Below, piece by piece: positions 1 through 64,000 of a stretch of DNA of 64,000 nucleotides. The position numbers and the translations under genes are program-made. Numbering within the stretch: position 1 is the first letter of the stretch; each line of letters starts with the position of its first letter. The notes under the pieces were generated by a model. That model saw nothing but the letters and a program-made list of their open reading frames with translations. It did no database searches and was not told the DNA's origin. Origin of the DNA: a virus; the IMG/VR virus record IMGVR_UViG_3300042558_005069, positions 40,100 through 104,099 of that record, one strand, 5' to 3'.

Positions 1-3000
1 CTATTCTGTCGATATCGTTTGCCCCAGAGGAGAGCCGCATGCGTTGTTCTCTAAATGAATTGCGTTGTCTAGTTGAAACCCCAGACCTCTTTGAAGGTCT
101 TCTTAGAACTATCCTATCCCGTGGGCCAAGATAAACCCCACCCACTGTTCTGCCGGTAATTTCATCTATTCTTCTATCCGATCCGCTTGCAAAATTTCTT
201 CTTTCCGCGCTGCCTTCTTCGTATTCGTCATGGGTTATAAAGCGGTCGGATGTATTTGCAATTCTTGCTCGATGATTGTCCGACAATACTGCCCAACTAA
301 TAGGGTCGACAATTAAATTCCTCAATTTGTCTTCGTCGTCTGTGACTTTCTCTATGTCATGGGAGTTTGAGTTGAAATGTCCCCTGGCAGTGACCATTAA
401 TTCAGTTGCGATTTGTCCGACCTTGAGGTCCTGATGATCATTCGAGCTCGATCCTCCGGTCTCTCCACCATCAAACGAGTTAGTACCGAAAGATAAAAGC
501 AACTGTCTCAACTCTTCATCTACATTTTCAGATGACTCGTTATTTTCAAGTATTGTTGCTCCACGTAATACGAGTGGTTTTTCTGGTTCTGGGACAAACC
601 ATGAATCAATAACGAACAAGTTTTCAAGAGCTCCTGGATTATCCTCTATAACACTTCTTAAAGGAGTTACGATAATATTGGATTTAGATTTTCTTTCCCT
701 GAATGAATGTCCCCTGGCTAGGTGATTCAACGTAAAGTGAATGGTTTGTCTGTGATGCTTATATACACCACCATCTTCCGTTGGGATATAACCATAGTCT
801 CCGGCTGGTCTAAGAAGTACGTTTCCAGCTTCATCTTTTACTATGTCGTATGTTGTTTCATGAACGACATAAAGATCATCTATTGAAAGATTTCCTATAC
901 CTTTTTCATCTGCGGTAGCTTGAAAATACTTTATTTGCGCTGGAGAAAGACGTCCTTCTGTTTGTATTCTTCTTTGTTCTTCTATTAGAAGCTCGCCCTT
1001 TTTCGCAAGATCTTCAAACTCCAACATCGAATCTGCGTCTCCACGCATTCCAGCATAAAGTAAAGCGTCTACATATGTTGATGCTTGGTCCCCGGAACTT
1101 TCGTAACGAGCAGCTCTTGCCGCTATCCAACGGATGGCCGTGTCGCGCCCCTCTGCCGAAGTTGGCGAAAGGCCACTTATGACGTACGGGTTTAATGGAA
1201 TAATCTTTATTTCTTTATCAGTAATTTGGCTCTTTATTTTTTCAGGAATATGACCAAAATAAATTTTATCGTTCCCTATGGCGTGAACTTCTCCACGCAT
1301 GCGGACATCTTTACCATTTCTGTCCTGATAAACATTAGACAATAACGTTTTTTGAGTCTGTTTATTAAAAGCTCCAGCTGGGTATACTTGAGCTGGGCCT
1401 CCTGAAGAAAATCTTAAATCTTCGTTTTTGAGTATCTCTCTTCTGTTTGGTCCAAGCATCTCCATTGCAAGAGAGGAAGCTGGCCCGGATCGATCACGAC
1501 CCTTTGGATTATTAACAAGCCTAAGTTTTGAAGAGGAGCTTTGATTTGTATTCTGTGGAATCCGACGTTGACGTTCAGCACCAGATGACAAACGCATATC
1601 TATGACTTTTCTAATTTGACTTCTAGCTACGTCGATGCGGTCTCTGGCTGCGCTTCTTAAATTTGTACCAATAGAAGTTCTTTTGATTAACCTATCTCTC
1701 TCTTCTATTTCTTTCCACGGCGTCTCTCCGTCCCGCAATCCAAGAAATGCACGAGCATCATCTCGTAGTTTTTTTGTAATCCATCTTTCTTGAGCGGTTG
1801 GGTCTGGATGGAGAACCGCTACTGCTCCTTCTGCCAATGCCTCTATCAGGTTTGTGTTCCCGTAACTGTGCGCCGTGCTTGCAAAAGGAAGATTTAACCA
1901 TTGCTCGTCAAATCCTGCTCCGTTCGGGTCTTTGGCTAGCGTGCTCTTTTGAATACTCTGTTGATCTATTAATGGTTCGAAACTATAATATTCTTCCGCG
2001 ACACGTAGACCTCGGTAGCGTGCCGCTCTTCCCTCAGCGGTGCCGTAGTCTCGAATGTACTGACGACCCGTCGCTTTTAGGTCTCTGTAAGGAAGTGCGG
2101 CTGGGTTAGTAGCAAAAACCCCTCCCAGCTCAGCCTCAATCATTGCCCGCATATGTATGTAATGAACGAGTTCGTGTTTAAAAACAGCAGATATAGATCG
2201 ATCCATCACTGTTGTGCTGCCAATACTGAATTCCGAGGTAAGATCTATTTCTCCCTGAGATGTTCTTCCGGTTTCAATTGCTTCCCACGCAGCAACAATG
2301 TTCAGAGTTGGGACAAGTTGATCCAGCCAGGCTGCAGAAAGCGAATCATCTGTCTGAATGTTTTTTACTATAGGGGGAGACCCGAATGTCTCCATTAGCC
2401 ATTTAAGCTCAGGACTCGCATCGAGTGAAGCTTCAACAGCTTTTCTCAAAAGATTTACATTTTGCGGAGAAAAATCAATTTCTGTCTTGCGCGATTTTAG
2501 CAATTCAATTATTAGTTTTCTCATTAATGTTCGTATTTCTTCTGGTGAAGCCCAATTGCTCGGAGGAATTGGAAACAAATCAAAAATAATTTCCATGTAT
2601 TCATCTTCACTAGAAGGCACCATTAAGTTTGCAATCTGACTTGATGATAGCCCCTGCAAGAAACCAGGAGTTGATATTCTTAGTTCAACACCCATCTCCG
2701 TTATCTGCCCATATCTATAATCCATAGATTGATGCCTCTTGAGCTGCTCTAACTCATCGCGACGCAGTGGCTTAAGGAGAGGATCAATCTTTATTATTGG
2801 CCTGTCTCTATCTGGTTTTGCAGGAGGTATTCCGACATCCAGTATTGGTCGGTCATCGTCCCCCGAGGAAAACCTTGCAGTTTCACTTTCAAAATTTATA
2901 AATCTTCTCTTAGCTGCGTCAAATTCTTCACGTGCAGTTTGAAAATTCTTTGTTCTCTCGTCTAGGAAATCTTCTCTTTGGGCCCTGTCTAGAATTCTGT

Positions 3001-6000
3001 TATCCCAACCGCGACTTTCTGCCTGATTAATCATCGCGTGCATGACCATTCCGGCAGCAGTTGCATCCTGTTCCGCTGAATGATGCCTATCGAGGCGCAC
3101 TTCAAGATATTCGGCTAGAGCGCTTAGTGTAGTAGATGCGACTCTTGTGTCTCCGCGGATGACTGATGGACCATCTTTGTTTTCTTCAGAATATTTTGGA
3201 AGAACCATTTGAGCCATATCAAGAGAATCAATGTATCCAGATGGACGCCACATAATCCCGGCCTCCGCGAGAGCATCCTCAAGGACGTTTTTGTCAAATA
3301 TTGCGTTTTGTACGCCCATTATTGCGCCCGGGCCAGCGAACTCAGCGACCATGCGATGAGCGTCCTGAATACTCATCTGCTGTGCAAGCCACTCATCGGT
3401 AAGCGGCTCTCCGTCTGTTCTGTAAAGATTCAACCTTGACCACTCTCTCAATGGTTCGGTCGGATTCATAAACAAATTTAATTTGTCTATAACTTTTCCA
3501 CCTCTCATCTTCACAAGAGCTATTTCTACTGGCTTACCATTGCTCGCACGTTCCCTGAAGCGGTCAAAGTCAATACCTGTAGTTTCGTAATCAATAAAAA
3601 TTATGTCTCTATTGTTAAATATTTCTCTTAGCTCGCGCCAAGTTTTTGCTTCACCAAATATGAAGTCAGCCTCACCTATAAACGGTCCGTAACTTGGTTC
3701 GCGGGGAAATGACGGCATTTTTACTTCACCACTGCTAAGGCGTCGGGGGTTATCGTCTGGATCATAACCAAATTCGAGAAGAGAATTTCCTTCAGTGAAA
3801 AGGTGCTTTGCTTTTACTCGCTGACTTACTATTCTGTATTTTCCTTTTCCTCCCAGATTGGAGTCTCCGTGAAGTTTTGCGTATGACCGCAATGGGCTAA
3901 CCCAGTCGCCAGCGTTTATTTTTAGATTTTTGTCAATGTGCTTTGCATTCCTAAGCATTTCTATTTCTCGACTAATTTCGTCATAGTATTCGTTTATGTC
4001 TGATATATCTGCAGAAACATACTTTGGAACTCGGCCATATTGTAAAATATGTGATTTCTGTGTTTCTAGTTCTTTTATTCTCTCATTGGGGAGTAAAGGA
4101 ACAGCACGATAGACCGTAACTAGCGCTTCAGGCTTGCCCTTGATTTGCTTTATAATTCTAAGTGCTTCTGGAGCCAACGGGTCGGTACTGGCGTAGAGGG
4201 CAGCACCGTTTGGCCCATAGACTTCTTCTGGATACATTCCGTCAGCAATATTGTGCATCGGAGCGCCACTGTTCCTATCGGGAGCCTGGTGGAAACCTCT
4301 GTAGTCTTCGTCCTTACTAAATGGAACATCGGAAGTACCGCTTGAAAATCTGTCAGACCCAAGTTTGCTATCGAAACGCCTATCAGTCACATTAATTAAC
4401 GCCGAGCGACGAGGCCCCTTTACGGGACCAGTCCCTCCAGTTGCGGCCTTCCACCATTTGTCGCCATCGTCTGTTGTCGCTCCCGCTGAAATCTCATAAG
4501 TTGGCATACTGATGCGTAATGCGTCAAGGAGGGCCGACCCAATCCCCATCCTTTTAAAATCTTCGCCTACTTCTATCATCGCCACAACAGCAGTACTGTC
4601 GATACTTTCGGAATTGTAATCAATGTATCCTGCTAGCTTCCCACTTTCATCGAAAGCAGCTAAGTATCCGTTGTACTGATCACGACCGGGGGAGTCACCG
4701 CCATGAGACAAAGTAAACCTTTTGCCCCCAACATTGAATCCGACCGGGTCATCAAACGGTTTATCTTTTCCTAGCCGCTCAATTTCTATCGTTACTTTCT
4801 GGCCTGAGGAAAATTTATTATCGTGATCCTTAACTGCTGATGAAAGAAATTTTATTGGGCTTATTTCCCCCGATGCTAGCGGAAGTTTGTTTTTAGTTGC
4901 AGCGTTCCGTGAGTTCATTTCGCTTGTAGACCATTCGTCGACTACTGACGCAGGGAGCCGATCAAGCAATAGCTTTAAGCGGAGATCTTGATTTTTTTGA
5001 TATCGCTCCTTATCTATTACTCTGCGATAGCCAACTTCTATGCCATTTCCGTTATTCAATTCCGAAAAGAAAGTAGATAAAGATTCTTTATTTGCTTTTG
5101 ACAGCATCTCTTCAGGATTCTTAAAGGATGAATAAGTCATTCCGTTTTCAGTGTAGTAACCGCTTAGGAGTTGTTCTCTTTCTGTTTTTGTAAAATATTT
5201 TTTTGTTGCGGTGTCGTTGTTTTCTGCCAAAAGCTGCCTATGCAGCGCCCCGACCATTTTTGATCTAGAGGCGGCCCCATTCCACTCAAAACCGTTCATG
5301 CCCCAATAGGTTGCTCCGTTTGAGGAATAGGCATCTCCAAATGGAGAGTCCTTCACTATGTCGGATCTGCCGGTGAGACTTATTGAATCAACTTCTAGAG
5401 CTTTCCATATATTTTCAGAGTAAGCCATGAAAGAAGTGCTAATCCCTGAATTCCTAAGCTCAGGCTTTACGAAAATTTGGTTTAAATCAACCGAGAGACC
5501 GGTATTTGTAATTGATAATTTAAAGCTAGCCGTACCAACGTCTGACAATTCTTGAACATTTGTTCCAGCTACATTTTCTTGAGGAAAACTTAATTTTACA
5601 TCAACATAAACGGGCAAAGATTCTCCCGATGCAACAACGCTCGCTCCGTAGTCCACGCTGCTTACTTGAGATGATAAAGGCAATTCTTCTTGTGCGAATA
5701 TGTTTGATCGAGAAACATCGATCAACAATTCTGATCCAAGATTGAACCTCTCTCCACTAGAGCTTTCTACTACAACATTATTTCTTAGAGGAATAGAAAT
5801 ATTGTTAAATAATTTATTCAGTGATTGCAAAAAGTTGTCTTTTAGGCTGTCGTCATCGGCAAATTCTAAGTATGAAAATCTTTCTGGCTGCTCAATATTC
5901 TTGTTTTCTGGAGTAAATAATTTTCCAGAACGCCATTGAATCGATGGTAAAACAAAGTTGACAATCATGTCTCTTGTGTCGAAAGCGTTGGTAAGTTTTT

Positions 6001-8188
6001 CACCATCTAGTTTTTGTCTTTCGACTTCTGTTTCATAATTGGCACCAGAAGAAAAGGTGTCCGAGCCACCATCGACGGAGCTAATTTCTCTATCTTCAAA
6101 GTCTATTGAAGTATTTTTATCTAAATTATAAAACTCGTGAAGGTTAGAAATTGTATTTAGCAAACCATTTAATGGTCGATTAGCAGGGGTTGCCTCTGCG
6201 AATGCTCTACCGTCATCGCTAAGTGCGTTGCTGTGTTGAAGGTTGAATTCTGGAAAAGCTTCTCTTTGCGTGTAGAACATCTCTGCCGCAATACCGCGCC
6301 TGCGGTGACCGCGTCTTGTCTGGATTTCCAAAACTTCTAGCTGGCCATCATTTGGAGCCCAAACTGACATCCTTGCTATGACTGGTGCGGTTCCTTTTCC
6401 CGTAAGGCTCCGAAGTACGTCCTGGTCATCGACATCATTTGGACCAATTGGTGATTTCTTTTTATTAAAAGGGTTTTCGCCTTGTTCGTCAAATATTTTT
6501 GCAAGAGAATTGCGTTCTTTTTCAATGTCTGACTCCAAATAGGATACGACATCTCCATTTTGCGTGACGATTATTCTATATTCAGTATCTTTATTTTTAA
6601 CTTTTTTTGAAGCGAATATATCTCCATAGTCGTGAAGATTCAGTGGTGACAGTTGCTCCATACCGCTGGAAAACGCACCAACAAGCTCTCTGTCGTTACT
6701 TAATCTGCGCTCGTACCCAATTGTTACGTTTTTCTCCTGAAACAAACTAGTTGCCTGTTCAAAAGCAAGAAGTTCTTCCGCGCTTGAATCTGTTTCAAAC
6801 ACAGAATTACCATCTACTCTTCTTTCTTCTATTAGGAGAGATATCCGTTTTCTCTCTTCTTCGCTAAACCAATTTTGCGTTTGGTCGTCAAGTCCATCTT
6901 TAATTACGCGAAGAAAATCTTGTTTTGCTTTTTCTCCAGACCACGTAAATCCATTTTTTGGCCAGTGCGTTGCCCCAATTCGATTTCCCTCTTTGTCGGA
7001 CAACCCGCCCGTATATATTCTTTTTGCGTCAATCGCATTATATATTTTTTCATTACTTGCATTAAATAAGCTACCTATGCCAAGACCCTGTGATGGCTCG
7101 TTTAGAAAGAAAGTATCGTGGATAACTGTTATTCCAGAGTCTTTTTCTCTAGTATTAAACATTATTGTCCTGGAAGATGAACCAAACTGGATTCGGTCAA
7201 GTTCCGGAGTTCCTTCTGGGAGTGCATAAGCGTTTTCGAGCATTTCTTCTGGCACTCCGGCTTTCGCCAACCGATCCATTGCTTCCTCTGACGGAGCCAA
7301 CCTCATGCGAAGCTTTATATTCATAAATGTTTGTTTTTCGGAATCTTCATCAAAAATTGTTGTATATAGCTGTTCTTCTGCCTGTTCATTAATATCATTT
7401 AAATTTATGTCCGCTAGCTCAATATCCCAGCCCTTATATTTATTACCTGGCCGGACAGAAATGCGAACCGTTTTTCCTAAATTTATTTTTTCACCGTTTT
7501 TGGCGGTAACTACAATGTCTTTTTCCAGTTCTATTTCGCTATTAAAAATTTCCGCGAGCAAATCATGTATTCTTTTTTTTGCTTCCAACCGCTCCGGTGA
7601 GTCGGCCAGTTCTTTCGTGTCTTCGTCAAAAATGTCTTTGATTGTCGTGAATTCATCTTGCTCAACAAGCAAATCACTTCTTAGTAGTTCTTTTAGTTCT
7701 TCTATTTTCTGTAATTTTTCTTGCGTTAATTCGGGCCGGGAATCAACAAGCTCTTGATATGTTGCTCCAGAAGAAAAAGTGGTTGACCTATCTGGAGATT
7801 CCTCACCGCCAAAAAGCTGACTTCCTGACGATGGTCTGGTTTTTTTGGGGGAAAGTTCCGAATCCCTAGTGCTCTGTTTTGGTTTTTTACCCTCGGATGC
7901 AGTGCCAACATATATTGGCTTTGTTGTTCCTTCGTCAGCCCAGCCGTCACCGTCTGGGTCTCTTCTTGAGCCAGTCGGCTTTCTTGTGCCGGGCTTACCT
8001 CCGGTGGGTAGGTCTATGTCTCCCTGGCTGCGCCCGCCGCGACGACGGCCAAGGCTAGGAATCCCGGAAAGCCTGTTTGAAGCATAGGAAGCAAGACGTC
8101 GACCAAGAGCTTTTTCCTCAAGGTCTGGTTCGCGGCCTTTGCGTGATTCATCAAAGGGGATGAGAAATTCATTTTCTTCACTTGACAT
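1..8188 (-). CDS. Giant multidomain polyvalent polyprotein A, 3' end beyond the left edge
   Basis: An unbroken minus-strand frame runs from ATG 8188 off the left edge (2,729 codons or more). A motif [F/L]SSG recurs at residues 138, 506, 712, 1126, 1281, 1484, 1773, 2200, 2260 and 2719, and most intervals hold one recognisable module. In order: a basic leader with an EF-hand-like loop (DPDGDGWADEGT, 77-88); four acetyltransferase-like (GNAT) segments (QGLGIG near 363, RRRGIA near 630, NSGIS near 917, RMGIGSALL near 1215); an ADP-ribosyltransferase-like module (GFHQAP near 1296, VYRAVP with Arg1360); a DEDDh 3'-5' exonuclease (DYETTG 1533-1538, HSAEQD with His1703 and Asp1708); a zincin (HELVH from 2005); and a module with HETTY at 2443 that I cannot name. 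Segments one and three are clear paralogues. No good ribosome site precedes the ATG; a TATTAT box lies eight bases upstream. The domain mix matches phage polyvalent proteins carried in virions; processing at [F/L]SSG is my inference. Confidence 0.88.
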   Translation of the reverse strand, partial: MSSEENEFLIPFDESRKGREPDLEEKALGRRLASYASNRLSGIPSLGRRRGGRSQGDIDLPTGGKPGTRKPTGSRRDPDGDGWADEGTTKPIYVGTASEGKKPKQSTRDSELSPKKTRPSSGSQLFGGEESPDRSTTFSSGATYQELVDSRPELTQEKLQKIEELKELLRSDLLVEQDEFTTIKDIFDEDTKELADSPERLEAKKRIHDLLAEIFNSEIELEKDIVVTAKNGEKINLGKTVRISVRPGNKYKGWDIELADINLNDINEQAEEQLYTTIFDEDSEKQTFMNIKLRMRLAPSEEAMDRLAKAGVPEEMLENAYALPEGTPELDRIQFGSSSRTIMFNTREKDSGITVIHDTFFLNEPSQGLGIGSLFNASNEKIYNAIDAKRIYTGGLSDKEGNRIGATHWPKNGFTWSGEKAKQDFLRVIKDGLDDQTQNWFSEEERKRISLLIEERRVDGNSVFETDSSAEELLAFEQATSLFQEKNVTIGYERRLSNDRELVGAFSSGMEQLSPLNLHDYGDIFASKKVKNKDTEYRIIVTQNGDVVSYLESDIEKERNSLAKIFDEQGENPFNKKKSPIGPNDVDDQDVLRSLTGKGTAPVIARMSVWAPNDGQLEVLEIQTRRGHRRRGIAAEMFYTQREAFPEFNLQHSNALSDDGRAFAEATPANRPLNGLLNTISNLHEFYNLDKNTSIDFEDREISSVDGGSDTFSSGANYETEVERQKLDGEKLTNAFDTRDMIVNFVLPSIQWRSGKLFTPENKNIEQPERFSYLEFADDDSLKDNFLQSLNKLFNNISIPLRNNVVVESSSGERFNLGSELLIDVSRSNIFAQEELPLSSQVSSVDYGASVVASGESLPVYVDVKLSFPQENVAGTNVQELSDVGTASFKLSITNTGLSVDLNQIFVKPELRNSGISTSFMAYSENIWKALEVDSISLTGRSDIVKDSPFGDAYSSNGATYWGMNGFEWNGAASRSKMVGALHRQLLAENNDTATKKYFTKTEREQLLSGYYTENGMTYSSFKNPEEMLSKANKESLSTFFSELNNGNGIEVGYRRVIDKERYQKNQDLRLKLLLDRLPASVVDEWSTSEMNSRNAATKNKLPLASGEISPIKFLSSAVKDHDNKFSSGQKVTIEIERLGKDKPFDDPVGFNVGGKRFTLSHGGDSPGRDQYNGYLAAFDESGKLAGYIDYNSESIDSTAVVAMIEVGEDFKRMGIGSALLDALRISMPTYEISAGATTDDGDKWWKAATGGTGPVKGPRRSALINVTDRRFDSKLGSDRFSSGTSDVPFSKDEDYRGFHQAPDRNSGAPMHNIADGMYPEEVYGPNGAALYASTDPLAPEALRIIKQIKGKPEALVTVYRAVPLLPNERIKELETQKSHILQYGRVPKYVSADISDINEYYDEISREIEMLRNAKHIDKNLKINAGDWVSPLRSYAKLHGDSNLGGKGKYRIVSQRVKAKHLFTEGNSLLEFGYDPDDNPRRLSSGEVKMPSFPREPSYGPFIGEADFIFGEAKTWRELREIFNNRDIIFIDYETTGIDFDRFRERASNGKPVEIALVKMRGGKVIDKLNLFMNPTEPLREWSRLNLYRTDGEPLTDEWLAQQMSIQDAHRMVAEFAGPGAIMGVQNAIFDKNVLEDALAEAGIMWRPSGYIDSLDMAQMVLPKYSEENKDGPSVIRGDTRVASTTLSALAEYLEVRLDRHHSAEQDATAAGMVMHAMINQAESRGWDNRILDRAQREDFLDERTKNFQTAREEFDAAKRRFINFESETARFSSGDDDRPILDVGIPPAKPDRDRPIIKIDPLLKPLRRDELEQLKRHQSMDYRYGQITEMGVELRISTPGFLQGLSSSQIANLMVPSSEDEYMEIIFDLFPIPPSNWASPEEIRTLMRKLIIELLKSRKTEIDFSPQNVNLLRKAVEASLDASPELKWLMETFGSPPIVKNIQTDDSLSAAWLDQLVPTLNIVAAWEAIETGRTSQGEIDLTSEFSIGSTTVMDRSISAVFKHELVHYIHMRAMIEAELGGVFATNPAALPYRDLKATGRQYIRDYGTAEGRAARYRGLRVAEEYYSFEPLIDQQSIQKSTLAKDPNGAGFDEQWLNLPFASTAHSYGNTNLIEALAEGAVAVLHPDPTAQERWITKKLRDDARAFLGLRDGETPWKEIEERDRLIKRTSIGTNLRSAARDRIDVARSQIRKVIDMRLSSGAERQRRIPQNTNQSSSSKLRLVNNPKGRDRSGPASSLAMEMLGPNRREILKNEDLRFSSGGPAQVYPAGAFNKQTQKTLLSNVYQDRNGKDVRMRGEVHAIGNDKIYFGHIPEKIKSQITDKEIKIIPLNPYVISGLSPTSAEGRDTAIRWIAARAARYESSGDQASTYVDALLYAGMRGDADSMLEFEDLAKKGELLIEEQRRIQTEGRLSPAQIKYFQATADEKGIGNLSIDDLYVVHETTYDIVKDEAGNVLLRPAGDYGYIPTEDGGVYKHHRQTIHFTLNHLARGHSFRERKSKSNIIVTPLRSVIEDNPGALENLFVIDSWFVPEPEKPLVLRGATILENNESSENVDEELRQLLLSFGTNSFDGGETGGSSSNDHQDLKVGQIATELMVTARGHFNSNSHDIEKVTDDEDKLRNLIVDPISWAVLSDNHRARIANTSDRFITHDEYEEGSAERRNFASGSDRRIDEITGRTVGGVYLGPRDRIVLRRPSKRSGVSTRQRNSFREQRMRLSSGANDIDRI

Positions 8189-8231
8189 TTAGAGCAATAA
8201 TACCATTTGTTGATGGCTTAAAATGCGGAAA

Positions 8232-8546
8232 CTAAAGCCTTTGGCCACACTTTGTGCATATTTTTGCCCAAGGGTAAAAACGCGTCATATTCATAGGGTG
8301 ATCACATTCTAAAATACGCTTAGCCTCTACGTTTAGCGCATTTCTTATCCACGCTGACAGCGATATCTGCTCATGTGTTGACGCTTCTTTCCATCTATTG
8401 CGTTCAGCATCCGTTGTTCGTATTAGGACCTGCTTGTCGGAAGGATTGCCATTCTCGTTTGGGTTCCCTCGGGCAATCGTCGGTTCAAGGTTTTCAGCAA
8501 CCTTGTTCATGGCTGCAACTATGTTGTTTTCTTCGTCGCTACTCAT
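8232..8546 (-). CDS. Small ribbon-helix-helix-like protein with C-terminal metal-binding motif
   Basis: About 104 residues from the ATG at 8546, which overlaps the end of the upstream gene by eight bases; a longer frame to 8591 lies wholly inside that gene and is less likely. The middle reads like a ribbon-helix-helix DNA-binding unit: a short strand (KQVLIRTTDAERNRW) followed by helices (SLSAWIRNALNVEAKRI). The C-terminus has a Cys/His cluster (ECDHP, then CTKCGQRL) that could hold zinc. Such proteins usually act as small transcriptional repressors or antitoxins; no partner toxin is visible. It sits between the small terminase candidate and giant polyprotein A, in one minus-strand operon. 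The fold assignment is from pattern only. Confidence 0.6.
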   Translation of the reverse strand: MSSDEENNIVAAMNKVAENLEPTIARGNPNENGNPSDKQVLIRTTDAERNRWKEASTHEQISLSAWIRNALNVEAKRILECDHPMNMTRFYPWAKICTKCGQRL

Positions 8547-9171
8547 TCTCTTCCTCGGTCTCGTTGATATCTTCAACAATCTCAGCATCAATTATTTCCG
8601 ATTCGCTCTCTCCCATGAGGGCTTTTACAGTTCCTTCAGGCAAAACTCCTGCTATTGCCATTAGTTCTAGAAGTTTTCTTGCCTCTGATTCTGGATCAAA
8701 CCCGGTAGATGGCTTTATAACACCAGGCTGGCCAGCGATTGTCGCTCTAACTTGTTGATTATTATTGTCAACCTGAACATTTACATTTGTCTGCTCCATG
8801 CCCATTAGCTTACTTCTTCTGTCCATGATGGATAGGACTTGCTGAATGGCTTTCATGTCTGGTTCGACTTGAACTTCTGTCCCGTCATCCATGACCACTC
8901 GTCGATGCTGTGTCATCGGCCAAATTGCTTGTTGCAGGTTGTCAAGCCTTTCAAGCTCCAGCCTGAGAACCTCGGGGTAGGCAAGAATTGCCTCTCTGTT
9001 CATTTTTTGGAGCTGTCGCTCAATGGACCTAGAGACGCTAGGGGCAGACATACCAAATCTTCTTGCTATCTCGGTTACAGAAGTTCCAGCTTGTCGCATC
9101 TTGAATATGCGAAGATCACGTTCGCTTAGGAATTCTTTTGTAGTTATTGGCTTAGCTTTATCGTCACTCAT
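8539..9171 (-). CDS. Putative terminase small subunit
   Basis: 210 residues. The N-terminal third has a helix-turn-helix of the kind that recognises packaging sites (ERDLRIFKMRQAGTSVTEIA, then RRFGMSAPSVSRSIERQL). A helical region follows with AIQQVLSIMDRRSKLMGM, a pattern I know from small terminase subunits, which assemble into rings that bind phage DNA and present it to the large subunit. The tail is strongly acidic. The start overlaps the primase-helicase stop by eight bases, so the two are translationally coupled. It lies about 37 kb from the large terminase at 46640, an unusual separation. A plain transcription regulator is the main alternative. Confidence 0.62.
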   Translation of the reverse strand: MSDDKAKPITTKEFLSERDLRIFKMRQAGTSVTEIARRFGMSAPSVSRSIERQLQKMNREAILAYPEVLRLELERLDNLQQAIWPMTQHRRVVMDDGTEVQVEPDMKAIQQVLSIMDRRSKLMGMEQTNVNVQVDNNNQQVRATIAGQPGVIKPSTGFDPESEARKLLELMAIAGVLPEGTVKALMGESESEIIDAEIVEDINETEEENE

Positions 9172-11008
9172 TGCTTATTTTGGCCCACTCCGTAACTTCG
9201 AAGGGGAACATCCCTCCACGTTTCATTTTAGTCGGCCAATTACGTTCGTCACGTGCACCACGAAAATGCTTAATATCGTAACCATACTCACCGACACACA
9301 TCGGATCAGGCTGAAGTGAAATTCCAAATTCAGGCCACCTAGACCAGACTGCAGACCCAAAAGGGCGCAGATCGCGAGAGCTCCCAGAGGCGCCGAGAGG
9401 GGCATGATGCTCAATCCAAAGAGCACAGCCATAAATCACCCGAATCTGATCTAAATACCTTGCCATCTCAATCGCCACCGCCTCGGAAGTCCGAGAACCA
9501 GGGTCGACAAAAGCTTTGTAAAGTGGACCAATAAGGAGCAATTCTGGCTGTATTTCCTCTAGTGCATTTTCGAGCAGGGCCCTGTCTGCCCCTCTGAGCA
9601 GATCCATGCCGGACGGTTTTGTATAAAGATATGAATCAAGTCTTTTGCTGCCAGACCGAGTCATCGCTACGTTGGCGATCTTTCTACTTGTTCTTCTAAT
9701 AATTGTGTCTGGATTTTCCAAGTCAATAGTCAAAGTTCTTATTGGGCGCATCGGCTGGTAAGAGAATGGATGTATTCCTGCCCCTCCGAGTATGGCTACC
9801 TGCCTGGCTAACATTGTCTTGCCGACGCCCTCCGCTGCAACCACTATTACGCGTTCCCCACGCTCGATGATATGCGGAATGACCCATTCGTACGTGTCTC
9901 GATCTGCTTCGGCAAGAAGATCATTCCACTGGATTAATCGACCTGCGTCAAGAACTGGACCCGATCCCGAAGACGAGATGATCAAACTTGATTTAGCCAA
10001 CTTGAGTTTTGAACTTAAATCTTCCCTAGATAAAAGATCCTGAAGCTTTTCGATGGCTTCATCTTCAAACGATATTTCGTGTTCAGGCTCTTCTGATTCA
10101 TTCAAAACAGCAGAATCTTGATTTTCATTGGACAGGGCTGTGTGGTCGACGAAGACGCCTTCGTCTTCGACGGGTTCCAACTCGTCTATTCCTTTCCCCG
10201 CTTCAATGTGATCTGTAATGTCTTTATGAGTGGGAGAAATCCAAACTTGAGCTTCACACCCAGCTGCTCGCAACCTACGACAAACATCAACCGCATGCTG
10301 TATCCCAACGTCGTCGTGGTCAGCAATTATTTCTACTGTTTTAGCTCCACTGAGGGTTTCTGTATGAAGATCAAGCCAGCTTCCAGCACCATTAGGCATT
10401 GTCGTTGCAACTTGGCCTAGCGAAATGAGGGTATTTGCGTCTTTTTCTCCTTCGACTACCCATATTGTTTCGTCATTATTTTTAGCGCGAACAACTTCTG
10501 GCAAGTTATAAAGAACTTTTGGGATATCCGAAGCGCTATAAATCCAACCTCCGTTACCGTCTGGTTTCCTTTGTCTAAAAGTTTTCCGTCCAGCATCGTC
10601 GACCAGTCGTATTTTCTGAAAGAGTAAATTGCCGTCTTCATCCGTATAGTCGTAAGACTCAACGAACTTTGTTTTAGGAGCCGCTTTCACGGCTTTTTGT
10701 TGCCTTGGAATGATGGGTGGCTTTTCCCCACTAAAACGAGAAATATCAAGAACGCTTGGCGGGTCAGATTGAGGCATCAGATCGGATACCTTGATCCCCA
10801 CTGAAGTACATATCTTTTCGACGTCGCAGGAAAGCCCCCGGTGGCACTTTATGAGTGTTCTACCATCATCCCCTTGCCCCACGGACAGCGACGGGTTGTC
10901 GTCGTCGTCTCTACAAGGGCAGCATGCCTGCCATCCCCCTGAAGTTTTTCTCACACCCTGCAATCTGTTAAGAAAGTTAAGAGTTTGCGTCGAAGGCGAG
11001 GTCGTCAT
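9164..11008 (-). CDS. Primase-helicase: zinc finger, TOPRIM and RecA-like ATPase
   Basis: 614 residues. The N-terminus carries a CHC2-like zinc-binding region (CCPC at 29-32, then IKCHRGLSC at 53-61), as in phage and bacterial DnaG-type primases. A TOPRIM-like segment follows (VEGEKDAN at 185-192, IADHDD at 228-233), which would coordinate the catalytic metal. The C-terminal half is a RecA-like/AAA_25 ATPase with Walker A AEGVGKT (392-398) and a Walker-B-like strand ending TIDLENPD. The order primase-TOPRIM-ATPase matches RepA/gp4-like replicative primase-helicases. ATGA overlap with the upstream WhiB gene and overlap with the small terminase show a tight operon. This is the only replication core enzyme in the window; no polymerase is seen. 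Confidence 0.85.
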   Translation of the reverse strand: MTTSPSTQTLNFLNRLQGVRKTSGGWQACCPCRDDDDNPSLSVGQGDDGRTLIKCHRGLSCDVEKICTSVGIKVSDLMPQSDPPSVLDISRFSGEKPPIIPRQQKAVKAAPKTKFVESYDYTDEDGNLLFQKIRLVDDAGRKTFRQRKPDGNGGWIYSASDIPKVLYNLPEVVRAKNNDETIWVVEGEKDANTLISLGQVATTMPNGAGSWLDLHTETLSGAKTVEIIADHDDVGIQHAVDVCRRLRAAGCEAQVWISPTHKDITDHIEAGKGIDELEPVEDEGVFVDHTALSNENQDSAVLNESEEPEHEISFEDEAIEKLQDLLSREDLSSKLKLAKSSLIISSSGSGPVLDAGRLIQWNDLLAEADRDTYEWVIPHIIERGERVIVVAAEGVGKTMLARQVAILGGAGIHPFSYQPMRPIRTLTIDLENPDTIIRRTSRKIANVAMTRSGSKRLDSYLYTKPSGMDLLRGADRALLENALEEIQPELLLIGPLYKAFVDPGSRTSEAVAIEMARYLDQIRVIYGCALWIEHHAPLGASGSSRDLRPFGSAVWSRWPEFGISLQPDPMCVGEYGYDIKHFRGARDERNWPTKMKRGGMFPFEVTEWAKISNE

Positions 11009-11346
11009 CTCGCATCTCGCAATCTTGGAATCACTGGATCAAATGGCTCTCTTTGAACCATGAGAATATTGTGTCGTTTTCTTAATAGTTTGCGCTCACG
11101 CTCCGTGGTTCCGCCCCAGATGCCAAAAATTTCATGATACAGCGCATAATTTAAACACGGATCGATTTGCTTGCAGTCACTGCATATCGCTTTTGCTAAG
11201 TTCGTTTGCTCATTTGCTTTTCGATACTGGACAGAGAAATCTCTTCCCTTGCTTCTTTCCGCATGAGGAAACCACATTTTTACATCTTTACCGATGCAGT
11301 CGCCTCCAGTTGGGGGTGTATCGATCCGTTCGTGTGTTGGTCTCAT
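11005..11346 (-). CDS. WhiB-family iron-sulfur transcriptional regulator
   Basis: About 113 residues from ATG 11346, which follows a strong ribosome site (AGGAGG, five bases upstream); the longer frame to 11430 has no such site. WhiB proteins bind a 4Fe-4S cluster with four cysteines and modulate the principal sigma factor of Actinobacteria. Visible here are a first Cys (GGDCIGKD), the AICSDCKQIDPC triplet with CxxC-x5-C spacing, and the diagnostic GIWGGTTERER turn followed by basic residues. WhiB is essentially confined to Actinobacteria and their phages, so this gene is the best host marker in the window. It heads the primase-terminase operon, consistent with early control of transcription. 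Confidence 0.9.
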   Translation of the reverse strand: MRPTHERIDTPPTGGDCIGKDVKMWFPHAERSKGRDFSVQYRKANEQTNLAKAICSDCKQIDPCLNYALYHEIFGIWGGTTERERKLLRKRHNILMVQREPFDPVIPRLRDAR

Positions 11347-11375
11347 TTCCCCTCCTATGGATTTAATTTTGCATA

Positions 11376-11798
11376 CTACCTTGGCGTTACGATTCTTGTC
11401 ACATCTGCAGCAGATAAATATATAACACAATTTCTAACAACCAAAGATCCAGCAACATCTTCAACCGAAAGACCGATTGCGTCAATTGGGACATTGAACC
11501 TAGCGGCCAATGTGGCACGAATTTTTTCCACTCTTAGTTCTTCATCAACAAGACTTGGTCCATCATCGTACGAGGAGAGAGGAGTTGGTTGAGGAGAAAA
11601 AAGACCCCTTAATTCTTCTTCTCGCCCATCTGTGCGCAAACACAAGACACAAGTTATCTCCTCTGTCCTGGCTGCTCTTTTTCTACTTTCTGTATGTCCA
11701 CAGTCAAGCGTGTGTAGATACTGAAATTTACCCCAGGCACCAACGCGATCGACGCTGACAACACGGCGACGTGGGGCGCGCCTGTGTTCAGTTGTCAT
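11376..11798 (-). CDS. Hypothetical protein with Cys-His zinc-like motif
   Basis: 140 residues. The N-terminus is very basic (RRAPRRR), followed by a short zinc-knuckle-like unit: DCGHTESRKR, then TCVLC about fifteen residues later. The C-terminal half looks like a compact alpha/beta fold ending in VVRNCVIYLSAADV. CGHTE-RKR...CxxC proteins of this size recur in actinophages in my memory, with no known role. The gene is in the same direction as, and just upstream of, the WhiB gene. The start codon has no clear ribosome site. Confidence 0.6.
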   Translation of the reverse strand: MTTEHRRAPRRRVVSVDRVGAWGKFQYLHTLDCGHTESRKRAARTEEITCVLCLRTDGREEELRGLFSPQPTPLSSYDDGPSLVDEELRVEKIRATLAARFNVPIDAIGLSVEDVAGSLVVRNCVIYLSAADVTRIVTPR

Positions 11799-11807
11799 TT
11801 AAGGTCT

Positions 11808-12173
11808 TTATTTTTTTTTCGATTTAGTCAATCGAATTTTATTTAGGAATCTACGAATCCAGCTTTTTACGGCAACTACTTCAATATTCACTCCAGCTAT
11901 TTCTTCAACATTCGACTCGACGCGGTTAATGACAGAATCAATAACTTCGACCATCTCTGTATGAAGTTTTTCGCTCTCTTTGTCAATTGCTAAAGCTGCC
12001 GAGGTGATTGTGTCATCGATAACTTCTTCGATGAACTTTGGGGCTTTGGGCTTGGCTGGTTTTTTGCTAGCTGTTGACTTGCTTGGCTGGCTCTTCTTTG
12101 TTTGTGCACTTGATTTTTTATGAGCACTTTTTTTAGAAGTTGTTTTTTTTGTTATTTTTTTATCTTCGGTCAT
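11808..12173 (-). CDS. Lys/Ser/Ala-rich basic protein, unknown function
   Basis: About 121 residues from ATG 12173; a frame extending to 12212 exists, and a GGGAGG sits inside that extension but at poor spacing, so the start is uncertain. The first 45 residues are a histone-tail-like run of Lys, Ser, Thr and Ala. The middle is an amphipathic helical region (EVIDDTITSAALAIDKESEK), and the tail is basic again (RFLNKIRLTKSKKK). It could bind nucleic acid or pack DNA, but nothing identifies a family. It is the first gene of the leftward operon, facing the plus-strand gene at 12260. Confidence 0.55.
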   Translation of the reverse strand: MTEDKKITKKTTSKKSAHKKSSAQTKKSQPSKSTASKKPAKPKAPKFIEEVIDDTITSAALAIDKESEKLHTEMVEVIDSVINRVESNVEEIAGVNIEVVAVKSWIRRFLNKIRLTKSKKK

Positions 12174-12259
12174 GCCACAACAATAGCCGAAATTTTGCCT
12201 CCCGTGCAACACATAAACTATTTACGATTTTTTTTAAAATCCATGTTTAGTATTTAGTC
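12174..12259. promoter_or_regulatory. Divergent intergenic region with a leaderless -10 box for the rightward gene
   Basis: 86 bases separate the leftward Lys-rich gene from the rightward gene at 12260. It is AT-rich with an A/T tract. TAGTAT at 12248-12253 ends six bases before the ATG at 12260, the same geometry as the two leaderless promoters near 56.2 and 56.5 kb. No convincing -35 hexamer is seen 16-18 bases upstream of it. A leftward promoter must also lie here but I cannot place it. Confidence 0.35.
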
Positions 12260-12895
12260 ATGGAGGAGTATGTCAACGATTTTGCCAAAATGGCGCTGGC
12301 CCTTGCCTCGGCGCAGCTTGCCAAAGAAACGGCAATCAAGGAGCAAGGAATTGGGGAAGACCTTAAAGCGCATTTTATGGGATGGAATGAAGAAGACTTA
12401 ACGATCGTCGCCCAGATGAAAGAAGATGTTTCCAGGTACTCCCAGGCAGACAGATTTGAAAGATGTGCAATACTCTGTAAAATCCTTAGAAAACATTGGT
12501 GGGTGTCTTCCCTGACGATGGTGAGTGAAGGCTATTGCTCCCTGGACTACCCAACGACGGAAAATTACGATTTAGCAGTTGCCTATGCCGACACGTCACT
12601 TCCTGTTTTTGAGTGCATTACTGTAATTCACGTCACCCTTGACGAGTCTGGAATAATTTCCCCTGTATCTATGGTGGCCGCCCCTTACGTGACGAAGATT
12701 GGGAGGGTTGTGGAGTGGCAGGACGTTCTAGTGTATCCGGAAATAACTGCCAAAAACCTTAGACAATACAAGTACCCATTAATGCTCACAAATTCTATGA
12801 TGGAGCGATTGTCGGAAGATTCAAACGAAGAAACAATAATGCAAGCAAGAGCAGAAGTCGAACAATGCGGTTTCTTATTGCAAGAATTATATTAA
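12260..12895 (+). CDS. Hypothetical protein
   Basis: 211 residues, not recognised. The N-terminus is helical and alanine-rich; the middle has two tryptophans next to each other (KHWWVSSLTMVSEG) and a beta-rich region (VFECITVIHVTLDESGIISP). No catalytic motif or membrane segment is evident. It is the first gene of a rightward group that continues with the CPVCGH protein and the ribonucleotide reductase. The ATG has no upstream ribosome site; a -10-like box six bases away suggests leaderless translation. Confidence 0.6.
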   Translation: MEEYVNDFAKMALALASAQLAKETAIKEQGIGEDLKAHFMGWNEEDLTIVAQMKEDVSRYSQADRFERCAILCKILRKHWWVSSLTMVSEGYCSLDYPTTENYDLAVAYADTSLPVFECITVIHVTLDESGIISPVSMVAAPYVTKIGRVVEWQDVLVYPEITAKNLRQYKYPLMLTNSMMERLSEDSNEETIMQARAEVEQCGFLLQELY

Positions 12896-12908
12896 GTACA
12901 ATAATTAA

Positions 12909-13235
12909 ATGAACGCGTTTTATGAAAGCCCTAGCTTCGGAGGAAGCGAAGATTACGAAATTCTTGACGGGGTTAAAGTATCGCGAGCCGATAGAGCCCC
13001 TTGCCCGGTCTGTGGTCACTCCACCGGCGATTGCGCACCGCCTGACGAAGTAGGCCCAGGCATCATTTTTGGGTACAACACAAATTCCACATTGGACGAT
13101 ACTCAAACGTTCGTTGTCCCTGAAGACATCTATGATCAAAGAGAAATTGCGCCAGGCGTAACTATGCGGCTACTTCTTTACAAGCAAGGAAAAGTAATTC
13201 CGCTTATCAAGGCCAAGGAGTTGGGGCTTATTTAA
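12909..13235 (+). CDS. Small protein with CPVCGHxxGDC motif
   Basis: 108 residues. It contains CPVCGHSTGDCAPP at about residues 32-45, a zinc-ribbon-like half-site with three cysteines and a histidine, followed by an acidic beta-rich region and a VPEDIYDQREIAPGV segment. Proteins with this CPVCGH-x-TGDC signature recur in actinophages, as I recall, with no assigned function. It lies 13 bases after the preceding gene, so the two are probably co-transcribed. Role unknown. Confidence 0.65.
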   Translation: MNAFYESPSFGGSEDYEILDGVKVSRADRAPCPVCGHSTGDCAPPDEVGPGIIFGYNTNSTLDDTQTFVVPEDIYDQREIAPGVTMRLLLYKQGKVIPLIKAKELGLI

Positions 13236-13324
13236 AAATTTTTATTTCGCTGGACTTTTTCACTATTCAATATTGGGCTACACTGAACAGTTCCAAATCA
13301 AAACAATATTAGCTAGGAAAAAAA

Positions 13325-15250
13325 ATGGCATTTATCGAAGATAGCTTTGTAAAAGATTACTTGACACAGAAATCTCCGTGGGGATTTAACGGAATGGGCG
13401 AAATAGTTTTTTTGCGAACATACAGCCGCAAGAAAAATGATGGAACAACAGAAGTCTGGCCAGAGACGATCCAGCGCGTTGTAAACGGAGCAATTGCTAT
13501 CGGAGTTCCCTACACGCAGGATGAGGCTGAAAGGTTGTTTGATCACATGTTCAACCTTCGCTGCTCAATGAGTGGAAGAGCGCTATGGCAGCTAGGAACG
13601 CCAATGGTTGAAAAGTTTGGCGGAGCTTCTTTAAATAACTGTTATTTTACTAATATCGAAAAAGTGGAAGATTTTGAATTTTTGTTTGAGTATTTAATGC
13701 TGGGTGGCGGTGTCGGTTTTTCTGTAGAGCGCTCAAAAATACACGACTTGCCTAAAGTGAAAAATGCAGTAGTAATCACTCACGAGCGATCAAACGACGC
13801 TGACATAATTGTTCCCGATAGTCGAGGTGGATGGAAGAGACTCCTCCACAGCGTTTTAAAATCTTATTTTGAAACAGGAAAATCTTTTACATATTCGACA
13901 ATTCTGGTGCGCGAATACGGCGCTCCGCTTAAGGGATTTGGCGGCACAGCGTCTGGTCCGGGTGCTTTGATTGACGGAATTGCGGATATATGTAAAGTCC
14001 TAGATAATAGAGCTGGAAAAAAATTACGCTCTATTGATGTCCTCGACATCTGTAACATCATTGGGCGCATCGTTGTCTCGGGCTCATCAAGAAGATCAGC
14101 ACAAATCTCAATGGGTGATCCGGATGATGCTTTGTTCATTAGGGCAAAGAACTGGGCGTCGGGCTCGATCCCTGCATGGAGAGCAAATAGCAATAACTCG
14201 CTCTATGCTGATGGGTGGGACGAGATCCCCTCGGAGCTCTGGAAGGGCTATGACGGTACGGGGGAGCCATATGGCCTTGTGAACCGAAAGCTCGCACGTC
14301 GCTATGGGCGGTTAGGTGAAGTCAGGGTAGATAATAGTATTGAGGGCTTCAACCCATGCGCCGAGATAGGTCTAGCTGATGGAGAATCATGTAATTTGGC
14401 GACTGTTTTCCTGCCGAATATCGAATCCATAGAGCAATTCAAGGAGATATCCCGTCTTCTTTATCTAACGCAGAAGCAGATTACTCGTTTGCCGTATCCG
14501 TATGAAAAAACAACACAAATTGTCCGTCAGAATGCAAGACTTGGACAAAGCGTGACAGGGATTCTTCAATCAACAGCAGAACAGTTGTCTTGGCTGTCCG
14601 CTGGATACGTAGCCCTAAGAGAGCTAGACAAGAAGTATTCCGCCGAAAACGGGTTCCCGGAGTCTGTTCGTATGACGACCGTACAGCCCTCTGGGACGCT
14701 CTCTCTGCTTCCAGGGGTAACCCCCGGCATACATCCGGCCTATGCTCCGTATTATATCCGTCGCGTTCGTTTTGGCTCCAGTGACCCTCTAGTCGATGCC
14801 TGCCGCAAGCGTGGATACAAGGTGATTTGGGATATCGGAATCGATGGACGGGAAGACCATACTCGCTATGTGGTCGAGTTCCCTTGCCGGTCTCCAGAGG
14901 GTTCTGTTCTCGCAGTTGACATGACAGCGGTTGAGCAGCTCGAATGGGTGAGGAAGATGCAAACAGAGTGGGCCGATAATGCAGTTTCCGTGACTGTTTA
15001 CTACCGCAAGGAAGAGCTCCCGTTAATTAAAGAATGGCTTGAAAAGAACTACGACAAGAGCGTTAAATCCGTTTCTTTCCTGCTGCATAGCGATCATAAT
15101 TTTTCCCTTCCTCCCTACGAGGAAATTACAAAAGAATCCTATGAAAAACTTTCAGCGCGGGTTGACATGTCCATTCCCCTTGTCCAGTCAGCATTTGACG
15201 GAGAAATAATGGTGGATGATTGCGCTACTGGAGCTTGCCCTGTAAAGTAA
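13325..15250 (+). CDS. nrdJ: Adenosylcobalamin-dependent (class II) ribonucleotide reductase
   Basis: 641 residues. It reduces ribonucleotides to deoxyribonucleotides for phage DNA synthesis, using vitamin B12 to form the active-site radical, so it needs no oxygen and no small subunit. Visible are NNCYFTN (first redox Cys, 106), NPCAEIGL (Cys345, the probable thiyl site), CNLATV (Cys356, the partner redox Cys), the TTVQPSGTLSLLPGVTPGIH active-site loop, and the redox tail CATGAC near residues 633-638 that passes electrons from thioredoxin-like donors. Length and layout fit the monomeric class II type known from actinophages. An AGGA ribosome site lies eight bases before the ATG. It depends on host cobalamin. 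Confidence 0.93.
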   Translation: MAFIEDSFVKDYLTQKSPWGFNGMGEIVFLRTYSRKKNDGTTEVWPETIQRVVNGAIAIGVPYTQDEAERLFDHMFNLRCSMSGRALWQLGTPMVEKFGGASLNNCYFTNIEKVEDFEFLFEYLMLGGGVGFSVERSKIHDLPKVKNAVVITHERSNDADIIVPDSRGGWKRLLHSVLKSYFETGKSFTYSTILVREYGAPLKGFGGTASGPGALIDGIADICKVLDNRAGKKLRSIDVLDICNIIGRIVVSGSSRRSAQISMGDPDDALFIRAKNWASGSIPAWRANSNNSLYADGWDEIPSELWKGYDGTGEPYGLVNRKLARRYGRLGEVRVDNSIEGFNPCAEIGLADGESCNLATVFLPNIESIEQFKEISRLLYLTQKQITRLPYPYEKTTQIVRQNARLGQSVTGILQSTAEQLSWLSAGYVALRELDKKYSAENGFPESVRMTTVQPSGTLSLLPGVTPGIHPAYAPYYIRRVRFGSSDPLVDACRKRGYKVIWDIGIDGREDHTRYVVEFPCRSPEGSVLAVDMTAVEQLEWVRKMQTEWADNAVSVTVYYRKEELPLIKEWLEKNYDKSVKSVSFLLHSDHNFSLPPYEEITKESYEKLSARVDMSIPLVQSAFDGEIMVDDCATGACPVK

Positions 15251-15318
15251 AGGCACGCTAGAAGTCATATCTCAATACGTGATCTTCTTGGCAATTAATG
15301 GTCAGATAAAAATCATTA

Positions 15319-15391
<73 letters not shown>

Positions 15392-15393
15392 CT

Positions 15394-16548
15394 ATGGAAA
15401 ATGACATTTTTAACAAAGAACTGTATCGTGACCCTTTTGCCATGTTCGCACAGTGGCGCGCAAGTCCTACTTTGCCGTACGACAAAAAAACAAATACCTA
15501 TGCATTGTCTCGGCACGCTGACGTAAATTTCGCATTGCGAAGTCCTGAAATATTTACCAGTTCGTTTGGGGGCAGGGCAAACTCAATAGCACAGCCTTTT
15601 ATGGTTGACGTAGACGACCCAGGGCACAGAGTGCAACGTTCAGTTATTGAAAAAATGCTCACTCCAAGTGCGGTTAGCAAGCATTCTGAATATGTTACCG
15701 CAGTGATCGACATAGCAGTAAAAGGGATAATCGGAGCTGGCAGCGTCGAGGTCGTAAATGCCATTGCTCAGACACTTCCCGTAACTTTTATCGGTTCCTT
15801 GCTGGGCGTAAGGGATTCTGACTTTCCTCTACTCAGGAAGTGGGGTGAAGCCATGGTGGAGGGAGCCGATGGATGGGAAAACGTCACAGAAGAAGTGGTT
15901 GAGGCTGTAATAAACTGGTTTGACTATTTTGACGATCTGTCGAAAACGGGATATTGGGACGACAAAGAAGGAATAATATCTCTGCTCTTGAATGCTTCAA
16001 AAGAAAATGGGAGCATAACCTACGAAGAGGCTAGAGGTAATTCGTTGGCGATTCTCATCGGTGGAAACGAAACAGCAAAATATCTACTTTCTGGGGCTAT
16101 CGATCTTTATGTAGAAAATCCAGACATAGCCACAATCTACAAAGATGTAGGACCGGAAAAATTCATCAATGAGGTATTGCGATACCTGAGTCCTGTAGTT
16201 AGTTCAGCTAGAAGAACGACAACGGATGTTGCGGTTGGTGAGAATATCATCCCTGCTGGAGCTCAGGTGATGCTGTTCTTGACATCTGCAAACATGGACG
16301 AATCTGTATTTGAGAATCCAGAACTATTTAACCCAGCGCGTAATAGTTCAGCGCATTTGTCTCTTGGCTTCGGGCCCCACTTCTGCATTGGAGCATCCTT
16401 GGCGAAGATACAGCTTCAAGCGTTGTTTGAATATTTTATAAATAACAAAATAAAAATAACAAAAGACGAAAGCGCTCCGATGAAGTTTAAGTACTCAACA
16501 TTCTTGCGTGGTATAAAAGAAATGCGTGCATTCGTTGAGAAAAATTAG
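15394..16548 (+). CDS. Cytochrome P450 monooxygenase
   Basis: 384 residues, a soluble bacterial-type P450, which inserts one oxygen atom from O2 into an organic substrate. All core signatures are intact: C-helix DPGHRVQR (75-82), I-helix oxygen-activation site GGNET (223-227), K-helix ExxR (Glu260-Arg263), meander ENPELFNPAR (307-316), and the haem loop FGPHFCIGASLA with Cys331 as axial ligand. No membrane anchor is present. No ferredoxin or ferredoxin reductase is seen in the window, so electrons would come from the host. The substrate cannot be predicted. There is no ribosome site, because the ATG starts two bases after the tRNA; tRNA 3' processing would leave an almost leaderless message. 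Phage P450s are rare. Confidence 0.93.
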   Translation: MENDIFNKELYRDPFAMFAQWRASPTLPYDKKTNTYALSRHADVNFALRSPEIFTSSFGGRANSIAQPFMVDVDDPGHRVQRSVIEKMLTPSAVSKHSEYVTAVIDIAVKGIIGAGSVEVVNAIAQTLPVTFIGSLLGVRDSDFPLLRKWGEAMVEGADGWENVTEEVVEAVINWFDYFDDLSKTGYWDDKEGIISLLLNASKENGSITYEEARGNSLAILIGGNETAKYLLSGAIDLYVENPDIATIYKDVGPEKFINEVLRYLSPVVSSARRTTTDVAVGENIIPAGAQVMLFLTSANMDESVFENPELFNPARNSSAHLSLGFGPHFCIGASLAKIQLQALFEYFINNKIKITKDESAPMKFKYSTFLRGIKEMRAFVEKN

Positions 16549-16550
16549 AA

Positions 16551-16949
16551 TTATTTAAACTCGGACCAAGTTTTGTTTCCAACCCCAAAGTACTCTCGAG
16601 CGTAACCTGACTCTATGATATCCAAATTCAAGCAAGCAGTTTTTACATCATCAATGTCTTCTGAGGAAAATATCCTTGCGAGAACCCGTCCGTATTTGTC
16701 ATTTTTGTCTGGGATTGTATTCACGTAAACCCATTTATGCTTGGAAATCCAGTCTTCTGTGAATTTCTTTGCGCTCAGACCCATCTGCTTTTCGGCTAGG
16801 TCTTTTGTTCTTGTCTCGGGCGTGTTGACGCCATATAGGCGAACTCTAATTTTGTGGTGAATATTGAAACCAAGATCAATCATTAGATCGACAGTGTCTC
16901 CGTCTACAACCCTCAGTACGGTAGCTCCGTACCAAAAGCGAGCACTCAT
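16551..16949 (-). CDS. Staphylococcal-nuclease-like (thermonuclease) protein
   Basis: 132 residues covering the SNase OB-fold nearly completely. Catalytic-type residues are in place: Asp of VVDGDTVDLMID near 16-25, Arg37 in RVRLYGVNTPET, Glu45 in the same block, and Arg88 in KYGRVLARI. These enzymes cut DNA and RNA with calcium. There is no signal peptide, so it would act in the cytoplasm, perhaps degrading host nucleic acid for nucleotide salvage, together with the reductase. Its ATG overlaps the dioxygenase stop (TAATG), so both are one transcript. It converges with the P450 gene, two bases apart. Confidence 0.85.
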   Translation of the reverse strand: MSARFWYGATVLRVVDGDTVDLMIDLGFNIHHKIRVRLYGVNTPETRTKDLAEKQMGLSAKKFTEDWISKHKWVYVNTIPDKNDKYGRVLARIFSSEDIDDVKTACLNLDIIESGYAREYFGVGNKTWSEFK

Positions 16950-17944
16950 TACGAGGCCTGTGCCGGAATTAGTTTTTCTCCAGTTAGTGTAACTCTGTTA
17001 ACCAAACGTGGGGAATGTCCAATATCTCCGACTACAGCGTGCTGTGTCGATATATTGTCAGAGAATATAACGTCTCCCTGAGTCCAGTGATGGCGGACAG
17101 TAAATTCGTAGCGAGTTGTATGTTTGAAAAGGAATTGAAGGATTGCGTCGCTTTCAGGTTTTGAAAAGTCCACAATTCTTCTTGTGAACCCCGGATTTAT
17201 GAATAATGATTCTTCTCCAGTTTCCGGATGGACTATAACAACTGGATGACGAGCGGTAACTTGCGCAGCACGCTTCAGGTAATCCCAGTGGTCGACTAGT
17301 CCGTTTTCTTCTTTGCCGTTAATTCCTTCTATCTTTGCTCCAGTATTGGACATTCCACCTTTACCCATGCCCATGTCAGAAACTTCAGACGCATCGTGAA
17401 TAGCCATTGTGCCTCGTAGTGCATCTTTCATTCTCTTGCTTAGAGATCTGAATGCCGCTTCTTGGTCGCACCACATGGTGTCTCCGCCAGCGTAGGGGAT
17501 GATGACGCCATTCAGTATTGAACATTTTGGCGGATTTTCAATAAACGTTATGTCAGTATGCCAGGCAACGCCACGTTCCTGAAACTTTGTTTTATCACTG
17601 TTCTCATATTCTGGATACTGCACACCCGGAATGGTGTAATCAACTTCGAATATGTTTGGAAAATCTTTTTTACCAGGAAGAAGTGGATGAGCGCTTCTTG
17701 GTGTTCCAAAGAGCGCTGCAAAAGCTTCATGCTGTACAGGATTAAGATTTTGTTTTCTAAAAAAAACAACCTTATGACGCAACATCAGGTTATAAATTGT
17801 CTCAATAATTCCTGCATCTTTATGGTCAATCAAGTCAATTAAATTAACTCCCTCGATTTCTGCTCCAAGCTTTCCGGCTACTGGCTTTACCAACAAGCCA
17901 GCTTCGGTATATTCTACGTGATGCTCTTTAACCATTATTGACAT
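16949..17944 (-). CDS. TauD/TfdA-family Fe(II)/2-oxoglutarate-dependent dioxygenase
   Basis: 331 residues. The family hydroxylates small molecules such as taurine or aryloxy acids, using Fe(II), O2 and 2-oxoglutarate. The iron triad is visible: His129 and Asp131 in WHTDITF and His302 in DNISTQHAVVGD, with the 2-oxoglutarate-binding Arg at 313 or 317 (PRLVNRVTL). The N-terminal block LRHKVVFFRKQNL is typical of TauD proteins. Substrate cannot be told from sequence. A second ATG three codons in is an alternative start. It overlaps the end of the upstream basic protein and is coupled to the nuclease. With the P450, this makes two oxygen-using enzymes within 3 kb, probably auxiliary metabolic genes. 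Confidence 0.88.
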   Translation of the reverse strand: MSIMVKEHHVEYTEAGLLVKPVAGKLGAEIEGVNLIDLIDHKDAGIIETIYNLMLRHKVVFFRKQNLNPVQHEAFAALFGTPRSAHPLLPGKKDFPNIFEVDYTIPGVQYPEYENSDKTKFQERGVAWHTDITFIENPPKCSILNGVIIPYAGGDTMWCDQEAAFRSLSKRMKDALRGTMAIHDASEVSDMGMGKGGMSNTGAKIEGINGKEENGLVDHWDYLKRAAQVTARHPVVIVHPETGEESLFINPGFTRRIVDFSKPESDAILQFLFKHTTRYEFTVRHHWTQGDVIFSDNISTQHAVVGDIGHSPRLVNRVTLTGEKLIPAQAS

Positions 17945-18821
17945 TTTTTTTGGCCTTTGCTATCTTTGATTTTTTATTTTTTTTCTTTTTTCTTATTCGC
18001 ATCATATCAGTATGTGCTTGCCCCATGCGCTTAACGTCCCGAATGGATCCACCAACATATGATCCATACCCAGTCTTCGCTGCTATGACACTATTGGAAA
18101 GTTCTTCCAATACAAGCCTTCTTCTCCTGCTGTCGGTTATCTGATTCAAGTCCGAATCGTATACCGAATCGATCCCCTTCCCCGTCATGCCTTTCATATA
18201 TGAAGGAACCTCAACATTTATTAATGCTTTTGTTGATAAATGAGAAGTTACAACAACGTCTTCTGATAACGACTTCTTTTTTTTCTTAGCGTTTGCGTAT
18301 CGCTCAAGGAGGCGTCGTCCCTTGGCAGCAAGAGCTGCCGCGTCGGAAGAGTTCTGGGGAACAGGCTCCCCCCACGCTGCAGCAGAAAGAGCCAATCTAG
18401 TAGAGCGCCCTTTGTCATCTTTCATCGGCCCAGATGGATTTGTAAAAAATCTTGTTAAGAAAGAACCTTTGCGACGCATCTTTTCAGGAGTGTTCGCTGG
18501 CCCCATTACACCAGGTTTCAGATTTGATCCTTCTTTTCTTTTGAAGTAAGCCCTGCCCGCTGCGGTAAGCCCCCCCTTCGGATCGCGAAGCACTGGACGT
18601 CTTTTTGCCGCTTTGGAGTTCAGTTCATCAGCAGATATTTTTATTTCTCCGACAACAGTAGATCCCCAATATTCATCATAAATAGGCATCATTGAAGAGG
18701 ACTTGAACTCCACAAAAGATTGCTCAATCAATTGATTAAATTCTTCTTCCTGGTCAAGTTTTTCTGAAAACTGCAAAAGCGAATCAAATAGTTCTTCATC
18801 TTTTTCATTTGTCATTTCCAT
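17928..18821 (-). CDS. Basic protein with DUF6321-like core
   Basis: 297 residues. The centre holds LTAAGRAYFKRKEGSNLKPGV, then MRRKGSFLTRFF and AAAWGEPVPQNSSDAAALAAK; together these match a small conserved basic domain I know as DUF6321, seen in phages and bacteria and of unknown role. The N-terminal 60 residues are acidic and helical; the C-terminus is extremely Lys-rich. The charge pattern suggests nucleic acid binding. It is the gene after the capsid in the minus direction and could be a virion or DNA-associated protein. Start at the first ATG or the third codon cannot be resolved. Confidence 0.7.
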   Translation of the reverse strand: MEMTNEKDEELFDSLLQFSEKLDQEEEFNQLIEQSFVEFKSSSMMPIYDEYWGSTVVGEIKISADELNSKAAKRRPVLRDPKGGLTAAGRAYFKRKEGSNLKPGVMGPANTPEKMRRKGSFLTRFFTNPSGPMKDDKGRSTRLALSAAAWGEPVPQNSSDAAALAAKGRRLLERYANAKKKKKSLSEDVVVTSHLSTKALINVEVPSYMKGMTGKGIDSVYDSDLNQITDSRRRRLVLEELSNSVIAAKTGYGSYVGGSIRDVKRMGQAHTDMMRIRKKKKNKKSKIAKAKKNVNNG

Positions 18822-18858
18822 TATCCAATTCTGGCACAGGTCAAGCCGTATAAGCGAA

Positions 18859-18899
18859 ACCCCCTGGTTTCACTGCCAAAGCAATTACTCCCAGGGGGT
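18859..18899 (-). terminator. GC-rich stem-loop after the capsid gene, possible terminator
   Basis: A perfect nine-pair stem, ACCCCCTGG (18859-18867) with CCAGGGGGT (18891-18899), and a 23-base loop. It lies 24 bases past the capsid stop. No T-run follows on the minus strand, so it is not a textbook intrinsic terminator; it may instead be a processing or stability hairpin that separates abundant capsid message from downstream genes. Confidence 0.5.
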
Positions 18900-18922
18900 C
18901 CGTTAATTAAGGGTATTGTTAA

Positions 18923-20308
18923 TTACGCAGTAGGAGCGGCGTCGAATTCAACCTTGACGAATGCTTCTGGACGCTTTACCGCAAGGGCGAGGCGTTGTTC
19001 GGCGAGAATAACAATCGCGTTGCGGATGAAGAAATCGCTGTGCTGCTCACTGATGCGGATAGATGCCTGCTCGCGGTCATAAAGCTGAGCACCGGTGCCA
19101 AACGCGCCGACCAAAGCCATACCTTCCTGCATTGCTGGAGTATCAACAAGTGGCATTCTCCATACTCTTGGCTCGCCACCCATCGCAACAGAAACTGCGA
19201 TGAGGTACTGGCCATTGACGTCTTTTGTCAATTCGATGTCTTCCCAATCATTTGGGTGAACAACGATACCGCTTGGCTCGTAGTAAGCCAAGAAGGAGAG
19301 TGTAGCCGCACGGCGAATTGCGTCAGCTTTGGTGTCACCAGCCGTAACGTTTGCAACTCCAGCAACACCGTCAGACCAAGCGTATTCCTGGACTCCTGGG
19401 GTGTTCATCACGCCGAGCAAGTTTTCGCCCAGTCCGTCACCGTTGAGGATTTGATTGTCCTCAAGGAGGCGCAAGCCGTACATAAGCTCGTTGTCGATGA
19501 TTGAGCGAAGCTGTGGTTCATCGGCAAGAACGTTGCGGTGTGCTGCTTCCCAGTGAGCGAGTGTTCTAATTGGGGCCTGTTCACCAACGAACTGGAATGA
19601 AGATTGTGGCTTCAACCCAAATACTCCGCCAACTCTTTCAGCGACAGTAGACGCTGCGTTGTTGGTTGAGTAGGTGCTTGCAGTTACGCCTGGAGCAGAA
19701 ATCGTCGTAAAACCGATTTGACGGAAGTACTCAATAACTGCTGCTGTTGTAGTCCGAACAGGGAACAAGTCACGAACGCGCTTTGTGCGTGTTGGTGGTG
19801 TTACCATCGGATCGCGCTGAACCGTACCGAAAGAGCCGAGACGGCTGTCAGCTACGGTTGTTGAAGGCAAGCCAGAGAAGACATCCTTCACATTGTAGCC
19901 ACTCAAAGAGATGTTTGCCATCCATGGAGCTGCCATGTTTGCGCCGTTACGGCCACCAGCAAGTGCCTTGAACTCTACTGAGTCAAGGAACATCTGACCG
20001 ATGCTCTTGATCTCGCTTGAGGTCAATTGGCTGATTTCTGATGCTGCAGCTGAATAGCTTGATGCGACCGACTCTGATGCTGGCTGCGAAGACCAGCTGT
20101 CAACGTCACCCATTGTCTGCAAGTCAGAAAGGAGTGATTTAATTTCCTTAATGTCACGCATGTTCTTGTCGAATGCTGTTTTTTGTTCTGAAGAAACAAC
20201 AACTGTTCCTTCTTCTACCTTGAATGAGTCAGCAATGGCCTTATTGTCAGCCATTTTAACTCTGAGAGCTGATTGCAGCTCATCAATTCTTCCATTGTCT
20301 TGCGACAT
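18923..20308 (-). CDS. Major capsid protein, HK97 fold
   Basis: 461 residues. It forms the icosahedral shell. The first 110 residues are a helical, charged region like the HK97 delta (scaffold) domain, which the prohead protease normally removes. The rest resembles the HK97 gp5 family: DPMVTPPTRTKRVRDLFP for the E-loop/N-arm region, and a C-terminal strand set ending AVKRPEAFVKVEF, a common capsid terminus. The protein is preceded by a strong ribosome site (AGGAG, six bases) and its own consensus promoter, fitting high expression. A stem-loop follows. The cleavage point is not obvious; no exact FSSG is present, although VFSG occurs near residue 143. Confidence 0.93.
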   Translation of the reverse strand: MSQDNGRIDELQSALRVKMADNKAIADSFKVEEGTVVVSSEQKTAFDKNMRDIKEIKSLLSDLQTMGDVDSWSSQPASESVASSYSAAASEISQLTSSEIKSIGQMFLDSVEFKALAGGRNGANMAAPWMANISLSGYNVKDVFSGLPSTTVADSRLGSFGTVQRDPMVTPPTRTKRVRDLFPVRTTTAAVIEYFRQIGFTTISAPGVTASTYSTNNAASTVAERVGGVFGLKPQSSFQFVGEQAPIRTLAHWEAAHRNVLADEPQLRSIIDNELMYGLRLLEDNQILNGDGLGENLLGVMNTPGVQEYAWSDGVAGVANVTAGDTKADAIRRAATLSFLAYYEPSGIVVHPNDWEDIELTKDVNGQYLIAVSVAMGGEPRVWRMPLVDTPAMQEGMALVGAFGTGAQLYDREQASIRISEQHSDFFIRNAIVILAEQRLALAVKRPEAFVKVEFDAAPTA

Positions 20309-20428
20309 ATTGACTCCTGTTTGTTGAAGGGTTGGTTTTATGATGCTTTTCTTTGCTCGGCTTAGGTAAGCACCCAGCCCTAGTAATAATCAAAAATAAC
20401 AGATTATTCACTACCTCTATTGCAACTA

Positions 20429-20456
20429 ATTATATTTTGCAATTAAAGTGTGTAAA
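20429..20456 (-). promoter_or_regulatory. Consensus sigma-A/sigma70-type promoter for the capsid gene
   Basis: Reading leftward, -35 TTTACA (complement of 20451-20456), a 16-base spacer, and a perfect -10 TATAAT (complement of 20429-20434). It lies in the 159-base gap between the upstream gene and the capsid gene and would give a leader of about 110 bases. The leader contains a possible weak hairpin (GGCT...AGCC). This is among the best promoter matches in the window and fits a dedicated late capsid message. Confidence 0.65.
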
Positions 20457-20467
20457 TAGTAAATGAA

Positions 20468-21211
20468 TTACTTATTTTTGAGTTGTTCTATTAGGGCAAC
20501 TTTCCTCTTCGGACGTCTTGAATCAAGGTCTGCAACAACTGTTCTAGTTGCTCTTTCCATTTCTCTTTTTTTATTTTTTTCAATATTTCTGCGGCCTAAC
20601 GATGTTGTCCCGACCCTATTTGCATAGTCCGTCATGTTTGTGCATGGCATCCAGACCGCTCTGCCATTTTTGCTTACTCGCCTACTAATTCCAATACAGC
20701 CAATTTGCCTTGACCGCGCACGAGCTGATTCCGGATCGAGGAAAACATCAGAATCTGATTCCCTAACAAATTCAGGGCCTACTGCAGATTTAGTTTTTAT
20801 TGGAACACAATTGGGGACAAGTTTTCCCTTTTTGCCTTTTTTCATACCCTGCATGACATACCCATCCCAGCAGGGGTTCACTTCTTTTGCCCCAAAAAGA
20901 TTACCGGACACTAGACCACTATCTATAGAGACAATCCCCATGATTGGTTTTTCGGTAAGGTTCTCCCAATCTTTAGGTCTTTTTTTTCGCTTTCCTTTGC
21001 TTCTGCTTTTGTCTTCACTTTTTTTATAGCCAGGGACAACCGACCTCCATTTACCGGTTTCGGCTGTCTCGGAAATTCTATTTAGCTCATCCATTGACGA
21101 GCATGGCATCCATTCCCCATCTGAAGACTTGTGCGCCCCAGAGCACCCAATTTGCGCAGCAACTTTTAGAGCTTCAGCTTTTTTGGTTAATTCTGATTTT
21201 TCTTTTGCCAT
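20468..21211 (-). CDS. Head-region protein with paired-Cys modules
   Basis: 247 residues, basic. Two copies of a short module are visible, IGC-x(9-13)-W-MPC: IGCSGAHKSSDGEWMPC near residues 21-37 and IGCIGISRRVSKNG...WMPC near 172-190. Between them is another paired-Cys module, CWDGYVMQG...KLVPNC. Similar small Cys-pair modules occur in structural proteins of aquatic phages, as I recall, and may form disulfide or metal-bound knobs. No enzyme motif is present. It lies between the polyprotein cluster and the capsid gene, so a virion or assembly role is likely; function unknown. Confidence 0.65.
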   Translation of the reverse strand: MAKEKSELTKKAEALKVAAQIGCSGAHKSSDGEWMPCSSMDELNRISETAETGKWRSVVPGYKKSEDKSRSKGKRKKRPKDWENLTEKPIMGIVSIDSGLVSGNLFGAKEVNPCWDGYVMQGMKKGKKGKLVPNCVPIKTKSAVGPEFVRESDSDVFLDPESARARSRQIGCIGISRRVSKNGRAVWMPCTNMTDYANRVGTTSLGRRNIEKNKKREMERATRTVVADLDSRRPKRKVALIEQLKNK

Positions 21212-21220
21212 TGCCTATCC

Positions 21221-21961
21221 TTAATGAAGACGCGATTTTAATGATTCTTTAAACTTGTGAGAAAATTGTTTTGTTGATGAGCTTTCATCGTCAACTGCCG
21301 TAAGTGAGTTTGCTCTTCTATTTGCTCTTCTATTTACGTTTGAAGTGCTGTCTTGGACCGTAATTGACTTTCGTTGCATAAATCTTCTTACTGTCCCAGC
21401 CCCAGTCAGCCGTATGACGCGATCTATGATCGCATTTGACATTGGATCGTCTTTTTTGGCAACGAGGATGTTTTTATTTGAGTCAAAAGAGATCTTGTTG
21501 CTATTTAAAGTGGCAACTACGCTTCCGAGGCTGCTGGTTGTTACAAATTTTGACGCTTTGTAGTCAATCAGGTTCAATTTTGAATCAACGCTATTGGCAA
21601 GTCTGATGGGGACGGCAGACGAAGACATGCGCAACCTAGAACGCATAATAACGTTTCGCTCATTGTGTGATTTTGCAGTTTGTGAAGAACTTGCTTTATT
21701 TATTAACTTAATTCTTTCAATTTCCGGGTCGACGTATGTTTCTAAAACCATATTTGCAATGTTGTCACTCACGTGCTTGAAGTCGGTTGCTCCAAACCCA
21801 TCAGGCAGGCCTTTATGGTTTATTTTGCCATTTGTTTGGATCGCCATAGCTATGCCTGCCCCAAACTCCGTTACTGACTTTGCAAGAATCGAGTCGCCTG
21901 TTCTTGCAACCACTACGTGAGGCGTTCCTCTTAGCAGATCTTTTATTATTGATATTTCCAT
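21221..21961 (-). CDS. Hypothetical head-region protein
   Basis: 246 residues, not recognised. The N-terminal 90 residues look like a folded alpha/beta unit (TPHVVVARTGDSILAKSV, then GLPDGFGATDFKHVSD). The remainder is Ser/Asn/Arg-rich and ends in a basic, low-complexity tail with a short NRRANRRAN repeat. The start overlaps the stop of the upstream 671-residue gene by one base (TAATG), so the two are translationally coupled. Its place in the head block suggests an assembly or virion role. Confidence 0.55.
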   Translation of the reverse strand: MEISIIKDLLRGTPHVVVARTGDSILAKSVTEFGAGIAMAIQTNGKINHKGLPDGFGATDFKHVSDNIANMVLETYVDPEIERIKLINKASSSQTAKSHNERNVIMRSRLRMSSSAVPIRLANSVDSKLNLIDYKASKFVTTSSLGSVVATLNSNKISFDSNKNILVAKKDDPMSNAIIDRVIRLTGAGTVRRFMQRKSITVQDSTSNVNRRANRRANSLTAVDDESSSTKQFSHKFKESLKSRLH

Positions 21962-23976
21962 TACCTACCACCCATCAATATTGTTCGAATATCATTTTTT
22001 TGCGAGCTCAAAGAGTCCAAACGGCTTTCAAACAACTTAGTAATGATATTTAGATGTATTTTTTCCCCAGTTGACATTCCGTAATTTTTAGAGCCAGAGA
22101 ACGAATTCCTTGGATTATAAGTTCTTGCTCTTCTTATTAATTGATTTATATACTTGATAAAAAGAACTCGTTGATCAGCTTTTAATTGCTGGTAATAATC
22201 ACTGTAAGCTGGGACTAGCTCAGCTTCGTAGAAATCTCTAAGACGTGCTTTCATCCTCTCTGTTATCTGCACTTTAGACAGATCGACTAATCCGGAAGAT
22301 GTATTTTGTGCAAGTGCAGCCCTTAGTTCCTGTCCACTTGTTATTGGATAAATTGAAGTAGATGGACGAGATCTTTGATCAGTTAGATAATCAGAGATCA
22401 TTATTCTTGCTACGTCCTCTGGGCTTAGATCTGTAAATTTTTTAGATGAGTCAAACTTTGCATCGGGGAATGTCATTTCAACGTCTTGTCGAATATACTG
22501 TCTTACTTCCCCTGGCTTGCCAATAGGCAGAACTTCCGGAGCAGGCAACCCAAGATACCGCTGCAGGTCGGAAGCAAACATCTCTCCCATGTGCTGAAAT
22601 TTGGCAGGATTTTCGTACACGAAATACTTGCCAGCCGAATCCTCTATTATCGATATGGTTTCATTTATTTTCTGTCGCTTCACAGCCTGCGTTTTGCTAA
22701 GGACATCGCCGATTATCTTCGGATCTAAGTCTGACAGCGTTCCGCCATTTTCTAGGTGCTGTATCGCGTTGTCGATATTGGATATTTTTTTCCTGGTACG
22801 ACCAATGTCAATATCTTCTTCTTCATCCTGGCTTGCCTTCGGAGTTTTAATTTTTTTACCTGAAAGCAAGGCGGAAGCCCATTTTGGTTTTCCCGACTTT
22901 CCGATACTATTAGGGTCGGAAACTCCAATAATATTCTCGGAAAAAGCAATCGCTCCTTCGAGTTCTTGTGAAACGTTCTTTAGTCGCGCAGAAGGGTCTT
23001 TTGAATTATCGACTTCCATTGAACTGTTCACAACTCTGCCGAGCTTTCTTCTTTCGCCAACTGAAAGTTTTCTTGCTTTTTCAAGAGTTAGGGTTGATCC
23101 TCCTGGAAGGACATAGAGCAGTTTCTGCACGCCGGTGTTAGAAAGCAAGCCGAGCTCTTCAGAACCTATTGAAGGAGAATCAAGTACGCCCATCATGAAG
23201 GTTGCTCCCTCCATGTCTCTATTGTCGGGGATTGCTCTTAGTACGTTATTGGCCACAACGGGCTCCAGAACAAAGCCATCGCGCCGTATCATTCTTCTTG
23301 TCGGCTCCGAGCTCTGAGAAAGGAAAGATCCTATTTCTTTTGTTAAAGTTTTGGCTTTTGCGGATGAAACTTGCCTGTTTTCATTTCCAACTCTTGGGAT
23401 TTGAGCCTGTCTGGACTGAATTATGGAACTATCAGCCTGCTCTCCAGTTGCTATTCTCCCAGTAATTGTAGGGGTGGCTACACCTGAAACTGCTCTCCGT
23501 ACTGCCGAAATTGCAGCTCCCAAAATTGAAGGGATCGCAAAAAGTTGAGCTCCGCAAGTTGTAAACCTATTATCTGTAAATCTTCCGCCATACTGATAGC
23601 CCTCGGGGCATCGATGAGCTCTGTTCTCTCCAGGTCTTGACCCACCTCTTCTGCCTCCGCCAAATCCAGGCGTCAAAGTTCGGTAGATTGACGACCTCAC
23701 GGGGGATCTAAGAGGGCTTGAGTCACCAGGGATAGCTGAGCTTAAGATGCTACTTCCAATTTGACGTAAAGCGTTTGCCTTAAATTTTATTTCTCCATAT
23801 TTAGAAACGGAAGTTTTTTTTCTAGTGTTTCCGTTTAATCTGGAAAGAGCTTTATACGTAACTAATTGCTGCGTTTCTGCTGGAGCTCCACGAATGTAGT
23901 CAGTAAATTCTTTTTGCTCCAGGTCTGAAACAACGACCCGGATGACATAAGTAACTTCTTCATCCACAGCAGTCAA
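21961..23976 (-). CDS. Multidomain head-region protein with Cys module and possible kinase-like C-terminus
   Basis: 671 residues. Near residue 122 is a paired-Cys module (RCPEGYQYGG...TTCGAQL) like one in polyprotein B (RCPPGTP...SNCFG). An alanine/isoleucine-rich stretch follows. From about 430, GKYFVYENPAKFQHMGEMFA and LGLPAPEV, then ARIMISDYLTDQRSRP, resemble the nucleotide-binding and catalytic regions of HipA- or phosphatidylinositol-kinase-like phage proteins, but the key residues cannot be aligned by eye. It overlaps its upstream neighbour by 17 bases. It may be another virion-delivered effector. The kinase idea is tentative. Confidence 0.6.
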   Translation of the reverse strand: MTAVDEEVTYVIRVVVSDLEQKEFTDYIRGAPAETQQLVTYKALSRLNGNTRKKTSVSKYGEIKFKANALRQIGSSILSSAIPGDSSPLRSPVRSSIYRTLTPGFGGGRRGGSRPGENRAHRCPEGYQYGGRFTDNRFTTCGAQLFAIPSILGAAISAVRRAVSGVATPTITGRIATGEQADSSIIQSRQAQIPRVGNENRQVSSAKAKTLTKEIGSFLSQSSEPTRRMIRRDGFVLEPVVANNVLRAIPDNRDMEGATFMMGVLDSPSIGSEELGLLSNTGVQKLLYVLPGGSTLTLEKARKLSVGERRKLGRVVNSSMEVDNSKDPSARLKNVSQELEGAIAFSENIIGVSDPNSIGKSGKPKWASALLSGKKIKTPKASQDEEEDIDIGRTRKKISNIDNAIQHLENGGTLSDLDPKIIGDVLSKTQAVKRQKINETISIIEDSAGKYFVYENPAKFQHMGEMFASDLQRYLGLPAPEVLPIGKPGEVRQYIRQDVEMTFPDAKFDSSKKFTDLSPEDVARIMISDYLTDQRSRPSTSIYPITSGQELRAALAQNTSSGLVDLSKVQITERMKARLRDFYEAELVPAYSDYYQQLKADQRVLFIKYINQLIRRARTYNPRNSFSGSKNYGMSTGEKIHLNIITKLFESRLDSLSSQKNDIRTILMGGR

Positions 23977-24607
23977 CCTTTGTCTCTAGTGTCGAATCAT
24001 AAGGAAAAGCTACTTTTTTGCTTGAGCCGATTTCTTCTCCTTCAATTTCCCAGTTTTCGTCCCCCTGTAAAAATTTAACAAATTTTTGTTCCATCGCACA
24101 AAACTCGCCAAGTACTTCAATGGCATTTTTCATATCACTTTCGGTAACTACTTGACTCTCAGACTTAATATCGGGATCAATGAAGTCATAAAAAAATATG
24201 TCTTCATATTGGTCGTCGGATTTTTTTGATCCTCGTATAACGTTTTTGGGTTTTTTTCCAGCTAGTGCAGATAAGAATTGAGAATCAGTCCAGTTTGTCA
24301 ACTTTTTTAATTTCTTCTTGCAGTTTTTCATTCCTGGATGGTGGCAACCTTCATTTGGCCACAATCCAGTCGTTTCATGGTGTAGCCACGCGCATATATT
24401 GCTTAGCGGGTATAGTTCTGGATGATTTGCAAGTATGACTCTGCATCTCGTAAAGCCACCTGGCTTTTTCATTATGGGACGCCAGTAACGAAGGAGTCTT
24501 TCCAGATTTCCTCGTCGGGGGCCATATCCACGCAGGATATCCCCAGTGACCAATTCTTGCGGCAAGATACCGCCAAGTGGGTCAGCTTTTTCGTTAACGT
24601 TTGACAT
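23960..24607 (-). CDS. Conserved actinophage-type head-region protein
   Basis: 215 residues. The N-terminal half has RGYGPRRGN, LLRYWRPIMKKPGGFTRC and ICAWLHHETTGLWPNEGCHH, a block I recall from actinophage head gene clusters, function unknown. The His/Cys set (HHETTG, GCHHPGMKNC) could bind a metal. The C-terminal half is acidic and helical. It is spaced three bases from the gene upstream and overlaps the gene downstream, within the operon that runs from polyprotein B to the capsid. Confidence 0.65.
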   Translation of the reverse strand: MSNVNEKADPLGGILPQELVTGDILRGYGPRRGNLERLLRYWRPIMKKPGGFTRCRVILANHPELYPLSNICAWLHHETTGLWPNEGCHHPGMKNCKKKLKKLTNWTDSQFLSALAGKKPKNVIRGSKKSDDQYEDIFFYDFIDPDIKSESQVVTESDMKNAIEVLGEFCAMEQKFVKFLQGDENWEIEGEEIGSSKKVAFPYDSTLETKVDCCG

Positions 24608-24610
24608 CTA

Positions 24611-25114
24611 TTATTTACCTTCCAGATTACGCATAATCTTCATAGCCATCCACGCTTCTTTTCTTTCAGTTTGTGTCCCAAAAGAATAAGTTCCGCCTAC
24701 TGACTTTAGCATTTCTCCGCAGCATGTAGAAGTAGCAGCAAGTTTATCGTCACTATTTGCAAGGAAAAGAAGAGCTCTTGCGTCTTTCGTTTTAATTTTA
24801 CTGCGAGCTTCTCCGACTGAAGTAAGGATTACGGCTTGCTCTAAAGATTTTTCTGGAATTTCTTTTTCTTTTGTTACAAAAGTCTTATACCAAGAACCAT
24901 TGACAACGTTCTTTGGTTTATCCCATAGAAAGCGATGAAACCGAGTCGTTCTAAATTTTTTGAGACCAGAAACTTTTGATGTTGTTGATATGAAGTTCAC
25001 TTTAATCGAAGACCCATTTTGTCTTTCTATAATTCCATCTTTTTCTCCAGGGCCAGCGTCTGTTATGTAATACAACTTGTCATTATGAATAGAGCCCACA
25101 AGTACAGCCTTCAC
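24611..25114 (-). CDS. Hypothetical head-region protein
   Basis: 167 residues, not recognised. It begins with a beta-rich segment (KAVLVGSIHNDKLYYITDAG) and has a helical C-terminus with a CC pair (TSTCCGEMLKSVGG). Its start overlaps the last bases of polyprotein B by four (ATGA), so it is translated in coupling with it. No catalytic motif or membrane segment is seen. Confidence 0.55.
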   Translation of the reverse strand: MKAVLVGSIHNDKLYYITDAGPGEKDGIIERQNGSSIKVNFISTTSKVSGLKKFRTTRFHRFLWDKPKNVVNGSWYKTFVTKEKEIPEKSLEQAVILTSVGEARSKIKTKDARALLFLANSDDKLAATSTCCGEMLKSVGGTYSFGTQTERKEAWMAMKIMRNLEGK

Positions 25115-28100
25115 AAGAGGCCTCCTTTTTTGCCAACCAGAGATGGAGTTTTGCCATCCCTCATTGTTTTAATCATTGTTTTTGCTTGCTGGGTTATCTC
25201 GTTTAGTATTCTTTCCGCAAGAAGGGATTCTATTGAGTTTGCTGAATCGGCCCCCTTGTAAAAAGACCTAGGGTCATCCATGTCGATCCCTGTGGGGTGG
25301 GCAATCTTTACTTTGCTGAATCCTTTTGCACCGAGATCTTTTTTAATCTTATTTGCCGTTCGGTATTCTCTCAGGAGACGCATTGCATCGGTGTTTAATG
25401 AGCCTTCTCGGTTTACAGAATAAAAATACTGTATCTCCTCGTCGGAAAACCCTGCTTTGCGCAATCTTTCGGCAATTGACGTAGGGTTGACCACATCTTC
25501 AATCTTCTCACTACTTGCCATCTCGGATATTTTTGAGTAAGGAAAGTTTATTTGTTCGACTTCGCTCATATCAAAACCACCAAGGACCATAGCTTCTATT
25601 TGCTTACGCTCGGTAGCGTCAAGAGTATTGCTATCTGGAGTTAGCATTTTAGATTTTTCATCAAATGACGCGTTCACGATCGACAAGTCATTAGATTTAT
25701 CCGCGGCGAGCATATGCAACATGGTTTCAACATTGCTTGAGGGAGAATTCTTGTTTGTAGAACCAAGAATAGCGTCTGATATATCTTCCCTGTTGGTTGA
25801 ATTTAACCTTACAGGTCTTGCCCCAGACGTCAAGGAATCTCCGACCGAATAAGCTGTTCTGTTCGATACCTGTGGTTTGAGGACCACCTCGATATCCCCT
25901 AAGGCCGTGAGCCCGTCGCCGATTTCATCTTCGTCCCCTACTTCAAACACGGCATTAGCCAAAGAATTACCGACGCCATTTTTCTTGACTTTATTTTTTT
26001 TAGCATCAATGTGAGATTTGTGCACTACGTATCCCGGTACTGGTAACATCTCATCGCTCATTTCTTCTGGAAGCCCTATGCGCGAGTAATATTCTTTGGT
26101 AATCCCATCGATGGCAAAGCCAACGTTTTTTCCAGAAATGACGTCTCTTTCTTCACTTACTGAACCACGCTTCATCTGACGTCGTACTTTGGCCAACCTG
26201 CTTGGCCCTCCTGTCCTTCCCGTGTCAATATCTTCGCTTGCGGCATTGTCTGTAGACTCTTTCAGAGCCTTCAATGCAGATTTAAATGCTCTTTCTATTG
26301 ATTGAGCTTGATCCGGTAAAATATTTTGATCCGCAGAATAATCGATCGATCCGAGTATCTCAGCTATATCGTTCTTGTTTATCTTCCCGCGGTCGGCCAT
26401 TTCCAGTAAGGCAAGTTTTGCAATGTCATTGCCTGAGCGCCTTGCAATTTCTGCCCCTATCTGCTCAATGCTTTCCCTTGGTAGTCGCCTTTCAGAGGAT
26501 CCGTCGATTAATCCAAGTGCAAATTTTATTGATTCTTTTGTTTTTTTGTCTACATTTGTTCGAGAAATTGCAGCATCAACTATTGCTTCTGACTTTCTGA
26601 TTCTTTGAGCGCTAGTGATAGATGTTGTACGGCCCGAACTAAATGAATTAGCGGAGTCCCTAGATTCAAATTCTAATGCTTCTTCGATTTCGCGCTGTCT
26701 TGCTCGGGCAGCTGGGCCTGGCCTTCTCTCCGCGGCAAGTCTCTGTCTGTTTCTTGCTGCTTCAGCGTAATCTGGGTTATTCTTAAGACCAACTGATCCA
26801 AGCTGTATGAAGTCTCCACTGTCGTACAATTCATCAATGCGCTCTCCGACTGTTTCGTCAAGGTTTGCCTTAACCATCGCTACTTCTTCAGGGGTAGCTG
26901 GAGCTACTTCTCCTTTAACCCATGGATTTTCCACACCAAGACGAGCTTCTTTTATTCCAAATACATCTTGAAATACTTTTCCAAGGGTTAGCCCTTGAAT
27001 TATGTCAGTCTGGACTTCGTTAACTCGCAATGGTATTTGCATGTCTTCATCCAGGGTACGGTTCGCTACGGTGTAGGCTGCCCACCTGTGATGGCCGTCA
27101 AGAATGAAACCATCATTGGTCGCGAGGATAGCGCCAGTCCACCAATGCTTACGGGCTCCATTGTCATCTTCTTCAAATATTCTCTTAATGTATTCTTCTC
27201 TAAATTCTGGAGTCCCCCTTTGGAATCCATCTTTCTCCATACTGGCGACAACGTTTAGTGAGTCCGATAAAATTGCTTCATTTATTTCGTCAACTTTTGA
27301 TGCCACCAACTGGGACTGCGACGGAGCATAGCTAGAAGGAACTACTTCTTTTCTTCTAACTGCGTTTCCTCCGTCTGGTTGTTTAATAACATCTTCTAGA
27401 AAATCCATAAATTCAGATTCAAGGTCAACTTCTGTATCTTGCCAGTTTGTATTCTGATAAAACCATGCTTTATCTTCTTCGCCTAGCGGTTCCTGCGGCC
27501 CCCCTTTTGATGGGTGCATTTTGGAAAGTCTGTCATATCTAGTAGCATTTATGTAATCGTTAATGATCTCCGGATCTATTCCTTCAGAGCGCAGGCGAGA
27601 AAGATATTGTTCACTGTTTTCGGTATTGGACTGCTCTGGCAACAATTTTGTTATATCTTTTAGCTTTTTACCTGCATATGCCCATTTTCCTTTTGCTTGG
27701 CCAGATACGAGCATTTTTATAGCTAGAGACTCGTTTCCAAATGTTCGACCATTCAGCTGAGGCATTTTTTCACGCAAAATACCAATATGCCCAGAACATA
27801 ATAGATTTTTTTCTGGGTTGTACAACTTGCAAAGGTCTGCTGTCCATTTTTCAATGTATTGTCTTTTTGCTTCTTTTAGATCTTTGTCGTTTCCAATATC
27901 CATCTGTGGATTGGATTTAGCAAATTCCTGCTTAAATTTAAGCCAATCAGGGTGCTCTGCTTCTATCTTGGCAGAGGCTCCTTCTTTTATTAATTTTTCA
28001 AATTGAGATTGAGACTGCTTAGTTAAAGTTTGATCTTCGTATCTAACGGCAACGTGATGTCCAGCCATCATCAGAGCAAGTGCGCTTTGAACGTTGTCTG

Positions 28101-31100
28101 CCTCGTATACAAATTCAATTCGTTCGCTTATGGCGAGCCTGTCTGTGCGCTTGACTCTTCCCTGGAAAAGGTTGGTCAATTCACCTTCTGTCATGTCGTC
28201 GACATTTTTACCACTATTTATAATTTCATCAAAAATCGTTAACGCTTCAGCAGCTGTCTTTTTCTCGATTTCACGACGCTCTAACAGCGAAGCCGAATCT
28301 TGAATTGCTCCCGAACTAAAGCGAGCAGATCTTTCCGATGAACCCATCGCGGCGAGTCTTTCAACTCTTCTTCCTCCAGGTATTTGACTTCCTCCGGGGG
28401 CGGACATGTTTGATCTAAATTTACCCGATCTAGAGAATTCCTCAAGATCAGCTTCGCGCATTCTTACGCGCACCCGTCTATCTAGTCCGGAGTGAAATCT
28501 GTATCCAATTTCATCAAGCTTCGTCTGCAGTTCAGCCGTAGAAAGAGAAAGTAGCATATCCCTCACGTCAGGGCTTATCGAATCAGCAGACAATTCTGGA
28601 TATTTCTTAGACCCTCTTCCAGCCAAGACCGATCTTAGTTCGTTTACGTCAGAGGAAATTTGTTTAGTTCTTCGTCGTGTTCTTTGTTGCCGACTCTCTC
28701 TTGACCCTAAAACGTCGTCCCTGACTGCTCCGCTGGAAAACCTTCCGTCATCGGCCAGTATCCCCTCGCCAAAATATCCATCAAGGTCAGCCAGGTCCCC
28801 ATTTATGCGTGAGTTTGTTTCTCCTATTGATGAGTTGTCATCTGAACTAGGGCCTACTACCCGACCACTTGAGCGCATGTCAAGGATTGCTTGATCTATC
28901 ACTGGTCTTATTTTTCTTACTGCGCCGTCACGCCATATTTTGTCATCTACTATGCGAGCAGATCCTCGATCGTATCCTTCAGTGAGCGTTTGAACAAATC
29001 TGTCGGCGACCTCGACCGTATCCATCTGGCGAGCAGCTTCGACTATTAGCGATCCGTCATCAGAGCGACCGATTATCCTAAAGGAACCCGGAGGCATGAC
29101 AAAATTCTGAGCACCGGAATCTTGCTGACCAGGAAATATTCCCCTATCCCCTTCTCGAACTCGAATAATTACTCGCACTCTATTCTTTAAGGTTGCTTCG
29201 TTCTTTTTGTCTGCCCTTGAGACCGCTGGAATCACGGCGTTGCTTCTAGATACAACCCCAGAAACAAAACCATCCTGCTCGACAATTCTGCCGATGGAAT
29301 TCCCCATGGTTTTTCCGGGAGCTATTTCCATTATGGCTTCCATCTCGAAACCTTCCGATGCGGAAGATCTGTCAAATGCCTCAAGTGCTGGAAGTAGTAT
29401 GTTCTTCACTTGCGCCGTAAGGTCTGCTTGCCCGGACTTGCTGTCATTTACCGCTAAGTTATTCCTAATTCTTCTTGCCGTAACTCTGTTGATCGCTCTG
29501 CCTGTTTGAACCTGAAGCTCGGGAGAAAGCATCAAAGCAATCGGATTCTCCTCAAAATCTGCAATTTCCCTTAAAGCTGCCGCTTGCTGTTTGTTGATTG
29601 ACCTGCGATGTCTTGCTCTCTCAGCAGTCGCAAAGTCCGCTACGTCTTGAGCCTTTTTAAATTTCTTGGATGGTTTTGGCTTTGGAGAGATTGTTTCTTC
29701 AATTTTCTCTTCAAGATCGCGCAGAATCCTTGCCCTGCTACGCTTGTCTCCGTTTTTAACAGATCTTTCTACATGCTCATTTTTCAGGATTTCTATTCCT
29801 GTTGCGATTTCTAGAGCTTGTGTTGAACCAGGCTCAATTGAAGGAAAGAGCCTGGTTGATCGAACAACTTCAGACAAGATGTCATCTTCCGACATGTCCT
29901 TAGCTCTATCGGTTAGCTCGTTCAGGGATAGTTGCTGAGCTGCCATTCTGGCTTGATCCGGAGTCCAGAGTCCAGCCCTCTCTCTGGCAGATACAACGTC
30001 GTCATCGAATCTTTCCAGCTCTCCGCGGGCACCTACCCCATATTTCTTGCGCCAAGCTTTTTTAACGTCATCATATTTTTTTTGATTAATATCAGAACGC
30101 TTTTGCCATGCGCTCATTAACATGTCTCTGTGTTGGCGTTTTAGATCTGTAAGGCGAGGGTCTTCATTTGGATCATCTAGGATGTCCTGCTCGCGCAATG
30201 GTTTTAAGGAGAATTCTTCAATCGTGTCAACATTTAACGAATGTAATGCAGCCTCGTCTATCATCTCATTTTCGGAAAGATTGGCTATATTGGATATGTA
30301 TTCTTTGAGTTGTTCTCTTTCAATCTCTTGCGTTGCTTCCATGTCTGAAGCTAGATTAACAAGATACTCATCTAACTGGTCAGCGTCCATTTGAGATACA
30401 GGAGTAGCAACTCCTCCTGCTTGAGTAGACGGAGCTCCTGCAGTGCTTGCTAAATCTGCTGCATCAGCATCAACATCTGAATCGACTCGCGCAACCCGAG
30501 ACGGCCTAGCTGCTGCATCATCTATAAAACTAAGTGCGGAATCTACGTCCTCCCCCCATACCAAACCAGCTTCGCGTAAACCCCAAATTTCGGCGGAAGC
30601 CTCAAGGCCCCATCTTTCGCTTCCAGCATAAGTGTCAGGATAAATACCAGCAAGCATTCTGACGTTTTCAATTTTAGACAATGCATTGTCAAGGTCTTTA
30701 ACGTCTATCGAATCATTCATCTTATCCATTAGGTTAAATAAATCTGTACCAGTCATTTCTTCGATGCTTGATACAGTTTTAATCCCTAGAAACTTATTAT
30801 CTCTGTCATAAACGGGAACGTCAAGGCCCTCGGGTGATTGCATTTTTCTTTCGGCTTCCCTTAAGAACGCCAGACCTTGATACACGTGAGCAAATTCGTG
30901 TGCTCCAATAAATGCTGCAAATGTTTTTGGACCGCCTACGAGTCCAGCCATCCTTTTAGCAAAATGATTAGAGTTCACTAAGAAGTCGGCTACGGCTTCT
31001 TGCCCCGCTGCATCCGTTGCTGCTCCTACAGCGGCCACTCCTAATCGCTGGTCTGGCCTCAACGAAGGAAGCATTAATTCTTGATTGCTGAGAATCCTAT

Positions 31101-32676
31101 TCATATTGACATTTATAGTTGCGTATATCGGCGCTCCACCCCTTCCCCCCCGGAATCCTGTCGAAGCTTCGTCGGTCGAGTTTGGGGTGTATTCTATTTT
31201 TTTGACGAATCTAGCTGCTGCTGGATTTTTAATAAATTGATCCAAAATTGATTCTAAAAAACCACGCTCTGTTTCGTAATATCTGCTCACGTCCGCTTCA
31301 AGCATTGCTTCTTTTTGTTTTGCATCAAGCCTTACCCAGTTGGGTATTTTTGCTAAACGCTCTTCCATTAATTGGCGAACCTGCAGGGGAGTAAGTCTTG
31401 TTGTGTCAAGCTCTATATCCCAGATACCGCGTTCCCGAAGGGCTTCAAAAGTGTTAACCAAGTCTTCGTTTACCAACCGAGAAGATTCAGATGTGTCTAC
31501 CCCTAGATCTCTTTGAAGTTGATTTACGCTAGCGTCCCTCGCGGCAGCAACTCGTTGAGCATTTGCCATTCCGTGCTTGAATAGCCGCATGTTTTCTGGG
31601 AGGTCGATCCCGGACCAGTCAGTACTGGGAATGCGCTCACCGGTGGCCATGTCATAGGAAACTGTTCTTCCTATTCTTGCTCTATCGATATCCTCTAAGG
31701 CGATAATCTCTTGTTGCAACTCAGGAAAGTCACTAAAATCAATTTGAGACCGAGAAGTTGGTCTAGTTTCTGAAGTATAAAGCCACCTGAAGAAACTGGA
31801 AGCTTTATTCCTGAATCCGCCAGTATCTTCCTGCTGTGAATCCGGATATAGATCTTGCGCTTGTCGTGCTGCGTATTTGGCAAATCTTGAACCACTGAAC
31901 CCAAAGCAATTGGATCCAAACATGTCGGTAAACTGATTTGCTGCCGGAGTTCCCGGAGGGCAGCGAAATTTATTTCTTTCATCCATCAGAACGCCAAAGC
32001 GACCTGAAAATCTTCTTATCAAAGACCCACCGGGGATCATACTTCCAAGAGAACGACCAGGAAGTTTTTTGGTCTGGATATCCGGACGCAGAATCTTCAA
32101 AGCGCTTAAAGCTTTTTGTCTTTCCTCAAATGTCATACCAGATATTTGAGCTAACTGATCTACTTTTTTTGCTGATTCGGGTTTTACCTGTCCCGTTTTT
32201 TTATCAACATCATAAATTGTTAACTGAATTGACGGTTTTCGTTTTTCCTCTTCAAGAATTTGTTGAAATGACAACTTGGGGGGATCATCCAACCAGCCCA
32301 TATTTGGCAACGTAGAAATACTGTTTTGCGAAACATTAGAAGGAAACAAAACAAGTCTTTTACCTGGTCCTCCTTTTGATGCTGTTTCAACGCGATGACC
32401 AGGAATTAGTTCTTTTACTCCTGGACGCGAGTCAGCGGTGAACTCTCGCTTTCTGTTGTCAGTATCCTCGTAAGCTTTCTTTCTTACTCCCGGGAACATG
32501 TCTGACAATGCTTTTGTTGCTACTCCAGCGTCTAACTTTTCAGATTTTACGGAAACAAGAACGGAAGATTTAAAAGCTGTTGCCCTTTCATCAATCGATT
32601 GACCGCAGCATTTTTGAGGAGCGACAAGACGCGAAGAGACAATTATTCTTTCTTTTTCAATGCTAATACCCGTCAT
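25111..32676 (-). CDS. Giant multidomain polyvalent polyprotein B
   Basis: About 2,521 residues from ATG 32676, which has AGAGG six bases upstream; an in-frame GTG at 32685 is the alternative. Recognisable parts in order: a paired-Cys module (RCPPGTP...GSNCFG, 238-258); a zincin with HEFAH at 593; a region near 1160-1195 (GDRGIFPG, then VMPPGSFRIIGRS) resembling ADP-ribosyltransferase toxins but with the usual ExE acidic pair degenerate; a ParB/sulfiredoxin-like module with DGHHRWAAY near 1860; and a C-terminal module (YYSRIGLPEEMSDEMLPVPG, then GDGLTALGDIEVVLKPQVS) that I recall from actinophage polyvalent proteins. FSSG occurs at residues 1313, 1453 and 2012, the last two flanking the ParB-like module. 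Position between prohead protease and capsid argues for virion loading. Overall function is inferred. Confidence 0.85.
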   Translation of the reverse strand: MTGISIEKERIIVSSRLVAPQKCCGQSIDERATAFKSSVLVSVKSEKLDAGVATKALSDMFPGVRKKAYEDTDNRKREFTADSRPGVKELIPGHRVETASKGGPGKRLVLFPSNVSQNSISTLPNMGWLDDPPKLSFQQILEEEKRKPSIQLTIYDVDKKTGQVKPESAKKVDQLAQISGMTFEERQKALSALKILRPDIQTKKLPGRSLGSMIPGGSLIRRFSGRFGVLMDERNKFRCPPGTPAANQFTDMFGSNCFGFSGSRFAKYAARQAQDLYPDSQQEDTGGFRNKASSFFRWLYTSETRPTSRSQIDFSDFPELQQEIIALEDIDRARIGRTVSYDMATGERIPSTDWSGIDLPENMRLFKHGMANAQRVAAARDASVNQLQRDLGVDTSESSRLVNEDLVNTFEALRERGIWDIELDTTRLTPLQVRQLMEERLAKIPNWVRLDAKQKEAMLEADVSRYYETERGFLESILDQFIKNPAAARFVKKIEYTPNSTDEASTGFRGGRGGAPIYATINVNMNRILSNQELMLPSLRPDQRLGVAAVGAATDAAGQEAVADFLVNSNHFAKRMAGLVGGPKTFAAFIGAHEFAHVYQGLAFLREAERKMQSPEGLDVPVYDRDNKFLGIKTVSSIEEMTGTDLFNLMDKMNDSIDVKDLDNALSKIENVRMLAGIYPDTYAGSERWGLEASAEIWGLREAGLVWGEDVDSALSFIDDAAARPSRVARVDSDVDADAADLASTAGAPSTQAGGVATPVSQMDADQLDEYLVNLASDMEATQEIEREQLKEYISNIANLSENEMIDEAALHSLNVDTIEEFSLKPLREQDILDDPNEDPRLTDLKRQHRDMLMSAWQKRSDINQKKYDDVKKAWRKKYGVGARGELERFDDDVVSARERAGLWTPDQARMAAQQLSLNELTDRAKDMSEDDILSEVVRSTRLFPSIEPGSTQALEIATGIEILKNEHVERSVKNGDKRSRARILRDLEEKIEETISPKPKPSKKFKKAQDVADFATAERARHRRSINKQQAAALREIADFEENPIALMLSPELQVQTGRAINRVTARRIRNNLAVNDSKSGQADLTAQVKNILLPALEAFDRSSASEGFEMEAIMEIAPGKTMGNSIGRIVEQDGFVSGVVSRSNAVIPAVSRADKKNEATLKNRVRVIIRVREGDRGIFPGQQDSGAQNFVMPPGSFRIIGRSDDGSLIVEAARQMDTVEVADRFVQTLTEGYDRGSARIVDDKIWRDGAVRKIRPVIDQAILDMRSSGRVVGPSSDDNSSIGETNSRINGDLADLDGYFGEGILADDGRFSSGAVRDDVLGSRESRQQRTRRRTKQISSDVNELRSVLAGRGSKKYPELSADSISPDVRDMLLSLSTAELQTKLDEIGYRFHSGLDRRVRVRMREADLEEFSRSGKFRSNMSAPGGSQIPGGRRVERLAAMGSSERSARFSSGAIQDSASLLERREIEKKTAAEALTIFDEIINSGKNVDDMTEGELTNLFQGRVKRTDRLAISERIEFVYEADNVQSALALMMAGHHVAVRYEDQTLTKQSQSQFEKLIKEGASAKIEAEHPDWLKFKQEFAKSNPQMDIGNDKDLKEAKRQYIEKWTADLCKLYNPEKNLLCSGHIGILREKMPQLNGRTFGNESLAIKMLVSGQAKGKWAYAGKKLKDITKLLPEQSNTENSEQYLSRLRSEGIDPEIINDYINATRYDRLSKMHPSKGGPQEPLGEEDKAWFYQNTNWQDTEVDLESEFMDFLEDVIKQPDGGNAVRRKEVVPSSYAPSQSQLVASKVDEINEAILSDSLNVVASMEKDGFQRGTPEFREEYIKRIFEEDDNGARKHWWTGAILATNDGFILDGHHRWAAYTVANRTLDEDMQIPLRVNEVQTDIIQGLTLGKVFQDVFGIKEARLGVENPWVKGEVAPATPEEVAMVKANLDETVGERIDELYDSGDFIQLGSVGLKNNPDYAEAARNRQRLAAERRPGPAARARQREIEEALEFESRDSANSFSSGRTTSITSAQRIRKSEAIVDAAISRTNVDKKTKESIKFALGLIDGSSERRLPRESIEQIGAEIARRSGNDIAKLALLEMADRGKINKNDIAEILGSIDYSADQNILPDQAQSIERAFKSALKALKESTDNAASEDIDTGRTGGPSRLAKVRRQMKRGSVSEERDVISGKNVGFAIDGITKEYYSRIGLPEEMSDEMLPVPGYVVHKSHIDAKKNKVKKNGVGNSLANAVFEVGDEDEIGDGLTALGDIEVVLKPQVSNRTAYSVGDSLTSGARPVRLNSTNREDISDAILGSTNKNSPSSNVETMLHMLAADKSNDLSIVNASFDEKSKMLTPDSNTLDATERKQIEAMVLGGFDMSEVEQINFPYSKISEMASSEKIEDVVNPTSIAERLRKAGFSDEEIQYFYSVNREGSLNTDAMRLLREYRTANKIKKDLGAKGFSKVKIAHPTGIDMDDPRSFYKGADSANSIESLLAERILNEITQQAKTMIKTMRDGKTPSLVGKKGGLL

Positions 32677-32690
32677 GGCGGGCACCTCTA

Positions 32691-34400
<1,710 letters not shown>

Positions 34401-34535
34401 ATGGCTCCTATTGTGTGGGTGAATGACCATCGGGACATTGACCTATAAACTGTGTGGCAAACTATAACGTATCACGTTCCGAGCCTTAAAATTAGCAACA
34501 TTCAATGGCTTTAAGAAAAATAGTTTTTATCTTCC

Positions 34536-37500
34536 TTATTTGTTGATTATTTCTGGCGAGGTTTTTCTTTTTCCCTTACGTCCAGGAGCAGAAGGCTTGT
34601 ACACCGTCGTGCCTTCCCTTAAGCGGGTCTGGGCATTCCTCAACTGCTCACCGCTGAAGATGTCTTCTATTGTGTGGTTTGTGCCAAATATTTTATTAAA
34701 TTGATCAACGAATTCCTGCAATTCGGACCTCGAGAATCTAGGCACGTCGCCTAATCTTTTTGAAAAAGTCTTACCTCTTCTTTTTGCGGCAGCCTGCAGT
34801 ACGGTCCCCATTTCCCTGCTATTGATAATAAATTGCCTACTTTGAACACTGTTAAGGCTTGAACCAGGGAATGACCTATCAATGAATTCTGTTAAAGCTT
34901 CATACACGTTGGCCTTGGATGCCAAAAGCTCCTCATCCAGCTTTTGGCCTGCCTTATTTACGCCGAATACATCGCGAGCATTCGGGATGACCCCAGTTCT
35001 GATCATTTCCGCAATATAGGCAATGGGTACTCCATCTTTTTTCCACTCTTTCACGGCGTCTTCACCAAGTCCAACGTCTACCTTCTTCACGTCGTCTGGA
35101 TCAAGTTCGGCGTCTACCTTCTTCACGTCGTCTGGATCAAGTTCGGCGTCTAAATCCTCTCCAAAAGCTTTTTCCAGGATTGGCTTAAGTTGCTTCGGCC
35201 ATTCATCTTCCGATATGCCGAGATGGTCAAGAAGTTGCGATAAAGTAAAATCTGCTCGCTGAACACGGCTACCCTTGCCTCTGCGGGCGTTGCTGGCAAT
35301 ATCAGGGGGAAGGGCCTCGAAAGCCTCGCCCATAGTTCCTTGATAGCTTAATTCTACCTCTGCCTCTGAGTCGTCCCTTGCGGCAGGAGAATTCTCGAAC
35401 TTGCCTACGGCGTTGAATCGTCTTGCTCCGTCCTCCAGGTCATCAAACTCTTCCGCGGTAAGCATCTTCCCTGACCCATAGATCTCCTCCTCGGCGATCC
35501 CCCCTATAAAGTCTCCCCTGTCGTGCCAGTATGGATAAGCGTCTGCTCCAAATGTTTCGATAATAAAACGATCTCTCATGTTTGCACGGCCGGTATTTTC
35601 GACGAGTCTTTCTATGGCGTTCATGCCTTCTTCTTCGGCTTCCATATCGGATACTGGAGAAAACAATCTCCACCCGCTAAATTCTGGCTGACTACCAATT
35701 TCGGCCAATAGATACCTTACGGTGTCGTGCGTGAGCGCAGCCGTATCGCCCTTAAGCTTTGCTTCTTCCGTAACGTTAAGTCCAAGGAGTTTTGCTAGTT
35801 TCGGGATGGTAAGCGGCTCTGACTGGGTCCAATATACCCCCACTTTGGGAGTAGCCACGTCCACGACCTCCTCCCCTTGTAGCTCCGAAGTTATAGTTCC
35901 TCTGGATATATCTTCTTGCCTGCGCCATCCAGTAGGGATTCTGACGGTGTCAAGTAGTTTGCTTATCGAAAGCATCCATGAATCACCGGAAGGATCATTG
36001 TTTGCAAAATTGTCGGTTGTTTTACCGATCTTAACGACTCTTGATCCGTCGCTTTGCTTTCTTGCTCGCATCCTTTCTCCGACTTTTATGATGTTGTCAT
36101 TAATTTTTTTTGCACGATCATTCTTCGATGTTGAATTTTGATCTGCTGGCATATCTAAGGCAATGCCTGTCTGATTGAAGGCGTTCCAGAATTGCATCGC
36201 ATAACGAGTTACTCTGTCTCTATCTTGAGGGTCAATGCGCACATCTGTACGTATTCCTGCGAGCTCTAGGGCAGATAGGCGCTGCTGCATTCCTGCCCTA
36301 TTCTCAAATCTGCTCACGCGTCTTCCGAACCTGCCCTCTGGAGTTCCAGTTATTTTTGAAGCCCTACTCGAACCTTTTGCTACATCAGGAGCTTCCTCGG
36401 ATGTTTCCGAAGGTTCCGCACCTGAAGAGAATCCAGCATCAAAATCTTCATCAAAATCATCATCATCATCATCTTCAGCCTCGATCGTGCTTATTTCGTC
36501 AAGCTCGTCAAGCACATTGTCAGCGTCGTCCACAGTCAGGTCCTCGTCTGAAATCCCCCGCCCGTCATCTTCTCCCTCTGGAAACTGAGCGGCTGGGTCA
36601 AACATTGGACCATCGATAATTTCGCGTGCTCGTTCTCTCATTATGCGGACGGAAGCATCACGTAACGTTTCTTCCGAAACATTTGCGTCGGCAAATTCAT
36701 CCATCACTTCTTTTCTTCGTTTGATGAACCCTTGTGTTGCTACGTCAGGTACGCCTATTCGTCTCATTTCAGCAATTAATTCATCATCCGGAAGACTCAG
36801 GACGCTTCTTCTTGAAGCGTTAAAATCGGTTAGGTCTTTCCCTTCCGCGGCATACTCTTCTATTTCTCTATACACTTTTGGCAATTTGTCGAGTGATAAT
36901 TCACTCTCTCTGTCAAAATCTTCTGGCAAAATTTTACGTTCGACACCGTCGCGAATGAGGTCTGCAATTTCTTTACGCTTTTGACCTTCGGCAAAGTGCG
37001 CCATCCACATTCTCGGTGATAGTGATATCGCTCTCATAGCCCTAGTTACGACCACGTGTTGAAGATTCATTTCTTCTATCCAGCCCGGAGGTCCCGAACC
37101 GTTGCGCTTAGCTGCTTCAAGAATGTCTACGTTTAAGTCATCGTCAGGATCTGTAAAGTCATCAAGCACCAGAACAAATTTTCCTTCTTTGCCTTTTGCT
37201 GTTGTTCCAGTTTGTATGACGACATCACCACCGCGTTTTTTTGCACTTTTGCGAACAGCATCACCAATGAGGTTTATTATTCTTGTAGCTTCTTCTGGGT
37301 CATCTTTTGCATCTATGACGAATCCGTCATAATCTCTGCCCTTTGCGCGGCTCACCTTCGGGCCAACTCCGAAGCTCAGTCTCGTCCTCGACTGAAGCCC
37401 TAGGCGATCAAGTATCCCTAAAGTGTCGGACAGGTATGCTCCATCGAAGTTCCTTCCGGAAGTATCCGGGTACTTGTTCGGATCTGCATATACCGCCTGA

Positions 37501-40500
37501 GGTCTTCCAGTATCGACTCCGTCACCAGAAAGAATTAATTTTCCAGTCCATTTAAATTGTTTAGTTGCATAAAAAGTTTCACGTGGATCTGTGCCCGTGT
37601 TTGATCTGCCAGCTGTAGCTGTCATAACAAGTTTATTTCGCATTCTTCGAAAAGCGATTTTTTCTAGTTCTTCTACCGTTTCAGCTTCTCCAAACTCAGC
37701 AATTGTCTCAAACTTTGGGGTTCCGTCAGCCTTTGTCCACTTCGATGTGACTCTTAATCTTTCTCCAGGCTGATCTGGTATTTTTTCTACAATAACCTGA
37801 AAGTCATCTGGGTTAATAGCATCTTGGCCGTCTTTGAAATCATATTCAAGTTCAAAATAAACAGCATCCTTGGTTCCTTTTGCATCAGGCTGTACAACAA
37901 ATATTTTTGTTGCGGCGTTAACATCTGATGATTTTGAACTCCTATCTGTACTTGACAGAATCTGACTAAGAGTTTTTTCTTCAAACTCCATCAAGCCTAG
38001 ATCAAGGCTGTCCCTCATTGGCCTGATGCTAGAAGAACGGTGCGACTTTGTCCCATCCGCAAGCACTACTCCGCCACCCCTTAGGGAAACAAGCATCTGG
38101 CTTGCAAACATTGTCTGAGATCCGGCTGGTTGTCCGTCTACTGGTTGAAACAACAATTGATACAATGAATTTCCTGGAGATTTTGATTTTAATTTAAATC
38201 TTTCTCTTATTGTTGCCATATCCCAATAATCTCCGATTAAAGGTGATTTTTCTGGTTTTCTTCCAGGGTTTAAACCGGCTGCAGTTTTTTCAGCCCAGTC
38301 AATATGTTGAAAGAAATCAACAGCTTCTTGCCATGCTGACTGAGTTAACATTATTTGAGGTTTGTCTTTTGAACTTAAAGGCTTAACGAGTTGATCAAAT
38401 TCATTTTGAGTTAGATTCTGGGAATCACGCAGTGTTTCTGGATTGTCGATTCTTCCGCCAAGGAAAACTGCACTTTCAAGGAATAAGTCTTTCCATGTTT
38501 GAACTGCTAAATGGACAGTTTGAACTTTTCCACGCGACAGAGCCATGTCTGGCAAATTACCAAAATAAACTTCTTCTTTTTCATCGACAACTCGAGTGCT
38601 TAAGGCTTTTGCAATTTTAGTTTTTGCGTCGTCTATTTCTTTTCTTAATTCAGTAAGCGCTTTTGCTCTTGCTTTTGGCGTCATTCCTGCAAAGTTTTCA
38701 CCGTTTAAATATGAATCAAAACTAACTCCATAAAGTCGCTTAACAGTATCGTTAACGCTGTTTGCTGCACCAAAATCGCCAGCTTTAACAAATGAAAAAA
38801 TATTTTCTATGTGTCGTTTAGCTGCCGTGTCAGCAGCCCCTTCAACGTATTTCCACTGCTCTGCAGTTAACGGTTTGCCTTCATCCAAGAGATCCTGAAG
38901 TAACTTATTTTCCCGACCAAGAATGAGCGTCGCCATGTACCCGAGAAGACTACCAAAGCGAAATGACTGTGTTAATTTCGGCACAAAATCGGGAGAAATT
39001 GACTGCATTATATTCTTTGAACCGTTGAAGCCAAGTATCTGCTGTCTGTCGTCGCCGACTGCTATTGTAGAAACTCTTTCTTTATTTCTGTTTAGTAATT
39101 CTTCCCAAACTTCATTAAGGTCTTGTGCTTCGTCGATCGCAAAAAGAGATATAGGTTTTTCTTTTGATGCGTATTGTTTTTTCAATTTGCCACGACTTCC
39201 ATCGATAGAGACCACAACCCATGGTTCTCCTTCCGATTTGTCCCATTGACGTATAGACGAAATTCTTCCAGTTTGCGGATCTATTACTTCATCATAAAAT
39301 TTATTATTTTTTCCATAATAGACAACATCGCCCCTGCGTATATTAAATTGTGCAGGTATTTTTTCATTCGCTAGGCTGTCTTTGCTTCCGTGCCCAAGAG
39401 CACCAGGATTTGTTGATAGATCCGGATCGGCGAGCAGTAGCAGTTTTGGCAACTGCCCCTGAGTTGGGAGCAACATGCCGTTTCCATCAACCAATTCATC
39501 TGCGGCTTTTTTGACATATGAAAGCCATTCATCCATCAGTTTATCTGGAACGTTTTGAAGTTGTTCATCGATTGCTTGTGTTTTTTTCTGTGCCTTTTTA
39601 GTTGAGAATCTGCCGGTCATCGTGTCAGTTTGCTCGCGGAAGCTTAGATTAAAAACATCTTTTGTGACTTCCGGGTTTGAAGACAATGACCACCTTCTGA
39701 ATGCCATTGCAAGGTATTCGCCAAAAAAGTCTACTTCGATCCAATTATTCCCGTCAGGCATGGTAAAAGGGACATCATACACTTCAATATTTTTAGTTTT
39801 TGCCTTTTTGCCTTTTCCTCTTGTAACGCTTATTGTTCTTCTGGGAAGACTCACACCAGCTTTTTCGAGAAATGCAAGCATGTCCTTGCCAGTTTCCACG
39901 GTTGAATAGCCAAGATCTTTGTAGTTAGGCCTGTATCCAATGAATTGCATACTCTCTGAGTCATGCTGTCTTCTTGCTTGGTCATAACCATCCACAGTTA
40001 TGGGTTGGTTTCTATTTTTAAACGATCTTCTTCTTGCATAGTCAGTTAGTAGTTCTATTTTTCTTCTCATCGACGGCGCATTTAATATTCTATTTTCCGG
40101 GCTGTCATTTTCTGCGATTCCTTGACGCAAGGACCAGTAAGCAAGCTGAGTAGTCGTTCCTATTCCTGTGTTCCCAGGAAATGATTCAGCTGCTTCTAGG
40201 CGGTTTTCTTTACCGAAAACCGTGTAGTAGATTGTCGGTTTATTATCTTCCGTTACTCCACGAGATTCTCCCAATTCCCTGATTGCTTGGATTAGGGTTT
40301 TTTCATCTGTGCTCTCTGGCCAAAAAACATCAACGTCTTCAAAACCTTTTGCTGGGTACTTAGCTGCAAGATAATTTGCTTTTTTTAGTAGCTGTTGCTT
40401 TCTAGTAACAGCATCTCCGGCAAATCTTTGTAGAATGTCATCAACGCTAAATTCAGCATTGATTGCTGCTGCGAGCATCTTCATTGTGGTTGTTTTACCG

Positions 40501-43500
40501 GAACCCGCTGCCGCATCAACTCCGATAACTAATTTTTCTTGACCGTATACAGCTGCTAATCCAAGATCAATAATGTCTCGCTGTTCATCCGTAGGAGGAA
40601 CAAGAAGATTAAGAAGAGACTTAACGTCTGTTGAAGCAGGAGTTCTTCTTACGGGTCTTTTTTTCGATCCACTACGAGCATTTATTGGATTTCCGCCACT
40701 GGCGAATCTTCCGTCGAGCGTAAGCGCCCTGCCCTGAGAGTCGGACACAGAGGCAATATCGCCATACATACGCTCTTCTTTTGACTGAGAGCCATATTTT
40801 CTTCTGTCTTTTGAAGAAGAAAGGTCTGAAGTGTCAGTAACGTCGTCCTCTTTGTCGAGGAAGGGAATTCCACTGGAGAAACGTTTGTCGATGTTGTCCG
40901 CTCTATCAATAAGGTCAATGTCTCCCATTGGGCCGCTGATTGGTCTGCTTGTTGGTACTTTTGGTGAATCCTCATACCCTTCTAACATTGAAAGCGGAAC
41001 GGTGTCTCTTGATGACTTTTTAGCTTTTCTTTCGTTATCCTCCATGCCCGATAGACGCCGCAATGTTTTGGATCTATTTAGCATCCAGTCAACGGCTTGC
41101 TGCGCTTGACCCATGGCAGTCTTGATAGCGTTTGGATCGTTTCTAATCTTTTCTGCCCAGAATTTTAGATATCCTATGTGATCTTCTCTAACCATGGGCG
41201 AAATGCCAAGCATTCCCAGCAAAAAGGAAGACCCAACTTCTGCTATGAGCTCCTCAAACGCGTACGCCGGTGACCCATATTTTGCAACTTGAGGTCTATT
41301 GTTCCGGCTTGGATGCCCAGTCCAGTGCGTCATTTCGTGCAATAGGGTTGAGTAATAACTTTCCGCATCATTAAACGTTTCGAACGGCGGCATATTTATG
41401 AAGTCGCCGTTTGGAGAGAAAAATGGCCCGCCAACATTTGACTCTCTTAATCTTGGATTTAATTCTTTAACTATCGCTTCTGCATTTTTAACACGAGCTT
41501 TTGGACTCAGGTTTTCCAGGTCGATTTCTGGCTTATACATTTCAGGAGGCAGACCATCAATATCCGCTACGTTATAGACTTCTTCAACTTTGTACTGACG
41601 TGGATCTGATCCAAGTATCGGAACTAAGATATTTACAGGACGAGCATTCGGCGATGCTTTCCCTTTAAATTTTTTCCATTGACTTATCCCTGCCCATTTA
41701 TTGGTTTCGTAACCACGTGATACCGCTATGGAGTTTAACAACATACGGTTGGTCCCCTGGTAGGACCAGCTTTTTTGACCTTGGTTCTTCTTTGTTGGGT
41801 TTCGGGGGTTGTGCTCCCCTTCTCTCCATGGCATATTCCATTTGAATTTTTCTGGATTATTTACAGCTTCTTGAAGCATTTCAAGAATTTGTTTGCCAAT
41901 TTGAGCGTAGTATTCATCGATTACGGCTCTGCCCTCAGCTGTTGCCGTATCTACTATGTCGCCAGGCTTTAGAGAATTATTACCGTCTCCTCCTGAAGAA
42001 AACTTTCCAGTAGAAGAAACTTGGTTAAAAAAGCCATCGAACTTAAACCGCTCATCTATGGTTTTGTCGCTTTCGCGTTTTCTTAGAAAATCCAAATAGT
42101 TTTTGTTTTTTGCCTGAGCCTGCTTCCTGGCCGCAGACATAGATCTACTTATCTCTTTTTTTGGTTTTGCTGTTACTATTTCCCGCGAACCACTGCCTAG
42201 CGGCCGAGCTTCTGTTCCCGCTACCGAGGAGCGCTCTGGGGCTTCAATTTTACCGGGGACTTTTGGATTATTGATTGAGCCTGGACCGTCTGGTGTTGGG
42301 TCGGGCTGCTCAAGAGAAGTACCACGAAGGAATATACCTTCGCCCACAATCCCATTGAGGTTGCGGTCAATAGCTGTCCTTGGATCAAAATTCTCAGCAT
42401 TTGGGGTCGAGAAAAATCTACCTGCAGATCTTGCTCCCCCGATGCCGGGTTTATTATTGGCTCTACTTCCTATGGCTCTTCCGAGCCTGTAGGCGGATAC
42501 CTTAAATTCTAGATCGTCACTGATTAAACTTTTTTTTTTTAAATTATCTAAAGCTGTATCGATAGCGTCAATCAACTCATAAGAAACACCATTTGTTATT
42601 ACTATTCCTTCTGGGTCAACATACGTATCTACCTTATGGTAGTCAAATACTGGATCTAACGCTTGCTTTACGTGAAAAGCATAATCTGTGGATACTGGCA
42701 GGAAATACGGCTTTTCTGGTTCAAAAGAATCTTCAAACGTACCGAACTCGGCTAGATGTTTGAATTTCCGCTTTTTTCTTCTTTTTCTTTTTACTATTCC
42801 ACGCAGTCCGGCAATAAACAGCTCTCCTGGATACTTGAACTCAAAGTCAGCAATATATTCGTTTTCGTTATCCTCTGTCTCGAATTCGTATTCTTTTTTG
42901 GCCATAAAGTCGCCTTTTACAACACCTGGTGGGATTATGGCAAAGCGACACTTCCCTTCAGGCTCTATTGCCATGTCGATAATCTGGCAGCTGTTGTCCT
43001 TGTTATAAAAAACGCAGTTTGAGCATTTAACCCCAATTCCAGCAACTGGATTTTGTGCAGCTGGTTTGTAGCCTGCCCAAATTCCATCAGAATCTTCGTT
43101 TATTTTTCCGTGACGCTTTACGATCTTTAGTAGTGCGTCTCTGAGGTCTGACTCTTCTTGATCCAGGTCATCGGCACTAATTGGCTTGCGGCTCTGCCCT
43201 TCGTACTGCACTGCTGGTAGGGGTACCACCGTCATTCCGTTTGGCCCTGGCTTTATGGCAATGGGAATCGATGGCATCTGGCTCGGACGAACAACCCTCT
43301 GAGGATCTACCGGAGGCAACCCGCCAACAGGCATAACTGGAGGTGAAGTTTGAGGCTTAGCAACGATCACTATTCTTTCTGGAGCGCCAAACATAAAGCG
43401 GCCATTGCCACCTCTGGAAAAATGACATTTATACTTTTCCATTGAATTTGACTGGTCTGTTCTGTTGAAGGAGACCATTCCGTTGTCTTCGTCAACTTCC

Positions 43501-44159
43501 GTCACAGAGACTTGATTTCCAAGAACTTTTTGCAATTCTATTTCTAGCTCATCGCTCATGGATGGACGTTGCTGAACCATAGGGCCGGAAGGGCTCTCGA
43601 CGTCGTAAGTTCCTGGCATCCCTGCTTTTACCGAAATAGTGCCTGTTAGTTGATTTGCTCCGTGGAGAACTGGGCTAACTTCGTAGAGTTCAAGCTCGTA
43701 GATTACGTTTGCTTGAGATTTTTGGTCAAATTGAGCTCTAAGAGTTTTGTAGCCTATTGACCACTCTTGGTCTTCGCCAAAAAAAGCAACATTAGCGAAT
43801 GCTTCTTTGCCCTTTTCTGAATTTAAATTAAACTGGACACGGGCAAAAAGTCCTCCTATGCCAGCCATTTTCATTTTCATTGGCAGTCTTGGATCGGTGG
43901 ACGGAACTTCGTATATCTCTAGAACTTTGCCAATCGGGTCATTCCAGTTATGACCCCACACCACACGAGGCTTGCGCCGCATCAGGCTTTTGGTAAATGC
44001 TCCGCTCTGAACGATATCGCCAACAGAATCTTTGTTCCCTATTCCGGAAACGAAGCACTCGACCATGCCTTGAGCCTCGTCAAGATTCAGTACGCCGGAT
44101 TTTCCGTTGACAACGGACGACATTGAACCAGCTTTATATTCAAAAGAATTTCCGGACAT
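34536..44159 (-). CDS. Giant polyprotein C: prohead protease fused to ArdC-like and SF1-helicase modules
   Basis: 3,207 residues; AAGGTG lies five bases before ATG 44159. Residues 1-180 are an HK97-type (S78/U35) prohead protease: VVWGHNWNDPIGK with His70, EWSIGYKT with Ser134, and ELYEVSPVLHGAN. A four-Cys cluster follows (Cys379, 382, 391, 404; CSNC...GKCRFAIIPPG) and an EF-hand-like AIDRNLNGIVGEG. FSSG at 720 begins an ArdC-like unit: a single-strand-DNA-binding region (MPWREGEHNPRNP, YQGTNRMLLN) and a zincin LLHEMTHWTGH near 939. FSSG at 1094 and FASG at 1152 precede an SF1/UvrD-like helicase: Walker A GSGKTTT (Lys1222), DEAQD (1676-1680), VGDDRQQILGFNG, and motif VI VTRAMRAI near 2370. 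FSSG at 2577 starts an unknown C-terminal region with a 12-residue tandem repeat. Portal and capsid flank it, so the protease assignment is firm. Confidence 0.92.
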   Translation of the reverse strand: MSGNSFEYKAGSMSSVVNGKSGVLNLDEAQGMVECFVSGIGNKDSVGDIVQSGAFTKSLMRRKPRVVWGHNWNDPIGKVLEIYEVPSTDPRLPMKMKMAGIGGLFARVQFNLNSEKGKEAFANVAFFGEDQEWSIGYKTLRAQFDQKSQANVIYELELYEVSPVLHGANQLTGTISVKAGMPGTYDVESPSGPMVQQRPSMSDELEIELQKVLGNQVSVTEVDEDNGMVSFNRTDQSNSMEKYKCHFSRGGNGRFMFGAPERIVIVAKPQTSPPVMPVGGLPPVDPQRVVRPSQMPSIPIAIKPGPNGMTVVPLPAVQYEGQSRKPISADDLDQEESDLRDALLKIVKRHGKINEDSDGIWAGYKPAAQNPVAGIGVKCSNCVFYNKDNSCQIIDMAIEPEGKCRFAIIPPGVVKGDFMAKKEYEFETEDNENEYIADFEFKYPGELFIAGLRGIVKRKRRKKRKFKHLAEFGTFEDSFEPEKPYFLPVSTDYAFHVKQALDPVFDYHKVDTYVDPEGIVITNGVSYELIDAIDTALDNLKKKSLISDDLEFKVSAYRLGRAIGSRANNKPGIGGARSAGRFFSTPNAENFDPRTAIDRNLNGIVGEGIFLRGTSLEQPDPTPDGPGSINNPKVPGKIEAPERSSVAGTEARPLGSGSREIVTAKPKKEISRSMSAARKQAQAKNKNYLDFLRKRESDKTIDERFKFDGFFNQVSSTGKFSSGGDGNNSLKPGDIVDTATAEGRAVIDEYYAQIGKQILEMLQEAVNNPEKFKWNMPWREGEHNPRNPTKKNQGQKSWSYQGTNRMLLNSIAVSRGYETNKWAGISQWKKFKGKASPNARPVNILVPILGSDPRQYKVEEVYNVADIDGLPPEMYKPEIDLENLSPKARVKNAEAIVKELNPRLRESNVGGPFFSPNGDFINMPPFETFNDAESYYSTLLHEMTHWTGHPSRNNRPQVAKYGSPAYAFEELIAEVGSSFLLGMLGISPMVREDHIGYLKFWAEKIRNDPNAIKTAMGQAQQAVDWMLNRSKTLRRLSGMEDNERKAKKSSRDTVPLSMLEGYEDSPKVPTSRPISGPMGDIDLIDRADNIDKRFSSGIPFLDKEDDVTDTSDLSSSKDRRKYGSQSKEERMYGDIASVSDSQGRALTLDGRFASGGNPINARSGSKKRPVRRTPASTDVKSLLNLLVPPTDEQRDIIDLGLAAVYGQEKLVIGVDAAAGSGKTTTMKMLAAAINAEFSVDDILQRFAGDAVTRKQQLLKKANYLAAKYPAKGFEDVDVFWPESTDEKTLIQAIRELGESRGVTEDNKPTIYYTVFGKENRLEAAESFPGNTGIGTTTQLAYWSLRQGIAENDSPENRILNAPSMRRKIELLTDYARRRSFKNRNQPITVDGYDQARRQHDSESMQFIGYRPNYKDLGYSTVETGKDMLAFLEKAGVSLPRRTISVTRGKGKKAKTKNIEVYDVPFTMPDGNNWIEVDFFGEYLAMAFRRWSLSSNPEVTKDVFNLSFREQTDTMTGRFSTKKAQKKTQAIDEQLQNVPDKLMDEWLSYVKKAADELVDGNGMLLPTQGQLPKLLLLADPDLSTNPGALGHGSKDSLANEKIPAQFNIRRGDVVYYGKNNKFYDEVIDPQTGRISSIRQWDKSEGEPWVVVSIDGSRGKLKKQYASKEKPISLFAIDEAQDLNEVWEELLNRNKERVSTIAVGDDRQQILGFNGSKNIMQSISPDFVPKLTQSFRFGSLLGYMATLILGRENKLLQDLLDEGKPLTAEQWKYVEGAADTAAKRHIENIFSFVKAGDFGAANSVNDTVKRLYGVSFDSYLNGENFAGMTPKARAKALTELRKEIDDAKTKIAKALSTRVVDEKEEVYFGNLPDMALSRGKVQTVHLAVQTWKDLFLESAVFLGGRIDNPETLRDSQNLTQNEFDQLVKPLSSKDKPQIMLTQSAWQEAVDFFQHIDWAEKTAAGLNPGRKPEKSPLIGDYWDMATIRERFKLKSKSPGNSLYQLLFQPVDGQPAGSQTMFASQMLVSLRGGGVVLADGTKSHRSSSIRPMRDSLDLGLMEFEEKTLSQILSSTDRSSKSSDVNAATKIFVVQPDAKGTKDAVYFELEYDFKDGQDAINPDDFQVIVEKIPDQPGERLRVTSKWTKADGTPKFETIAEFGEAETVEELEKIAFRRMRNKLVMTATAGRSNTGTDPRETFYATKQFKWTGKLILSGDGVDTGRPQAVYADPNKYPDTSGRNFDGAYLSDTLGILDRLGLQSRTRLSFGVGPKVSRAKGRDYDGFVIDAKDDPEEATRIINLIGDAVRKSAKKRGGDVVIQTGTTAKGKEGKFVLVLDDFTDPDDDLNVDILEAAKRNGSGPPGWIEEMNLQHVVVTRAMRAISLSPRMWMAHFAEGQKRKEIADLIRDGVERKILPEDFDRESELSLDKLPKVYREIEEYAAEGKDLTDFNASRRSVLSLPDDELIAEMRRIGVPDVATQGFIKRRKEVMDEFADANVSEETLRDASVRIMRERAREIIDGPMFDPAAQFPEGEDDGRGISDEDLTVDDADNVLDELDEISTIEAEDDDDDDFDEDFDAGFSSGAEPSETSEEAPDVAKGSSRASKITGTPEGRFGRRVSRFENRAGMQQRLSALELAGIRTDVRIDPQDRDRVTRYAMQFWNAFNQTGIALDMPADQNSTSKNDRAKKINDNIIKVGERMRARKQSDGSRVVKIGKTTDNFANNDPSGDSWMLSISKLLDTVRIPTGWRRQEDISRGTITSELQGEEVVDVATPKVGVYWTQSEPLTIPKLAKLLGLNVTEEAKLKGDTAALTHDTVRYLLAEIGSQPEFSGWRLFSPVSDMEAEEEGMNAIERLVENTGRANMRDRFIIETFGADAYPYWHDRGDFIGGIAEEEIYGSGKMLTAEEFDDLEDGARRFNAVGKFENSPAARDDSEAEVELSYQGTMGEAFEALPPDIASNARRGKGSRVQRADFTLSQLLDHLGISEDEWPKQLKPILEKAFGEDLDAELDPDDVKKVDAELDPDDVKKVDVGLGEDAVKEWKKDGVPIAYIAEMIRTGVIPNARDVFGVNKAGQKLDEELLASKANVYEALTEFIDRSFPGSSLNSVQSRQFIINSREMGTVLQAAAKRRGKTFSKRLGDVPRFSRSELQEFVDQFNKIFGTNHTIEDIFSGEQLRNAQTRLREGTTVYKPSAPGRKGKRKTSPEIINK
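35075..35146. repeat. 36-bp perfect tandem duplication
   Basis: Two identical 36-base units, 35075-35110 and 35111-35146, lie in the C-terminal part of polyprotein C. In frame they encode AELDPDDVKKVD twice. The copies are exact, so the duplication is probably recent. Confidence 0.95.
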
Positions 44160-44223
44160 TTAAGCACCTTTTCTCGTCTAATGAGATGATAGGTTAAATT
44201 GCTAATCTGAAACGGAAAGTATT

Positions 44224-44251
44224 GTTATATTTTTTAAAGAAATAATATAAA
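44224..44251 (-). promoter_or_regulatory. Candidate promoter upstream of polyprotein C
   Basis: In the 96-base gap between portal and polyprotein C, reading leftward: -35-like TTTATA (complement of 44246-44251), 16-base spacer, -10-like TATAAC (complement of 44224-44229). The region is very AT-rich, so chance matches are likely. The leader would be about 58 bases. Confidence 0.3.
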
Positions 44252-44255
44252 GAAA

Positions 44256-46358
44256 CTATACTGTTTGAGCAAAAAGCCAGACCGATCGAGCTTCTGATTC
44301 AGCTATCTCAAACTGATCATGAGCAAGAAGGTTGGCATACATCTCTCCAATTCCTTGCCTAAACGCTCTGAGTCTTTCTTCTTCGTTTGAAAAATCAAAA
44401 GACTTAATCATCAGATTGTATATTTCTGAAGATATATCGCTGTTAAGAGATTTTATTTTCATCAGGTGAGACTCGATAGTTTTTACAACATCAATTGTCG
44501 GAATGGACTTAACTTTAATCCCATTTTCTGATTTAAATTCTTTTCGTGAATCGAAAGAATCATTAATGATCGATGTGAGCACGGGCTTTATGTCGTCTTC
44601 CATCTGTCTATTCCAAACATCAACAGCCAGTACCTGCTCAATATCGAGAGTCCCAGCAGAAAGGGCTTTTTTGGCTTTTGCTCCAGAAGATTTCTCCATG
44701 ACAACTCTTTGCTGACGCTCTAGCAGTCTTTCGATACTGCGAGCTAGTATCTCCGACCATCTCTCGATGGCTGTTTGACATTTTTCATCGTATGTCTCGC
44801 TGAGCGATTTTGTCTCGATGGAGGCTTGACGTTCCCCCGCTGTTGCCATTTGCTGCTGCGGCATCCCCTGCGTGATTGCTTCCGATGGGATTGTAGTCTG
44901 AGCCAAATCGCCAGCTGGAGGAGTTGCCTGCCCGGCCATGGATTCGGCGATTGCCCCTTGCATAGTGTTTGGATCGAGCGGAGGAGGTGCTCCTTCCATC
45001 CCTGGCTGTCCTGGCATACCTGGGGGCATCCCTGGCATACCTGGGGGCATACCTGGCATACCTGGGGGCTGTCCTGGCATACCTTGCTGCTCCCCCATCA
45101 TCGCCTGATTTTCTTCCATTTTTTTCTTTGTGTTGGCAATTGGAATAAGATTTGGATTCATAAGCAAAGAGTCAGCGAGGTCTGCTTCTACTTCTTTTCT
45201 TGAAGAGCCGGTCCGGTATTCGTTTGCACTGATTAATCCAGTCTGAAATTCCTGGAGCAAATACCTGTCTCGCTCCTGCTTGTAGAGCATTAGGATTGGA
45301 ACTTCGGAGGTGTCGAAGTCTAAATAGTACTTATCGTCTAACTCGTCTAGCCCCCGAGCGAGTGGCTCTAAATGTGGAAGCATTGTTTCCATCCAGAAAA
45401 CACGGATTTCTTCTGCGGCATTGCTAAAAGTACGACCGGACGCATTTCCGATAACAGACTCAGGAACTCCGAAAGCTGAAAGAATTTCTTCTTTTGTTAT
45501 TTGTCGCATTTGTATGTATGCGGCGTCTCTGGGACTTGCAGATGTGTCGACAAAATCAACACCATCGTCTGATGAGATTACGGTTGTGTGACCGGCTTTA
45601 GACAAGTTTCCCCTAAATCTATTACGTAGCTCTTCTTTGTCATCGTCATCTATTTCTCCTCTTACTACGAGAAGACCGCCAGGTCTTCCATCGTTAAGTA
45701 AATAGTTCCTATTGTAAAGTTTTGCTAAGTTTTCTATTTCTATTGCCACCCCAGAAGCTTCAAGTGGAGTCAGTGAAAGATAAGGGTCAAGGGGGTGAGG
45801 TCTACGAATCCAGCAGACGTCGTCTGGCTTCATAATAACCTTGTCTCCGGTTGGCATCATGACTTCATAGCCTGAAACAAAAGTTTTTGGGTGAGGAATC
45901 GGAGATGTGGATTGTGGCGGAAGAAGGTTTAGGGCGACAATTCCTCCATCGCGGCCACGAATTTTCTCTATAAACGCTCCTCGCGTTCCGAGAAGAAGCT
46001 GAGCTGAAAGCCTGTATCTGAAAATAAAAGAGTTTTCGCCTATGTTTGATTTTGTGTTCAGAAGCTCAAGGAGGGTTGATCTTTTGGCTTCTCTGCCAAC
46101 AACCAGTTCACCCATATTGGAGTTATCTTTACGCAAAACTATAGGTAGTCGCGCTTGGTTTCCTGCGATCGCATCAATGCATCGATTAACCCAGGTTATC
46201 TTAGACATTCCCTCGCGGTATGCGCGCTCTATGTCCCACGAGTCCCTGTATGGCTTTCCTGCAAATGAGGGATTCATCGAAACGGGAGCGCCGTATACAC
46301 CTAACTCTTTAGAGCTAGTGCTTTTAATTGATTTGTTTTGTGGTGTATTCCAGCCCAT
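44256..46358 (-). CDS. Portal protein
   Basis: 700 residues. The dodecameric portal forms the DNA entry ring and binds the terminase. The N-terminal half is typical of HK97-family portals: ITWVNRCIDAIAGNQARLP, then LNLLPPQSTSPIPH, PDDVCWIRRPHPLDPYLSLT, and FGVPESVIGNASGRTFSNAAE, a hallmark clip/stem region. Residues 410-460 hold a Pro-Gly-Met repeat region (PGMPGMPPGMPG). The C-terminal 200 residues are helical and resemble the extended tails of some actinophage portals. It opens the leftward head block, back to back with the large terminase gene. Confidence 0.92.
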   Translation of the reverse strand: MGWNTPQNKSIKSTSSKELGVYGAPVSMNPSFAGKPYRDSWDIERAYREGMSKITWVNRCIDAIAGNQARLPIVLRKDNSNMGELVVGREAKRSTLLELLNTKSNIGENSFIFRYRLSAQLLLGTRGAFIEKIRGRDGGIVALNLLPPQSTSPIPHPKTFVSGYEVMMPTGDKVIMKPDDVCWIRRPHPLDPYLSLTPLEASGVAIEIENLAKLYNRNYLLNDGRPGGLLVVRGEIDDDDKEELRNRFRGNLSKAGHTTVISSDDGVDFVDTSASPRDAAYIQMRQITKEEILSAFGVPESVIGNASGRTFSNAAEEIRVFWMETMLPHLEPLARGLDELDDKYYLDFDTSEVPILMLYKQERDRYLLQEFQTGLISANEYRTGSSRKEVEADLADSLLMNPNLIPIANTKKKMEENQAMMGEQQGMPGQPPGMPGMPPGMPGMPPGMPGQPGMEGAPPPLDPNTMQGAIAESMAGQATPPAGDLAQTTIPSEAITQGMPQQQMATAGERQASIETKSLSETYDEKCQTAIERWSEILARSIERLLERQQRVVMEKSSGAKAKKALSAGTLDIEQVLAVDVWNRQMEDDIKPVLTSIINDSFDSRKEFKSENGIKVKSIPTIDVVKTIESHLMKIKSLNSDISSEIYNLMIKSFDFSNEEERLRAFRQGIGEMYANLLAHDQFEIAESEARSVWLFAQTV
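45011..45083. repeat. 21-bp tandem repeat in the portal gene
   Basis: About three and a half units of 21 bases (CTGGCATACCTGGGGGCATN-type) encode the collagen-like PGMPGMP repeat of the portal protein. Units differ by one to three bases. It marks a flexible surface segment and a likely length-variable site. Confidence 0.85.
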
Positions 46359-46366
46359 AATTTTAT

Positions 46367-46585
46367 TTACTCAAGCCCCAAGATGAATCCAAAAAGTCCG
46401 CAACCTATACCCGCAACCACTATTCCAGCCGGTGGGAATATTAAGCCAACACCAATACTAGTAAGTATTATAAATGACAACATAAATACATAAGCGAAGG
46501 TAGTGCGATTTAGCTTTATTCTTTGCTGAATCGCTAATCGCCAATTATTCTGTCGTTGTTTCTTTTTTTTGTCCTGCACTGGCAT
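46367..46585 (-). CDS. Small membrane protein with two transmembrane helices
   Basis: About 72 residues from ATG 46585; a longer frame to 46729 would overlap the large terminase on the other strand and is less likely. The first 28 residues are basic (DKKKKQRQNNWRLAIQQRIK), followed by two hydrophobic helices (TFAYVFMLSFIILTSIGVGL; PAGIVVAGIGCGLFGFIL). It could be a holin-like, superinfection-exclusion or membrane-anchored protein; no lysin is nearby to support a lysis role. It ends nine bases before the portal start. Confidence 0.6.
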   Translation of the reverse strand: MPVQDKKKKQRQNNWRLAIQQRIKLNRTTFAYVFMLSFIILTSIGVGLIFPPAGIVVAGIGCGLFGFILGLE

Positions 46586-46639
46586 ATAACATACAGTAGC
46601 GCACAATTTTGTCGCAGGAACAACTAAAGGTCTTTTACA

Positions 46640-47953
46640 ATGGATAATAAACCCAATTGGGCGGAGGTCCTCGAATACCTTCAACCTAAGGAACCTCCAT
46701 TTTGCCCCGAGGAACCCTCTATTAACCAAAAAGTATTTCTTCGCACGAACGCTCTAGAAGCGTTGTTCGGGGGAGCGGCTGGCGGTGGAAAAAGTTCAGC
46801 ATTGCTAATGGCAGCATTGCAGTACGTTGACGTACCTGGATATTCTGCACTTCTTTGCCGTCGTACATTTGCCGACTTATCGCTCCCTGGAGCATTGATG
46901 GACCGTTTTAAGTCATGGATGAGCAACTATGACGATATCCATTGGAATAACAACACTTTTATTGCTACGTTTCCATCGGGAGCAAGAATATCCTTCGGTT
47001 ACCTCAATAATGTCAACGATTATCTTAGATATAAGGGTTCGGAATTTCAGTTCATAGGGATGGACGAAGTTACGGAAATACGTGAATCTGACTACAGGTA
47101 TTTGTTTTCTCGCCTCCGTCGCCCAGCTAACGGTCCAGTTTCGCAAGTCCCACTAAGAATGCGATGTGCGTCAAACCCTGCTCCAAACTGGGTGCGTCAA
47201 AGATTTATAGTTGAAGGAAAAGAAACAAATAGAATTTTTGTACCCTCTACGCTGAAGGACAACCCAGGAATTGACGCCGACTCGTACAGGCAGTCATTGT
47301 CCGCACTCGACCCCGTTGAGCGGCGAAGACTGGAAGAAGGAGACTGGTGGTCTACGACTCTTGGCACAATGTTTGACAGAACATCATTTGAGATAATAGA
47401 CCCAATTGACATCCCGATAATAACCAGCGCAGCAAGAGTGGTTCGTTTTTGGGACCTTGCAGCTACGGAACCAAGTGCCTCAAACCCTGACCCAGACTGG
47501 ACTGTCGGCACTTTAATGCTTTTCAATGGCGGCGTAGCTTATGTTTTGGACGTAAGGAGAGCAAGAGTTCGGGGAGAAAAAGTAGAACAATTAATTTCTC
47601 AGACATCAATAGAAGATGGGCATGGGGTAGCGATACGCATGGAACAAGAACCAGGCTCCTCCGGAAAAGCATTGCTGGATCAATACGCTAGATACGTAGT
47701 TCCTGGCTACGATTTCGGCGCTGTACGCGCTACGGGGGACAAAGTGACCCGCGCTAGACCATTCGCTGCAGCGGTAGCCAATGGAAACGTTCGGTTAGTT
47801 CGAGGTCCGTGGATAACTGGATGGCTTGATGAATTTGCCTCTTTCCCGGAAGCCTGCGACCACGACGACCAAGTCGACTCGGCTGTTGGAGCATTTACTC
47901 ATTTAACGGGCCTTGGGTTGCCACAGAGAAAACGAGCATCTATACTCATCTAG
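46640..47953 (+). CDS. Terminase large subunit
   Basis: 437 residues. The packaging motor: an N-terminal ATPase pumps DNA and a C-terminal RNase-H-fold nuclease cuts it. Walker A is GGAAGGGKS (44-52), Walker B ends FIGMDEVTE with catalytic Asp142-Glu143, followed by the coupling motif CASNPAP. VPSTLKDNPG and LEEGDWW are typical of the terminase-6 family. The nuclease begins VVRFWDLAATEPS, with the acidic metal ligand, and includes a later EQEPGSSGKA and the final CDHDDQVDS. The ribosome site is AAAGG eight bases upstream. It heads the rightward recombination operon and is divergent from the portal. Confidence 0.95.
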   Translation: MDNKPNWAEVLEYLQPKEPPFCPEEPSINQKVFLRTNALEALFGGAAGGGKSSALLMAALQYVDVPGYSALLCRRTFADLSLPGALMDRFKSWMSNYDDIHWNNNTFIATFPSGARISFGYLNNVNDYLRYKGSEFQFIGMDEVTEIRESDYRYLFSRLRRPANGPVSQVPLRMRCASNPAPNWVRQRFIVEGKETNRIFVPSTLKDNPGIDADSYRQSLSALDPVERRRLEEGDWWSTTLGTMFDRTSFEIIDPIDIPIITSAARVVRFWDLAATEPSASNPDPDWTVGTLMLFNGGVAYVLDVRRARVRGEKVEQLISQTSIEDGHGVAIRMEQEPGSSGKALLDQYARYVVPGYDFGAVRATGDKVTRARPFAAAVANGNVRLVRGPWITGWLDEFASFPEACDHDDQVDSAVGAFTHLTGLGLPQRKRASILI

Positions 47954-47979
47954 CAAATAACTAAACAAAAGGGGTATTA

Positions 47980-48471
47980 ATGCTAGATAAAATAAAAACT
48001 TTACAAAAAGAGCTTGTAAATCTCGACAATGAACTTCAAGATTTTCTGAAAACAGCAACAACGCCAGAAGAAGCTTGCTTAATTTTGTCAGAGATTAATT
48101 TTCTTAAACGTGATCTTTCCATTGTCTACGATGGGTACTGCGCCGGAGTGCTTCAACTTATGGGAGAGAGCGACGGCTATACGCTTGAGAACGGTGCGGA
48201 GATTGAAAGAAAATCAGGCTACGACAGAAAAGCTTGGAAACACAAGGATCTCGGCGCTGAAGTTGTCGATAAACTAATCTCCATGTCTGTTGACATGGAC
48301 ACTGGGGAAGTGACAAAATCTACCAGACAAATAGCATTAGAAATTCTCGACTACTGCGCCCCCTCGTACTGGAGGATTAAAGAATTGGGCAAAATTGGCG
48401 TGAACCCAGACAACTACTGTGAAGTAGGCGAGCTCAAAACCAGTCTCATCGTTCGTAAATCAAAAAACTAG
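47980..48471 (+). CDS. Conserved phage protein upstream of the annealing protein
   Basis: 163 residues. A helical N-terminal half (KIKTLQKELVNLDNELQDFL) is followed by a mixed region with ENGAEIERKSGYDRKAW and an aromatic DYCAPSYWRIKEL segment. I recall similar proteins directly before recombination genes in actinophages, without known function. It lies 22 bases before the Rad52-like gene and probably shares its transcript. A recombination accessory role is suggested by context alone. Confidence 0.6.
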   Translation: MLDKIKTLQKELVNLDNELQDFLKTATTPEEACLILSEINFLKRDLSIVYDGYCAGVLQLMGESDGYTLENGAEIERKSGYDRKAWKHKDLGAEVVDKLISMSVDMDTGEVTKSTRQIALEILDYCAPSYWRIKELGKIGVNPDNYCEVGELKTSLIVRKSKN

Positions 48472-48493
48472 AAACAGAACAAGGAAAATAAAA

Positions 48494-49195
48494 ATGGAAA
48501 TTAATGTAACTGAAATGTCCGCTGCCCTTAGTGCTCAATTTCCTCAGGAAATGGAACGAGTTATTGTAAAAAGCGGGGTCGAACTAATTTACCTCCCTAT
48601 CAGCGAAGTTATTAACAGACTAAACAAAGTAATCGGTGTTGATAATTGGTCCTTTCAAGTCATCTCGGTTGAGCGTGACTCCGTAGACCAAGACGAGATC
48701 ATCGCCCACGTCAGCTTGACAGCGGTTATTGATAATAAAAAAGTTGTTAAACATGGCGTTGGTGGACAGCAGGTAAAACGTTCCAAGAAAGATGGTCGAG
48801 TAATTGACTTGGGGAATGACTTCAAGGGTGCCGTATCGGATGCGCAAAAAAAAGCAGCGCAACAACTAGGAATTGGGCTATATCTAGCTCGTTCTGCTGA
48901 CGCCCTTGATGCGGAAGAAGCAATAGAAGCCCACGTCGCCCCTGAGATCTCTAGCTCTAAACCAGTCTCGTCAGAAGTTGACGAAAGATGGGAAGCATTT
49001 GTCGAGATCGTTGGTGGGTTGACAAAAGAACAAAAAGATCAGCTCAACACATTTTGGGCAGAACATGCAGGGGGCCGCGCAAAGCCAACCAAGGCAAGTG
49101 CCACTCTGGAAGATCTTGAACCACTTACCGTAGAAGCACTTCGTCTTCGTTTTGGTGGTTCTTATGTCAACAATGCGACTAGCAGCCCTGCATGA
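48494..49195 (+). CDS. Rad52/Rad22-like single-strand annealing protein
   Basis: 233 residues. It would bind single-stranded DNA and anneal complementary strands during phage recombination. The N-terminal 140 residues show the Rad52 pattern: YLPISEVINRLNKVIGVDNW, a beta sheet (VISVERDSVDQDEIIAHVSL), and the signature DLGNDFKGAVSDAQKKAAQQ followed by LGIGLYLA. The rest is an acidic linker and a small helical C-terminus. The stop overlaps the next start by four bases (ATGA), coupling it to the RecB/Cas4-like nuclease as an exonuclease-annealing pair. Confidence 0.85.
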   Translation: MEINVTEMSAALSAQFPQEMERVIVKSGVELIYLPISEVINRLNKVIGVDNWSFQVISVERDSVDQDEIIAHVSLTAVIDNKKVVKHGVGGQQVKRSKKDGRVIDLGNDFKGAVSDAQKKAAQQLGIGLYLARSADALDAEEAIEAHVAPEISSSKPVSSEVDERWEAFVEIVGGLTKEQKDQLNTFWAEHAGGRAKPTKASATLEDLEPLTVEALRLRFGGSYVNNATSSPA

Positions 49196-49965
49196 GCGAT
49201 AAAGAACTCATAGCTCCAGAATATTTATCACCATCCTCTGTCTCAACATTTAATCAATGTCCACTTAAGTTCAAATACAGTAAAATCGATGGCCTTCAGG
49301 ACTCCGGAACAGAAGCAACAATGCTTGGTAACTTCGTTCATGAAGTTCTTGAAGCAATGTACGGGTTGGCTCCTGATTTAAGAACACAAGAAACTGCAAA
49401 GGTTCTTGCTCGGGAGTTGTGGGCTTCAAAATGGAGCGACGAAATATCAACCTTAATTCACGACGAAAAGAATCTAAATCGCTTCCGCTGGACCGCATGG
49501 TGGTGTATCGAAAATCTTTGGCGCTTAGAGGATCCAGCCTTAGTTATTCCCCACTCTGTTGAATCTCACGTTAGAGGAGAGATTGGCGGAGTAAAAATAC
49601 ACGGCTTCATAGATCGTCTCGCTTTTGAAAACGACACAGCAACCGTAACTGACTACAAAACTGGCAAGACCCCTCGCAAAGGGGATCTAAATGACAGATT
49701 TTTTCAGCTAATAATTTACACACAGCTACTTGAAAGCGTTGACATATTTGCTGCAAATAATTTAGTAGAGCTACTTTATCTCAAAGATGGGATCCGCTTC
49801 CAAAAAGAGATAAATAAAGAAGATATAAATCAGATTACCGAAAAGCTTCAGTCCACTAGGGTTGGCATTGAAGAAAGATGCAAGGCTGGGTACTTTGAGC
49901 CTTCAACTTCATTTTTGTGCAATTGGTGTGGATTCAAGCCTATCTGCCCAGCCTGGAAACGATAA
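49192..49965 (+). CDS. RecB/Cas4-like PD-(D/E)XK exonuclease with Fe-S cysteines
   Basis: 257 residues. It begins LSPSSVSTFNQCPLKFKYSK, typical of AddB/Cas4/RecB nucleases, with the helical HEVLEAM (His of the active-site helix), then the nuclease core TVTDYKTGKTPRK (Asp and the EXK-type Lys), and QLIIYTQLL. The last three cysteines, CNWCGFKPIC, together with CP near residue 22, would bind a 4Fe-4S cluster. The probable role is 5'-to-3' resection to feed the annealing protein just upstream. Confidence 0.85.
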   Translation: MSDKELIAPEYLSPSSVSTFNQCPLKFKYSKIDGLQDSGTEATMLGNFVHEVLEAMYGLAPDLRTQETAKVLARELWASKWSDEISTLIHDEKNLNRFRWTAWWCIENLWRLEDPALVIPHSVESHVRGEIGGVKIHGFIDRLAFENDTATVTDYKTGKTPRKGDLNDRFFQLIIYTQLLESVDIFAANNLVELLYLKDGIRFQKEINKEDINQITEKLQSTRVGIEERCKAGYFEPSTSFLCNWCGFKPICPAWKR

Positions 49966-49991
49966 AAATGCAACAACAAGAAAGATTCAAA

Positions 49992-50501
49992 ATGAAAGTA
50001 AATGACGACGCCTTTGCTCGCATGGTTGCCGAAGAAGTAAAAAATAAACTTTCCCCTCTCCATAAAAGCGAATTAATGAAAGAGGAGAACTGGCATTTGT
50101 GGCAAGCAGCGCTTATTGCTCTTTCTGAAAACCTTCAAAGTCAAATCTTAACCATTGAATCAGATGCTGAGTCAGATGAAAAAAGGTACTCCTCCCTTGG
50201 GGTTGGCGGTAAAAAACTTTCACATCAGGCCGCCTCTTACTACGGCGACAAAGCAACGCGAATCAAAAGATTCAAGTTTCACGTCGACAAACGATTAGAT
50301 GAAGTATCTTTAATGATTGAAACTGGTCAGGAGATGGAATCAGACGGCTGGGAAAAAGTAGATTTTTTTAGGCGAGCCATAACTAAGCATAGGAGCATGC
50401 TTAGGGAGTACGACATGGAAGATACGGCCATAGATAGATCCCTATGGGCTACACTTGACTACAAGTGGACGTTTGACGCTATTACTGAAGAAGATCTTTA
50501 A
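49992..50501 (+). CDS. Conserved actinophage protein, unknown function
   Basis: About 169 residues from ATG 49992 (an ATG at 49968 is also possible). It is largely helical and highly charged: ARMVAEEVKNKL, ENWHLWQAALIALSENLQSQ, then RIKRFKFHVDKRLDEVSLMI, and FFRRAITKHRSML. I recall this pattern in actinophages next to the RecB/Cas4-like nuclease. It probably helps in recombination or replication, but no catalytic motif can be seen. Confidence 0.65.
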   Translation: MKVNDDAFARMVAEEVKNKLSPLHKSELMKEENWHLWQAALIALSENLQSQILTIESDAESDEKRYSSLGVGGKKLSHQAASYYGDKATRIKRFKFHVDKRLDEVSLMIETGQEMESDGWEKVDFFRRAITKHRSMLREYDMEDTAIDRSLWATLDYKWTFDAITEEDL

Positions 50502-50561
50502 TAATATTTATTATTATTTATAAATCAAATTTGCGTTCACTTTTAGCAATGGAGATTTATT

Positions 50562-50924
50562 GTGATCAGACGGAACAAACCACTTAAAAATAAAACCGGC
50601 CTAAAACGTCAACAGACCCCAATTGCAAAACGTTCAAAAAAAACTGAAGAAAAATATCTTGAACGTCGCCCTTTTGTTGAGAGAATTCTTAAGGAAAGGC
50701 CACTTTGTGAAGCCTGCAAAGTTTTTGCAAAACATGATGATAAATCTATATACAATCATCATATGAGCAAAGACGTACACGAAATTATTCGTCGGTCGCA
50801 GGGGGGCTCAATCTTGGATGACGATAATGTTCTTGCTGTGTGCAGGCCATGTCACGTCAGAATAGGCAATTATCCTCAGCTTGCGTTTGACCTTGGATTG
50901 GCAAAGCATGGGTGGGAAAAATAA
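50562..50924 (+). CDS. HNH endonuclease
   Basis: 120 residues with a GTG start, seven bases after GGAG. The zinc-binding pairs CEAC and CRPC frame the HNH core DVHEIIRRSQGGSILDDDNVLAVC, in which the His of VHEI and the following Asn and His (CH) are the metal-binding and catalytic residues. The basic N-terminus (KPLKNKTGLKRQQ) would contact DNA. Such proteins serve packaging, recombination or homing. It is a free-standing gene within the recombination operon, not inserted in another gene. Confidence 0.85.
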   Translation: MIRRNKPLKNKTGLKRQQTPIAKRSKKTEEKYLERRPFVERILKERPLCEACKVFAKHDDKSIYNHHMSKDVHEIIRRSQGGSILDDDNVLAVCRPCHVRIGNYPQLAFDLGLAKHGWEK

Positions 50925-51265
50925 TTAGCAGAACTATTACTCTTTTCTGTAAAATGTTTTAACCTAAAATCTTCTTAGGTACCTAATTCAGCGATAACTT
51001 TCGAGAATAGAAAGGTCAGGTGGTCCAATGTCTAGTGGTCTTATCCACGGCAAGGAAGCTGGAGTCGCGTCGAACTCATAGTCACAGTCGACTAACGCCC
51101 ACAACCGCTGGCTCGCTCTGCAGGCCCCAGCGGTTGTTTGCTGTCTAGGAATAAAAATTGTTCTAACATATAGTTCTGGGCGCAACCAAAACCTTAGGAT
51201 CGTTACAGATGCAGAAGCCGGGAGATTAATTTCTTCCGGCTTCTGCATATAGTAGGATCGATTTT
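50925..51265. other. 341-bp structured non-coding region with three perfect hairpins
   Basis: Between the HNH and RuvC-like genes. Three perfect inverted repeats are present: ACCTAA/TTAGGT (50962-50967 and 50975-50980), ACAACCGCTGG/CCAGCGGTTGT (51101-51111 and 51127-51137) and ATGCAGAAGCCGG/CCGGCTTCTGCAT (51209-51221 and 51236-51248). The middle portion is more GC-rich than its surroundings. None is followed by a T-run on either strand. A minus-strand frame exists at 50988-51248 but its first codons are one hairpin arm and it has no ribosome site. Possible roles are a small RNA, a replication origin, or a packaging or recombination site. Confidence 0.55.
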
Positions 51266-51826
51266 ATGAACGTAATGGGGCTAGACCTTTCCTTGACATC
51301 GACAGGATGTTCCATAAACTCAAGAACATGTGTGGTTGGCACTAAAACAAAAAGTGCCGAAAGACTGTCCGTTATTTCTAAGTTAATATTAAATTTGGCA
51401 CTAGATAATTCAGTCGATGTTGCAATAATAGAGGGATACTCATTTGCCTCTCGCAACAGTCAAGCTCACAGTATCGGGGAACTCGGCGGAGCAGTAAGGA
51501 TGAGGCTATGGGAAAACGGTATTCCCTTTATAAATGTCCCCCCAACATGCAGAGCTAAGTTTGCTACAGGAAAAGGAAATGCCGGAAAGAACGAAGTTAT
51601 TTCAGCTATTTCTGCAAGGACAGGAATAGTCTGGTCAGGAGCGGGGGCAGACGACATGTGCGACGCCTGGATACTTGAGCAAATGGCTAAACAATTTCTC
51701 AATGAATCCTCTTTTAGTTGGCCAAAAGTAAATATTGAATCTTTAGAAAAAATTGATTGGTCTCCGCTGGTAGGATTACCTAAAATAAAAAAGAAAAAAG
51801 GTTTTGATGCGCAACTCCCCGATTAG
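51266..51826 (+). CDS. RuvC-like Holliday junction resolvase
   Basis: 186 residues. The RNase-H-fold acidic set is clear: Asp7 in MGLDLSLTSTG, Glu in VAIIEGYSFASRN near residue 56, and the C-terminal pair in GAGADDMCDAW. The sequence PTCRAKFATGKGNAGKNEV matches the conserved region of RuvC-type phage resolvases. It would resolve branched DNA before packaging, fitting the annealing protein and nucleases upstream. AGGA precedes the ATG by about nine bases. Its tail overlaps the next gene by 20 bases. Confidence 0.85.
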   Translation: MNVMGLDLSLTSTGCSINSRTCVVGTKTKSAERLSVISKLILNLALDNSVDVAIIEGYSFASRNSQAHSIGELGGAVRMRLWENGIPFINVPPTCRAKFATGKGNAGKNEVISAISARTGIVWSGAGADDMCDAWILEQMAKQFLNESSFSWPKVNIESLEKIDWSPLVGLPKIKKKKGFDAQLPD

Positions 51827-52142
51827 CCAAGTCGATATTGAAAATGAAATTTTACGTCTTTTGGATAGGCTTGAAAAAGAAACAGAGTCTTTTGAGTCAC
51901 TTTCTGTTGACTCATCAAAAAAAGAAGCACACTACAAATCTAATTGGGCAAAAGAATATCTTGGGGCAAATGGAGCTATAAAGCAAAGAGAAGCATGGGC
52001 GGATTATAAGTTGGAACAAGATTATTATGAATATAAAATTGCCGAGGCTTTAGTTAAATCAAAAAGAGAAGTGCTTCTAAGCTTACGGTCATCAATTGAC
52101 GCAATGAGAACACTAAATGCGAATGTAAGGGTCCAAGTATGA
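51807..52142 (+). CDS. Conserved coiled-coil protein next to the resolvase
   Basis: 111 residues from ATG 51807 (an in-frame TTG is just before it; AAGG lies upstream). Nearly all helical: ILRLLDRLEKETESFESL, then YKSNWAKEYLGANGAIKQRE, AWADYKLEQDYYEYKIAEAL and SLRSSIDAMRTLNANVRV. I recall this pattern in actinophages beside RuvC-like genes, which suggests a recombination accessory, but no function is known. Overlaps both neighbours. Confidence 0.65.
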   Translation: MRNSPISQVDIENEILRLLDRLEKETESFESLSVDSSKKEAHYKSNWAKEYLGANGAIKQREAWADYKLEQDYYEYKIAEALVKSKREVLLSLRSSIDAMRTLNANVRVQV

Positions 52143-52429
52143 AATTTATAAAAAGAAATAAATCACTATTCCCAGAAAAACTAACAACGCATTGGGATTC
52201 CTTGCCTCATAAAAGATATTCAAGCATGAACGACGATGATCTTTGTCCTTGGAACCTGAGCCCAAAAACAATTGACGAGTTTGTGTTGGCATGTGATCAA
52301 CGAAATGAGTGGCACAAGAATAATGCTGGAGATCCTCGTTACTCCTGGTGGTCATGTCTATTGACCCACGATCTAATGGAAGACATCGCAAGAACGTTAA
52401 AGGAAATTAAAGATGAACAACATTCATAA
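52139..52429 (+). CDS. Hypothetical protein
   Basis: 96 residues, not recognised. Rich in Trp and charged residues (CPWNLSPKTIDEFVLACDQR, RYSWWSCLLTHDLMEDI). It starts with an ATGA overlap on the previous stop and overlaps the ParB-like gene downstream by 17 bases, so it is read as part of a tightly packed operon. No domain motif is visible. Confidence 0.55.
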   Translation: MKFIKRNKSLFPEKLTTHWDSLPHKRYSSMNDDDLCPWNLSPKTIDEFVLACDQRNEWHKNNAGDPRYSWWSCLLTHDLMEDIARTLKEIKDEQHS

Positions 52430-53273
52430 TTCTCTACAGCACTTGGCGGTTGACATATTGGACCTAATTCCACTTGAGGACAATCCCAGAAAGGGAAATG
52501 TTGACGCGATAGCATCTTCTTATCTTGAGTTTGGGCAGATTAAGCCTATTGTAATTCGACCAAACGATGACGGAACTGCAACAATCATTGCCGGAAACCA
52601 CCAAGTCCAAGCAGCAAAGAAATTGGGATGGGATAAAATTGCTGCGGTTCCTTACGAAGTGGATAATCTTCGGGCGATCGCATTCGCAATTGCTGACAAC
52701 AGGACGATGGAACTTGGTTACACAGAGCCAGATCTGCTTAATAACGTTATTTTGGAGATTGGAGATTACTATCCTGAGCTGATTGAGGGCTTAGGATGGG
52801 ATGAATTTGAATTTGCCGAACTAGAACAAAAATCAATTCGAGAAGAAAATCAAGTGATTAGTTCAGGAAACTCCTACACTTCGCCTTCACTACAAACTCC
52901 CGCCAGCGATTTCGGAAACGGATTTGGAAACGGATTTGGAAGCCGCGAAGAAGAAGAAGAGCCACGTGCCCTACGAGAGTCTCCACGAATAGACATGAAT
53001 GCAATTTCGATGACAAAAGACAGAGACGGCAAAACTGAATTAAACGTGAGGTCTGGAGTTAATCAAGACGATGCAGTCGTGAGGGGATCAACAACCGTTT
53101 CTCCTTCATCCGCACCTCAGGCAGTTGTCCAGTACACAATAGTTTTTGATACTCATCAACAGCAGGCAAGGTGGTATGAATTTATAAAATGGCTTCGATC
53201 TGACCCCGCAGTTGCTGGAACCACAACAGCAGAGCGAATAATAGACTTCATCGATCAGCACATCGAGCTATGA
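52413..53273 (+). CDS. ParB-like nuclease-domain protein (IbrB-like)
   Basis: 286 residues. The N-terminal 110 residues have the ParB/Srx fold signature: LDLIPLEDNPRKGNVDAI, IKPIVIRPNDDGTATIIAGN, then HQVQAAKKLGWDKI, and ADNRTMELG. A disordered acidic linker follows, and a C-terminal domain QYTIVFDTHQQQARWYEFIK and TTAERIIDFID that I recall from phage ParB-like proteins. It overlaps the PAPS-reductase-like gene by four bases; the pair matches IbrB-IbrA. There is no ParA, so this is not a plasmid-type partition system. In such pairs the ParB-like protein may act on DNA or nucleotides; the exact role is unknown. Confidence 0.8.
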   Translation: MNNIHNSLQHLAVDILDLIPLEDNPRKGNVDAIASSYLEFGQIKPIVIRPNDDGTATIIAGNHQVQAAKKLGWDKIAAVPYEVDNLRAIAFAIADNRTMELGYTEPDLLNNVILEIGDYYPELIEGLGWDEFEFAELEQKSIREENQVISSGNSYTSPSLQTPASDFGNGFGNGFGSREEEEEPRALRESPRIDMNAISMTKDRDGKTELNVRSGVNQDDAVVRGSTTVSPSSAPQAVVQYTIVFDTHQQQARWYEFIKWLRSDPAVAGTTTAERIIDFIDQHIEL

Positions 53274-54400
53274 CGCGTCAACGCCTATTCCTTGACATGT
53301 CGTGTGTTGACGCAGCACGTCAAAGAATAAGGCACGTTTACGACACTTTTGATACTGTTTGTGTCCAGTTTTCTGGAGGCAAGGACTCGACGGCCGTCTT
53401 GCACTTAGCGCGAGAAGTTCATGAGGAAAGAGGCCTAGGTCCAGTAAAAGTAATATTTCGTGACGAAGAAATGGTCAGCCCAACGGTGATCGACTACGTT
53501 GAGCGAGTCAGAAACTATCCCTGGGTTGATATGGAATGGTATTGCTTGCCATACCCTGCGGAAATATGGGTTCTTGGCAGAAGGCTAACAACTCTTTTGT
53601 GGAGTCAGGAAAGATATGAGCAAGGCCGTTGGGTTAGAGAGATGCCATCATGGGCTATAAGCGGTAAGAACTTTGGCCTATCTCACAATACATCACTCCC
53701 TGAGCAGACCGACTATTACACCATGCAGGGAAAAAAGGGGAATGTTGCATTTCTTACTGGCGTGCGCGCAAGTGAGTCAATGGTTCGCTACAGGTCGGTT
53801 GTCCAAAAACTTCACGAAAACTATATAAACATTCCTTATAGGTTGAAAAAGGGTATTCCGTTAAAGTTTGCAAAAGTTATTTATGACTGGAATACAAATG
53901 ATGTATTCAAGTACATAGCCGAAGAGTGCGGAGCCGAATATTGCGAATACTATGATTTAGCAGTACTAACTGGCAGCAACAACCGCATCGGTATTCCGCT
54001 GCACGCAACCGCCATCCGTAGAATCGGCGACGTAGTAGCAACTGAGCCTGAATTTTATGACCGACTATTTGAATGTTTTCCATATATCGATGCGCAGCGT
54101 AGACTATGGCCAGAATTTAATGTCGAAAAATTAATCTCTAGCTATTCAGCAGATGGATTCGATGGAGCGTCAAGGTTTATTGACGAGTACCTCATAGGGG
54201 ATCGACGAAAAATGGAAGCCAAAGTCTATGTTTCAAAATTTAGAAAAAAACATCTGACAGATCCTCATGGTTATCCTGTCAGTTGGCTTATAAGGAATTT
54301 AATGCTGAACGAAATAGATGTTAATTCACCAACCCCGGTGGGGCCAAAGACACGAGCGTATACCGTCCGTGAATCAGAAATAGAGGATGCAACGGAATGA
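53270..54400 (+). CDS. PAPS-reductase-family protein (IbrA/DUF3440-like)
   Basis: 376 residues. The PP-loop ATP-binding motif is QFSGGKDST near 33-41, followed by LHLAREV. Later motifs include FRDEEMVSPTVIDYV, FLTGVRASESM and KVIYDWNTNDVFKYI, all features of the 3'-phosphoadenosine-phosphosulfate reductase-like group. True PAPS reductases have a C-terminal ECGLH motif; I see none, so sulfate reduction is not supported. Related proteins with a ParB-like partner are found in phages and in genomic islands (IbrAB), and relatives take part in DNA phosphorothioation (DndC). Adenylating chemistry is likely; target unknown. Confidence 0.82.
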   Translation: MTRQRLFLDMSCVDAARQRIRHVYDTFDTVCVQFSGGKDSTAVLHLAREVHEERGLGPVKVIFRDEEMVSPTVIDYVERVRNYPWVDMEWYCLPYPAEIWVLGRRLTTLLWSQERYEQGRWVREMPSWAISGKNFGLSHNTSLPEQTDYYTMQGKKGNVAFLTGVRASESMVRYRSVVQKLHENYINIPYRLKKGIPLKFAKVIYDWNTNDVFKYIAEECGAEYCEYYDLAVLTGSNNRIGIPLHATAIRRIGDVVATEPEFYDRLFECFPYIDAQRRLWPEFNVEKLISSYSADGFDGASRFIDEYLIGDRRKMEAKVYVSKFRKKHLTDPHGYPVSWLIRNLMLNEIDVNSPTPVGPKTRAYTVRESEIEDATE

Positions 54401-54948
54401 TAGATATTCAGTATGTCGAGCATTCTCAGCTCTCGGTCCCTGCTTGGAGAGCAACCTACGTTCTTCGTCCGGAGATGTTAATAATCGCTGGTTCACTTTC
54501 TCAGCATGGATTCATACAGCCACTCCACGTAAGGAAGGATACTGGCGAAATAATCGATGGTTCAGAAAGATTCTTAATTGCTACGAGCATTCGTGAGCTT
54601 CTGAGAAAATCAGATGGCTTAATTCCCGTAGTTATGCACGACGTTGACCAAGCGGATGCGATGATGATGCACGTCCAGCTAAATAGAGGTCATTCGGTGA
54701 TGACTGCAGCAAAAGTTTCAACGATAATCAGAGCACTAAAGAGATCAGGAAAGTATTCTGCTAGAGATTTTGAGTCGATCTTATGTATGCGGTCAGAAGA
54801 ACTCTCATTAATGCTTGACGGAGACCTAATAAAAAATAGAAAAATACTTGAACATAACTATGCTCGCGCATGGATTCCCATAGAAGCCCCCTCTTCAAAG
54901 GTGGAAGATGTCTTCGTTATTGAAAGACCACCCAATCCTGACCGTTGA
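54397..54948 (+). CDS. Second ParB-like protein
   Basis: 183 residues. The first 120 residues show a ParB-like layout: VPAWRATYVLRPEMLIIAGS, QHGFIQPLHVRKDTGEIIDG, SERFLIATSI, and QLNRGHSVMTAAKVST. The canonical GERR/GNHR-type motif is here DGSERF, so activity may differ. It starts on the last codons of the PAPS-reductase-like gene with an ATGA overlap, making a ParB-like/IbrA-like/ParB-like triplet. Function unknown. Confidence 0.7.
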   Translation: MIDIQYVEHSQLSVPAWRATYVLRPEMLIIAGSLSQHGFIQPLHVRKDTGEIIDGSERFLIATSIRELLRKSDGLIPVVMHDVDQADAMMMHVQLNRGHSVMTAAKVSTIIRALKRSGKYSARDFESILCMRSEELSLMLDGDLIKNRKILEHNYARAWIPIEAPSSKVEDVFVIERPPNPDR

Positions 54949-54994
54949 GTAAAGCTTTTTCTGGTATATTTTTTAAAAGCCAGAGGAGTTAAAT

Positions 54995-55774
54995 ATGCCA
55001 GGCGTACGCTACGGTCCAGATATTGCTGATGATGCCGCTTATGTTATGAATAACCTCGTCGACATAAATCGTCGATACAGGGAAACCGGAAAACTTCCTA
55101 GAGAATTTCAAAAATTTGCAAAATTAGCTAGAGAAGTATTCGGAGTAAGGGAATCCGACATAAGAAAAGGCAAGTACGGAGACCTTTCTAGACTTGCGCA
55201 ATATAGCTCTGCAGGAAGAAGCGCACGCGGCAAGGCGTACCAGAGAGCAAAACTTGCACGAAGTTGGCGCACAAAGAAGATAATGAAACGCGGACTGCGC
55301 CAAGAGTTCCAAAAAAGGGGCGAGAAGCCATCTGGCCGAGCACAAAGCGGCGTACGTAAAACGAGCCGAGGAGATGCTATTTCGGGGATTTCCGGAGTAG
55401 AAAGGCAGGGCCGAGGTGGAGCCACTTATCTTGGCAGAACAAAGACCAAGACTTTTGATAAATTGGCAGATGCCGCCTATGCAAGAGCAAGAAGAAATAA
55501 AGTTCAAATAGGTGGAGCAAGAGTAACTCAAGCAACTGCTGCGTCAATAGACAAGCTAAATATAGCGCGAACAGGAAAATTTCTTCCAGGGTTTGATGGT
55601 CAGCCTTTTGGCGGCACTGGCCGCAGGAGCGGTTCCAGCATTAGACCTCCAAAATCTAAAACCGCTGCGGCAGCGTCTCAAGCAAAAAGAGCAAAGACCG
55701 TAAAGGGAGCAGGAAAACCAGGAAGAAACTCCACGGCAAGAGGTGGAAGATCTCCAAAGCGACCTAAAAAATAA
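54995..55774 (+). CDS. Highly basic protein, possible DNA-binding or head protein
   Basis: 259 residues with a very high Arg/Lys/Gly/Ala content. The N-terminal 60 residues look folded (VRYGPDIADDAAYVMNNLVD, then REFQKFAKLAREVFGV); the rest is low complexity with SGR, RGG and KRAK elements and a basic tail. An AGAGGAG ribosome site is six bases upstream. A TATATT box stands upstream, but at poor spacing from TTGAGT. It is the last gene before the connector block, so it could be a DNA-condensing virion protein. No family recognised. Confidence 0.6.
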   Translation: MPGVRYGPDIADDAAYVMNNLVDINRRYRETGKLPREFQKFAKLAREVFGVRESDIRKGKYGDLSRLAQYSSAGRSARGKAYQRAKLARSWRTKKIMKRGLRQEFQKRGEKPSGRAQSGVRKTSRGDAISGISGVERQGRGGATYLGRTKTKTFDKLADAAYARARRNKVQIGGARVTQATAASIDKLNIARTGKFLPGFDGQPFGGTGRRSGSSIRPPKSKTAAAASQAKRAKTVKGAGKPGRNSTARGGRSPKRPKK

Positions 55775-55783
55775 AACACTTAA

Positions 55784-56173
55784 CTAAATAATCAAATGTT
55801 TTTCGTGCATCCCTATCAAGGGTTCATCGTCATTCTCGCACATGTCTTCTAGAAATGTTTGACTTTCATCTCCATAGTCCTCTTCGCACATGAATTTTTT
55901 AAAATCTTCTAAAGGTTTAACTTTTGCTATGTAATTTCCGTCTTCATCTTTGCCGACTATTTTTACACCTGCTGCTATGAGCGATATAACCGAGATGTCC
56001 CACATTGCTTGAAGAAAATCGTTTAAATTCTCTTCGTATTCCAATTCCTTGTCTTCATCTTCAAAGAAGTAAAATAGCACCTCTAGCATTTTTTGCAAAG
56101 ACTCCAAGGTTGCTTTCTTTGCTTCTTTTTTGCTTATTGGCGTAATGCTTGATATATCAAGTGATGTTTTCAT
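55784..56173 (-). CDS. Small acidic protein, paralogue of the next gene
   Basis: 129 residues. It shares its layout with the gene at 56230: MLEVLFYFFEDED, FLQAMWDISVISLIAAGVKI and a C-terminal IAKVKPLEDFKKFM correspond to VTEVLWHFFSENE, FVNHLWNIAVACMASVGMEV and VIGFTPVKNVKEFL. The middle is hydrophobic enough to be a buried or membrane-associated helix; the tail is acidic. It stands alone on the minus strand among plus-strand genes and has its own leaderless promoter, as a moron-type gene would. No function can be assigned. Confidence 0.7.
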   Translation of the reverse strand: MKTSLDISSITPISKKEAKKATLESLQKMLEVLFYFFEDEDKELEYEENLNDFLQAMWDISVISLIAAGVKIVGKDEDGNYIAKVKPLEDFKKFMCEEDYGDESQTFLEDMCENDDEPLIGMHEKHLII

Positions 56174-56179
56174 GTTTTT

Positions 56180-56208
56180 AATCTACCCTCTCGAAGGACA
56201 TTGGTCAA
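56180..56208 (-). promoter_or_regulatory. Leaderless promoter of the 55784-56173 gene
   Basis: Reading leftward: -35 TTGACC (complement of 56203-56208), 17-base spacer, -10 TAGATT (complement of 56180-56185), then six bases and the ATG. Transcription would start at or next to the start codon. No ribosome site is present between -10 and ATG, in agreement. Identical geometry at 56521-56549 supports it. Confidence 0.6.
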
Positions 56209-56229
56209 ACAGCGTTTTTACTTTACAGT

Positions 56230-56514
56230 TTAAGAATTGTTGTTTAAAAATTCTTTTACATTTTTTACAGGGGTAAAGCCGATAACGTACTCATCTTCTC
56301 CATTTTTTTCTAGAACTTCCATTCCGACGGAAGCCATGCAAGCCACTGCAATATTCCAAAGGTGATTAACAAATTCGCTGATTGCTTCTTCGTTGTCTAA
56401 TCCCGTTTCATTTTCAGAAAAAAAATGCCACAGAACCTCGGTTACGTGGTTCAGGATATCGACAATTCCCTCTTGCCGCATTTCATCAGTAATTGCATTT
56501 TTGGGTGATGTCAT
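56230..56514 (-). CDS. Small acidic protein, paralogue of the previous gene
   Basis: About 94 residues from ATG 56514; the frame continues upstream to 56655 but that part lies beyond the promoter and overlaps the plus-strand connector gene. Same architecture as its neighbour: a helix with LWHFFSENE, a hydrophobic helix (HLWNIAVACMASVGMEVL), then a short beta hairpin and VKNVKEFLNNNS. Not recognised. The pair arose by tandem duplication and has diverged strongly. It probably acts inside the host cell, as it has a separate promoter and a reversed direction. Confidence 0.7.
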   Translation of the reverse strand: MTSPKNAITDEMRQEGIVDILNHVTEVLWHFFSENETGLDNEEAISEFVNHLWNIAVACMASVGMEVLEKNGEDEYVIGFTPVKNVKEFLNNNS

Positions 56515-56520
56515 AGTCAG

Positions 56521-56549
56521 AAGATAGGCCTTTAGTTTCGTCGAGTCAA
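56521..56549 (-). promoter_or_regulatory. Leaderless promoter of the 56230-56514 gene
   Basis: Reading leftward: -35 TTGACT (complement of 56544-56549), 17-base spacer, -10 TATCTT (complement of 56521-56526), six bases to the ATG. This is a strong sigma-A-type match and decides the start codon at 56514. The paralogue's promoter shares spacer and distance exactly. Confidence 0.65.
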
Positions 56550-56632
56550 GTATTCTATATAGACCGAAGCCCTTGGCAAGTAGTGTAAAATTAAAAACAT
56601 ACGATTTCGAGATTGATTGACATGAGGCAATA

Positions 56633-57277
56633 ATGCTTGTTGGACTACCCGACATAAAGAATTACATGGATATTTCTCTCACTACGCGTCAAGAAGACGC
56701 TGCCTTAATGATCCTTGCCGGTCTGCAAAGCGAACTTGAATCCTATCTTCGACGCCCGATAGAAGTCCAGGAATTCACCGAGAGCATCCGCCTTGACTCA
56801 GGACATATAGGCATCCCATTGGGGTCCTTCCTCACGATGGGCGATAACGTCTTTGACACAAGTTTTCGCGAAACGACGGGAGTTGACGCAACGACTTTTG
56901 CGACTCCTCCACCGACGATATATCTTAAAAATACTCCTATATCAAACATAATCGAAGTTAAAGTGACGCCCCTGTTTGGCTCAGAAAGAGTTTTGGTCGA
57001 AGACACCGACTACGTTGTGAGAAAATACGGCATTGATTACTACTATGGCTATGCAGACGATTTGGTTGAAATAACATACGAAGCAGGACTGGATGGGGAT
57101 TCGATCCCAATTTTCAAGCTATTAATACTGCGTGCTGCGGCTCGAGAAATGCAAAACATGTATGACGACGTAGTTGGCGTAAAGGACTTAAACACAAGAA
57201 ACGTTGGTCCATTGATAACTGGCTTCCTTGATACGGAGCTTGCATCGGTCCGTAAACATAAACGATCGAGGATCTAA
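56633..57277 (+). CDS. Head-tail connector (adaptor) protein
   Basis: 214 residues. The N-terminal LPDIKNYMDISLTTRQEDAA, LMILAGLQSELESYLRRPIE pattern is typical of gp6/gp15-like head-tail adaptors that bind below the portal. A beta region (YLKNTPISNIIEVKVTPLFG) and YYYGYADDLVEITYEAGLDG follow, as in the same family. It heads the rightward tail block, in the expected order before the neck and tail proteins. The first ATG at 56633 is used here; an ATG nine codons in is possible. Confidence 0.8.
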   Translation: MLVGLPDIKNYMDISLTTRQEDAALMILAGLQSELESYLRRPIEVQEFTESIRLDSGHIGIPLGSFLTMGDNVFDTSFRETTGVDATTFATPPPTIYLKNTPISNIIEVKVTPLFGSERVLVEDTDYVVRKYGIDYYYGYADDLVEITYEAGLDGDSIPIFKLLILRAAAREMQNMYDDVVGVKDLNTRNVGPLITGFLDTELASVRKHKRSRI

Positions 57278-57279
57278 AC

Positions 57280-57771
57280 GTGGCTGGCCGGAATGTAGTT
57301 GATGTAATAATTACAGTTGACGTCGATAACGACGAAGCCCAAGACAGACTCAAGGCAATGCGTGATCGAGCAAAGAATCTCAAACCAGTTTTAAGATGGG
57401 CTGGAGAAAAACTTGAAAGAGCTTATTCAGCTAATTTTTCTACAATGGGGAGTTTCTCCGCAATGGCCATGCTCCGTGGAGCCTGGCCACCTTTGGACCC
57501 GGCATACGCTGCGTGGAAGGCTACGAGGTTCCCTGGAGCTCCGACCCTAGTCAGGACTGGCGGGTTGCTCAAAGAGGTATCAAACATAAGCAGCAATTCA
57601 GCGAGCAATATTGACGATATGGAAGCGGAATTCGCAGTCGTCGGAAAAATTCCTAAATTCCATCAGTACGGAACCGAAAACATGCCTGCACGTAAAATAA
57701 TATTCGTACCTCGCAATTTTGATCAAGATCTAGCGGATCAAACTGCTCGATTCATAAAGTTTGGGAGCTAG
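57280..57771 (+). CDS. Neck/tail completion protein (virion morphogenesis type)
   Basis: 163 residues with a GTG start two bases after the preceding stop. DRAKNLKPVLRWAGEKLERA is the helical part; PPLDPAYAAWKATRFPGAPT, LVRTGGLLKEVS and FHQYGTENMPARKIIFV are characteristic of the Mu gpG/HK97 gp10-like family, in which the HQYG-PAR-I-F segment forms the core strand. It helps complete the connector-tail joint. Order in the cluster agrees. Confidence 0.8.
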   Translation: MAGRNVVDVIITVDVDNDEAQDRLKAMRDRAKNLKPVLRWAGEKLERAYSANFSTMGSFSAMAMLRGAWPPLDPAYAAWKATRFPGAPTLVRTGGLLKEVSNISSNSASNIDDMEAEFAVVGKIPKFHQYGTENMPARKIIFVPRNFDQDLADQTARFIKFGS

Positions 57772-57775
57772 TTGC

Positions 57776-58384
57776 TTGATTTACTTAATGAACGGTGCTC
57801 ATGCTGCAAAAAGTTACGTCAATGAGTATTTGACAACCGACATCCCAGTTCGGCTGATTACATATCGCAATGGGTGGAATCTAGATAGCACAAAGCTCCC
57901 AGACCCAGAGCAATATCTTGTCCACGAACCTTTGGCAATAGATGGTTGGCCATCAATAGTTACGCTTGTTCTTTCTACAAATCAGATGCAGCGTATTGGT
58001 TTTGAAAATAACAATCCTATTTATCGAGTTTCTTATTCTATGCGTACATATGTATGGATTCGCACCGAGGGGTCCCAGGAATGCAGCCTCATGAGGGACA
58101 GAATGATAACCGTTGTTAGGTCATCGATACTGGACTATCCCTGCCTAAAGGCATTCGATAGTAGATCAAATTTCCGAATTCTTATTGACGAGGGTACTAT
58201 TCGTGAAGAATTTTCCGATACAACGCTACTAAAAGGCGAAAGGTACATGGCCGGAGCCTTCCTAGGATATACCCTTGAAATTGACGAAGTTGTTGAAAGA
58301 CTCGACGTCGGAACAATAGCAACATTTGACTTCGGAATACAGACAGCTTCTATTGGTGGTCTACTGCCAATATTTAATGACTAA
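57776..58384 (+). CDS. Tail terminator/neck protein candidate
   Basis: About 202 residues. A TTG start at 57776 follows GGGAG by eight bases; ATG 57788 is the alternative. The protein is alpha/beta with HAAKSYVNEYLTTDIPVRLI and a strand-rich middle (NPIYRVSYSMRTYVWIRTEG), then RDRMITVVRSSILDYPCL. Position after the completion protein and before the sheath is where tail terminators lie. The family is not certain. Confidence 0.6.
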   Translation: MIYLMNGAHAAKSYVNEYLTTDIPVRLITYRNGWNLDSTKLPDPEQYLVHEPLAIDGWPSIVTLVLSTNQMQRIGFENNNPIYRVSYSMRTYVWIRTEGSQECSLMRDRMITVVRSSILDYPCLKAFDSRSNFRILIDEGTIREEFSDTTLLKGERYMAGAFLGYTLEIDEVVERLDVGTIATFDFGIQTASIGGLLPIFND

Positions 58385-58479
58385 TTCAAAAAATACGAAT
58401 AGATAGTTGCATAAAATAATCATCACCGCTCTGTACAATTAAAACCAGTACGGGATTCCCCCTAGAACAGGAAGGTCCT

Positions 58480-59940
58480 ATGCCAGGCGTAGTCATCTCA
58501 ACATCAATTAGAACAGGCCCTTCAACGGCGACAGTACGTGAGTCATCACAGCTGTTTATCGTTGGCTTAGCTGAACGCGGTCCCTCTGATACTGCCACGC
58601 TCATACAGAGCATTGCGGAGTACGAAGACGTGTACGGAGAGTACGAGTCAGATTCTTACACTCATCCACTTGTCGAAACCTTCTTTGAAGAAGGCGGCAC
58701 GCAGTGTTACGTAGCCAGAACGGTGGGCACCTCTGCCTCCGCTGGGTCACTGACGCTTCAGTCCGGCTCAGTGAATGTCCTTGCTCTTACCGCAAATGGC
58801 CCTGGCGCCTGGAGTGCCAACGTTGACATTCAGGTAGAGCAGCCAACAGTTGGAACTACTTTTAGAATAAATGTTTTTTACGATGATGTGATAAAGTACT
58901 CCACGGGTGTTGTGTCGACAGTTTCTCAAGCTGCTGGAAGAATAAATTCATCAGCAGTTGCCACAAGATACGTTTCAGCCTCTGTGGTCAGTACTTCAGG
59001 AATCCCAAGCATACTTGCGAAAACGGCACTACCCGCCGGAACCGATGACCGAGCAACGGTGGTCGACGCAACCCACCTTGCCGCGCTTGAGCTCTTTTCT
59101 GATTCTTTTGGAACCGGAGCAGTGATTGCCGCTGATTCGAGTAGCGACGCAATCGCTGCAGGACTTGTAACGCATGCCAATAATTACAATAGGGTTGCAT
59201 TGCTTTACGGGCCACAAGGCGACACCCCTGCACAAATTAAAGCGATGGCTCTCAGTATTCAAGCTGATGAATTCGCAGAACACGCAGCACTGTACTATCC
59301 TTGGGTAGTGGTTCCTACCCCTATACAGGGAGTTACGAGAACAATCCCACCAGTAGGATATGTCGCTGGGGCAAGATCTCGTGCACATAACGGAACTGGT
59401 CCTCACGCTCCTTATGCCGGGCTAACTTCCGCATCTAGATTTGTTTTAAACACTTTTACAGAAGTCACAAAAGCTGTTGGAGATGAACTGGACGAAGGTT
59501 TTGTCAACTCAATCAGAGGAATTCAGAACTCGGTTCGCATCTATGGTGCGCGGTCGTTGTCTTCAGATACAGATAACTTCCGGTACATAACTCAGCAGGA
59601 CGTCGTTAACAGCATCGTTTCGGCTGCGTACCTGTCTCTTGAGGACTTGCTATTCACCCCGATCGATGCAAGAGGTGCAGTTTTTGCAGCAGTCGAGGCA
59701 AAATTGCTTTCAATTTGCGCAAATGCGCGAGACATTGGGGCTCTTTATCCAGCCTTCAATCCTGCAAATGGGACACTGCTTGATCCAGGATTCACCGTAA
59801 AGTGCGACAGGACAATCAACCCTGTTTCGCAGCTTCAAAGTGGAACAATCAAAGCTCGAGTCGGCATTCGCGTAAGCGCAATAGGCGACAAAATTGAAAT
59901 CGACATTATTAAGTCCAACCTAACCGCTTCAGTGGTTTAA
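58480..59940 (+). CDS. Contractile tail sheath protein
   Basis: 486 residues. The sheath surrounds the tube and contracts to drive it through the cell wall. N-terminal MPGVVISTSIRTGPSTATVR and LFIVGLAERGPSDTATLIQS, with YTHPLVETFFEEGGTQCYVA, are typical sheath openings. The C-terminal NSIRGIQNSVRIYGARSLSS, FRYITQQDVVNSIV, IDARGAVFAAVEAKL and ARVGIRVSAIGDKIEIDI form the conserved sheath core. AGGAAGG precedes the ATG. This gene identifies the phage as a myovirus. The gap upstream (58385-58479) probably holds the late promoter, with a TACAAT at 58434 but no well-spaced -35. Confidence 0.93.
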   Translation: MPGVVISTSIRTGPSTATVRESSQLFIVGLAERGPSDTATLIQSIAEYEDVYGEYESDSYTHPLVETFFEEGGTQCYVARTVGTSASAGSLTLQSGSVNVLALTANGPGAWSANVDIQVEQPTVGTTFRINVFYDDVIKYSTGVVSTVSQAAGRINSSAVATRYVSASVVSTSGIPSILAKTALPAGTDDRATVVDATHLAALELFSDSFGTGAVIAADSSSDAIAAGLVTHANNYNRVALLYGPQGDTPAQIKAMALSIQADEFAEHAALYYPWVVVPTPIQGVTRTIPPVGYVAGARSRAHNGTGPHAPYAGLTSASRFVLNTFTEVTKAVGDELDEGFVNSIRGIQNSVRIYGARSLSSDTDNFRYITQQDVVNSIVSAAYLSLEDLLFTPIDARGAVFAAVEAKLLSICANARDIGALYPAFNPANGTLLDPGFTVKCDRTINPVSQLQSGTIKARVGIRVSAIGDKIEIDIIKSNLTASVV

Positions 59941-59956
59941 TCGGAGGAGAAGCTAA

Positions 59957-60463
59957 ATGGCTAAGATCGCACAAAGACAAGTACTCGCCAATATGGAACC
60001 GAGCACTTTTTCCAGCAATTCAAAACAACAGGGCAATATACAAACCAACCTTCCGAAGTGGGGTGTTTTTAAGTTTGCGCAAGTTTCAGGTGGAGAAATA
60101 ACCGCTTCAGTAGAAAAAATCTACGAAGGTGGCAAATCACGTCCGACCGTATTGTGTGCCCCTTCGGAAATAGGCGATATTACGCTCACTGCGCACTACG
60201 ACGACGACATGACTGAGGACCTGGGTGAAGCAGGTATTGGGAACAAAATTCAAAAACTGCGTCCGTACGTTGGTCTTGCATACTATGACATTACTGTCTC
60301 GGTCTACGACTGCGACATTAAAGATCCGACCCTCGATCGCTTGTACTACAATGCACTCCTCGTAGGGCTCACGGAAGCCGAAGGCGACTCGTCTTCTGGC
60401 GCTCCGGCAACTTTTGCCTTGACATTTGCAATTTCGGATGTTCAGAACCCTGTACCTAAATAA
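59957..60463 (+). CDS. Tail tube protein
   Basis: 168 residues. Directly after the sheath, as in almost all myoviruses. The beta-rich pattern (FAQVSGGEITASVEKIYEGG, then EIGDITLTAHYDDD, and YYDITVSVYDCDIKDPT) with a final GLTEAEGDSSSGAPATFALT is what a tube protein shows; hexamers stack to form the tail lumen. GGAGGAG lies eight bases upstream of the ATG. No signs of decay. Confidence 0.85.
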   Translation: MAKIAQRQVLANMEPSTFSSNSKQQGNIQTNLPKWGVFKFAQVSGGEITASVEKIYEGGKSRPTVLCAPSEIGDITLTAHYDDDMTEDLGEAGIGNKIQKLRPYVGLAYYDITVSVYDCDIKDPTLDRLYYNALLVGLTEAEGDSSSGAPATFALTFAISDVQNPVPK

Positions 60464-60518
60464 TAACTAATATAACTAGTTACACCTTCAGCAAATTAAC
60501 TGTGCTAGTTTAAGGCGC

Positions 60519-61067
60519 ATGACCGAAAACTCGCTTTACACACACGACGATGCCGACTCAGGCCGTTCAAAAAAATCAACACGAGACGACTCCATCTTGG
60601 AGAAGCCCAAAGAGGAAACTCAATTAAATCGGCTTAGAACTGTAGTTCAGCAAAAAGTTGAGCGCCCTATTGTCCTGATCCCGGTTCCAGAGCGTCTTGG
60701 GGTGAGCCTTAGAGTTAGCCCGAATATCACTCAGTCTCAGATGAAAAACTGGCGCAAAAATGCTGGCGAAGACTCGCGTAGCGGCTTAGATGCAACAAAA
60801 TTTGCATGTCTAGTAATAGGACATACAACAATTGGTTTTTGCATGGATGATGAGGAAATATTCGACGACAGCGGATACAACCTGACTTTTGCTCATCCCG
60901 CAGTTTTGGAAATGACCGAAGTAACTCGACCAGTGCCGGACGGTGTAAGAGCACTTTTTGGGGTTGATCCTCATATTGAATCAGCCGCTCTGGCGATTCT
61001 TGACGCTGCCGGTTACTCGGATACGGTTTCAGCTGTGGACCCTACGAAGGAGTCCTCGACGAACTAG
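60519..61067 (+). CDS. Tail assembly chaperone, zero-frame product
   Basis: 182 residues, ending at TAG 61065. It is acidic, with a disordered N-terminus and a folded core (VLIPVPERLGVSLRVSPNIT, then KFACLVIGHTTIGF). Position between tube and tape measure is that of the tail assembly chaperone, which keeps the tape measure soluble during tail assembly. The -1 frame is open over its last 60 bases and continues 170 bases past its stop, so a longer frameshift product is likely. Confidence 0.75.
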   Translation: MTENSLYTHDDADSGRSKKSTRDDSILEKPKEETQLNRLRTVVQQKVERPIVLIPVPERLGVSLRVSPNITQSQMKNWRKNAGEDSRSGLDATKFACLVIGHTTIGFCMDDEEIFDDSGYNLTFAHPAVLEMTEVTRPVPDGVRALFGVDPHIESAALAILDAAGYSDTVSAVDPTKESSTN

Positions 61068-61237
61068 TCGAAGACTCTTACATTAAATCCGCCGCAAGAC
61101 TTGCTGAGCTATTTAACGTTAATCCATTGGATCTTTTAGATCTTGACGACACTAACTGGGCTATACTTTTTGCTTGTGCTAAAGTAATTAGTAACGACCG
61201 CGAAGAGCAAGAGAGAAAGTCGAAGACTCAGAGGTAA
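61004..61237 (+). CDS. -1 frame extension of the tail assembly chaperone (putative programmed frameshift)
   Basis: The -1 frame is open from 61004 to TAA 61235-61237 and has no start codon of its own in a good context. It encodes GPYEGVLDELVEDSYIKSAA, RLAELFNVNPLDLLDLDD, then TNWAILFACAKVISND and a charged tail, a plausible chaperone C-terminal domain. Fusion to the zero frame requires a -1 shift between 61004 and 61064. The best site I see is GGACCCT at 61037-61043, where the Pro codon CCT can re-pair as CCC; it is not a canonical heptamer. Confidence 0.65.
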   Translation, partial: RCRLLGYGFSCGPYEGVLDELVEDSYIKSAARLAELFNVNPLDLLDLDDTNWAILFACAKVISNDREEQERKSKTQR

Positions 61238-61295
61238 TCCTCATAGCTCGGCAAAACCTTACACTCACGTGACCTAAAAATCACACGGAGCAGTA

Positions 61296-64000
61296 ATGGC
61301 AGACGAGAAGGTAAATGTACTAATTAAGTTTGACGCCAAAACGCGTCAGCTTGATACTGCCATAGCTAAAATGGCGTTACTCAACAAGTATGAAAAAAGG
61401 TTCGCCAGCGGTCAGCAACTTGAAAGATTTGCATCTCGTGGATCCGCAGCAGCAGGACAACTTGCCAGTAAATGGAAAAAGAGTTTTGATCTCATAGACG
61501 GCGCGGTCAAAATGACAGGAAAGTTCCTCACGGGATTTTTGAAGACTGCCATTAAAGGGGTGATCGCCCAAATGGGGCTTTTCGGAGCCGCAATGATGGG
61601 TGTCCACGCAACATTTGTTCTCGGGCAGTTTGCTATGAAAGCCTATCGAGGAGCCATGCAACTTGTCGCCGGAGGAGCGGCAGCAGCGACTATGGCTATA
61701 GCGGCATTTTCTTCTGCTCTTCGCGAGCAGCAGGCAGCAATGTTCGCCTACAGAGGCAAGGGGGCGAATGAGTTCGGTTCAGGGATGAATCAAACGCGAA
61801 TGGGGATGCGAAACCTTCAAGCAGACGCAAGTCTTGCAACTCTCGGAGTCGAAGCACTCAATAAAGCATATGGCACTATGTCAAAGTCGATGAACGTAGC
61901 GCAGATAAATGCAAGCACTTCGACGATACGTGCTCTTATGGACTTCGGCTCAGCCGGACAAGATCCTGCAAAAGGGCTAGAGCAAGTAGCAGTAGTAATT
62001 GAAATGCTGTCAAACAAAAAGAAAAACATATCAGAAGTTATTACCGAGGCCAAAAAACTTGGTCCTGAGATGGAAGAAGCCTTAAAGACAGCAAACGTAA
62101 AAACTAAAGCTGAATTTGAAAAACTTCTTATGAGCGGTCAGCTTGCAAAGAAGGGTGGAGTATCTGGCCAATTTGGAGAAATCAACAATACTTTAATAGG
62201 GCAGCTTAAAAGTTACTTTACGCGCATACGTGTTGAGTTTGCAGACTTTGGCGATCAGTTTCTTGAACCACTCAAGGTTGCTTTTGAAAAAATATTTGAC
62301 ATCATCAGAAGAGACTTAACTCGCATCGAAGCAACGATAATGCAGACTGTCGGAACGCAAGGGATGATAGACGGCTTCGTTACGGCAACTGACAAAATAA
62401 GTAATTTTATGGTTAAACTCATGCGCGAATATCTACCAAAGACTGTTGGTATGTTCGGGCGTATTTCCGAATGGATGGAAGATTTCAAACGCGGATGGAA
62501 CATTGTTTTAGACCGGCTGCGTCCACTAATAACTGGGGCACGCGTTCTATACAATGCGCTTTCGCCAATTTGGCAAGCAATAAAAGACGGTTTAAATCAA
62601 ATATTTGATTTTAATGATCAACTGATAGGGAACGAAGCAAACTTTAAAGAATTCGGAACAAATATTGCTGCGATAATTAACGTGATATCTGGCGCCTTAG
62701 CAAACATGCGTTCAATTTTTGAAACCATCGCTCCTTTTATAAATGATGTCATGAAAGGATTTGGCGATGTTTTCAAGATGGTCACTTCTTTCTTGACAGG
62801 CGGTGCCGGGAAAAGCTTCATCATGGCATTAGCCCCCCTGATCGCGATGCAGACTTTGGGATCAAAATTAGGCGCAACGAGTGGTCGTATGGCTCCCGTG
62901 CTTGGATCATTCAGCAAGGCAGTAACGATACAAGCCCAAACAGCAACGATTGTTGCGGCAGGCATGAGCGGAAGGGTTGGGGCATTTTCTGGAGGTGGAA
63001 CCGGCGGTGGGTCAAGAGTCATGACTCCACTTGGCTACGTTTCTAGCGGCGATACCATCGCAGCCCAACAAGGTTTTGCTAGCGGCGGTGGAGGATCTTT
63101 TGGTTCCATGAATGCGGAAGCAGTTGCCGCGGCAGCGACAGGAGGCTTGCAGGCTGGCGCCGATGCAGCAAATAATTACGCAAAGACATTTGCTATAAAA
63201 GATCAAAAAATGCAGCAAGAGAAAAATAAAGGTTTTTCTTCTGGAGCGGCTGATGACAAACAAAAAGCAGCAGCGGCGGCGGAAGCAGCAAAAAAGACAG
63301 CAGTTATGGGGTTCCGCGATCTTAAAAACATGCCACTTTCTGGTTTGAAAGGGTTTCTTAAAGCATCATCAGATTTGACAAAGTCAAAATATGGAGATGA
63401 CATTAAAGAAAGAAAAGATTTAGCCAGAAGGCAAATTGCAGATCAGAACGCCCTACTAAATGGACCACTGGCGTATTTGAGTCCAATACGCAAAATGATG
63501 GAACCGATAACTGGAGGAATCGGAGGGGCGCTGGCTGGCGGAACCCCCACGAATGAACAATATATGCAGGCAACTGGTGGTCTCGGGTCGAAATATGAAA
63601 CCCCTGAAGACCGTAGAGCCAGAAAAGAAGGACTCAGAACCGAACGAGACATGAGGCGTGAATTGCTTCAGGAGAGGCGCAAGTCACGCCTGAAACTGGC
63701 AGGGGCGACAGTTGAAGGTGGAATAAAAAAAGCCTATGGAGCTGCTCGAGGTTTTGGCGCCTACCTAAAAGGTCCAGCGTTCGATCCATACGGAGACGGA
63801 GGAAAAGGAGCCTACGTCGACGTTGGGGCAGCTAGAAATGAAATATTCGAGAGAAGACAGAATCGGATGGAGTTGCAAAACACTCTGATGGGCCGTACCG
63901 CTGCTCGTATTGGCTACAGGCGAGATATGGCTAGGTTGAACAGAGGGGAAGGAACTAAATTTGGTCGGGCCATGTCAAAGGTTGGCACATCTGGAGGTGC
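61296..64000 (+). CDS. Tape measure protein, 3' end beyond the right edge
   Basis: At least 901 residues from ATG 61296, with GGAG five bases upstream; the frame is open to the edge. It sets tail length. Composition is typical: long helical stretches, Gly/Ala-rich hydrophobic segments (KGVIAQMGLFGAAMMG, then GGAAAATMAIAAFS) and repeated MTGKFLTG-like patches, with many Lys/Gln/Ala. An exact FSSG (KGFSSGAADDK) is at residue 647, with FASG variants near residues 36 and 603, as in the polyproteins. It directly follows the chaperone frameshift region, confirming the assignment. Confidence 0.9.
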   Translation, partial: MADEKVNVLIKFDAKTRQLDTAIAKMALLNKYEKRFASGQQLERFASRGSAAAGQLASKWKKSFDLIDGAVKMTGKFLTGFLKTAIKGVIAQMGLFGAAMMGVHATFVLGQFAMKAYRGAMQLVAGGAAAATMAIAAFSSALREQQAAMFAYRGKGANEFGSGMNQTRMGMRNLQADASLATLGVEALNKAYGTMSKSMNVAQINASTSTIRALMDFGSAGQDPAKGLEQVAVVIEMLSNKKKNISEVITEAKKLGPEMEEALKTANVKTKAEFEKLLMSGQLAKKGGVSGQFGEINNTLIGQLKSYFTRIRVEFADFGDQFLEPLKVAFEKIFDIIRRDLTRIEATIMQTVGTQGMIDGFVTATDKISNFMVKLMREYLPKTVGMFGRISEWMEDFKRGWNIVLDRLRPLITGARVLYNALSPIWQAIKDGLNQIFDFNDQLIGNEANFKEFGTNIAAIINVISGALANMRSIFETIAPFINDVMKGFGDVFKMVTSFLTGGAGKSFIMALAPLIAMQTLGSKLGATSGRMAPVLGSFSKAVTIQAQTATIVAAGMSGRVGAFSGGGTGGGSRVMTPLGYVSSGDTIAAQQGFASGGGGSFGSMNAEAVAAAATGGLQAGADAANNYAKTFAIKDQKMQQEKNKGFSSGAADDKQKAAAAAEAAKKTAVMGFRDLKNMPLSGLKGFLKASSDLTKSKYGDDIKERKDLARRQIADQNALLNGPLAYLSPIRKMMEPITGGIGGALAGGTPTNEQYMQATGGLGSKYETPEDRRARKEGLRTERDMRRELLQERRKSRLKLAGATVEGGIKKAYGAARGFGAYLKGPAFDPYGDGGKGAYVDVGAARNEIFERRQNRMELQNTLMGRTAARIGYRRDMARLNRGEGTKFGRAMSKVGTSGG

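What the first reader, a model, noticed from the sequence alone, without database searches (positions are those of the whole stretch)
34536..44159. Prohead protease fused to a 3,207-residue chain with ArdC-like and helicase modules
Seen: His70/Ser134-type prohead protease at the N-terminus, in one uninterrupted frame with an ArdC-like single-strand-binding/zincin unit and a full-length SF1 helicase. Known: prohead proteases are normally about 200 residues and act inside the immature head; ArdC counters restriction of incoming DNA. Inference: the protease carries its cargo into the head and releases it by self-processing, so anti-restriction and helicase enzymes arrive with the DNA.
Basis: partly seen in the sequence, partly recalled or inferred. 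Interest (0 to 1): 0.93.

Follow-up and report, generated by a model that had tools for sequence, protein, structure and literature searches.

The report
Capsid protease heading a phage polyprotein
In a widespread group of uncultured phages, the only detectable enzyme for maturing the virus head is made as the front end of a giant protein that also carries anti-restriction and helicase modules, and a short, genome-specific amino-acid "cut here" tag separates the modules, which suggests that a DNA phage makes its injected proteins as a self-cut polyprotein.

Summary
The 3,207-aa frame is real: it was found 100% identical in other IMG/VR contigs, and the S78 protease + ArdC-N/zincin + SF1 helicase + C-terminal module architecture is conserved in 23 non-redundant relatives (34-53% identity).

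Three linkers between modules carry a repeated tag, [RK]-[LF]-[SA]-S-G. In the 23 relatives it occurs 173 times against 9.8 expected; every order of the residues other than the tag itself and its near-synonym gives 5-28. The tag also fills two other giant ORFs of this phage and the tape measure. In other genomes it changes to a different dialect (SLSSG, GLRSS, GLASRR, GMRSM, GLSSG), and it changes together across unrelated ORFs (permutation p about 5e-5). This looks like a protease site read by one trans-acting enzyme. S78 is the best candidate: it was found once per genome in the nine searched, and several tagged S78 ORFs contain no HExxH.

The closest known concepts are polyvalent proteins and phiKZ/T4-type head processing. 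An S78-headed polyprotein with co-switching sites was not found in the papers searched. Cleavage, the identity of the cutter, and ejection are inferred; no experiment was possible.

The parts
34536..44159 (-). 3,207-aa S78-headed polyprotein ORF
43638..44069 (-). Peptidase_S78 (HK97-type prohead protease), residues 31-174; invariant His70 and Ser134
42264..43544 (-). Conserved region 206-632 with invariant Cys (245, 379, 382, 391, 404), function unknown
   Evidence: AF2 model poor
42315..42392 (-). Leader-like tag, residues 590-615 (NFDPRTAIDRNLNGIVGEG), EF-hand-like loop that recurs just before the first tag/cut-type site in many giant ORFs
41991..42002 (-). Linker tag 1, residues 720-723, (K)FSSG
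41640..41915 (-). ArdC-N domain, residues 749-840
41115..41486 (-). MPTase-PolyVal zincin, residues 892-1015 (HEMTH)
40869..40880 (-). Linker tag 2, residues 1094-1097, (R)FSSG
40695..40706 (-). Linker tag 3, residues 1152-1155, (R)FASG
36990..40601 (-). SF1 (UvrD-like) helicase module, residues about 1187-2390: Walker A 1213-1223, DEAQD about 1676, GDDRQ about 1702, VVVTRAM about 2370
   Evidence: sequence
36420..36431 (-). Linker tag 4, residues 2577-2580, (G)FSSG
34590..36272 (-). C-terminal module D, residues 2630-3190; mainly helical AF2 model (pLDDT 77.8), no structural match
32691..34430 (-). 579-aa acidic scaffold-like gene; its C-terminus resembles the C-terminus of the S78 protease of Gordonia phage GMA6
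   Evidence: read by eye
25111..32685 (-). 2,524-aa giant ORF, HExxH at about residue 597, FSSG tags at residues 1316, 1456, 2015
28729..28740 (-). FSSG tag in the 2,524-aa ORF, residues 1316-1319
28309..28320 (-). FSSG tag in the 2,524-aa ORF, residues 1456-1459
26632..26643 (-). FSSG tag in the 2,524-aa ORF, residues 2015-2018
1..8188 (-). N-terminal 2,729 residues of a 4,564-aa giant ORF that runs out of the window; 14 tags in the whole ORF, bracketing GNAT, ParB-associated and DnaQ-type exonuclease domains
61296..64000 (+). Tape-measure-like protein (truncated by the window end; identified by sequence character only), tag at residue 36 (KRFASG) and at 594, 647
   Evidence: no Pfam/PHROG hit
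18923..20308 (-). HK97-fold major capsid protein with an N-terminal delta-like arm
20018..20026 (-). MCP residues 95-97, L-T-S, near the expected delta cut; conserved as L-[ST]-S in SSG-dialect relatives
44256..46358 (-). Portal protein, directly upstream of the polyprotein
46640..47953 (+). Terminase large subunit

Best explanation
The phage makes its only detectable capsid-maturation protease (HK97 type, S78) as the first module of a polyprotein. The rest of the chain is cargo for the next infection: an ArdC-type ssDNA-binding/zincin unit, an SF1 helicase and a C-terminal module. Because the S78 part and a leader segment sit where relatives keep protease plus scaffold, the chain is built into the prohead core. 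At maturation S78 cuts itself and two other giant cargo chains (4,564 and 2,524 aa) in trans at short [LFM]-x-S-x tags in the linkers (here [RK]-F-[SA]-S-G), releasing about 80, 42, 159 and 70 kDa products plus a 6 kDa spacer. These stay in the head and enter the host with the DNA. Shown: the conserved fusion, single-copy S78 in nine genomes, tag enrichment, linker location, and dialect sharing across unrelated ORFs. Inferred: that the tags are cut, that S78 does it, and that the products are packaged and ejected.
For: Conserved fusion. S78 once per genome in G000 and eight others, always at the head of the giant frame. Tags: 173 observed against 9.75 +/- 3.1 in local shuffles. Residue-order controls other than the near-identical [LFIM]S[SA]G give 5-28, and 167 of 173 sites fall in three linkers that hold 22% of residues. 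Different codons encode the same peptide, so selection is on the protein. The tag is dense only in giant ORFs (1.85-3.0 per kaa against 0.05-0.6) and brackets GNAT and exonuclease domains in the 4,564-aa ORF. Dialects co-switch: a matrix learned on the S78 ORF predicts the other giant ORFs of the same genome (p about 5e-5), and R/K at -1 and F at 0 cluster by genome (p 1e-4, 0.002). Tagged S78 ORFs without any HExxH, e.g. L303, L300, L256, L228. The MCP arm carries L-[ST]-S in SSG-dialect genomes and GLGSQ in a GLRSS genome. Cultured relatives have S78 fused to a scaffold-like tail; a homologous tail follows as a separate gene here. Precedent: T4 gp21 and phiKZ/SPN3US proteases cut MCP, themselves and ejection proteins at short motifs (PMC5694885, PMC7411985).
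Against: No proteomics or assay. The MCP has no exact LSSG, and two genomes (G040, G025) show no clear MCP site. S78 is very similar (about 80-95% by eye) across dialects, so few residues would have to set the specificity. The tape measure, not a head-interior protein, also has the tag. Most genomes with a tagged S78 ORF lacking HExxH encode an HExxH in another giant ORF, so a trans-acting zincin is not excluded. Marine relatives with stand-alone S78 have giant ORFs without tag enrichment.
Confidence: 0.62

Rival explanations
1. The tags are cut by the zincin metallopeptidase (MPTase-PolyVal) and not by S78, in the virion or after ejection, as proposed for polyvalent proteins in general.
For: Each of the three giant ORFs here contains at least one HExxH; Iyer et al. 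propose MPTase autoprocessing (PMC5512222); the tag is also in the tape measure, which enters the cell.
Against: Complete S78-headed ORFs with 6-14 tag-like sites contain no HExxH at all (L228, L235, L245, L256, L261, L293, L300, L303). A genome-wide shared dialect needs one reader, whereas zincins differ between ORFs. S78 is the one constant component.
Confidence: 0.17
2. The tags are not cut; they are docking motifs that bind a scaffold, capsid or chaperone partner and pull the chains into the virion.
For: Short, repeated, genome-specific motif shared across ORFs.
Against: Sites sit at nearly every module boundary rather than once per chain, and a separate leader-like tag already recurs once per giant ORF upstream of the first site. 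The tape measure carries the tag as well.
Confidence: 0.12
3. The chain is packaged unprocessed, like N4 virion RNA polymerase, and the tags are just flexible spacers.
For: N4 vRNAP is packaged as an unprocessed protein (PMC5512222).
Against: Order-specific enrichment over shuffles and permuted motifs and co-switching dialects are not expected of spacers.
Confidence: 0.07
4. The fusion is an assembly or sequencing artefact joining separate genes.
For: None; 3 of 80 loci show frameshift-like breaks.
Against: Identical ORF in other contigs and conserved architecture in 23 non-redundant relatives.
Confidence: 0.01

Closest known systems
Polyvalent proteins of phages and conjugative elements (Iyer et al. 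2017, PMC5512222)
   Same: Large multidomain chain near virion genes, with ArdC-N, MPTase zincin and helicase modules; predicted delivery with DNA and autoprocessing by an embedded peptidase
   Different: [quoted passage not shown] here the phage's own prohead protease is N-terminal. No repeated linker tags, no genome-specific dialect and no sharing across ORFs was found in the sections read
phiKZ/SPN3US/T4 head-protease processing of ejection proteins (PMC5694885, PMC7411985, PMC10052503)
   Same: A prohead protease cuts MCP, itself and ejected internal proteins at a short motif (A-X-E in SPN3US; T4 and phiKZ also cut after Glu)
   Different: There the protease is a separate small protein that removes propeptides; here it would head the polyprotein, S78 rather than S80/gp21 type, with a Ser-centred motif and cuts between enzyme modules
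S78 proteases of cultured actinobacterial phages (Gordonia GMA6, Gray, DalanDe; Brevibacterium Cantare; Streptomyces Gilgamesh)
   Same: Homologous S78 (38-43% identity in the first four, 36% in Gilgamesh) with an acidic scaffold-like tail. Gilgamesh gp52 has a NUDIX domain between S78 and the tail; DalanDe gp27 is a 1,633-aa fusion
   Different: 417-1,633 aa; no tag enrichment; cargo such as ART and RNA ligase in separate genes in GMA6 and Gray
Polyproteins of eukaryotic RNA viruses
   Same: Works-like comparison: one chain with an embedded protease and repeated cognate sites between modules
   Different: No homology; dsDNA phage, structural and ejected cargo rather than the whole proteome

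Membership tests
HK97-type prohead protease (Peptidase_S78) | Profile match over the curated cut-off | tested here: met
   Pfam 42 bits against 21; NCBIfam proheadase_HK97 is below its equivalog cut-off, 50.9 against 59
HK97-type prohead protease (Peptidase_S78) | Catalytic His and Ser conserved | tested here: met
   His70 and Ser134 invariant in 23 sequences
HK97-type prohead protease (Peptidase_S78) | Gene lies in the portal-protease-MCP cluster and is the only such protease | tested here: met
HK97-type prohead protease (Peptidase_S78) | Short (about 200 aa) or protease-scaffold protein | tested here: not met
   3,207 aa; relatives 2,874-3,837 aa
Polyvalent protein | Several biochemically disparate domains in one chain, encoded among virion genes | tested here: met
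Polyvalent protein | Injected with DNA | not testable with these tools
   needs virion and ejection proteomics
Polyvalent protein | Assemblin-like peptidase, when present, at the C terminus | tested here: not met
   S78 at residues 31-174 of 3,207; statement in PMC5512222
ArdC anti-restriction | ArdC-N followed by zincin with HExxH and a distal Glu | tested here: met
   HEMTH and AFEEL in sequence
ArdC anti-restriction | Protects incoming DNA from restriction | not testable with these tools
   no assay
SF1 UvrD-like helicase | Motifs I, II, III and VI in order | tested here: met
   Pfam UvrD over cut-off; AGSGKTTT, DEAQD, GDDRQ, VVVTRAM by eye; motif V weak in this copy
Protease-processed polyprotein | Repeated cognate sites between modules, recognised by a common protease | tested here: inconclusive
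   sites and dialect sharing shown; cleavage itself not testable

The most novel reading that the evidence does not exclude
A dsDNA phage lineage uses an RNA-virus-like polyprotein strategy: its only capsid-maturation protease heads the main chain, and a genome-specific [LFM]-x-S-x password, which switches in concert across unrelated cargo ORFs, the tape measure and in part the capsid protein, directs one protease to release all ejected proteins.
Probability: 0.55. Interest if true: 0.92.

Novelty: new variant of a known kind. Interest (0 to 1): 0.84.

Why it matters
If true, head maturation, cargo loading and cargo release are coupled in one gene product, and the sequence itself tells where each injected protein starts and ends. 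That would allow the ejected arsenal of uncultured phages to be read out from genomes: find the S78 ORF, learn its dialect, and cut every other giant ORF at that tag. Dialects also offer natural protease/site pairs for testing specificity, and a modular route to load enzymes into capsids.

Tried and rejected
Artefact: rejected. Tags as DNA repeats or recombination hot spots: rejected, different codons encode the same peptide. Tags as a composition effect: rejected (shuffles, permuted orders). Exact LSSG in the MCP: absent; only L-[ST]-S at about residue 95. AlphaFold2 of residues 1-632: too poor to use (pLDDT 51), probably because the protease alignment is too uniform. Module D: acceptable model (77.8) but no PDB or viral match with E <= 0.001. 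No PDB relative of S78 by sequence. Host: no usable link; the genome-contig hits are MAG contigs of unrelated phyla, probably phage contamination; the closest cultured S78s are from actinobacterial phages. Specificity residues: 141/143, just after Ser134, appear basic in SSG dialects and not in others, but this is by eye and confounded by descent. Literature: no paper found on S78-headed polyproteins or such tags (open-licence papers only).

Full report
1. Observation. The ORF at 34536-44159 (-) is one open frame of 3,207 codons. It holds Peptidase_S78 (31-174), ArdC-N (749-840), a zincin (892-1015) and an SF1/UvrD-like helicase (about 1187-2390). The window is part of a 104,099-bp IMG/VR virus record, in which S78 occurs once. 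The full protein is identical in three more contigs with other sample numbers, and partial copies in two more.

2. Family. In the best 80 loci the protease sits at the N-terminus of an ORF that, where complete, is nearly always 2,874-3,458 aa, and longer in some further loci; three loci have frameshift-like breaks. 23 non-redundant members are 34-53% identical to the window's overall, with the protease at about 94% majority identity. Module D was found in 59 contigs; most of the 47 checked have it in one frame with zincin, helicase and protease, and the exceptions are cut off by a contig end or not resolved.

3. The linker tag. Reading the linkers showed GKFSSG, KRFSSG, GRFASG and GFSSG at residues 720, 1094, 1152 and 2577. 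In the 23 relatives [LFIM][SA]SG occurs 173 times; block shuffles give 9.75 +/- 3.1, maximum 19. Other orders of the same residues give 5-28, except the overlapping [LFIM]S[SA]G (159); 167 of 173 lie in three zones holding 22% of residues (the zones were set after seeing the sites, so that p-value is only descriptive). The zones are the gaps between S78/Cys region and ArdC, zincin and helicase, helicase and module D. Flanks are unconserved and codons differ.

4. Not one ORF but a system. The genome has two more giant ORFs, 4,564 and 2,524 aa. They carry 14 and 3 tags, and the tape-measure-like ORF has three; the rest of the proteome has few. In the 4,564-aa ORF tags bracket a GNAT domain, a ParB-associated domain and a DnaQ-type exonuclease. 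Eleven other genomes of the group look the same: 1.85-3.0 tags per 1,000 aa in ORFs of at least 1,200 aa, 0.05-0.6 elsewhere.

5. Dialects. The window genome uses mainly F, G013 uses S/A/G-L-S-S-G without R or K, and most use [RK]LSSG; these preferences cluster by genome across unrelated ORFs (p 0.002 for F, 1e-4 for R/K). More distant S78-headed ORFs use GLRSS (G023), [ST]LRSSG (G025), G[LF]ASRR (G033), GMRS[MRS] (G031, G039), GLSSG (G024) and GLASS (G043). Over 22 genomes a matrix trained only on the S78 ORF fits the other giant ORFs of its own genome better than chance (p about 5e-5, mean rank 4.7 of 22). Caveats: the wider pattern [LFM][SARPT]S[GRSMNKH] was chosen after looking at some of these genomes, and genomes are related, so p-values are optimistic. 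Still, concerted change over many sites in unrelated ORFs calls for one common reader. A tag at the start of the tape measure (residue about 36) follows the dialect in several genomes (KRFASG, RRLSSG, SGMRSS, LGLASS).

6. Who reads it? S78 is the constant partner: once per genome in nine searched. Complete tagged S78 ORFs exist with no HExxH, although most of those genomes encode one elsewhere. The MCP arm has invariant L-[ST]-S near residue 95, where an HK97 delta domain would be cut, in the SSG-dialect genomes, and GLGSQ in GLRSS genome G023; two others show nothing clear. Marine relatives with stand-alone S78 (436-448 aa) lack tag enrichment in their giant ORFs. I put S78 at about 0.7 given cleavage, and cleavage at about 0.85.

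7. How cargo gets in. In cultured Gordonia GMA6, Gray and Brevibacterium Cantare, S78 is fused to an acidic scaffold-like tail; the GMA6 tail's C-terminus resembles that of the window's next gene, 32691-34430 (by eye). So cargo appears inserted between protease and scaffold. Cultured Gilgamesh gp52 (S78-NUDIX-acidic tail) and DalanDe gp27 (1,633 aa) are smaller cases of S78 fusion. A leader-like module (DP.[DN]xDGW.DEGTT.P and variants) recurs upstream of the first tag in S78 ORFs and near the N-terminus of the other cargo ORF, almost identical within genomes G005 and G009. I read it as a possible prohead-targeting leader, comparable in role to T4 capsid-targeting sequences (PMC7411985); this is inference.

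8. Known against new. Polyvalent proteins with ArdC, MPTase and helicase, and their delivery with DNA, are known predictions; that survey found the assemblin-like peptidase only at C termini (PMC5512222). Head-protease trimming of ejected proteins at short motifs is known from T4, phiKZ and SPN3US (PMC5694885, PMC7411985, PMC10052503). New here: the phage's own S78 as the head of the chain, modules separated by repeated tags, and tags that co-switch across the genome. I found no description of this in the papers held. Because both halves have precedents I rate it a new variant of a known kind.

Noticed in passing
window 1-8188 (-), continuing outside; G000 34593-48287: 4,564-aa ORF with GNAT, ParB-associated, DnaQ-type exonuclease, HExxH and a weak DUF3626-like C-terminus, with tags between the domains.
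   Followed up: partly
window 42315-42392 (-) and residue 77 of the 4,564-aa ORF: EF-hand-like leader module (e.g. SRRDPDGDGWADEGTTKP) shared by unrelated giant ORFs, nearly identical within genomes G005 and G009: possible prohead-targeting leader.
   Followed up: partly
window 61296-64000 (+): Tape-measure-like protein has the tag at residue 36, conserved in place and following the genome's dialect in relatives, although it is not a head-interior protein.
   Followed up: partly
window 21961-23976 (-) and 25111-32685 (-): A motif RCP.G......FTD.....C recurs in the 671-aa and 2,524-aa proteins; meaning unknown.
   Followed up: no
window 16949-17944 (-): 331-aa protein with the look of a TauD-type dioxygenase, by eye only, among head genes next to the capsid gene.
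   Followed up: no
window 33562-34395 (+): 277-aa serine-rich ORF antisense to the acidic gene; probably an artefact of the Glu/Met-rich coding strand.
   Followed up: no
L347 11950-13875; L348 2608-7509: Cultured phages with S78 fused to cargo: Streptomyces phage Gilgamesh gp52 (S78-NUDIX, annotated 'hydrolase') and Gordonia phage DalanDe gp27 (1,633 aa).
   Followed up: partly
S78 residues 141 and 143 (window about 43731-43739): Residues just after Ser134 are basic in SSG-dialect genomes (R.Q or N.K) and not in other dialects; possible specificity determinants, confounded by descent.
   Followed up: partly
L042, L024, L079: Three relatives have the frame broken after 286-548 aa with the sequence resuming in another frame; probably sequencing errors.
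   Followed up: partly
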